From: Candidatus Poribacteria bacterium
Lineage (GTDB): Bacteria > Poribacteria > WGA-4E > PCPOR2b
Length of the DNA: 35,012 nucleotides
Direction: 5' to 3'
Assembly: GCA_022822005.1 (NCBI GenBank)
Contig: JAJECO010000043.1
Coordinates: forward strand, 1-35,012
Within the stretch, counting starts at the first letter, position 1. Each line of letters begins with the position of its first letter. Positions 1 through 35,012 of the stretch are shown in pieces. Under the pieces are notes generated by a model. The model saw nothing but the letters and a program-made list of their open reading frames with translations, had not been told where the DNA came from and did no database searches. Made by a program: the position numbers and the translations under genes.

Positions 1-703
1 ACCCATCGGGACTAAAAGCAACGCTCAAGACATTACTCGTATGCCCTTGGAGTGTGGCTTGAAGGGTTTCTGTGATAGGGTTCCATAATCGGACTGTGCC
101 ATCAGCACTTCCACTGGCGAGCAGCGACCCATCGGGACTAAAAGCAACGCTCAAGACATTACTCGTATGCCCTCGGAGCGTAGCTTGGAGTGTATTTGCA
201 TCGAGGTTCCACAATGGGATTGTACTATCGGTACTCGCACCGGCAAGTAGCGGGTTATGGGGACTAAAAGCGATACTGTTGATAGGTGAGTCATACGTGA
301 GTGTGGTGTGGGGTGCCACTGCGTACGGATCTCCCAAGTGAATAAGATTTGAAACGACAACACCAATTATTCCTCCGTTGGGGAAGACAGTCATACTCGA
401 GAGACTATCTGTATGCCAGACAACAGTGGCAACGAGGCGGATTCCAAGATCAACGACACCAGCAGCGATTAGAACAGCACCGGCAGCTACTCCAAGAGCT
501 GTCCCAGCAGCGCCGATAGCTAACCCAACAGCTGTTCCAGCAGCACCGATAGCTGTCCCAACAGCACCCCCAACAGCACCGACGGTGTCGACAATACCAC
601 CGACGGCACCTCCACCGTGACTAACCCCTTGTACCCAACAAGTCAAAAAAGCAGTTATTAGCATTAACAGGATAAGTTTTTGATTAACAGCCATGTTTTT
701 CAT
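1..703 (-). CDS. Secreted WD40-repeat protein (3' end cut by window edge)
   Basis: This frame is open from an ATG at 703-701 to the window edge, so about 234 residues are visible and the C-terminus is missing. A purine-rich AAAGGAA lies about 8 nt upstream of the start. The N-terminus (MKNMAVNQKLILLMLITAFL) is a signal peptide; the FLTC that follows is a poor lipobox, so lipid attachment is doubtful. A Gly/Ala-rich hydrophobic stretch follows (about residues 32-75, many GAVG/GTAIGAAG-type steps), resembling a glycine zipper or membrane-associated segment. The end holds WD40 blades: SPINSIAFSPHNPLLAG, then GHTSNVLSVAFSPDGSLLAS, ADGTVRLWN. The last blades repeat almost perfectly in DNA with a 126-bp period (1-46 matches 127-172). 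WD40 propellers are protein-interaction platforms; the partner is unknown. The frame and family are clear, the function is not. Confidence 0.85.
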   Translation of the reverse strand, partial: MKNMAVNQKLILLMLITAFLTCWVQGVSHGGGAVGGIVDTVGAVGGAVGTAIGAAGTAVGLAIGAAGTALGVAAGAVLIAAGVVDLGIRLVATVVWHTDSLSSMTVFPNGGIIGVVVSNLIHLGDPYAVAPHTTLTYDSPINSIAFSPHNPLLAGASTDSTIPLWNLDANTLQATLRGHTSNVLSVAFSPDGSLLASGSADGTVRLWNPITETLQATLQGHTSNVLSVAFSPDG

Positions 704-1049
704 TAGAAGATTCCTTTTCACCGGTTTAGAATTAGAACGTGCGATCCCGAATAGTTACACTACTGGCTGTGCGACCCGCTTTTCGACCTCAGGCAGCCCA
801 AGTAAAGGAGACAGCACAGCATCTGCTCAAGTTGCCGTGTGAACGGAACAGATCATTCCCGCATTCTTCGTGTCCCGGTTGGGAATATCTATTTTGTTGG
901 ATACAGGTAGCGGGGCTTATCCCATACAAGGTACGCCGGAATAAAGCAGTAAAATAATGTACCAACGAACCAATAGCATTGTACGCCGCAATGGGCAGTG
1001 TAGCAGACTGTAGACGGCATGTCAAGCACGCCCATGGTGTTTTCTATCC
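704..1049. other. Intergenic region between divergent genes
   Basis: About 350 bases between the divergent WD40 gene and the aldo/keto reductase promoter. I see no convincing coding frame: the short open frames have no ribosome site and no recognisable motif. No clear promoter for the minus-strand WD40 gene could be picked out. Confidence 0.5.
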
Positions 1050-1078
1050 TTGACAATTGGGAAATAACATAATACAAT
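1050..1078 (+). promoter_or_regulatory. Sigma70-type promoter for the aldo/keto reductase operon
   Basis: TTGACA at 1050-1055 and TACAAT at 1073-1078 are separated by exactly 17 bases. The -35 is perfect and the -10 has one mismatch to TATAAT. Transcription would start near 1085, about 40 bases before the ATG at 1124. Confidence 0.7.
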
Positions 1079-1123
1079 GATGCGGTGAACATTCGCTAAC
1101 AGCGGAAATAGGGGAGGCTGATC

Positions 1124-2119
1124 ATGGAATATAAGGCGTTTGGGCAGACCGGGATGCAGGTTTCAGCGATCGGGTTCGGTTGCTGGGAGATGGGCGGCGG
1201 TTACGGTTCTATCGAAGAAACGGAGGTCATTGAGGCGATCCATCGGGCCTTAGACCTGGGCATCAACTGTTTTGATACCGCCGAAGCCTACGGCATGGGC
1301 AAGTCTGAAGAACTATTGGCACGTGCATTAGGGAACCGACGTAAAGATGTTATCGTTGTCTCAAAGTTCGGCATTCACTACGACAACGACCGCCTGAAAG
1401 GACGGGACAGTCGTCGTTCAATGGCACACGCCGCAATCGACCGTCGCTTGAAAGCGCTTAATACCGATTATGTCGATGTGTATCTTGTGCATTGGCCCGA
1501 CCGCACCACCCCGTTTGATGAGACGATGGAGGCGTTGGAGGAGATTGTGCAGCAGGGCAAGGCGAGGTTTGTCGGTCTCTCCAATTTCACCAGAGACGAA
1601 ATCCAGACGTGCATGGAAACCCGGCGTGTCGATGTTCTACAGTATGCCTGCAACCTGTTTGATCGGCGTATGGCAAAATGGATTTTCCCCTATGCCCAAG
1701 AGAACGGCATCGGTGTCATGACCTATGGTTCGCTTGCCTACGGCATGTTGGCGGGGGCATTCACCGAGGAAACAACATTTGAGGACGACGATTGGCGACA
1801 CAGAGGGGGAAGCAACATGTCGCTAAAACTGTTTCTGCCGGGGATCTTCCAGCGTAACGTTCAAGCGGTGAATAAACTCAAAGAGATTGCGGAAGGCCTT
1901 GGGAAAAAGCTACCACACCTCGCCCTCAATTGGGTGATCTCCAACCCAGCGGTCAGCGTTTCGCTTGTTGGGGCCCGGCGGGCTTCCGAAGTAGAGGACA
2001 ACATGGGCGCTATTGGTTGGCAGCTGACGGACGACGTGAAGGCGGACATCGATAGTGTCTTCGCTGAATACGAAATCGACACGGCCCCCAACAAATGGAC
2101 GGAACCCATCACTCAATAA
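1124..2119 (+). CDS. Aldo/keto reductase
   Basis: This 331-residue protein is a cytoplasmic NAD(P)H-dependent oxidoreductase of the aldo/keto reductase family (TIM barrel), reducing aldehydes, ketones or sugar-derived carbonyls. The catalytic tetrad is visible as Asp51 and Tyr56 (FDTAEAYG), Lys81 (VSKFG) and His123 (VHWPD). The C-terminal SLVGARRASEVEDN is the usual cofactor phosphate-binding end of the family. The length is typical. The start follows an AGGGGAGG ribosome site about 8 nt upstream and sits behind a strong promoter. The adenylate-kinase-like gene begins 30 bases after the stop, so the two are probably co-transcribed. The substrate cannot be told from sequence. A second, distinct family member lies at 14684-15610. 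Confidence 0.93.
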   Translation: MEYKAFGQTGMQVSAIGFGCWEMGGGYGSIEETEVIEAIHRALDLGINCFDTAEAYGMGKSEELLARALGNRRKDVIVVSKFGIHYDNDRLKGRDSRRSMAHAAIDRRLKALNTDYVDVYLVHWPDRTTPFDETMEALEEIVQQGKARFVGLSNFTRDEIQTCMETRRVDVLQYACNLFDRRMAKWIFPYAQENGIGVMTYGSLAYGMLAGAFTEETTFEDDDWRHRGGSNMSLKLFLPGIFQRNVQAVNKLKEIAEGLGKKLPHLALNWVISNPAVSVSLVGARRASEVEDNMGAIGWQLTDDVKADIDSVFAEYEIDTAPNKWTEPITQ

Positions 2120-2149
2120 CCTGAAACAAAGGAGACAACAGTCGCACAG

Positions 2150-2749
2150 ATGCAATTTGCAACCAAATATCGAACAGTTTTAATCTTTGGTGCCCCTGGC
2201 ACAGGAAAAGGAACTCAAGGCAAAATTCTTAACCAGATTCCGGGATTTGTGCATGTCGCTTGTGGAGAGGTCCTTCGCTCTCTTGACCTCCACAGCAGAC
2301 TCGGCAAAGTTTTCTTAGAATACTCCAGCAAGGGAGAATTTGTCCCGGACGATATAGCAATTCAGTTATGGTGTGATTATATCGATAATTTGGTGCAGGA
2401 AAAACAGTTCAATCCAGGCATAGACTATCTCGTTCTGGATGGTATCCCACGCAACCTACCGCAGGCGCGGGCGATGGATTGTTATATCGATGTGCGTCAA
2501 ATCATCTATCTGCGCTGTCAGGACCCAGAGGTGCTTGTAACCCGTATGAAGGGACGGGCACATCGCGAAAAACGGTTCGATGATGTCAACGAGAAGGTGA
2601 TTAGGCATCGGCTTGAGGAGTATGAGGCACAAACCGCGCCGACGCTATCCCATTATTCCCCAGATCTTATCCAGGAGATCGATGCGACCAACACGCCCGT
2701 AGGGGTTCTCCACGAAATTACGAACGGTCTCCGAAGAGTGCTCAGTTAA
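2150..2749 (+). CDS. Adenylate-kinase-like nucleoside monophosphate kinase
   Basis: This 199-residue P-loop kinase has GAPGTGKGTQ at residues 14-23. The NMP-binding region has ACGEVLR (compare GDLLR in adenylate kinase) and KGEFVPD. DGIPRNLPQA (98-106) corresponds to DGFPRTxxQA. RMKGRAHREKRFDD near 132-145, followed by RLEEY, forms a short LID without the four-cysteine zinc site. It would transfer phosphate from ATP to AMP or another NMP in the cytoplasm. It is shorter and more divergent than a canonical housekeeping Adk, so a specialised paralogue is possible. The AAAGGAG ribosome site is about 16 nt from the ATG, which is unusually far, but no closer in-frame start exists. It follows the aldo/keto reductase by 30 bases and converges with the mannonate dehydratase gene. 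Confidence 0.85.
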   Translation: MQFATKYRTVLIFGAPGTGKGTQGKILNQIPGFVHVACGEVLRSLDLHSRLGKVFLEYSSKGEFVPDDIAIQLWCDYIDNLVQEKQFNPGIDYLVLDGIPRNLPQARAMDCYIDVRQIIYLRCQDPEVLVTRMKGRAHREKRFDDVNEKVIRHRLEEYEAQTAPTLSHYSPDLIQEIDATNTPVGVLHEITNGLRRVLS

Positions 2750-2786
2750 GCTAACGTATACTCAGCAGCGTATTCTACTCAATCCG

Positions 2787-3812
2787 TTAAATTGCAGCAA
2801 TCGCCGCAAACAGTGCCTTGATGTACCCGACAGAATACGCCAGAGCCCTCCCTGCATCGGGACCGTCCCCCTCTATCGGGAAAATATGATCTGGATTCAA
2901 GCAGCCATCAAACCCCACTTCTTTGAGCGCTTGCACAATCTTGAACATATTCATGTCGCCGTCGTCCAAGAGCGTCTCCTCATAGCCTCCTGCGGTCGCT
3001 AAGCTGCCCCGCACATTGCGAAAATGAACCATGAAGATACGCCCCTTGCGTCCGTAGTTCTGAATCTCGTCCAGCACTAACGGCAGCCCACCCGCTTCAG
3101 CACGTGTCCCGCAACAGTACAGATACCCTACATTAGGACTGGGAAACGCATCAATTATCCGATGAAATCCCAATGTACCGACCGGTGTATCTGGCAGGGG
3201 AATATCTGACGGGTGCATTGCCAGTTTGATATCGTACGCCTCAGCGATGGGCACCAACCGTTCGTAGACTCGGCAGAAATGTCGCCACCAATCGTCCAGT
3301 GCCTCGCGGGTAGGAGGCTCGTTAGCCGGAAACAGGGGCCAATGGTGGAACCGGTACGCCTTCAGTTCCGCTTCACTGCGGGGCTTGGGTTGGTCGCCGG
3401 TCAACCAACGGCTTCCCCCGCTGCCGCGAAACCCGGCTCGATGTTCTGACCGATAGAAGGTAATTAGGTGGTTGAAGGTGTCCCCTTCGAAACGTTGCCG
3501 GGCAATGGGCATACCAGCCTCTCCGAATACCCGCATCGCCTGCTCAGTATTTTCCAGTTCCACCTCGCTACCTTCCTCATCCCGCATGAACTTCTCGGTA
3601 ATATCGGGCAAGGTCACACGATTGATTCGCAGTCCCCATGAATGGACTTTCTTTTTGATCTTGAGCAGTTCGTCCAGGTCGGGGTATCCCTGCTCCTTGA
3701 CGCCGGGGAAGAAGTCACCGGACCCGAAGTCGACACAGTCGGCTCCCAACTGCGTGATTCGTTTCAAGTATCTATCTGAAAGATCACCGCACCCTACAGT
3801 TACGCGGAACAT
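2787..3812 (-). CDS. uxuA: UxuA-type mannonate dehydratase
   Basis: The 341-residue protein matches the UxuA family, which dehydrates D-mannonate to 2-keto-3-deoxygluconate in hexuronate catabolism using a divalent metal in a TIM barrel. Family landmarks appear in order: LAMHPSD (His200), LYCCGT (Cys234), VHFRNVRG (His263) and LNPDH (Asp308). In known UxuA enzymes this His-Cys-His-Asp set binds the metal. LLDDGDMNMFKIVQALKEVG is also typical of the C-terminal half. AAAGGAG lies about 6 nt upstream of the ATG. It follows the secreted TPR-like gene by 34 bases and is probably in the same transcript. A related sugar isomerase/epimerase activity is the main alternative, since many uxuA-like paralogues act on other acid sugars. 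Confidence 0.82.
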   Translation of the reverse strand: MFRVTVGCGDLSDRYLKRITQLGADCVDFGSGDFFPGVKEQGYPDLDELLKIKKKVHSWGLRINRVTLPDITEKFMRDEEGSEVELENTEQAMRVFGEAGMPIARQRFEGDTFNHLITFYRSEHRAGFRGSGGSRWLTGDQPKPRSEAELKAYRFHHWPLFPANEPPTREALDDWWRHFCRVYERLVPIAEAYDIKLAMHPSDIPLPDTPVGTLGFHRIIDAFPSPNVGYLYCCGTRAEAGGLPLVLDEIQNYGRKGRIFMVHFRNVRGSLATAGGYEETLLDDGDMNMFKIVQALKEVGFDGCLNPDHIFPIEGDGPDAGRALAYSVGYIKALFAAIAAI

Positions 3813-3846
3813 TGTGCTCTCCTTTAAGCGCTTAAAATGTGTTTTT

Positions 3847-4938
3847 TCATCTTATCGCGTCCCTCAACCGTCTCGCCCGTTCAAAATCCTTTTTTGCAAG
3901 ACCCAAATCGCCTTTATCCTCATATAGCTTGCCCCGGCTCTCGTAAATATCGGGCAGGTACGGATATTTTTCGATAGCACGGTTGTAAAAGTACAGTACC
4001 TCATCTAAATCATCGTAGTGCCAAAGCGCAGACTGATAAGAACCAACAGCCTCGCGTATGGATTGGGCATGGGCCCAATCGTCTTTGACTTCCAGAGAAA
4101 CTTCTACAGGATGTCCCTGTGGAAGATGTGAGACAATTTCGGGCTTCCAACGTTTCCACCAACCACGCCATTCACGTCCCGGAGCAAGTAAGTATGGCAT
4201 CGCCTCGACAGCTGATCGGTCCGGGGGTGTTGGACAGCTAAAAAGAATATCCTGCACCAACAATCCTTTGAGAAAGCGATGTGTTCGATTGATGTTGAGG
4301 GTTGGAATGATTCGGTACTTCCCATCGGACTGAGTTTGTGTTATGGCGTAGGGAGAAACGACTGACTCAGTCTCGGAACGCCGACGGGTGTCGCCAAAGG
4401 TCGCGAGCGTTTGGACGAGGTCTTCGAGGATTTGAAGGTATTGATGTTCCACGTAATCTTCGGTTTTGTAGGCGATGACCTGCGTAGTTTTGTCGAAGTC
4501 GATGATGATTTTGTATCCACATGGGTAGTAGTGATTGAAGTACTGCCAGCGTTGACCGCTATCAAGCGGTAAAACAGTGGCCGGGGTACCGAATACACGC
4601 AGAACCTCCGCGGCGCGTTTTCCTTCACGAAGCCACCCTTTGATGAAACTTTCCTGAAGACCACGACGGTCCATGGCAGGGCGAGACACCTTTCCACTTA
4701 AAGCCGCGCTCCAGAAGGCAAAGGAGTTGGTGCGTAGGGTATCGGGTGCTGTCCAGTCGGATTTTAACCAGCTATCGTCCCATTCCGAGGAGGCGGAAGG
4801 ATAGGGCAATTCAATAAAGTTAACTGCTTCACCAAAGGAATCGGCTGTTTCTATACTGGCAATTACAAGAGGAACCGCAAGGAAAACCGTAATTAAGATT
4901 AACAGCGTTATTGAGTGAACTGTTCGGGGCCAAGACAT
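3847..4938 (-). CDS. Secreted or membrane-anchored protein with BamE-like and TPR-like regions
   Basis: This 363-residue protein is of unknown function. An N-terminal hydrophobic segment (about residues 9-28, LLILITVFLAVPLVIA) acts as a signal peptide or anchor. Residues about 104-155 (LREGKRAAEVLRVFGTPATV, then WQYFN and IIIDFDK) resemble the short SmpA/BamE fold, where a G-x-P turn precedes beta strands; this is a weak pattern match. The last 65 residues form one to two TPR-like helical hairpins (DLDEVLYFYNRAIEKYP, LPDIYESRGKLYEDKGD). AGGAGGT lies 7 nt before the ATG. It precedes uxuA by 34 bases on the same strand. The coding frame is secure and the function is not known. Confidence 0.75.
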   Translation of the reverse strand: MSWPRTVHSITLLILITVFLAVPLVIASIETADSFGEAVNFIELPYPSASSEWDDSWLKSDWTAPDTLRTNSFAFWSAALSGKVSRPAMDRRGLQESFIKGWLREGKRAAEVLRVFGTPATVLPLDSGQRWQYFNHYYPCGYKIIIDFDKTTQVIAYKTEDYVEHQYLQILEDLVQTLATFGDTRRRSETESVVSPYAITQTQSDGKYRIIPTLNINRTHRFLKGLLVQDILFSCPTPPDRSAVEAMPYLLAPGREWRGWWKRWKPEIVSHLPQGHPVEVSLEVKDDWAHAQSIREAVGSYQSALWHYDDLDEVLYFYNRAIEKYPYLPDIYESRGKLYEDKGDLGLAKKDFERARRLRDAIR

Positions 4939-5110
4939 GATAAAAACCTCCTGTGTTTCTGGATTTTACGACAAGTGCTAAAGAATGACGATTCCGACAA
5001 CTAGTTTAATTTGGCTCGGAATGCTACGATGGTAATGCAGCCGCTTGAATCTATGTTATCCATAAATCCGTGATCCTCCGCGATTCAGACAAAAAGTGTA
5101 GCTATCTTTA

Positions 5111-6826
5111 CTATCCCGACCGCAACCTTTCGGTTTCCGCTTCGTCTATGGTCCAAGTATCCGGATCAATCGCCACGCGATAGATCTCTCGTGCGCGCTG
5201 AAGGCTTACCTTGCCCTCATGCACATCGCGTAACACGAGATGGGGGTCACGGTCGGAAGCAGGACCGTATCCGCCTCCACCGCAGGACTGTACCCGCATA
5301 ACATCTCCTGGCTTGAGTTGAACAGTGACCTTAGAACCAAGTTTGATTGCCTCGTTGTCAGGGTTCAGTGTGTATCGCGCAATCTCGCCAGCATCTCCAC
5401 CGAAGAGCCCCCACGGTCCCCACCGATCCCGATCCGCGAGGATGGTGAAGGAAACCTCATGATCAAAGAGGTAATCACGCTGCAGTCCAAGCCCACCACG
5501 ATATTTGCCCGCACCGTCCGAATCATCCACCAACTCATACCGGGCGATATGGACTGGATAGTTAATCTCTGTTTCCTCGATTGGGGCGTTCTCGGTGTTC
5601 TGCCCGTGACACTGCACGGCATCGGGTCCGTCGCTGGCAACCCGTCCGCCGTACCCGCCAGCCATCGTTTCGTAATAGGCGTACAGTTCGCCCGTGCGCG
5701 GGGAGGTGCCTCCAAATCCCATCTGGCACATCATCGCCTTCGTCCCCGCCGGAATGCGATCGGGGATCGCGGGCGCAAGTGCCTTGAGAAGGATATCGTT
5801 CAGGCGTATCTGCGTCTCCCAACCACCGACCACGGGGAATGGCGGCGTGCAGTTGACCACCGTCCCTTGGGGCGCGTCTATCTGAACCAAACGGTAGAAA
5901 CCGGCGTTGACCGGTATATCCGGGTCAATTAGACTCTTCAGGACGTAAGCGCAGGCGGAGAAGGTCTGGGCATACGTGGAGTTGACGGGTGCGCGTCGTT
6001 GGGTTTCGGAACCATTTAGATCGAACAGAACACCGTCGTCATTGATGACTAACTTGCCCACAAGGTGCACCGGTTCATCGGTGTAGCCGTCGTTGTCGAC
6101 GTAGCCGTCGGCGGTGAAGACACCTTGGGGCAGCTTGGCGATTTCTGTACGTGCCCGACGTTCGGTGTAGGCAAGCAGTTGGTCGATATAGAAGGTAACA
6201 GTCTCAGCCCCCATCCGATCAAGCAGTGCCGTCAATCGACGTACACCGGTGTTGTTGGAAGCCACCTGCGCACGGAAGTCGCCTGCGGTCTCGTGCTTGG
6301 ATCGGATCTGTGCCAACACAAGGCGAAAGACGTCTGGATTAATCTCTCCGCCCTCTACCATTTTTACGGCAGAGATGATAACCCCCTCCTGAAAAACTTC
6401 GCGGAACGCACCGATGCTCGCAGGTGCGCCGCCACCCACATCCACATGGTGAGCGAGATTGGCGACGTAGCCGAAAAGCTGGTCATTGTAGTATACAGGT
6501 GAGATGAGGGTGATGTCGTTGAGGTGAACGCCACCGAGATACGGATCGTTTGACAGGATTGCATCGCCGGGACCCAAGTTTTCCGGTCCATATTCCCGGA
6601 TAACCCGTGGCACAGACTGAGATAGAGAACCGAGGTGCACCGGCTGGGTAAAGGACTGGGCGACGGGTTGTAGCTCCCGGTCAAAGAAGGCGCACGAAAA
6701 ATCGGCGCGGGTTTTGATGTTGGTCGAATAGGCGCTGCGGCGGAGGGCGATTGTCATCTCCTCTGTCGCCTCGATTAGTGCGTTGCGGATAACTTCAAAC
6801 TTGATTGGATCAAATGTTGGTTTCAT
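5111..6826 (-). CDS. hyuB: Hydantoinase B / oxoprolinase-family protein (HyuB-1)
   Basis: Starting at the ATG at 6826, the protein has 571 residues. It belongs to the HyuB/5-oxoprolinase beta/acetone carboxylase family, which normally works with an ATP-dependent HyuA subunit to open cyclic amides or activate ketones. Hallmarks are DPIKFEVIRNALIEATEEM at the N-terminus, SNDPYLGGVHLNDITL, the metal-binding-type HHVDVGGGAP and the C-terminal SCGGGGYGPA. The frame stays open upstream to a GTG at 6919, but the extra 31 basic residues come from a repeat-like region and have no counterpart in the paralogue at 9975-11732, so I prefer 6826. It is the last gene of the minus-strand cluster. It is very similar to HyuB-2, roughly three quarters identical by eye, which implies duplication. 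Confidence 0.9.
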   Translation of the reverse strand: MKPTFDPIKFEVIRNALIEATEEMTIALRRSAYSTNIKTRADFSCAFFDRELQPVAQSFTQPVHLGSLSQSVPRVIREYGPENLGPGDAILSNDPYLGGVHLNDITLISPVYYNDQLFGYVANLAHHVDVGGGAPASIGAFREVFQEGVIISAVKMVEGGEINPDVFRLVLAQIRSKHETAGDFRAQVASNNTGVRRLTALLDRMGAETVTFYIDQLLAYTERRARTEIAKLPQGVFTADGYVDNDGYTDEPVHLVGKLVINDDGVLFDLNGSETQRRAPVNSTYAQTFSACAYVLKSLIDPDIPVNAGFYRLVQIDAPQGTVVNCTPPFPVVGGWETQIRLNDILLKALAPAIPDRIPAGTKAMMCQMGFGGTSPRTGELYAYYETMAGGYGGRVASDGPDAVQCHGQNTENAPIEETEINYPVHIARYELVDDSDGAGKYRGGLGLQRDYLFDHEVSFTILADRDRWGPWGLFGGDAGEIARYTLNPDNEAIKLGSKVTVQLKPGDVMRVQSCGGGGYGPASDRDPHLVLRDVHEGKVSLQRAREIYRVAIDPDTWTIDEAETERLRSG

Positions 6827-6917
6827 AGTCTGACTTAACCTAAGTGTATCGGAAATTCTTTTTATCTTGGTAACGTGCGGCAGTTTCTTGGTTGAGCGCA
6901 CATTAACCTTACGCCGC

Positions 6918-7004
6918 ACATGTCGCCCCTCCGGGGCTTTGGGGTATAGGGATTCGGGTTTCTATAAACATGTCGCCCCGCCCCGATAAATCGGGATTCA
7001 AAGC
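6918..7004. repeat. Dispersed hairpin repeat region between HyuB-1 and the DUF3830-type gene
   Basis: The 12-mer ACATGTCGCCCC occurs twice (6918-6929 and 6968-6979), 50 bases apart. It is followed by an imperfect palindrome, CCCGATAAATCGGG, with ATTCAAAGCA (6982-7004). The same palindrome plus tail, with one base changed, occurs in the intergenic regions at 27286 and 34270. This looks like a short interspersed repeat family. It may also act as a transcript-processing or attenuating hairpin within the cluster. Confidence 0.65.
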
Positions 7005-7041
7005 AACTGGGGCTAAAGGAAACTTTGAACGAATGAATCCA

Positions 7042-7527
7042 TTACTCCAACCGGCTAAACGCTAACCGCTCGCCGACAAATCCCTCACGCCAGATACTAT
7101 TACACGCCTCCGCCATCTCCTCAAGATTCTCAGTGACCTCGGCGAACCGGTTACCGGGGACGGGTCCCATCGTAGGCGAGAAGATGAGATTATCGCGTCC
7201 GTAGAAAATCGCAAGATCTACCATGCCAGTTTGATAGGCAACGTCACGCACCGATGGAAGGGTAATAGTGCCGGGCGGAAAGAAGAAGTAGAGCAGGTCG
7301 CCGGGGATCGGCATAATTGTTGGATTTTCGAGACCTATCTCGCTCGGTGCAAAGGGCGGGACAAGACAATAAACTTCGTTGCTCGCGTATTTGGCGTGGA
7401 AGGCATCGTTCTCTTGTGGCAGCGCATTCCACACCGCCTCACAGGTCTTCGGCGCAAGGTCGTCAAGCATCCGCGCAATACAACTTACGCCGCGCTTCCT
7501 GAGCGTTACTTCAATATATCGATCCAT
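7042..7527 (-). CDS. DUF3830-type cyclophilin-like protein
   Basis: This 161-residue protein resembles the DUF3830 family of small cyclophilin-fold proteins. Visible landmarks are CEAVWNALPQENDAFHAKYASNEVYCLVPP near the N-terminus, then PGDLLYFFFPPG, and the C-terminal FYGRDNLIFSPTMGPVPGNRFAEV. No catalytic residues are established for the family. AAGGAGA lies about 6 nt before the ATG. It sits between the racemase-family gene and HyuB-1 in the same minus-strand cluster. From memory, these genes often accompany cyclic amide or dicarboxylate catabolism genes, so a ligand-binding or auxiliary role in that pathway is plausible, but this is inference. The family assignment is from motif recognition. 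Confidence 0.75.
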   Translation of the reverse strand: MDRYIEVTLRKRGVSCIARMLDDLAPKTCEAVWNALPQENDAFHAKYASNEVYCLVPPFAPSEIGLENPTIMPIPGDLLYFFFPPGTITLPSVRDVAYQTGMVDLAIFYGRDNLIFSPTMGPVPGNRFAEVTENLEEMAEACNSIWREGFVGERLAFSRLE

Positions 7528-7552
7528 ACTCGTCTCCTTGATTTTGTATGTT

Positions 7553-7584
7553 GGTTCATTAGTTCATTAGTTCAAGAGTTCATT
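7553..7584. repeat. Octamer tandem repeat (AGTTCATT-like, four copies)
   Basis: Four consecutive 8-base units (GGTTCATT, AGTTCATT, AGTTCAAG, AGTTCATT) lie just upstream of the DUF3830-type gene. The array is low complexity with no known function. Confidence 0.7.
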
Positions 7585-7605
7585 AATAAACCAATACGCC
7601 AACTT

Positions 7606-7633
7606 ACGCTTCACGTTTTACGTTTCACGTTTC
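7606..7633. repeat. Heptamer tandem repeat (ACGTTTC-like, four copies) overlapping a stop codon
   Basis: Four 7-base units (ACGCTTC, ACGTTTT, ACGTTTC, ACGTTTC) run across the 3' end of the racemase-family gene. The TGA stop of that gene (7627-7625 on the minus strand) lies inside the repeat. The length suggests slippage-prone DNA. Confidence 0.7.
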
Positions 7634-8356
7634 ACACCCCACGGTCATCAACCGTCCTAAATTGGACTGCGGTGTTAAACGGTCCGCAAGGCGTAGGGCT
7701 TCCCACATCGTTACCTGATTTGCGGTCAACACTGTTTTGCCGACCGCCGCTTCAAGTTCGGGCAGAAAATCAACGGTATGTAACGCGGTATCGGGGATGA
7801 GAACCGCTTGGGCATCGGGATGGTCGTTGGCACGTGCAAAGCGTAATACCTCCTCGCGTTCAATCAGAGCGACCTCGTCACCTGTCCAGACGCCGAGACA
7901 TCCCATGTGCACCACTTCAACCCCACCTGTTTCCAAGAAAGCACGGAAAGCGTTTGATAGTTCTTCGGGGTATGTGGCAGCGACGGCAACCCGCTTCAGT
8001 CCGAGCGCTTTGCTGGCAGTGAGAAACGCCAACGATGTGCTTGATGCCGGTACACCGAGTGCATCCACCAGGTCCTGCGCTTGACGTTGCGCTCCCTCAA
8101 CACCAAACGCAAAACTCGCACTTGTGCACGCCCATAGGCAGGCAGCCACATTGTGGGGACGTAGCTCCTCCGCACCCGCCAGCAGGTATTCCCGACTGCC
8201 GGTGATAAGGCTCTCGTCAATCCGATGCAGGTTTGGGCTATCGGTATGAATTACCTGAACCTCAACCGGCGGTTGTAACGCAGCAGCGAGGCGTGGATAG
8301 TCGTCCTCCGCAGAGTAGAGGGGGTAGAGGATACCAATTTTTAGCTTGCTTTCCAT
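7625..8356 (-). CDS. Asp/Glu racemase / maleate isomerase-family protein lacking the second cysteine
   Basis: The 243-residue protein has the two-domain Asp/Glu racemase fold as seen in maleate cis-trans isomerases and arylmalonate decarboxylases. Cys77 in LWACTSASF matches the N-terminal catalytic cysteine. In the second half, the stretch IPDTALHTVDFLPELEAAVG followed by VLTANQVTMWEALR aligns well with the maleate-isomerase region SCTNLRTVD. However, the second cysteine is replaced (Asp189 at that place). A two-base racemase mechanism is therefore unlikely, and a one-cysteine decarboxylase- or lyase-type reaction is more plausible. The ribosome site is weak (TGAGGC). It lies 29 bases after the methyltransferase gene in the minus-strand cluster. 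The family is fairly sure, the reaction is not. Confidence 0.8.
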   Translation of the reverse strand: MESKLKIGILYPLYSAEDDYPRLAAALQPPVEVQVIHTDSPNLHRIDESLITGSREYLLAGAEELRPHNVAACLWACTSASFAFGVEGAQRQAQDLVDALGVPASSTSLAFLTASKALGLKRVAVAATYPEELSNAFRAFLETGGVEVVHMGCLGVWTGDEVALIEREEVLRFARANDHPDAQAVLIPDTALHTVDFLPELEAAVGKTVLTANQVTMWEALRLADRLTPQSNLGRLMTVGCET

Positions 8357-8385
8357 CTGTTTGCCTCAGTCAACGTTAATCCAAC

Positions 8386-9231
8386 CTATTCCTTCCAACC
8401 CACCGCTGTAACGGTAGCATTTGCCATAAACGCCCCGGGCTGCTCGCTCCATTTCCGCCACGCAGCAATTATTTGCTCCAATTCAGCACGATTTGTCCAT
8501 CCCAAATCAATCATCTGCTGTGCGATAGCCGATCCGCCAAACCTGCGCCCTCCATACATAGCGCGCATCCGCACACCGTCTTGCGAACCAACGGTTGAAT
8601 ACTTTGCGACCGCTTCAACTCGAACAAATCCGGCGTCATGCAGTAAACCGCGTTGATGTTTGCCGATGGCAGGATTTCCTCCGTTATGTTCAACCAACCG
8701 CCAGTAAAGTTCGTGGTCTCGTTCCAGCAATGGATCTGAGGGACTGATGAGTTGTCCACTAAAGTCAGGATGGCTAATACCAATCACACCACCCGGACGC
8801 AAAATCCGGTATATTCCCTTGAGAATCGCAAGGGGCTGCCGAAGGTGGCTCAACACATTGTGCAGGAACGCGGCATCAAATGTGTTCGCAGCAAAAGGGA
8901 GACGATAGACATCGGCGCACCCAAAGTGGAGGTTGATTCCTGTGGTTTTAGCCGCCTGCAACCACGCCGACCTATACTCATTGGGTTCAATATCAACTCC
9001 CACGGCTTGACCAGGCGCGACAGCCTCTGCCAGTCCAACGGTAATACTGCCGGGGCCACAGCCACAATCGAGCAGATGCATACCAGGTCTCAGATGGGGA
9101 AGGAGAAACCCCGCTTCTCTCACTGCGGTGCGTCTCTGAAGCTGTTGGATCGTTTGCGACGAATACCCTAGTGTATATCGCTCTTTCGTCTCCGAAGCGT
9201 CGGCGGCTGCTTCTGATTTGACCTTCGCCAT
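8386..9231 (-). CDS. Class I SAM-dependent methyltransferase
   Basis: This 281-residue protein has the Rossmann-type SAM-binding signature LLDCGCGPGSITVGLAEAV (Asp55, Gly57, Gly59, Gly61), the acidic end of strand 2 in VGVDIEPNE (about 78-84), FDAAFLHNVLSHL (motif II, about 118-130) and ILRPGGVIGISHPDFSG (motif III). It resembles the UbiE/Methyltransf_11 group. The acceptor is unknown; small-molecule methylation linked to the surrounding catabolic genes is an inference. GGGGAGA lies about 6 nt before the ATG. Only 13 bases separate it from the acetoacetate-decarboxylase-family gene upstream, supporting one operon. Confidence 0.88.
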   Translation of the reverse strand: MAKVKSEAAADASETKERYTLGYSSQTIQQLQRRTAVREAGFLLPHLRPGMHLLDCGCGPGSITVGLAEAVAPGQAVGVDIEPNEYRSAWLQAAKTTGINLHFGCADVYRLPFAANTFDAAFLHNVLSHLRQPLAILKGIYRILRPGGVIGISHPDFSGQLISPSDPLLERDHELYWRLVEHNGGNPAIGKHQRGLLHDAGFVRVEAVAKYSTVGSQDGVRMRAMYGGRRFGGSAIAQQMIDLGWTNRAELEQIIAAWRKWSEQPGAFMANATVTAVGWKE

Positions 9232-9244
9232 CTGTCTCTCCCCG

Positions 9245-9985
9245 TTATTCGTCCCTCAGATAATCGTAGACGATCTGTGCATATCCCTCGGAGTAGCTGC
9301 TCTCCATGTAGAAAGCATCGCCATACTTTAGCGGTGATAGCGGGGTGAGATCACACAGTGGGGAAGCGCCCAGAATGATCCTGCCCTGCCCCTTTGCGGT
9401 GAAGTGCACCTCTAAATCCTGAGTCGTTTCGCTGCAATCGACTAACTGTTTGATCGCGGGCCCCGGACCGTCCGCTCGTGGAATAACCTTCAATCGCCAC
9501 GCTGGGGTCAGAGAGGGCATCGCATCGTGGAAGACGGCGGTTTCCATGCTGGAACTGATATTCAACACCGGCACACCGCCGAGCGATGTCTGCGTAACCA
9601 TGCACCGATCCGCCTGCGTTACCTTCAGTCCCGCGTACACCTTCGGCGTCCCGTAAATTTCCCTGCCTGCAGCGATACCCGCCGGACCGTCATGAAAAAC
9701 GTGGGAGCAATAAAATCCGGTCTGATCCCGGAAACGGCATTTCATCACAATAAAAGATTCCTGAAAGGGACCATAGTTTGTGCAGAACGGCACCTCCAAC
9801 CCCGAAGCCACACATAGCCCATCCTCTGCAGCTTCCAGAGGCTCCGGGAGAAAGTCTTGGACAGCAGTTGGATCGGCATGGAAGAAGACAAACTGAAACC
9901 GCACATTCCGATAGACCGCCGGGAGCACTGGATAAAAGGGGTTGTCCGCTGGTATATTCCAGCCATCGCCATGTTTAAGCCTCAT
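9245..9985 (-). CDS. Acetoacetate decarboxylase-family protein
   Basis: With the ATG at 9985, the protein has 246 residues, close to the family's usual length. The frame is open to 10093, but that extension overlaps HyuB-2 deeply and looks unrelated. The 9985 start has GGAGG about 9 nt upstream and overlaps the HyuB-2 stop by 11 bases, implying translational coupling. The hallmark GREIYGTPKVYAGL places Lys115 at the Schiff-base lysine position of the known enzyme. The adjacent residue, a lysine in classical decarboxylases that lowers the pKa of the catalytic one, is Val116 here. NPFYP at the N-terminus also fits the superfamily. The true reaction may differ from acetoacetate decarboxylation, as in several superfamily members acting on other keto acids. 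Confidence 0.85.
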   Translation of the reverse strand: MRLKHGDGWNIPADNPFYPVLPAVYRNVRFQFVFFHADPTAVQDFLPEPLEAAEDGLCVASGLEVPFCTNYGPFQESFIVMKCRFRDQTGFYCSHVFHDGPAGIAAGREIYGTPKVYAGLKVTQADRCMVTQTSLGGVPVLNISSSMETAVFHDAMPSLTPAWRLKVIPRADGPGPAIKQLVDCSETTQDLEVHFTAKGQGRIILGASPLCDLTPLSPLKYGDAFYMESSYSEGYAQIVYDYLRDE

Positions 9986-11732
9986 TATCAGAATCCTCCG
10001 CTCCGCTGGCGCGCAACCGCTCTGTTTCCGCCTCAGCCACGGTCCACGATTGGGTATCGACCGCCACCTTGTAAACCTCTCTCGCTCGCTCAAGACTCAC
10101 CTTACCGTCGCGCACATCGCGGCACACCAGATTCGGATCGCGTTCTTCGGGAGGACCGTAACCGCCACCGCCGCAGGTACGGTAGCTCATTATCTCACCC
10201 GGCTTGAGTTCGACGGTTACTTTAGAAATGAGTTCGACTGGATCCGTGTCAGGATTCAGGATGTAGCTCGCCTTGAGCCCCGGTTGCCCACCAAAGAGTC
10301 CCCAAGGTCCCCAACGGTCGCGATCTGCCAAGATAGTGAAAGAGGGTTCATGGTCGAGAAATTCGTAATCGCGCCGCAGCCCTAACCCGCCGCGATGCTT
10401 GCCCGCACCATCTGAATCGTCCACTAACTCATAACGCGTGATGCGTACAGGATAGTTCGTCTCGGTCTCCTCGATGGGTGCGTTCTCCGTGTTCTGACCA
10501 TGTGTCTGCACAGCGTCGGGACCGTCGCTGGCAATCCGCCCACCAAACCCGCCAGCCATCGTCTCCAGAAAACAGTAATACTCCCCTGTACGTGGGTCGG
10601 CACCACCGAACCCAGCGTGGCACATCATGGCTTTCGTACCGGCTGGCACACGGTCGGGCATCACCGGCGATAGCGCCTTGAACATCACATCGATCAGCCG
10701 GGTCTGCGTCTCCCAGCCGCCCACGACCGGGGCGGGCGGTGTGCTATTTGCCACCGTCCCTTCGGGAGCGAGCATCCGCACGAATCCGTAGAAGCCAGCG
10801 TTTGTCGGTATATCGGGATCGATTAAACACTTGAGGACATACGCACAGCCGGAGAAGGTCTGGGCATAGGTGGAGTTCACCGGCGCCCGTCGCTGCGGGT
10901 CGCAGCCGGTCAAGTCAAAGAACATGCCGTCCTCGTCGACCACCATTTTCGCCACGAGGTGTACCGGTTCATCGGTAAAGCCGTCGGTGTCAACGTAGCC
11001 GTCGGCGGTGTAGACACCGTGGGGCAGCTTGGCCACCTCTGCACGGGTGCGTCTCTCGGCATAAGCGATCAGTTCGTCGATGTAGAACATGAAGGTCTCC
11101 GCCCCCATCCGATCCATAATTGCACGCAACCGGCGCATCCCGGTGGTATTCGCCGCCACCTGTGCCCGAAAGTCACCGCCCGTTTCGCGTTTCGATCGGA
11201 TCTGCGACAACACCAGTCGAAAGATGTCGGGTCGCATTTCTCCGGCCTGCACTAATTTCACGGGCGGAATGATGACTCCTTCTTGGTAGACCTCTCGGAA
11301 TGCACCGACACTCGCCGGTGCGCCTCCGCCTACATCGACGTGATGTGCAACGTTTGCAACATAACCGAACGGCTCATCGTTGTAGTAGACAGGGGTGATG
11401 AGCGTGATGTCGTTGAGGTGACCACCGCCACCATAGGGATCGTTGACCAAGAGTGTGTCGCCGGGGCCGATGTTTTCGACCCCGTAGTCGATGATAGCTT
11501 TCGGAACTAATTCGACCAATGATCCAAGGTGGGTAGGCTGACCGAAGGATTGCACCACCAACCGCAGCTGGCGATCGAAAAAGGCGCAGGAGAAGTCCGC
11601 ACGGGTCTTGATGTTGGTTGAATACGCGCTACGCCGCAGCGCGATTGTCATTTCCTCGGTTGCTTCTAACAACGCATTGCGGATAACTTCAAATGTGATT
11701 GGATCGACTCGGTCTGGGGTTTGCAATGACAT
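9975..11732 (-). CDS. hyuB: Hydantoinase B / oxoprolinase-family protein (HyuB-2)
   Basis: This 585-residue protein is the first gene of the minus-strand cluster. It has the same landmarks as HyuB-1: DPITFEVIRNALLEATEEM, VNDPYGGGGHLNDITL, HHVDVGGGAPASVGAFREV, ETMAGGFGGRIASDGPDAVQ and TCGGGGYGP near the end. The start is fixed by AGGAGG 4-5 nt upstream. The family pairs with the HyuA ATPase subunit, which is not in the window. Its last bases overlap the start of the acetoacetate-decarboxylase-family gene. Hydantoin, 5-oxoproline or ketone substrates cannot be told apart from this subunit alone. Confidence 0.92.
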   Translation of the reverse strand: MSLQTPDRVDPITFEVIRNALLEATEEMTIALRRSAYSTNIKTRADFSCAFFDRQLRLVVQSFGQPTHLGSLVELVPKAIIDYGVENIGPGDTLLVNDPYGGGGHLNDITLITPVYYNDEPFGYVANVAHHVDVGGGAPASVGAFREVYQEGVIIPPVKLVQAGEMRPDIFRLVLSQIRSKRETGGDFRAQVAANTTGMRRLRAIMDRMGAETFMFYIDELIAYAERRTRAEVAKLPHGVYTADGYVDTDGFTDEPVHLVAKMVVDEDGMFFDLTGCDPQRRAPVNSTYAQTFSGCAYVLKCLIDPDIPTNAGFYGFVRMLAPEGTVANSTPPAPVVGGWETQTRLIDVMFKALSPVMPDRVPAGTKAMMCHAGFGGADPRTGEYYCFLETMAGGFGGRIASDGPDAVQTHGQNTENAPIEETETNYPVRITRYELVDDSDGAGKHRGGLGLRRDYEFLDHEPSFTILADRDRWGPWGLFGGQPGLKASYILNPDTDPVELISKVTVELKPGEIMSYRTCGGGGYGPPEERDPNLVCRDVRDGKVSLERAREVYKVAVDTQSWTVAEAETERLRASGAEDSDNEA

Positions 11733-12176
11733 TTCCTCCTACAATCTCAATAGCAACGACAATCGAATCATCATTTTAACCCGAGTTGCGAGTCGTCGCG
11801 CTCATTCGGTTCAGGCTTCGCCGAGGGTCCAAGACTTGAATAGACATATCCAAGCTATATTCGTATATGTGCAGTAGATTTGGGAGTTCACTACGAGCGG
11901 CACTCAGAAACGACGGTTATAGTGGACCTCAGAGTTAATGAGACACGCCAAACCGGTGCGGTTGGAAACCGCACCTACCGGGTCTGGGGGGAAATATAGA
12001 ATTATCCGATTATTTTTTTTAACTTCATTTAGATTGTGATCCTAGCCCGCAAACTAACAGTTTACGCTACATTTGTCGGATTACCCGATGGTTACAGCGG
12101 TTGCCGAATTAGCAATATTAAATGTCAGCACACCTTAGAAACTTAGTTATTTTGACCCAACAAGATCCCGCCAAAC
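11733..12176. other. Intergenic region upstream of the HyuB-2 cluster
   Basis: About 440 bases with no convincing gene lie between the FAD oxidoreductase (minus) and HyuB-2 (minus). It contains a perfect hairpin at 11955-11975 and a T-run at 12013-12020. It should carry the promoter of the six-gene cluster, but I could not identify clear -10 and -35 boxes on the minus strand. Confidence 0.5.
11955..11975. repeat. Perfect 9-bp-stem hairpin
   Basis: The arms GGTGCGGTT and AACCGCACC flank a 3-base loop. The element resembles a REP-type interspersed palindrome. It could end the transcript of the FAD oxidoreductase gene, but no T-run directly follows it in that direction. Confidence 0.6.
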
Positions 12177-13304
12177 TCAGGTGAAGCGGGCAGCGGAAAG
12201 CGGACCCGGATCTCGCCCATCCAACGCCAACGCCACCATGCGCTCTGCAGCGACAAGGCCAATTGAGTTGCCGTAACCGCTGAATCCCACCGCAAAAACG
12301 ATGCGTTTTTCATTCGGGAAAGACCCAACAGCCACACGGCGATCGGGTGTAAAGCCGTGGATACCCGCCCACTGTCGTTCAACTTCAAAATCGACGCCCG
12401 GAAACCACAACCGTAGATAGTTCACGAGGTTCACGTGCAGGTCTGGCGTTATGGCATCTTCGGCGGTGTACTCCTGCGCTTCAAAGAACGCTCGCGCGCC
12501 TCCGATGAAGAGTCGTCCGTCCGGAAACTGCCGAAAGTAGTGGTTCTCGGTAATTCCCGCGACATTGATTAAAGGTTCGACCGGCGTGGTTACCGTTATC
12601 TGCCCCCGCACGGGTCGGACGATGCGCCGCAGGTATGGGTGCAGATCACATCCGTAACCGTTGGTAGCGACATAGACTTTACGACACCGAATATGCGCCC
12701 GGCGCCCGTGGACAAGGAGGCATTCACCCGCTGGTTCAATCGCGTAGACCTCGTTGTGGTCATAGAGTGTAGCACCAGAGGAGGCGGCGATAGCTTCGGT
12801 CAGTCGGGCAGGTTGGACCATGAAGTCGTTTTCGATCTGCATCATCGCCACGTAGCCCGATGACCCGTAGGGATCTTTGTAGGAAAAGTCGACCGTCGCG
12901 CCGTCGGCTTCAAGGGCACGCACCCAGCCCTCCAATTCACGGGCATCGGCGTGGGTTTCCGCGAGATGCGCTGCACCATCCTCAAGCGGAACGTCAAAGT
13001 GATTCGCCAACGAGCGCATTCGGAGTACGTTTTCGCGTACCATGTTCATAATTTCGCGGGCGGTTTCGCGGCCCACCTGCTCAATAAGCATTGGATACGG
13101 CTCGCGCTGCGATGTTAAAACAAACCCCGCGTTTCGACCGGAGGCTCCAGCGGCTGGAAAACGGGCATCGACGAGCGCAACATCACGTCCCCGTTCACGG
13201 AGCAGCGTTGCGGTATAAGCACCCACGATACCGGCACCGATCACGACATCGTCGTGTTCCACCTGAATAGGGTCGGGCATTTCCTGCCACACAGATACTG
13301 TCAC
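12177..13304 (-). CDS. FAD-dependent oxidoreductase (DAO / glycine-oxidase-like family)
   Basis: The 375-residue protein starts at a GTG at 13304, chosen because AGGAGG lies exactly 7 nt upstream. The frame is open to an ATG at 13349, but that start has no ribosome site. A dinucleotide-binding GAGIVG (residues 23-28) with acidic Asp46 ending strand 2, then AGASGRNAGFV, and a C-terminal AGIHGFTPDRRVAVG with VGFSGYGNSIGLVAAE, define the DAO fold. These enzymes oxidise amino acids or amines to imines, reducing oxygen or a membrane carrier. The gamma-glutamylputrescine oxidase (PuuB) and glycine oxidase groups are closest in style. It could feed keto acids to the downstream cluster, though a 440-base gap separates them. 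Confidence 0.88.
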   Translation of the reverse strand: MTVSVWQEMPDPIQVEHDDVVIGAGIVGAYTATLLRERGRDVALVDARFPAAGASGRNAGFVLTSQREPYPMLIEQVGRETAREIMNMVRENVLRMRSLANHFDVPLEDGAAHLAETHADARELEGWVRALEADGATVDFSYKDPYGSSGYVAMMQIENDFMVQPARLTEAIAASSGATLYDHNEVYAIEPAGECLLVHGRRAHIRCRKVYVATNGYGCDLHPYLRRIVRPVRGQITVTTPVEPLINVAGITENHYFRQFPDGRLFIGGARAFFEAQEYTAEDAITPDLHVNLVNYLRLWFPGVDFEVERQWAGIHGFTPDRRVAVGSFPNEKRIVFAVGFSGYGNSIGLVAAERMVALALDGRDPGPLSAARFT

Positions 13305-13465
13305 GGCTCCACCTCCTAAGTAGGAACGCACAGATAAAGGGAACTGCATATGGACTGACGCGCCCCAACAATCATCAAAATTGTAGCACGGTTGCCTTAG
13401 AAATTAAACGAAAAAGTTCGGAAATAGATAGAACGAAAAAATAGGCAGAAAATAGAAAGAGATTA

Positions 13466-13474
13466 TGCTATAAT
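13466..13474 (+). promoter_or_regulatory. Extended -10 promoter for the AcoX-like gene
   Basis: TGCTATAAT contains a perfect TATAAT (13469-13474) preceded by the extended -10 TG. The surrounding DNA is A-rich and has no good -35, which fits the extended -10 class. It lies about 95 bases upstream of the ATG at 13568. Confidence 0.55.
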
Positions 13475-13567
13475 CTTCCGATACGATTATTCTTGCATCT
13501 CTAACCCCAAGAAACAGCACTCAACGCTGTAATCGGTGAAGATCACACTTCCATCGAGCTATCCAAC

Positions 13568-14602
13568 ATGCGAATAAACAGCACAAATAGCGTCGGCATT
13601 ATCGCAAACCCAGCATCAGGTAGAGACATTCGCCGCCTTGTTGCCCATGGCGCGGTATTCAACAATGACGAAAAGGTGAACATTGTCCGCCGCGTATTGC
13701 TGGGGCTTGAAGCGGTAGGCGCTAAGCGGGTGTTTGTGATGCCCGACTCGTTCAGTATCGGACACAAGGCACTTGATGGGTTACAGATAGGGCTCGATGT
13801 TACAATCCTCCCTATGCTCAAGACGTTCAGCCAACGTGACTCGACGCAGGCGGCTGCGCTCATGGCAACGGAGGGAGCGGGCTGCATCATCACGTTGGGT
13901 GGAGACGGCACCAACCGCGCGGTAGCCAAGGGGTGCGGCGACGTGCCTCTCATGCCTATCTCTACAGGGACTAACAACGTTTTTCCGACGATGCTGGAGG
14001 GTACAGTCGCGGGGATGGCTGCGGGATTAGTGATGTGCGGCGAAGCAGATGCGGCGGTGCAACGGGCACCCCGTTTGGACATCTTTTGCGAGAAAACTGA
14101 CGAGAACGATCAGGGAAAAGATCCCGGCAATGGCGAAACACCTGATGACATCGCGTTGGTAGATGTGGCTGTTTATAATGAGCGGTTTGTTGCTTCTCGT
14201 GCTATCTGGGATGCATCAAAAATCAACGAACTCTTTTTGACTCGCGTCGAACCGGGCAGTATCGGACTGTCATCAATCGGTGCTCACGCTCAGATACGGT
14301 TGGATTCTCCGGAGCAGGGTTTGTATCTCCGCCTGGGTTCGGAAGGGCAGCGCGTACTCGCTCCCATCGCCCCCGGTCTCCTGAGCGAGGTCAGTTTGGC
14401 GGAATGTCGACCTTTGGACGTGGAGGAAATGGTTATTGTCAAGCATCAACAGCCGTGTGTGCTCGCGCTTGATGGTGAACGTGAGATTGAACTGCGACAA
14501 GGCGCAACCGCTCGCGTGCGGTTGAATCTTAATGGACCGCGGGTGATAGATGCGCGCAAGGCAATTGACATCGCTGCGCGAGCTGGTGTGTTTATCCGGT
14601 AA
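13568..14602 (+). CDS. AcoX-like protein of the ATP-NAD kinase fold
   Basis: The 344-residue protein belongs to the ATP-NAD kinase/AcoX group: VGIIANPASGRDIRRLVAHG at residues 9-28, the nucleotide-binding ITLGGDGTNRAVAKG (108-122) and STGTNN (132-137), followed by a beta-rich C-terminal half. AcoX genes occur in acetoin catabolism operons but their role is not settled; NAD phosphorylation is only predicted. No acoABC genes are in the window, so this is an orphan copy. There is no good Shine-Dalgarno sequence before the ATG. It is followed after 81 bases by an aldo/keto reductase, so the pair might share NADP(H) metabolism; this is an inference. Confidence 0.83.
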   Translation: MRINSTNSVGIIANPASGRDIRRLVAHGAVFNNDEKVNIVRRVLLGLEAVGAKRVFVMPDSFSIGHKALDGLQIGLDVTILPMLKTFSQRDSTQAAALMATEGAGCIITLGGDGTNRAVAKGCGDVPLMPISTGTNNVFPTMLEGTVAGMAAGLVMCGEADAAVQRAPRLDIFCEKTDENDQGKDPGNGETPDDIALVDVAVYNERFVASRAIWDASKINELFLTRVEPGSIGLSSIGAHAQIRLDSPEQGLYLRLGSEGQRVLAPIAPGLLSEVSLAECRPLDVEEMVIVKHQQPCVLALDGEREIELRQGATARVRLNLNGPRVIDARKAIDIAARAGVFIR

Positions 14603-14683
14603 GCACACCTTAGAGACACCGAGTTATTTCAAAAACCCGGTTTCTTAAATAGATAACCCTCCCAAAACAGAGGAGATAACTCA

Positions 14684-15610
14684 ATGCACTATAGGACGTT
14701 AGGGCGGACCGGACTTGAGGTATCGGAAATCGGATTGGGCGGGGCAGTCTATGCGGGCACCAGTCACGGTCCTTTCGATGAGGGGGACGCTATTGCTGCG
14801 ATCCACACCGCGCTCGAAGCTGGTGTCAACTATATCGACACGTCACGCCACTATGGTCCGAGCGAAGATATCATCGGGAAGGCACTGGCAGATTACACAG
14901 GTGATTGTATCGTTTGCACGAAAATTTCTCCCCGCCAAAACCCGACGGCAGCAGGCACAATTGCGGGTGTTGAAGAGAGTTTGGCGGCGTTGCGGCGTTC
15001 CCACGTCGATGTGGTGCTGGCACATGATATCCAACACCTTGGCGAGGGTGCAGCCGCAGTTGAGAAGATTCTCCGCCCCGGCGGAATGGTGGACGGCTTG
15101 CGACAACTACAGCGGGAAGGGCGGGTACGATTCATAGGGGTGAGCGGTCGGCTCGCCGAGGTAACTGCAGCAGTAGAGACAGGAGAATTCGATGTCGCCC
15201 TCAGCTTCAACCGTTTTAATCTATTGGATTGGAGCGCGGAAGAAGCACTTCTACCACAAGCGGTGGCTCACAATGTCGGGGTAGTGATGGGCGGTGTGTT
15301 TTATCAAGGCTTTCTGTCGCTTCCACTGGAACTGGTGCTGGAGCGGGTGGAGAAGGGGCTTTTATGGGCGTGGGACTGGACAGATACACGGCGAAATTTG
15401 GTATTGAATCGGCTTGAGAAGGTGCGCGAGTACGTGGATAATGACCTTGTGGCATTGCGGCGGTTGGCAGTGCAGTTTGTGTTATCAGAACCACGGATCA
15501 GCGCTGCGGTTATAGGAATGAAGACTGTGGATGAAGTAAGGGAGAATCTATCTGTGGTTGAGATAGGCGATCTTGACGCGGAAACTGTGGTGCAGCTGAA
15601 GGTATTTTGA
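14684..15610 (+). CDS. Aldo/keto reductase (second copy, divergent)
   Basis: This 308-residue aldo/keto reductase has the tetrad Asp52 and Tyr57 (IDTSRHYG), Lys80 (CTKIS) and His114 (LAHDIQ). The end has SAAVIGMKTVDEVREN, the usual cofactor-binding region. Its style recalls sugar or galactose dehydrogenase-type members rather than the reductase at 1124. AGAGGAGA lies about 7 nt before the ATG. It directly precedes the secreted-protein array but is unrelated to it. The substrate is unknown. Confidence 0.92.
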   Translation: MHYRTLGRTGLEVSEIGLGGAVYAGTSHGPFDEGDAIAAIHTALEAGVNYIDTSRHYGPSEDIIGKALADYTGDCIVCTKISPRQNPTAAGTIAGVEESLAALRRSHVDVVLAHDIQHLGEGAAAVEKILRPGGMVDGLRQLQREGRVRFIGVSGRLAEVTAAVETGEFDVALSFNRFNLLDWSAEEALLPQAVAHNVGVVMGGVFYQGFLSLPLELVLERVEKGLLWAWDWTDTRRNLVLNRLEKVREYVDNDLVALRRLAVQFVLSEPRISAAVIGMKTVDEVRENLSVVEIGDLDAETVVQLKVF

Positions 15611-15667
15611 ATCACTTTTGATGAATTGCATGACTACCTCACTCTAAACTGTAAAGGAAGCAAAATC

Positions 15668-17503
15668 ATGAGCAAGCAACTCTTTCGTTTTAGTTTATTA
15701 CCTTTAATATGGCTCTCGGTTGCATCAACAGGATTCGCACAAGTGGACATCTCAGCCGAGCCCAGCTCAAATATGCCCGCGGTGGGTGATGAAGTTGAAT
15801 TTTCCATTAATATCACTGGCGGATCTAACGTCGCTGGCTATGATTTCAGACTCACCTTTAGTCCAACCGAACTGGAATTTATAAGTATTGAAAATACGGA
15901 CTACCTTGGAGGCGCAGAACGCACACTCCCCTTTAGCCCGACTGAACTGGAATCCATAAGTGATTCAGACTACCCCGTATCAGACGTATATACGATACCG
16001 GCTGTAGTTGGGGATGGTTCGGTGAGATATGCTGCGTTCGCTCTGACCGGTGCGGGAGACGGTGATGGAACCCTCGCCGTAGCAAGGTTTAAGGTATTGG
16101 CAGAAACAGAAACGACGATTGGATTTGAGCGTGTTGTGATTGGGAGTCGAACGGCACAAGAAATTGAAATTGCTTCAAGTACAGGCACAACGATCACTCC
16201 AATCGCTGCCTCAGCAAGTGACGTCGAATTCAAACTGTCGATACCGGTGGGTATCAGTTTGATCCATGTGCCGCTGAAGGTGAATGCCGTTGGTGGAGTG
16301 GCACGGACCATCGAATTTGTCAGCGATCTGTACGACGCACTCGGTGGTGCATCAACCGTCCACTTCCTTGCCACCTATGATTCCTCGGCTCAAGAGTGGC
16401 GCAGCTATTTCAGCACTTTAGACAGAGATGGTCCAGCAAACGCAAGGTTGGCTAACGACACAGGGGTTATGGTCAATCTGAAAGAACCGGTGCCGTCGCT
16501 TCGTCTCCGTGGCAGTGCGTTAGGAACAGATGGGACGAGTACCATCACCTTAAACCGGGGTCTCAATGTTGTGGGTCTGCCGTTGAGAGATCCAAGAATA
16601 TCCCGTGTAAGCCGCCTACTTACGCTCAATGGGATTAAGGGTAACGTCCTTGTGGTTATCCTTACTCATGGCGGGGAGTTCAAGTTAGTTGGAAGACCGG
16701 GAGATCCTGGAGATATAGAAATCACCGGGGGGCAAGCCTTTATCCTGAACACTCTACAGAGTGGGCAGGTTGAAATCTCCGGCGATGCGTGGAGCAACTT
16801 GCCAGAGGCGGGCGGCGCGCCGCCGGTATCGTTGGTGGGTATTGAAGTGGATGATGTAACCCCCATTTTGGCGTTGAGAGGTTCGATTGCTGGCGACGGA
16901 AGGGGATTGAACATGGCCAGCTTCCGCCTCACTGTAAAAAACCGCGCAACCGGTAGAACGATCAGCACCGTAGCAAGAGGTGCACACCACACTCATACGG
17001 ATAATTGGGGATCGGATGGGCTTGGCTATCAACTCACGGACGTTGATTTGCAGACGGGGCATGCGGCTATGATCGGGGATATCCTTGAAATCTCTGCTCA
17101 ATCCTCAAATCCGTTAATCGGTGTGGAACCGTTGCAATATACAGTAACCGCTGAAGATGTAAGGCAGGGTTGGATTCAGTTGCAGACGTTGCACGCCTAT
17201 GAAATACCGGCGGAGACGGCATTGCTGAACAACTACCCAAACCCGTTTAATCCAGAGACATGGATTCCGTATCAACTCGCTCATGCTGCTGATGTGACGC
17301 TTACCATCTATGACACCAAAGGCGCATTAGTGCGTCAATTGGATCTGGGCTATCAGCAGGCGGGATATTACACGGATAGGGCACGGGCGGCGTATTGGGA
17401 TGGACGTAACAATCTGGGCGAGGCGGTAGGGAGTGGTATCTATTTCTATCAACTACGTGCAGCCGATTACTCCATCACACGAAAGATGGTGATTCTCAAA
17501 TAG
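15668..17503 (+). CDS. Secreted cohesin-domain protein with C-terminal sorting module
   Basis: The 611-residue protein starts at the ATG at 15668, with AAAGGAAG about 8 nt upstream; a start 42 bases earlier would put residues before a clean signal peptide. Domains: signal peptide 1-24 (LPLIWLSVASTGFA), a cohesin-like domain about 25-195 (VDISAEPSS, VGDEVEFSINITGGSNVAGY, LTFSPTELEF), a beta-rich module about 205-390 (IPVGISLIHVPLKV, LYDALGGASTV) shared with the triple-cohesin protein, a beta region about 400-505, and the C-terminal module about 515-611 with NYPNPFNPETWIPYQL, IYDTKG, YWDGRNNLGE and IYFYQL. The C-terminal module resembles FlgD-Ig/type IX-like sorting domains. The cohesin contains an internal near-repeat of about 50 bases. 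Cohesins bind dockerins, and the neighbouring genes encode dockerins. Confidence 0.88.
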   Translation: MSKQLFRFSLLPLIWLSVASTGFAQVDISAEPSSNMPAVGDEVEFSINITGGSNVAGYDFRLTFSPTELEFISIENTDYLGGAERTLPFSPTELESISDSDYPVSDVYTIPAVVGDGSVRYAAFALTGAGDGDGTLAVARFKVLAETETTIGFERVVIGSRTAQEIEIASSTGTTITPIAASASDVEFKLSIPVGISLIHVPLKVNAVGGVARTIEFVSDLYDALGGASTVHFLATYDSSAQEWRSYFSTLDRDGPANARLANDTGVMVNLKEPVPSLRLRGSALGTDGTSTITLNRGLNVVGLPLRDPRISRVSRLLTLNGIKGNVLVVILTHGGEFKLVGRPGDPGDIEITGGQAFILNTLQSGQVEISGDAWSNLPEAGGAPPVSLVGIEVDDVTPILALRGSIAGDGRGLNMASFRLTVKNRATGRTISTVARGAHHTHTDNWGSDGLGYQLTDVDLQTGHAAMIGDILEISAQSSNPLIGVEPLQYTVTAEDVRQGWIQLQTLHAYEIPAETALLNNYPNPFNPETWIPYQLAHAADVTLTIYDTKGALVRQLDLGYQQAGYYTDRARAAYWDGRNNLGEAVGSGIYFYQLRAADYSITRKMVILK

Positions 17504-17580
17504 CGAGGAATCACCACCTGTTTCAACAACATACAATAAATTGCCTTACAGTTTATCTTAAACTGCAAAGGAGAAAAGCG

Positions 17581-17796
17581 ATGAACAAACAATTTTTCGT
17601 TTCACTCTGCTTCTGTTGATGTGCTTCTCAGTTCTATCAACGGCAAGGGTACAAATGGAAATCTCAGCCGTACCCAGCGCAAGTAATCCTGCCGTGGGCT
17701 ACCAAATTGAGATCTCCACTAACATTATTGGAGGATCTAACGTCATTGGCTATGATTTTAAGCTCACATTTAACCCGACCATACTGGAATTTAATT
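17581..17796 (+). pseudogene. 5' remnant of a cohesin-domain gene
   Basis: An ATG with AAAGGAG upstream starts MNKQ, as in the cohesin genes at 15668 and 22140. One base is missing in the following T-run compared with the copy at 22140, so the frame stops after about a dozen codons. Read in the shifted frame, the rest is clear cohesin-gene sequence (VLSTARVQMEISAVPSASNP, IIGGSNVIGYDFKLTFNP) up to LEF near 17793. There the similarity ends abruptly and cytochrome-LRR gene sequence begins. It is a broken, fused gene fragment. Confidence 0.8.
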
Positions 17797-20700
17797 GTAC
17801 TCATCGCGCTATTGACATTTATCATCAGTTCTCACACTGTAACTGCTCAACAGCAGATAGCACTCGATGCCCACGCTATCCTTGAACAGAAATGCTTCGT
17901 CTGCCACGGTCCTACAGGGTCCTTCAGAGATGCACTCCTAATAGAACACAACGCACTCATCGAAAACGGCACCGTTGTCCCCGGAAACCCACATACCTCC
18001 GAACTCTATAACCGACTCATAACTACCGACATAGCTAAACGGATGCCACTCCATCAACCTCCCCTATCCGATCAAGAAATTAACACCATTCGGAATTGGA
18101 TATTAGCAGGGGCACCCGATTGGGCAGCGACCACCACAACCAATGGTAACTTCATCTCGCCCGACGACGTACTCACCACCATTGAGACACACCTGATGTC
18201 ACTTTCGTCATTTGACCGCGCGTTCGCTCGCTACTTCACATTGACACATCTTCATAACGCGGGAGAGTCTGCGGGGATACTCCAAGAGTATCGCAAAGCA
18301 CTGTTTAAATTAGTCAATAGCCTCTCATGGGGGGTTGATGTCAACAACCCTATACCTATTGACCCACAAGGAACAATCTTCTACATCGATCTCAGACACT
18401 ATGAATGGGACGTCAATGATGGGTGGGGACAGATAGAAACAGTATATCCCTACCACATCTCATTTGATGCACCGACACAGACCGCACTCAAGGCACAACT
18501 CGGACGATTACAGGGGGAGACCAACAGTACCACACCATCGGTTCATGCTGACTGGTTTATAGCAACTGCATCTCTACCTCCACTGTATCACGACCTACTC
18601 GATTTGAAATTGACGGATAGGGAGTTAGAGACACGACTGGAAGTTGATGTAGACCGTAACCTACAAAATGCACCAGGAGTGCGTGTTTGGAGAGCAGGCA
18701 CCAACGATTCAGGGGTATCGGCTAACAATCGGGTGTTAGAAAGACATCTCTCTCGATATGGTGCGTACTGGAAGAGTTACGACTTTGCTGGCAGTGTTGG
18801 GACACAGAACATCGTCACCCACCCACTTAACTTCACCCATGACGGTGGTGAGGTTATCTTCAATCTTCCGAACGGATTGCAGGGATATTATATAGCTGAT
18901 GCGTCCGGTTTTCGATTAGATGCCGCACCGATAGACATTGTTTCTAACCCCGCAGCGAGTGACCCGACGGTGCGGACGGGGTTGTCCTGTTTCGGTTGCC
19001 ATATAGAAGGTATGAATACATTTGAAGACCAAGTCCGCTCTGTGATAGAGAGTACTACTAACCCAACTTATGACAAGGCACAAGCACTGCGGTTGTATGT
19101 AGAGAAGTCGGAAATGGACGCGCTCGTCCAAGAAGATATGGACAGATACAGGCAGGCACTCGAAGAGACGGGTGGTTCGTTTGGGGATATTGAACCGATA
19201 TCACGATTCCATGAGGCGTATCAGGGGCCGGTCGATGCGGCGTATGCTGCCGCTGTTGTTGGGTTAGAGACTGAAACGTTCCTTGAGAAGATTCGTGAAA
19301 ACCTCGGTCTACAGAACTTAGGTTTATTGGTGTTAGATAGTGGGAGCATGAAACGGGACACATGGAGGTCAAGTTTTGAGGATATAGTTTTTGCGCTGGA
19401 CTTCCCGGATAGTTTCACTCCCCCGCCAGTCATAACCCCACCGGTAGTGACACCGGGTACAGTCGTTCAGATTCGGGATCAAAACCTGCGTATCGCAATA
19501 GCAGAGGAACTTGGTAAGAATCCTAATGCACCAATTACCGCTGAGGACATGGAAAAATTGGACGGATTCGGGGCAGTGAACAGGAACATCCGTGATTTGA
19601 CAGGACTTCAGTTCGCAACCAACTTGGAATGGTTAGAGGTCGGAGGGAATCCATTTTCCGACCTATCACCGCTGGCAGGATTAATCAAACTAAGGACTCT
19701 AAGTTTTCCTCGATCCAATGTATCCGACCTGTCGCCACTCGCCGGATTAATCAATTTGGACAATATATGGTTTAATGCCGGTGCACAAGTATCCGACCTG
19801 TCACCACTCGCCGGATTACTTAACCTGAGAATCATTCACGCAGGAGGGCATTCTATATCCGATCTATCTCCCTTGGCAGGGTTAACAAAACTGGAGCATA
19901 TATATCTTCCGGGCACCGGACTGATATCGGACCTTATACCTTTGGCAGGCTTACCCCTTTTGAAAGAACTGTATCTTGATCGCAACAACATTTCGGATAT
20001 ATCGCTGCTTGCAAGGTTTACCGCGTTAGAGCGTTTGGGGCTTGCTGACAACGAGATATCGGATATATCCCCACTTGCGAAGTTAACCAACTTAACATGG
20101 TTGAAGATCAATGGCAACGAGATATCGGACGTATCGCCGATTTTGAACTTAACCAACTTAACATGGCTAGAGATCGGTGGCAACAACATTTCTGACCTGT
20201 CACCTTTGTCACGCTTAACTCTCTTGAAAGAACTGTATCTTGAGCACAGTGCCATATCGGATGTATCCGCGCTTGCAAGGTTTACCGCGTTAGAGCGTTT
20301 GGGGCTTGCTGACAACGAGATATCGGATATATCCCCGCTTGCGGGGTTAACTAACTTGAAATGGCTAGATCTTGAAAGGAACGAGATATCGAACGTTTCG
20401 CCGATTTTGCGCTTACCCAACTTAACATGGTTATCAGTGAGTCGCAACAACATTTCTGACTTATCACCTTTGGAGGGACTACGCAGCAAGATAACGGTCC
20501 TCTGGGCTGGAAATCCGGGGATTCCACAAGGAGGACCGAAGATAGAGGGACCGTGGCTATGGGTGCTGTTACCGGGTATAGAACTGGAACCGGGCGGTGC
20601 GGATTTGCTATCAGAAGCAAGTGGGGGCACGGTGACAGAATTAGCGGTTGCCACCAATGGCACAAGGGCGGGAACCCCTGTTGGCGATATGGTATGGACA

Positions 20701-22062
20701 TCTTACAGACTCCCGTCTGAGCCACAAAATAATATCGGTGAGATGCTGGGGCACGACCCTCCCGATGGCAGTATCTACGGCATTGTCTCCATCTATTCTC
20801 CACGGGAACAGGAGACAACGTTGCACGTCGGTGCCGATAACGAGCTCAAGGTGTGGCTCAATGGAGTTGTGGTTTATGAGAATTTCGACATTTGGGGATC
20901 TGGTGATTACACCGATTTTGCCCCCGTCACGCTTAGGGCGGGGAAAAATATCCTATTAGTCGCAGTTGGGATAGGCGGTAGGATCCACAATGGCAAATTT
21001 GGCTTTAAACCTGGCACGGAATATACTGTGTCAACGGGTATTGGCTACGCCCTTTCTAAGACGCAAATCCACCTCGGTGATACCTTTACCCTCAACGTCA
21101 GCGCAGAAAATGTCTCCGATTTGGCGGGGTGGCAGTTTAATATCACCTTTGACCCTGCCGCTCTTGAAGCGATTGATGTAACCGAAGGCGATTTCCTGAA
21201 GATGGGCGGTGAAAACACCTTCTTTCAGAGTGGGAGCATTGATAACGCAGCGGGAACAATCATAGGACTCAGCGCGGCGCGGTTGGCCGCTCAAGGTGTG
21301 ACCGGCACCGGTACCTTGCTTCAGGTGAGGTTCAAGGCAAAATCGGGCGGTGAAACAGAGCTGGCAATGCGTAAGTTCGAGTTCGGCACTGCCGCCGGAG
21401 GGACCATCCCTGTGGGTCCGCTTGAGATCTACATCACTGTTGAAGAACTGCTCCCCACCGGGGACGTGAATCGAGATGGACGGGTGAGTATTCTGGATCT
21501 GATTCTCGTCGCACAGCAGTTGGGGAGAAGGGTGCCCGCCGGCTCTGCCGTGGATGTCAATGGTGACGGTGTTGTCAGTGTTCTTGATCTCATCCGCGTG
21601 GCACAGGGGATCGCTGGATCATCTGCTGCGCCTCCGGTTGGATCAGAGAGTGTAGATGCTGCGATGATAGAAGCGTGGATTGCACAAGCGCAGTTGGAAG
21701 ATGATGGTTCGCTCGCTTTCAAACAGGGCATAGAGAATCTTCAGAACTTATTAGCCTCAATGATTCCTGAGGAGACTGCGTTGCTCCGTAACTATCCGAA
21801 CCCGTTTAACCCGGAAACGTGGATTCCGTATCAACTCGCCCATGATGCTGATGTGACGCTCATCATTTATGACGCGAAAGGTGCAGTGGTGCGTCGATTG
21901 CGGCTGGGGTATCAGCAGGCGGGATATTACACGAATAAAACAGATGCAGCGTATTGGGACGGGCGCAACCACTTAGGTGAGTCGGTGGGCAGTGGTCTCT
22001 ATTTCTACCAGCTACGTGCAGGGGATTATTCCGCTATGCGAAAGATGGTTATCCTAAAATAG
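17752..22062 (+). CDS. Giant secreted protein: c-type cytochrome, LRR, lectin-like, cohesin, dockerin, sorting module
   Basis: From the ATG at 17752 the protein has 1436 residues; a TTG at 17707 is an alternative start. Its N-terminus is read out of frame through the cohesin remnant, but a hydrophobic segment (LIVLIALLTFIIS) followed by TVTAQQ restores a signal peptide. In order: heme motif CFVCH (48-52) with Met98 in RMPL as possible ligand, resembling planctomycete-type cytochrome domains; a roughly 300-residue region of unknown fold; a second CFGCH (413-417); TPPPVITPPVV linker; about 13 internalin-like LRRs of roughly 22 residues (605-920, ISDLSPLAGLTNL); a beta-sandwich with LKVWLNGVVVYENF (925-1092); a cohesin (1095-1232); a dockerin (1236-1289) with DVNRDGRVSILD and DVNGDGVVSVLD; and NYPNPFNPETW with C-terminal sorting module (1347-1436). 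The predicted location is the cell surface or outside, with covalent heme. Confidence 0.88.
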   Translation: MILSSHLTRPYWNLIVLIALLTFIISSHTVTAQQQIALDAHAILEQKCFVCHGPTGSFRDALLIEHNALIENGTVVPGNPHTSELYNRLITTDIAKRMPLHQPPLSDQEINTIRNWILAGAPDWAATTTTNGNFISPDDVLTTIETHLMSLSSFDRAFARYFTLTHLHNAGESAGILQEYRKALFKLVNSLSWGVDVNNPIPIDPQGTIFYIDLRHYEWDVNDGWGQIETVYPYHISFDAPTQTALKAQLGRLQGETNSTTPSVHADWFIATASLPPLYHDLLDLKLTDRELETRLEVDVDRNLQNAPGVRVWRAGTNDSGVSANNRVLERHLSRYGAYWKSYDFAGSVGTQNIVTHPLNFTHDGGEVIFNLPNGLQGYYIADASGFRLDAAPIDIVSNPAASDPTVRTGLSCFGCHIEGMNTFEDQVRSVIESTTNPTYDKAQALRLYVEKSEMDALVQEDMDRYRQALEETGGSFGDIEPISRFHEAYQGPVDAAYAAAVVGLETETFLEKIRENLGLQNLGLLVLDSGSMKRDTWRSSFEDIVFALDFPDSFTPPPVITPPVVTPGTVVQIRDQNLRIAIAEELGKNPNAPITAEDMEKLDGFGAVNRNIRDLTGLQFATNLEWLEVGGNPFSDLSPLAGLIKLRTLSFPRSNVSDLSPLAGLINLDNIWFNAGAQVSDLSPLAGLLNLRIIHAGGHSISDLSPLAGLTKLEHIYLPGTGLISDLIPLAGLPLLKELYLDRNNISDISLLARFTALERLGLADNEISDISPLAKLTNLTWLKINGNEISDVSPILNLTNLTWLEIGGNNISDLSPLSRLTLLKELYLEHSAISDVSALARFTALERLGLADNEISDISPLAGLTNLKWLDLERNEISNVSPILRLPNLTWLSVSRNNISDLSPLEGLRSKITVLWAGNPGIPQGGPKIEGPWLWVLLPGIELEPGGADLLSEASGGTVTELAVATNGTRAGTPVGDMVWTSYRLPSEPQNNIGEMLGHDPPDGSIYGIVSIYSPREQETTLHVGADNELKVWLNGVVVYENFDIWGSGDYTDFAPVTLRAGKNILLVAVGIGGRIHNGKFGFKPGTEYTVSTGIGYALSKTQIHLGDTFTLNVSAENVSDLAGWQFNITFDPAALEAIDVTEGDFLKMGGENTFFQSGSIDNAAGTIIGLSAARLAAQGVTGTGTLLQVRFKAKSGGETELAMRKFEFGTAAGGTIPVGPLEIYITVEELLPTGDVNRDGRVSILDLILVAQQLGRRVPAGSAVDVNGDGVVSVLDLIRVAQGIAGSSAAPPVGSESVDAAMIEAWIAQAQLEDDGSLAFKQGIENLQNLLASMIPEETALLRNYPNPFNPETWIPYQLAHDADVTLIIYDAKGAVVRRLRLGYQQAGYYTNKTDAAYWDGRNHLGESVGSGLYFYQLRAGDYSAMRKMVILK
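17817..18410 (+). repeat. Long duplicated block, copy 1 (partner 34419-35012)
   Basis: This 594-base block matches 34419-35012 without any indel (constant offset 16602) and with only scattered substitutions. It covers the end of the signal peptide and the cytochrome module. The second copy runs off the window, so the full duplication is longer. Confidence 0.85.
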
Positions 22063-22139
22063 GAAGGAATCTACTATCTGTTTGGATAACATATAGCAAA
22101 TTTTGCTACTACTTACCTTAACCGCAGGGGAGAAAACCT

Positions 22140-24209
22140 TTGAACAAACAACTTTTTCGTTTCGCCTTATTCCTGCTGGTGTGCGTCTCACTTCCATTGA
22201 TGGCAGCAGCGCAGGTAGAGATTTCTGCTGTATCCAACGTCGATAATCCTGACGTGGGCGACCAAATTGAAGTCTCCATTAACATTGCTGGAGGATCTAA
22301 CGTCGCTGGCTATGATTTTACACTCACCTTTGACCCAACTCAACTCCAATACATAAACATTGAAAATGCGGACTACCTGCCCCCAAACACGTTTGCACTA
22401 GAACCCGCAGTCGGGAACAATTCAGTGAAATTTGCTGCAGCCGCTCTGATGGGAACAGGCGAAGGTGATGGAACCCTCGCCGTAGCAACGTTTAGGGTAT
22501 TGGTCAAAACAGAAACAACGATAGGATTGGAGGATATTGAGATTGGTGATCCAGAAATACAACTCCTTACAATCGCATCGGTTACAGGGACAACGATGAA
22601 CTCAACCAATTCTGGCACCCCAACCGTCCCTGATACCCCAACTACTCCTGAGACCCCAACTACCCCCGAGACTCCAACCACTCCTAGCGAAAACGTGTTG
22701 GTTACGGGTATAAGAGTTTCAGCTGTACCCAGCGTCGATAATCCCGCGATAGGCGACCAAATTGAAGTCTCCATTAACATTGCTGGAGGATCTAACGTCG
22801 CTGGCTATGATTTTACACTCACCTTTGACCCAACCAAGCTTGAATTCGTAAGCATTGAAAATGCAGATTTCCTTCCAGCAAGCGCGATTCCGCTCCCACC
22901 CACAGTTGAGGAGGGTTCAGTAAAATTTAATGCGGTTGTTCTGACGGGAACAGGTGAAGGCGATGGAACCCTCGCCATAGCAACGTTTAGAGTATTAGTC
23001 AAAACAGAGACGACGATAGGATTGGAAAATATTGAGATTGGTGATCCAGAAGCAGAACTCCTTACAATCGCATCGGTTACAGGGGCAACTATTAACTCAA
23101 CTAGCTCTACAACGGACTCTACGACAGAGACACAGGTGGAAACCCCCACCGTACCCAGCACAGATCCCCCTGCAACAAATGACGACACAGCGAGTTCTAC
23201 GACAGCAGCACAAGTGGAAATCTCTGCTGTACCCAGCGTCGATAATCCCGCGATAGGCGACACTATTGAGATAACCATCAATATTGCCGGAGGATTTAAC
23301 GTTGTTGGCTATGATTTCACACTCACCTTTGACCCAACCAAGCTTGAATTCGTAAGCATTGAAAATGCAGATTTCCTTCCAGCAGGGGCATTTGTACTTT
23401 CACCCATAGTTGAGAACGGTTCAGTGAATTTTTTTGCTGCCGCTGCGAGCGGGACGGGCGGAAGTGATGGAACCCTCGCCGTAGCAACGTTTAAGGTATT
23501 AGCCGAAACAGAAACGACAGTAAGATTTGAGCACGTTGAAATCGGGGATCAAATGGCAGCCCCCCTTGCAATTGCCTCCGTTACAGGAGCAATCATTAAT
23601 CGGGTTGCCGCGACGGTAGATGCTGAAGTAGAATACCTTCTGTCGATACCGGCGGGTACCAATCTAATTCATGTCCCCTTGAGGGTGACAGCCGTTAACG
23701 GGATGGCAAGAACTATCGCATCTATCGCTGATCTCTACGACGCGCTTGGTGGTGCATCAACCGTCAACTTCCTCATCACCTATGACTCCCACGCTCAAGA
23801 ATGGCGCAGCTATTTTGGTGCTTCTGACAAACGTGGTCCCGGGGACGCAAGGTTGACTGCCGACAAAGGAGTTATCGCCGATCTAAGAACCCGCGTATCA
23901 GTTCGGCTAACTGGCAGCGCGTTAGGGGAAACCGGAAACGGCATCATCACCCTAAATCCTGGTCTCAACGTTGTGGGACTGCCGTTGGACGATTCCAGGA
24001 TAACCCGTGTGAGCGACCTATTTGCGCTCAATGGGATTGGTGGTAACGTTCCTGTGATTATCCTCACCGATGGCGGAGGGTTCAAGGTGGTTGGACGAGC
24101 GGGCGATCCGGAAGATATACAAATCACCGGGGGACAATCCTTTATACTGAACGCTCAACGGCCGGCGACGGTGATTATCTACGGTGATGGCTGGACTAAC
24201 ATCAGATAA
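22140..24209 (+). CDS. Secreted triple-cohesin (scaffoldin-like) protein without sorting module
   Basis: The 689-residue protein starts at TTG 22140, supported by AGGGGAG about 8 nt upstream and by the aligned start of its paralogue (MNKQLFRF matches MSKQLFRF). Signal peptide 1-24 ends in MAAAQ. Three cohesin domains follow at about 26-155, 192-320 and 358-487, each with VxISAVPSVDNPAIGD, INIAGGSNVAGYDFTLTFDP, LEFVSIENADFLP and GDGTLAVATF. They are separated by flexible linkers, one Pro/Thr-rich (TPTTPETPTTPETPTTP) and one Ser/Thr-rich. A beta module at about 495-689 matches residues 205-390 of the 15668 protein. It stops there, so the NYPNPFNPETW module found in all complete neighbours is missing. 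Several cohesins in one chain is how scaffoldins of cellulosomes are built; the partners here would be the adjacent dockerin proteins. Confidence 0.87.
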   Translation: MNKQLFRFALFLLVCVSLPLMAAAQVEISAVSNVDNPDVGDQIEVSINIAGGSNVAGYDFTLTFDPTQLQYINIENADYLPPNTFALEPAVGNNSVKFAAAALMGTGEGDGTLAVATFRVLVKTETTIGLEDIEIGDPEIQLLTIASVTGTTMNSTNSGTPTVPDTPTTPETPTTPETPTTPSENVLVTGIRVSAVPSVDNPAIGDQIEVSINIAGGSNVAGYDFTLTFDPTKLEFVSIENADFLPASAIPLPPTVEEGSVKFNAVVLTGTGEGDGTLAIATFRVLVKTETTIGLENIEIGDPEAELLTIASVTGATINSTSSTTDSTTETQVETPTVPSTDPPATNDDTASSTTAAQVEISAVPSVDNPAIGDTIEITINIAGGFNVVGYDFTLTFDPTKLEFVSIENADFLPAGAFVLSPIVENGSVNFFAAAASGTGGSDGTLAVATFKVLAETETTVRFEHVEIGDQMAAPLAIASVTGAIINRVAATVDAEVEYLLSIPAGTNLIHVPLRVTAVNGMARTIASIADLYDALGGASTVNFLITYDSHAQEWRSYFGASDKRGPGDARLTADKGVIADLRTRVSVRLTGSALGETGNGIITLNPGLNVVGLPLDDSRITRVSDLFALNGIGGNVPVIILTDGGGFKVVGRAGDPEDIQITGGQSFILNAQRPATVIIYGDGWTNIR
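22615..22690 (+). repeat. Pro/Thr-linker tandem repeat
   Basis: A short in-frame DNA repeat encodes consecutive TPETPT-type units between cohesin 1 and cohesin 2. It is a typical flexible, possibly glycosylated, interdomain linker. Confidence 0.65.
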
Positions 24210-24250
24210 CCCAAGCCGCGACATATCGAAAAACCATTACTTCCTCGTAG

Positions 24251-24269
24251 GGGCGGGATTTCTCCGCCC
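24251..24269. repeat. GC hairpin after the triple-cohesin gene
   Basis: The arms GGGCGG and CCGCCC surround a 7-base loop in the 255-base gap between the triple-cohesin gene and the next LRR gene. No T-run follows, so a simple terminator is not supported. The rest of this gap shows no gene. Confidence 0.5.
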
Positions 24270-24464
24270 GCGGAGGACCTCCAGTATGCCACCCGCAGAT
24301 TGGGATTTTGCTCAGGCACAACTTGCGCCTAGCAGCCTGAGTGAACATCACCTGTATATTCGACCAGCAATTTGAGCCCTGCAAAACTAGAAAAAGCAAC
24401 CTGCTTATACCAAATGAAGATCTTAAATTCCTGCGACCAACTTTATCTCTGAGGAAAATTCTCT

Positions 24465-27266
24465 ATGTTTAGACGTTATTGCGTCCCCCATTTGATTCAG
24501 GTTTATAAGCAGCACCACATCAAAATCCTCTGCCTATTGGCAGTCATTATCGGTTCTCAAGTAGGATTCGTCCAACTACAGGTTACCCAAGATGCCGATG
24601 CTGGTTCTCAACAGACGGCTGTGGTCGCTCGTATCCCTGACCCAAACCTGCGCGCAGCAATAGCGGAAGCACTCGGTAAAAGCGCCAATGCCCAAATTAC
24701 TACGGAAGAATTGGCTACATTGGGAGAACTCGACGTTCCGAACAGGGGTATCCAAGATTTGACTGGACTTCAGTTTGCAATCAATCTGAGACGGTTGATG
24801 CTTGGCAATTGGGGCACGGGGAATCAGGTATCCGACATCTCACCGCTAGCAGGATTAATTAACCTACGTGAATTATGGCTTGGCCATAACCCCGTATCTG
24901 ATCTATCTCCGCTGAGGGGCTTAAACAATCTTACTCGGCTGGAAATTCATAATACCCAGATATCCGACCTGTCACCGATTGCTGGATTAATCAGTCTGCA
25001 GCGGTTAGGTGTCTCCCATACCAACGTATCCGACCTGTCACCGATTGCTGGACTCATTAATATAGAAAGATTAGATTTTCACGATGACAGCATATCGGAC
25101 ATATCGCCGCTGGCGCAATTAATCAACCTGAAAGAATTTAACACGTGGGGCAATCCCATAGCCGATATATCGCCTATAGCGCAACTATCAAAGCTGGAGG
25201 TGGTAAATATTTGCGACGGGGATCTACCAGATCTCACCCCCTTAACAGGATTAACAGGTTTGAAGGAACTGTATCTTGCCAACGACAGAATATCGGATAT
25301 ATCACCGCTTGCGAGATTAACTGGGTTAACCCGTTTATCGCTTAGGGTTAATAACATATCGAATCTATCGCCGATTAGAGGTCTCACTCAATTGGAATGG
25401 TTAGAACTTGGCGAGAACGACATATCGGATATATCACCCCTTACGGGATCAACCGGATTAACCCATCTGGATCTTCAGCTCAACGACATCTCGAATCTAT
25501 TCTCGCTTGCAGGATTAACCAACTTAACTTGGCTAAATCTTCAAAACAATAACATCTCGGACGCAGCCCCACTTGCGGGTTTGACCAACTTAACTTGGCT
25601 AAATGTTGCAGAAAACGAGATCTCCGACCTTTCGCCTTTGGACGGGCTCCGCGAGAATCTAAAACTCACCTATCACGGCAATCCAGCGTTCCCGAAAGGG
25701 GGACCGCAAATAGAAGGACCATGGTTATGGACAATCGTCCCGACAGGAGGGCGGAGTGGTAGTGATGCTGCTGCGTCTGGAATAGATTTTCTAGCACAAG
25801 CAAGTGGTGGTGAAGTAACGGAGTTGAAGGTTGCAACAGTCGGTGCAAATGAGGGATCCCCTGTCGGAGACAGCCTGTGGATAGCCCACACAATTTCCAC
25901 AGCGGACAATAACATTAACACAATGGCGAACGCGACCGGACTAGGAACAGGCAATATAGACCACCATGTTGCTTATGGTTCAGTGACCTTGAATACACCG
26001 CGAGAGCAAGACACAATGATGTTTGTAGGGAGCAATGATGCTGTCAAGGTTTGGCTCAATGGACAGGTGGTTCACAACAATCCGATCGATCGGAAGGTTA
26101 GCGGCTATGCGGATATTTTTCCTGTTACGTTAAAGATGGGAATAAATATCTTATTAGTTGCCGTTTATGAGGGAGGCGGCACTTGGAGCGGTTTTTTTGG
26201 ATTTGAACCCGGTACAGAATATACAGCCGCAAACCCCGGGCTCAGTTACACCTTTTCTAAGATGCCAATTCACGCGGGGGACACCTTTACCCTCGATATC
26301 GGCGCAAGAGATTTCTTTGACTTGGCAGGTTGGCAATTTGATATCACTTTCGACCACCCTATTCTTGAAGCAATCAGCGTAACCGAAGGTAACTTCCTAA
26401 AGATGGGGAGTACAACCTTCTTTGAGGGTGGATCCATTGATAACGTAAGTGGCAAAATCACAGGACTCAGGGCGGCGCGGCTGTCGCCCGGTGGGGTCAG
26501 TGGGACCGGCCCCTTACTTCAGGTGACGTTCAAGGCAAAAGCGGGAGGAGAAACAGCGTTGGTACTGCAGGATGTCGAGTTTGGCGATCCCACAGGGGCG
26601 CTCATCCCCGCAGGTCCGCATGAGATTCGGATCACTGTGGGCGGACAACTTGCCACCGGAGATGTGAATCGAGATGGGGTTGTCAGCATTCTGGATCTGA
26701 TTCTCGTCGCACGTCAGTTGGGACAAAGGGTACCTGCCAACTCAGCGGCAGACCTCAACGGCGATGGTACTGTCAGTATCCTCGACCTGATTCTTGCGGC
26801 CCGAAGTCTTGGCAGCACCACAACGCCCGCTGCGCCATCAGGCAGGACAGAAAACGTAGACACTGCGACGATAAGAGCTTGGCTAACACAAGCACAACTG
26901 GAAGATGATGGGTCAATTGCTTTCGAACAAGGTATAGAAAAACTTGAGAACCTGTTAGCCTCGTTAATACCTGAAGAGACTGCGTTGTTAGCAAACTATC
27001 CTAATCCATTTAACCCTGAAACATGGATACCGTATCAGTTGACAGAGTCAGCAGAGGTAACCCTGACAATCTATGATATAAACGGACAGTTGGTTCGACG
27101 ATTGGCGGTGGGTCATCAAGCAGCGGGTATGTATAGAAATCGAACTCGTGCTATCTATTGGGATGGACGAAATCAACTCGGTGAATCTGTTGCCAGTGGT
27201 CTCTATTTCTATACGCTGACAGCGGGAGAGTTTACAGCAACACGGCGGATGCTGATTCTAAAATAA
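24465..27266 (+). CDS. Secreted LRR, lectin-like, cohesin, dockerin protein with sorting module
   Basis: The 933-residue protein starts at the ATG at 24465, with GAGGAAAA about 9 nt upstream. The N-terminus has a hydrophobic core at about 19-38 (IKILCLLAVIIGSQVGFVQL), a signal peptide with a long basic n-region. IPDPNLRAAIAEALG (57-71) is the LRR N-cap; about 13 internalin-like LRRs follow to about 400 (ISDISPLAGLTNLTWLNLQN). GGPQIEGPWLW links to a beta-sandwich (405-587, AVKVWLNGQVVH, FFGFEPGTEYT). Next come a cohesin (592-728, IHAGDTFTLDIGARDFFDLA), a dockerin (731-783, DVNRDGVVSILD and DLNGDGTVSILD) and the sorting module (842-933, NYPNPFNPETW, YWDGRNQLGE, LYFYTL). There is no CxxCH, unlike its larger relatives. 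The LRR surface could bind host or neighbour-cell ligands; this is an inference. Confidence 0.9.
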   Translation: MFRRYCVPHLIQVYKQHHIKILCLLAVIIGSQVGFVQLQVTQDADAGSQQTAVVARIPDPNLRAAIAEALGKSANAQITTEELATLGELDVPNRGIQDLTGLQFAINLRRLMLGNWGTGNQVSDISPLAGLINLRELWLGHNPVSDLSPLRGLNNLTRLEIHNTQISDLSPIAGLISLQRLGVSHTNVSDLSPIAGLINIERLDFHDDSISDISPLAQLINLKEFNTWGNPIADISPIAQLSKLEVVNICDGDLPDLTPLTGLTGLKELYLANDRISDISPLARLTGLTRLSLRVNNISNLSPIRGLTQLEWLELGENDISDISPLTGSTGLTHLDLQLNDISNLFSLAGLTNLTWLNLQNNNISDAAPLAGLTNLTWLNVAENEISDLSPLDGLRENLKLTYHGNPAFPKGGPQIEGPWLWTIVPTGGRSGSDAAASGIDFLAQASGGEVTELKVATVGANEGSPVGDSLWIAHTISTADNNINTMANATGLGTGNIDHHVAYGSVTLNTPREQDTMMFVGSNDAVKVWLNGQVVHNNPIDRKVSGYADIFPVTLKMGINILLVAVYEGGGTWSGFFGFEPGTEYTAANPGLSYTFSKMPIHAGDTFTLDIGARDFFDLAGWQFDITFDHPILEAISVTEGNFLKMGSTTFFEGGSIDNVSGKITGLRAARLSPGGVSGTGPLLQVTFKAKAGGETALVLQDVEFGDPTGALIPAGPHEIRITVGGQLATGDVNRDGVVSILDLILVARQLGQRVPANSAADLNGDGTVSILDLILAARSLGSTTTPAAPSGRTENVDTATIRAWLTQAQLEDDGSIAFEQGIEKLENLLASLIPEETALLANYPNPFNPETWIPYQLTESAEVTLTIYDINGQLVRRLAVGHQAAGMYRNRTRAIYWDGRNQLGESVASGLYFYTLTAGEFTATRRMLILK
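26193..26870 (+). repeat. Near-identical cohesin-dockerin cassette, copy 1 (partner 28915-29592)
   Basis: About 678 bases encoding the end of the beta-sandwich, the cohesin and the dockerin match 28915-29592 at constant offset 2722, with no indel seen and only some two dozen substitutions by eye. The flanking LRR region is far more divergent. This suggests recent gene conversion or duplication. Confidence 0.8.
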
Positions 27267-27354
27267 AGGAGTAGGCATATGCCGTCCCGATGAATCGGGA
27301 TTCAAAGCAGTATGGTGTAATCCCTATAAACTATCATAATAGGAGATACCCCTT
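27267..27354 (+). repeat. Duplicated intergenic leader, copy 1 (partner 34251-34338)
   Basis: This 88-base spacer matches 34251-34338 almost base for base. Both include the palindrome CCCGATGAATCGGG (27286-27299 here) with ATTCAAAGCA, AGTATGGTGTAATCCCTATAAA, and an AGGAG ribosome site. The palindrome could act as a hairpin between genes of one transcript, and the ribosome site starts the following LRR gene. Confidence 0.75.
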
Positions 27355-29988
27355 ATGGTTAAGTGTTATTTCGTCCTCAATTTGATTGGGGTTTATAAGC
27401 AGCATCACATCAAAATCATCTGCCTATTGGGAGTCATTATCGGTTCTCAAATAGGATTCGTCCAACTACAGGTTACCCAAGATGCCGATGCCAGCTCTCA
27501 ACAGCAGGCTGTGGTTGTTCAGATCCCTGACCCGAACCTGCGTGCGTTGATTGCAGAAACGCTTAGCAAAAACCCCAGTGCCCCAATTACTGTCGAAGAT
27601 ATGGAAAGGCTGAAAGAAATCGATGCGAGGAAAGACAGGGGCATCAAAGATTTGACGGGGCTTCAGTATGCGACTAATCTGGTCGAGTTATATCTCGGTT
27701 GGTATTCAGGGGAGGGCAATCAGGTGTCTGACCTCTCGCCGGTAGCAGGCTTAACCAACCTCCGTGTGCTTTTTCTTCACCATAACCCTATATCCGATCT
27801 GTCTCCTGTGAGAGGTTTAACAAATCTAACCGATCTGATGCTTCACGATACTTTGGTATCGGATATATCCCCCGTCAGGGGCTTAACCAACCTTACGATA
27901 TTACACTTTCACGGGACTGAGGTAACTGACCTTTCACCAATCAGCGGACTCATTAACCTGAGAAACTTAGCGTTTTCTGATCCAGATCTATCTGATATAT
28001 CGCCGGTAGCAGGCTTAATTAACCTAGAAACGATTTTCTCGTGGAACCACTCTATATCCGATTTATCCGCTTTGTCCGGCTTGACAAAATTGAGGACGAT
28101 AGATTTGTGCGGTGGAAACATATCGGATTTAATGCCTTTGAGGGGCTTAACCGGTTTGAAAGAACTGTATTTAGTCGGTAATGATATATTGGATATATCA
28201 CCGCTTGCGGAATTAACCGGTCTAACCCGTTTATCGCTTAGGGTTAATAACATATCGGACATATCGCCGATTAGAGGGCTCACTCAACTGCAATGGCTAC
28301 ATCTTGAGGGCAACAACATATCGGACGTATCGCCCCTCGCGGGATTAGCCAACTTAACATGGTTAGATGTTGCAAACAACGAGATCTCTAACTTTGCGCC
28401 TTTGGATAGGATACGCGAGAATATAAAACTCTTTTGGTACGGCAACCCAGCGTTTCCAGAAGGCGGTCCCAAGATTGAAGGTCCATGGCTATGGGCCATA
28501 TTACTAGACACAGAGTTGAGCAGCAGTAGAGATTTACTATCGGAGGCAAGTGGGGGCACAGTAACAGAGGCCGAGATTGCTACCCATGGAGCAGCGGAAG
28601 GAAAACCGGTCGGCGATGATATATGGACCTCTCACAGGCTCCCGCCTACAGGAAGAGCTAATATTGAAGATATGCTTCAGGACTCCATCCATGACGCAGT
28701 GATTTATGGATCTATCTCGCTATACTCGCCAAGACAGCAGGAAACAACAATGTACGTCGGCGGCGAGGACGGCGTAAAGGTTTGGCTCAACGGCGTCGTG
28801 GTTTACGAGGATTTTCGTAGGCGTGAAGCAGATGATTACGAGACTTTCTTCCCGGTCACACTGAAGCAGGGGAGGAATGTCTTATTAGTCGCAGTTCACA
28901 CTTTAGGCACCGGCTTTTTTGGATTTGAACCCGGTACAGAATATACAGCCGCAAACCCCGGGCTCAGTTACACCTTTTCTAAGATGCCAATTCACGCGGG
29001 GGACACCTTTACTCTTGATATCGGCGCAAGAGATTTCTTTGACTTGGCAGGTTGGCAATTTGATGTCACTTTCGACCACCCTATCCTTGAAGCAATCAGC
29101 GTAACCGAAGGTAATTTCCTAAAGATGGGCAGCACAACCTTCTTTGAGAGCGGAGCCATTGATAACGCAGCCGGCAAAATCACAGGACTTCGGGCGGCGC
29201 GGCTGTCGCCCGGTGGGGTCAGTGGGACCGGCCCCTTACTTCAGGTGACGTTCAAGGCAAAAGCGGGAGGAGAAACAGCGTTGGTACTGCAGGATGTCGA
29301 GTTTGGCGATCCCACAGGGACGCTCATCCCCGCAGGTCCGCATGAGATTCGGATCACTGTGGGCGGACAACTTGCCACCGGAGATGTGAATCGAGATGGG
29401 GTTGTCAGCATTCTGGATCTGATTCTCGTCGCACGTCAGTTGGGACAAAGAGTACCCGCCAACTCAGCGGCAGACCTCAACGGTGATGGTACTGTCAGTA
29501 TCCTCGACCTGATCCTTGCGGCGCGAAGTCTTGGCAGCACCACAACGTCCGCTGCGCCATCAGTCGGGACAGACAGCGTAGACACTGCGATGATAGAAGC
29601 GTGGGTTTCACAGGCACGATTGGAAGATGACGGGTCAATTGCTTTCAAGGAAGGTATCAAGAATCTTGAAAATCTGCTCACCTCATTGATACCGGAACAG
29701 ACTGCGCTATTGGCAAACTATCCGAATCCGTTTAACCCGGAGACGTGGATACCGTATCAGTTGACAGAGTCAGCAGAGGTAACGCTGACAATTTATGATA
29801 TGAACGGACAAGTGGTTCGACGTTTGGCGGTGGGACATCAAGCAGCAGGTATGTATCGGAGCCGCAGCCGGGCAGTCTATTGGGACGGACGGAATCAGCT
29901 TGGTGAACCTGTCGCCAGCGGCCTCTATTTCTACATGCTGACAGCAGACGAATTCACAGCAACACGAAAAATGCTGATTCTAAAATAA
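27355..29988 (+). CDS. Secreted LRR, lectin-like, cohesin, dockerin protein with sorting module (paralogue)
   Basis: The 877-residue protein starts at the ATG at 27355, with AGGAGA about 9 nt upstream. The N-terminal signal region (GVYKQHHIKIICLLGVIIGS) is almost the same as in the preceding gene, also at DNA level. LRR N-cap IPDPNLRALIAETLSKNP; about 11 LRRs to about 345; beta-sandwich about 350-531 (GVKVWLNGVVVYEDF); cohesin about 536-672; dockerin about 675-727 (DVNRDGVVSILD, DLNGDGTVSILD); sorting module 786-877 (NYPNPFNPETW, YWDGRNQLGEP). It is 56 residues shorter than its neighbour, the difference lying upstream of the cohesin. The cohesin-dockerin cassette is near-identical to that of the previous gene while the LRRs differ. 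It carries no heme motif. Confidence 0.9.
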   Translation: MVKCYFVLNLIGVYKQHHIKIICLLGVIIGSQIGFVQLQVTQDADASSQQQAVVVQIPDPNLRALIAETLSKNPSAPITVEDMERLKEIDARKDRGIKDLTGLQYATNLVELYLGWYSGEGNQVSDLSPVAGLTNLRVLFLHHNPISDLSPVRGLTNLTDLMLHDTLVSDISPVRGLTNLTILHFHGTEVTDLSPISGLINLRNLAFSDPDLSDISPVAGLINLETIFSWNHSISDLSALSGLTKLRTIDLCGGNISDLMPLRGLTGLKELYLVGNDILDISPLAELTGLTRLSLRVNNISDISPIRGLTQLQWLHLEGNNISDVSPLAGLANLTWLDVANNEISNFAPLDRIRENIKLFWYGNPAFPEGGPKIEGPWLWAILLDTELSSSRDLLSEASGGTVTEAEIATHGAAEGKPVGDDIWTSHRLPPTGRANIEDMLQDSIHDAVIYGSISLYSPRQQETTMYVGGEDGVKVWLNGVVVYEDFRRREADDYETFFPVTLKQGRNVLLVAVHTLGTGFFGFEPGTEYTAANPGLSYTFSKMPIHAGDTFTLDIGARDFFDLAGWQFDVTFDHPILEAISVTEGNFLKMGSTTFFESGAIDNAAGKITGLRAARLSPGGVSGTGPLLQVTFKAKAGGETALVLQDVEFGDPTGTLIPAGPHEIRITVGGQLATGDVNRDGVVSILDLILVARQLGQRVPANSAADLNGDGTVSILDLILAARSLGSTTTSAAPSVGTDSVDTAMIEAWVSQARLEDDGSIAFKEGIKNLENLLTSLIPEQTALLANYPNPFNPETWIPYQLTESAEVTLTIYDMNGQVVRRLAVGHQAAGMYRSRSRAVYWDGRNQLGEPVASGLYFYMLTADEFTATRKMLILK
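28915..29592 (+). repeat. Near-identical cohesin-dockerin cassette, copy 2 (partner 26193-26870)
   Basis: Second copy of the cassette described at 26193-26870. Identity starts inside the TTTTTTGG run before FGFEPGTEYT and fades after the dockerin, in the SLGSTTT linker. Confidence 0.8.
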
Positions 29989-30110
29989 GGTAGTAGATAT
30001 TGCTTTGAAGCGCGCCGGGCCCCTGGTCTCGGAACGGACGATCTATCGCGGATCTCATCGGGTCGCCGTATGCCGTGCCCCTTGAAACTATCTATAAGGA
30101 GACATTTTTT

Positions 30111-33100
30111 ATGTTTAAGCGTTGTTTCACCGCGTATTTGATTGGGAGTTGTAAGCAACAACAGCATCGTATCGCCCTCATTTGTCTATTGATATGCACC
30201 CTCTGGTCTCAAAATGTGCACTCTCAACAACAGATAGCCCAAGACGCCTACGCTATCCTTGAACAGAATTGCTTCAACTGTCACGGTCCTGAGGGTTCCT
30301 ATAGAGACACACTCTTCATAGAATACAACGCACTCATCGAAAATGGAACCGTTGTGCCGGGAAACCCCAACGCCTCAGAACTGTATAAGCGACTTGTTAC
30401 CACTGAAACAGCCAAACGGATGCCGCTCGGAGGTCCGCTATCCGCTCAAGCAATCAGCACAATCCAAAACTGGATATTAGCCGGTGCTCCTGATTGGGCA
30501 TCAACTTCTACCACCAATAGTCAATTCGTCTCCCCCGGTGATGTACTCAATACTATAGAGACACACCTGATGTCACTTTCGTCATTTGACCGTACATTTG
30601 CCCGGTACTTTACAATGACACACCTCTATAACGCAGGTGAGTCGCCGCAGATACTTGAAGAGTATCACAAAGCACTCTCCAAACTGGTCAACAGTCTTTC
30701 ATGGGGAGCTACAGTCATCAATCCAGAGCCTATCGACTCACAAGGGACTATCTTCTATATCGATCTGAGACACTACGAATGGGATCGGAATGATGCTTGG
30801 ACAGAGATAGAAGCAGTATATCCCTACTATATCTCGTTTGATGCACCGACACAGACCGTACTTAAGGAACAACTGGAACAGTTACAGGGGGAGATGCAGA
30901 GTGATATACCATCGGTGCACGCCGACTGGTTCATAGCAACAGCATCTTTACCGCCACTATATCACGCCCTGCTATCTCTACCATCGACAGATAGGGCGCT
31001 AGAAACCCGATTGGAGGTTGACGTTGACCACAATCTACAGAATGCGCCGGGGGTGCGTGTATGGCGTGCAGGGACCAACAATTCCCGTGTCTCCGCTAAC
31101 AACCGTGTGTTAGAGAGACATCTCTCTCGCTATGGCGCGTACTGGAAGAGTTACGACTTTGCTGGCAGTGTTGGGGCACAGAACATCTTTACTCATCCGC
31201 TTTCATTTACGCATGATGGTGGGGAGGTTATTTTCAATCTGCCTAACGGGTTGCAGGGATACTATATAGCTGATGCGTCTGGTATTCGATTAGATGCAGC
31301 ACCGATAAGCATCGTATCCAACCCGGCAGCGAGTGACCCGACGGTGCGGACGGGGTTGTCCTGTTTCGGTTGTCATATCGAGGGGATGAACACATTTGAG
31401 GATCAAGTCCGTTCTGTGATAGAGAGTAATACTAACCCAACTTACGACAAAGCACAAGCGCTGCGCCTCTATGTAGAGAAGTCAGAGATGGACGCACTTG
31501 TTCAAGAAGATATAGACACGTACAGGCAGGCACTTGAAGAGACGGGGGGTGCGTTTGATGATATCGAACCGATATCGCGATTTCATGAGGTGTTTCAAGA
31601 CGAGGTGGATGCTGCGTATGCCGCTGCTGTAATCGGTTTAGAGACCGAAACGTTCCTTGAGAGGATTCGTGAGAATATAGGACTACAGAACTTAGGTTTG
31701 TTGGTGTTAGCCAGTGGGAGTATGAAGCGTGACGTATGGACATCAAGTTTTGAGGATATAGTTTTTGCGCTGGACTTCCCGGACAGTTTCACTCCCCCGC
31801 CGGTCATAACCCCACCGGTGGTGACACCGGGCGCCGTTGTTGATATCCCGGATCCAGGTCTACGTACTGCGATAGCAGAGACACTTGGTAAAAGTCTCAG
31901 TGCCCCGATTACTGTGGAGGAGATGGAACAGTTGGGGAGACTTGATGCGAAAAACAGGGATATTCGGGATTTGATGGGACTTCAGTTTGCTATCAATCTG
32001 AACGAGTTATTTCTCAACAACAATCAGATTTCCGACCTCTCACCGATAGCTGGCTTAATTACCCTAAGAATATTGGACATTTGGAACAACCCTGTATCTG
32101 ATTTGTCTCCTGTGAAGAACTTAACAGATCTCTATGATCTAGCTTTTGGGACGACTTTGGTATCCGATCTATCGCCGGTTGCGGGATTGGTCAACTTAGA
32201 GAATTTAGGTTTTTACGGTGCTCCTGTATCCGACCTATCGCCAATTGCAGGACTAATCAATCTGAAGGGTTTAGGTTTTTCGAGTGAGAAGATAACCGAC
32301 CTATCACCAGTTGCAGGACTAATCAATCTAGGCTGGATTCTCACGTGGGGCAGTCTCATATCCGATTTATCACCCGTAGCTGGACTAACAAAACTGAATT
32401 ATCTAGAGGTTTCCGGCGCAGAGATATCAGACCTAACGCCTTTGTCAGGTTTAGTCAACCTGACAAGGCTGCATCTTCACGTCAATAACATATCGGACCT
32501 ATCACCCCTTGCGGAATTAACCCAATTAACTGTTATATCTCTTTCAGACAACCATATCTCGGACGTATCGCCGCTTGCGGGTTTGACCAACTTGGAACGG
32601 CTAACACTCGACAACAACGAAATCGACGACATTTCACCTTTGGACGGGTTAGGCGAGAACATAAAACTCCTTTGGCACAGCAATCCGGGGTTCCCAAAAG
32701 GGGGCCCGAAAATAGAAGGACCGTGGTTATGGGTCGTGGTGCCTGATGCCAGACTGGAGCACGATACAGATCTCCTATCAGAAGTGAGTGGGGGTACGGT
32801 AACAGAAGTAGAAATTGCTGCTCATGGGGTGATAGAGGGACAGTCTGTCGGGCAGGAGGTATGGACATCCTATAAACTTCCGCCTACAGGAAGGAACAAT
32901 ATTGAAGATATGCTGAAACGCTCCATTAAAGACGGAGTCATTTATGGCACCGTGTCCCTGTATTCGCCACGGGATCAGGAAACGACAATGTATGTCGGTA
33001 GCGATGATAGGATAAAGGTCTGGCTCAACGGGATTTTGGTTTATGAGTATCTCCGCGGGAGCGGTGATGATGACTACAGTGATTTTTTCCCGGTCACGTT

Positions 33101-34250
33101 GAAGCAGGGGCAAAATGTTCTGTTAGTTGCGGTGCTCACCCATAGTAACGGTTTTTTTGGATTTGAACCCGGCACCGAATATACAGTGACACATCCCGGT
33201 GTAGGCTACACTTTTGCTAAGACACCAATTCATGCAGGCGATACCTTTACCCTCGACATCAGCGCAGAAACAGTCTTCGACTTGGCAGGTTGGCAGTTTG
33301 ATATTGCCTTCGATCCCGCCGCCCTTGAAGCCATCAGTGTGAGTGAAGGAGACTTCTTGAAGATGGGCGGAGGTTCTACCTTCTTCCAGAGTGGAACCAT
33401 TGATAACGCAAGCGGCAAAATCACGGGGCTCAGTGCCGCAAGGCTCTCAAACCAAGGTGTGAACGGTACCGGCACCATACTTCAGGTAACGTTCAGGGCG
33501 AAATCACCCGGCGAAACGGAGTTGGCACTACAGAATTTCCAGTTCGGTTCCAGCACAGGTAATACCATTCCTGCTGGACCGCGTGAAATCCACGTCGTTA
33601 TAGAAGAAGCCCTTGCCACAGGCGACGTGAATCGAGATGGGGTTGTCAGCATTTTGGATCTGATTCTTGTCGCACAGCAGTTGGGGAGAAGAGTCCCCGT
33701 TGGCTCAACAGTAGATGTCAACGGCGATGGTATTGTTAGCATCCTCGACCTCATCCGCGTGGCACAGGGAATCGCCGGATCACCCGCCGCGCCTGTTGCT
33801 TTGAATCCCGATCGTATCGGGGCGGCCGGAGCGGAAAGCGTCGATGCTGCAACGATAGAGGCGTGGATAGTGCAGGCACGACTGGAAGATGATGGTTCAC
33901 TCGCCTTCAAGGAAGGTATCAAGAATCTTCAGAACTTATTAGCCTCAATGATTCCTGAGGAGACTGCGTTGCTCCGTAACTATCCGAACCCATTTAACCC
34001 AGAAACGTGGATACCGTATCAGTTGGCGGAGTCGGCAGAGGTCACACTAACAATTTATGATATAAACGGGCAGCTGGTTCGACGTTTGGATGTGGGATAT
34101 CAAGCGGCGGGTATCTATCGAAGTCGAACCCGTGCGGTCTATTGGGACGGACGCAACCAACTTGGTGAACCTGTCGCCAGTGGTTTCTATCTCTACACAT
34201 TGACGGCAAAGAATTTCACAGCAACGCGAAAAATGTTGATTCTAAAATAA
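30111..34250 (+). CDS. Giant secreted protein: c-type cytochrome, LRR, lectin-like, cohesin, dockerin, sorting module (paralogue)
   Basis: The 1379-residue protein starts at the ATG at 30111, with AAGGAGA about 8 nt upstream; an ATG 36 bases earlier is less likely because it lies before the ribosome site. Signal peptide: hydrophobic core IALICLLICTLW ending near VHSQQ. Heme motif CFNCH (54-58) with RMPL following, then a region of unknown fold, then a second CFGCH (about 419-423). A PPPVITPPVVTPG linker leads to LRRs (about 610-860, starting IPDPGLRTAIAETLG), beta-sandwich (RIKVWLNGILVYEYL), cohesin (about 1029-1166), dockerin (about 1170-1223, DVNRDGVVSILD, DVNGDGIVSILD) and the sorting module ending at 1379. 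It shares the cytochrome half with the 17752 gene, but its C-terminal module is the LRR-gene subtype. Unlike the 17752 copy, its N-terminus is intact. Confidence 0.9.
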   Translation: MFKRCFTAYLIGSCKQQQHRIALICLLICTLWSQNVHSQQQIAQDAYAILEQNCFNCHGPEGSYRDTLFIEYNALIENGTVVPGNPNASELYKRLVTTETAKRMPLGGPLSAQAISTIQNWILAGAPDWASTSTTNSQFVSPGDVLNTIETHLMSLSSFDRTFARYFTMTHLYNAGESPQILEEYHKALSKLVNSLSWGATVINPEPIDSQGTIFYIDLRHYEWDRNDAWTEIEAVYPYYISFDAPTQTVLKEQLEQLQGEMQSDIPSVHADWFIATASLPPLYHALLSLPSTDRALETRLEVDVDHNLQNAPGVRVWRAGTNNSRVSANNRVLERHLSRYGAYWKSYDFAGSVGAQNIFTHPLSFTHDGGEVIFNLPNGLQGYYIADASGIRLDAAPISIVSNPAASDPTVRTGLSCFGCHIEGMNTFEDQVRSVIESNTNPTYDKAQALRLYVEKSEMDALVQEDIDTYRQALEETGGAFDDIEPISRFHEVFQDEVDAAYAAAVIGLETETFLERIRENIGLQNLGLLVLASGSMKRDVWTSSFEDIVFALDFPDSFTPPPVITPPVVTPGAVVDIPDPGLRTAIAETLGKSLSAPITVEEMEQLGRLDAKNRDIRDLMGLQFAINLNELFLNNNQISDLSPIAGLITLRILDIWNNPVSDLSPVKNLTDLYDLAFGTTLVSDLSPVAGLVNLENLGFYGAPVSDLSPIAGLINLKGLGFSSEKITDLSPVAGLINLGWILTWGSLISDLSPVAGLTKLNYLEVSGAEISDLTPLSGLVNLTRLHLHVNNISDLSPLAELTQLTVISLSDNHISDVSPLAGLTNLERLTLDNNEIDDISPLDGLGENIKLLWHSNPGFPKGGPKIEGPWLWVVVPDARLEHDTDLLSEVSGGTVTEVEIAAHGVIEGQSVGQEVWTSYKLPPTGRNNIEDMLKRSIKDGVIYGTVSLYSPRDQETTMYVGSDDRIKVWLNGILVYEYLRGSGDDDYSDFFPVTLKQGQNVLLVAVLTHSNGFFGFEPGTEYTVTHPGVGYTFAKTPIHAGDTFTLDISAETVFDLAGWQFDIAFDPAALEAISVSEGDFLKMGGGSTFFQSGTIDNASGKITGLSAARLSNQGVNGTGTILQVTFRAKSPGETELALQNFQFGSSTGNTIPAGPREIHVVIEEALATGDVNRDGVVSILDLILVAQQLGRRVPVGSTVDVNGDGIVSILDLIRVAQGIAGSPAAPVALNPDRIGAAGAESVDAATIEAWIVQARLEDDGSLAFKEGIKNLQNLLASMIPEETALLRNYPNPFNPETWIPYQLAESAEVTLTIYDINGQLVRRLDVGYQAAGIYRSRTRAVYWDGRNQLGEPVASGFYLYTLTAKNFTATRKMLILK

Positions 34251-34338
34251 AGGGATAAACATATGCCGTCCCGATGAATCGGGATTCAAAGCAGTATGGT
34301 GTAATCCCTATAAACCATCATATTAGGAGGCACTCTTT
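34251..34338 (+). repeat. Duplicated intergenic leader, copy 2 (partner 27267-27354)
   Basis: This is the second copy of the 88-base spacer, with the same palindrome at 34270-34283 and AGGAGG close to the next ATG. It indicates that the genes were duplicated together with their spacers. Confidence 0.75.
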
Positions 34339-35012
34339 ATGTTTAAGTGTTATTTCACCCCCAATTTGACTGGAGTTTGTAAGAAGCAACACCTCATCTC
34401 GCTCGTTTATTTATTTATATTTATCATCAGTTCTCACACTGTAACCGCTCAACAACAGATAGCACTTGATGCCCACGCTATCCTCGAACAGCGCTGCTTC
34501 ATCTGCCACGGTCCTACAGGGTCCTTCAGAGATGCACTCCTAATAGAACACAACGCACTCATCGAAAACGGCACCGTCGTCCCCGGAAACCCACATACCT
34601 CCGAACTCCATAACCGACTCATAACTACGGATATAGTCAAACGGATGCCACTCAATCAACCTCCCCTATCCGATCAAGAAATTAACACCATTCGGAATTG
34701 GATATTAACAGGGGCACCCGATTGGGCAGCAACCACCACAACCAATGGTAACTTTATCTCACCCGACGAAGTACTCACCACCATTGAGACACACCTGATG
34801 TCACTTTCGTCATTTGACCGCGCGTTCGCTCGCTACTTCACATTGACACATCTTCATAACGCAGGAGAGTCTGCGGGGATACTCCAAGAGTACCGCAAAG
34901 CACTGTTTAAATTAGTCAATAGCCTCTCATGGGGGGTTGATGTCAACAACCCTATACCTATTGACCCACAAGGAACAATCTTCTACATCGATCTCAGACA
35001 CTATGAATGGGA
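34339..35012 (+). CDS. Cytochrome-containing LRR-family protein (N-terminal part, cut by window edge)
   Basis: About 224 residues are visible from the ATG at 34339, with AGGAGG about 9 nt upstream. The N-terminus MFKCYFTPNLTG is the intact form of the family signal peptide (core LISLVYLFIFIIS, end TVTAQQ). A heme-binding CFICH lies at about residues 55-59 and RMPL follows. The rest matches the cytochrome half of the 17752 protein nearly residue for residue (NALIENGTVVPGNPHTSEL, WILTGAPDWA, RYFTLTHLHNAGES). It is probably another full-length cytochrome-LRR-cohesin-dockerin protein, but LRR and later domains are outside the window, so that is inference. Confidence 0.87.
   Translation, partial: MFKCYFTPNLTGVCKKQHLISLVYLFIFIISSHTVTAQQQIALDAHAILEQRCFICHGPTGSFRDALLIEHNALIENGTVVPGNPHTSELHNRLITTDIVKRMPLNQPPLSDQEINTIRNWILTGAPDWAATTTTNGNFISPDEVLTTIETHLMSLSSFDRAFARYFTLTHLHNAGESAGILQEYRKALFKLVNSLSWGVDVNNPIPIDPQGTIFYIDLRHYEW
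34419..35012 (+). repeat. Long duplicated block, copy 2 (partner 17817-18410)
   Basis: Indel-free partner of 17817-18410. It continues past the right window edge, so its true length is unknown. Confidence 0.85.

Follow-up and report, generated by a model that had tools for sequence, protein, structure and literature searches.

The window analysed here is a stretch of 35,012 nucleotides from a Candidatus Poribacteria bacterium (contig JAJECO010000043.1 of assembly GCA_022822005.1; this genome is G000 below), in which a gene for a protein with three tandem cohesins lies among genes for LRR proteins that carry dockerins. The window is a whole contig of the assembly, so its last gene, at 34339, is incomplete. 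The genes, named by their first coordinate, and the parts of the triple-cohesin gene are as follows (CTD, C-terminal domain).

15626..17503, + strand: single-cohesin paralogue of 22140, with a cohesin (15779-16168), an LSIP domain and a FlgD_ig/T9SS-type CTD
17561..17793 (about), + strand: remnant cohesin gene, with a ribosome-binding site, an ATG at 17581, a frameshifted signal peptide and a partial cohesin
17707..22062, + strand: diheme-LRR-cohesin-dockerin-CTD protein (CxxCH at residues 63 and 428; cohesin 21061-21369, dockerin 21460-21606)
22140..24209, + strand: triple-cohesin protein of 689 aa that starts at TTG, with a signal-peptide-like N terminus, three cohesins and an unnamed C-terminal domain
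22209..22619, + strand: cohesin 1 of 22140 (PF00963 at 22230-22538, 52.8 bits)
22608..22697, + strand: Pro/Thr linker joining cohesin 1 to cohesin 2, read from the sequence as TPTVPDTPTTPETPTTPETPTTP
22701..23114, + strand: cohesin 2 of 22140 (PF00963 at 22722-23081, 46.1 bits)
23094..23210, + strand: Ser/Thr/Pro linker joining cohesin 2 to cohesin 3, read from the sequence
23202..23610, + strand: cohesin 3 of 22140 (PF00963 at 23229-23528, 54.6 bits; AlphaFold model)
23628..24203, + strand: 'LSIP' domain at the C terminus of 22140, about 190 aa, without a Pfam family
24465..27266, + strand: LRR-cohesin-dockerin-CTD protein (cohesin 26271-26573, dockerin 26658-26795)
27355..29988, + strand: LRR-cohesin-dockerin-CTD protein (cohesin 28993-29295, dockerin 29380-29517)
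30075..34250, + strand: diheme-LRR-cohesin-dockerin-CTD protein (CxxCH at residues 66 and 430; cohesin 33231-33542, dockerin 33621-33767)
34339..35010, + strand: 5' portion of a further diheme protein of the 17707-type family, ending at the contig end

The TTG start of 22140 is preceded at short distance by a GGGGAG ribosome-binding site, and the N terminus of its product, MNKQLFRFALFLLVCVSLPLMAAAQ, resembles a signal peptide when judged by eye. The Cohesin profile PF00963 matches the protein over three stretches (E=6.7e-39, 133.7 bits against a cut-off of 24.1), and the AlphaFold model of cohesin 3, with a pLDDT of about 90 across the cohesin part, has the predicted fold of solved type I cohesins. 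Its nearest solved relatives, at TM scores of 0.74-0.76, are 1g1k (C. cellulolyticum), 6kgc, 1aoh (C. thermocellum CipA) and 2xdh (Archaeoglobus fulgidus). Profile scores, modelled fold and linker sequences thus bear out the earlier note, which had read three tandem cohesins on Pro/Thr linkers here, and a chance or low-complexity match is ruled out by the scores and the fold. The three cohesins are 65-73% identical to one another in protein and 73-82% in DNA, values too low for a repeat made by the assembly or for a very recent triplication; assembly duplication of a single cohesin is ruled out by the 18-27% DNA difference between copies. Cohesin is the sole Pfam family above cut-off in the protein, an NCBIfam search gave no match, and profile searches found no dockerin, carbohydrate-binding module, anchor or C-terminal sorting domain. 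Multiple tandem cohesins without a catalytic domain are a mark of scaffoldins, and 22140 has both features. The LSIP domain, for which a Pfam search returned no family and folding gave low pLDDT, is shared by 15626 and further secreted proteins of Poribacteria.

Dockerin_1 scores above cut-off in four same-strand neighbours (17707, 24465, 27355 and 30075), the number given in the earlier note, and in 24465 it falls at residues 732-777, where that note had placed the dockerin at 731-783. The description of these neighbours as LRR/cytochrome proteins holds for the LRRs, which all four carry, while the PSCyt1 region and the CxxCH motifs are confined to 17707 and 30075. Nor are they plain dockerin partners: the layout of a multi-cohesin gene beside dockerin genes is present, but each neighbour has its own cohesin 5-6 residues N-terminal to the dockerin, in the order (diheme)-LRR-cohesin-dockerin-FlgD_ig/T9SS-type end. 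Being cohesin-dockerin tandems, the neighbours could bind one another as well as the scaffold. The cohesins of 27355 and 24465 are 96% identical. Coding probably starts at ATG 17752 in 17707, and ATG 30111 is the more likely start in 30075.

A FlgD_ig/T9SS-type CTD closes both the LRR proteins and 15626 but is lacking in 22140, and the four CTD proteins that were scanned reach 27.6-34.6 bits with TIGR04183 (cut-off 23). A 2014 study described Poribacteria as being without the structural genes of the T9SS (PMC3909097). G000 holds an SprA-like open reading frame of 2170 aa (L310:1870-8382, contig C44) that matches TIGR04189 with E=1.5e-43 and 148 bits, below the equivalog cut-off of 200, and PorP-like matches in the genome are likewise below cut-off.

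Upstream of 22140, a truncated and frameshifted cohesin gene (17561-17810) runs into the diheme gene 17707, whose predicted signal peptide consists partly of out-of-frame cohesin DNA. The remnant at 17561-17793 corresponds to the initial part of a cohesin, ends where the 17707 gene starts, and is 76% identical to 22140 and 72% to 15626. From about 17810 the DNA of 17707 is 96% identical to 34412-35012; conversely, the gene at the contig end shares 96% DNA identity with 17810-18410 over 601 bp. The junction at 17561-17810 reflects either recombination or a chimeric assembly join.

The four window dockerins carry every ligand in both calcium loops (D-x-N-x-D...D), as do type I dockerins of PF00404. 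In an alignment of 80 cohesin-dockerin tandems of the diheme-LRR family, loop 1 has the D/N/D/D ligands in all 80 rows, and loop 2 has them in no fewer than 78 of its ungapped rows. Clostridial type I dockerins carry a Ser-Thr recognition pair at positions 10/11; this pair is absent here and is replaced by Ile/Val-Leu in both loops. The recognition positions of the tandems are alike in their two loops (Ile/Val-Leu and Ala-Gln/Arg), a match that is compatible with dual binding, and across G000 the dockerins are alike as well, with mostly I/V-L and A-Q/R/N/S. The linker between cohesin and dockerin is 5-6 residues long in 74 of the 80 tandems, and the tandem model (pLDDT 92.8, pTM 0.81) suggests a fairly fixed orientation of the two domains. 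By structure comparison the tandem cohesin is nearest to type II cohesins and to those that C. perfringens and A. fulgidus have outside cellulosomes, with 2w1n, 2jh2 and 2vo8 of C. perfringens among the nearest solved cohesins of this fused type.

The near-constant linker and the confident tandem model would also suit a quite different role, in which the cohesin and dockerin of the LRR proteins form a rigid unit like X-module-dockerin pairs and the cohesins of 22140 are β-sandwich spacers on a secreted stalk that bind no dockerin, and the variation of cohesin arrays between species is in line with it. We nevertheless regard this explanation as quite improbable, since the calcium ligands are essentially invariant and since stand-alone cohesin genes pair with same-strand dockerin genes far above chance, as a spacer role would not predict. 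Among 60 further loci picked by similarity to the 22140 protein there are 31 cohesin genes without a dockerin of their own, and for 16 of these a distinct dockerin gene is no more than 3 kb away, in 15 cases on the same strand. Set against a background in which 5.9% (about 6%) of G000 is at most 5 kb from a dockerin, this gives P of about 4e-12, or 7e-9 at a background of 10%, for genes that are not fully independent, as several are orthologues, although at least half a dozen architectures show the pairing. The excess is weaker in five complete relatives with an incomplete dockerin list (3 of 16 adjacent against 0.75 expected, P=0.03). Pairing so far above chance supports the view that cohesins and dockerins act in trans. 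The partner dockerin proteins that were scanned carry Reeler, cadherin/Ig, WD40 or subtilase-WD40 domains.

The tree of 100 poribacterial cohesins divides into two clades (support 97/80), one of the stand-alone/multi type and one of the fused type. Cohesins 1-3 of 22140 cluster with that of 15626 and with the single-cohesin orthologues from three relatives in the genus (100/99), which indicates a lineage-specific array; no three-cohesin orthologue of 22140 was found in the genus, where the relatives have one cohesin. Further arrays occupy other places in the stand-alone/multi half (G006 with five cohesins, G016 with three, G014 and G053 with two each), while proteins with three cohesins, a dockerin and a CTD (G010, G013, G017 and L229) form a single clade in the fused half (98/97). 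These separate positions imply that multi-cohesin proteins arose several times in the phylum. A shared origin of the 22140 triple and the G010/G013/G017/L229 proteins is ruled out by their different clades.

Some of these other arrays have settings of their own. The genes for three cohesins, a dockerin and a CTD in G010, G017 and L229 adjoin a diheme-LRR-cohesin-dockerin gene; separately evolved loci of this architecture are L107, L109, L110 and L229, of which L107, L109 and L229 lie beside such a gene. A triple-cohesin gene, of an origin different from that of 22140, stands beside a gene of the diheme-LRR family at only one of 75 loci. The five-cohesin protein of G006 (L106:7551-14432) has 2294 aa and also contains PKD, Big_1 repeats and a CTD.

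The single cohesin of the genus orthologues, together with the tandem duplication, the broken cohesin gene and the near-identical segments in the cluster, raises the thought that the triple is a lineage-specific by-product of a recombining cluster of surface-protein genes in which genes and domains duplicate, its copies redundant and without a scaffolding role. Cohesins that have diverged to 65-73% identity in an intact frame with Pro/Thr linkers are hard to reconcile with this, as is the recurrence of multi-cohesin genes in other lineages, and we consider it very unlikely.

Cohesins and dockerins are abundant well beyond the window. G000 encodes 17 cohesins and 48 dockerins, and cohesins were found in all 40 related genomes searched. 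The diheme-LRR-cohesin-dockerin-CTD family is multicopy and highly conserved phylum-wide: 434 stretches of the genome collection encode a relative, the relatives retrieved by means of the diheme domain are all from Candidatus Poribacteria, and the cohesin-dockerin-CTD end is present in nearly all fully read members at 75 loci. Our literature search found no paper that mentions dockerins and Poribacteria together. Other arrangements of the two modules occur too. Two G000 loci (L082 on contig C9 and L083 on C10) fuse a cohesin to Spondin_N, and on C9 a separate dockerin gene follows 73 bp after the fusion gene on the same strand; three genus relatives (L159, L160 and L161) encode reversed dockerin-cohesin-CTD proteins of about 1340 aa that adjoin cohesin-CTD genes.

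Elsewhere in G000, dockerins are attached to putative glycosyl hydrolases (GHL15 and DUF6259) as well as to a metallopeptidase-like protein. Six GHL15-dockerin proteins were scanned, mostly with LRRs and all with a C-terminal dockerin, and three further unscanned tandem neighbours of GHL15 proteins have a dockerin of this kind at their end. They lie at L073 (contig C16, with five tandem dockerin genes, three of them scanned), L095, L080 and L076, which we read as a putative enzyme-dockerin layout, and at L077 (C44) the one scanned member of three tandem dockerin proteins has a DUF6259 domain. The earlier note had called the complex non-cellulolytic; with dockerins elsewhere on putative hydrolases, that term fits the locus, which has no hydrolase, and does not extend to the genome.

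This wider supply of dockerins bears on the choice of partner, which is the main uncertainty of our interpretation: the scaffold and neighbour cohesins belong to different clades (97/80), so pairing with the neighbours' dockerins is not given; two of the three genus orthologues of 22140 (L154 and L155) have no dockerin gene nearby; and the dockerins of the neighbours may be adapted to cohesins of the fused type. The scaffold might then act in trans on other dockerin proteins of G000 (GHL15/DUF6259 or other secreted proteins), leaving the window neighbours to pair among themselves. Besides the division into two clades, it agrees with this that the stand-alone cohesin genes of relatives adjoin dockerin genes mostly without a cohesin, and that the 48 dockerins on offer include the six scanned GHL15 proteins with their three unscanned neighbours and the DUF6259 protein with its two tandem neighbours. 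Yet 22140 sits directly among the fused proteins, the dockerin recognition positions are alike genome-wide, and a dockerin tree of 49 columns, mostly unresolved with few branches settled, does not cleanly separate fused from stand-alone dockerins. We regard this division of partners as unlikely.

On balance we lean slightly towards 22140 being a small, non-catalytic, lineage-specific scaffoldin that binds the dockerins of its neighbours in trans, as part of a non-cellulosomal surface system of cohesins and dockerins found across Poribacteria. What the data show are the domains and the order of the genes, the calcium ligands, how the families are distributed, the repeated origin of multi-cohesin proteins and the more than random pairing of cohesin with dockerin genes. 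Binding, stoichiometry, location, partner choice and biological role are inferred for the scaffold, and we tentatively propose the following mechanism. The scaffoldin would be exported by means of its signal peptide, and its three cohesins would serve as sockets for the calcium-dependent dockerins of surface-anchored or secreted partners. The nearest candidates for these are the LRR and diheme-LRR proteins, which would be held at the outer membrane by their T9SS-type CTD. A single molecule could bridge up to three partners, and because each partner's own tandem can take up a further dockerin, the tandems would extend the network. Such bridging might bring recognition modules (LRR) together with redox or haem modules at the surface of the sponge symbiont.

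More speculatively, Poribacteria at large may assemble networks on their surface that depend on calcium, with cohesin-dockerin pairs joining LRR, diheme, WD40 and cadherin-like proteins, the tandems chaining head to tail and the repeatedly evolved multi-cohesin scaffolds acting as branch points, to form a layer for recognition or electron transfer towards the sponge host and not for digestion; we hold this broader picture to be rather unlikely as it stands. Cohesins and dockerins are familiar chiefly as parts of digestive complexes. If our interpretation is true, the same pair of modules also builds surface architecture in sponge symbionts across a phylum, which gives a testable idea of how 'eukaryote-like' symbiont proteins with LRR, WD40 and cadherin-like domains are organised on the cell, and the window offers concrete cohesin-dockerin pairs for testing it.

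Among known systems, 22140 can be compared with the primary scaffoldins of cellulosomes, such as CipA of C. thermocellum, which share with 22140 the tandem cohesins, the Pro/Thr linkers and the lack of a catalytic domain; the model of cohesin 3 matches the cohesins of CipA and C. cellulolyticum with TM scores of about 0.75. However, 22140 has only three cohesins and no cellulose-binding module, dockerin or SLH anchor, and its neighbours are LRR and diheme proteins instead of cellulases. With neither a CBM nor an anchor, and beside non-hydrolase neighbours, the 22140 locus is not a cellulosome.

Nearest among published cases are the C. perfringens glycosidase complexes, the mucinolysomes, the ANME proteins and the Ca. 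Stygibacter scaffoldin. In the non-cellulosomal glycosidase complexes of C. perfringens, cohesins and dockerins occur on the same class of protein, some with both (PMC12997984), but each cohesin protein there combines one cohesin with a GH domain, whereas the window has a non-catalytic three-cohesin protein with LRR and diheme partners. The mucinolysome and the amylosome likewise assemble through cohesins and dockerins, and their substrates are not cellulose (PMC12997984); their partners, unlike those in the window, are hydrolases. The scaffoldin-like protein of Ca. Stygibacter (Cloacimonadota) has tandem cohesins and dockerin partners in a system with a T9SS-type C-terminal domain (PMC8542988); at 3,755 aa, with CBM2/CBM3 and GH or peptidase partners, it differs from 22140, which has neither CBM nor CTD. 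Non-cellulosomal proteins with up to five cohesins and a dockerin, proposed to lie at the cell surface, are found in ANME archaea (PMC9012536). These differ in belonging to archaea and in having ABC substrate-binding and S-layer proteins as common partners, and their plan is nearer to that of the poribacterial proteins with three cohesins, a dockerin and a CTD (L107, L109, L110 and L229) than to that of 22140.
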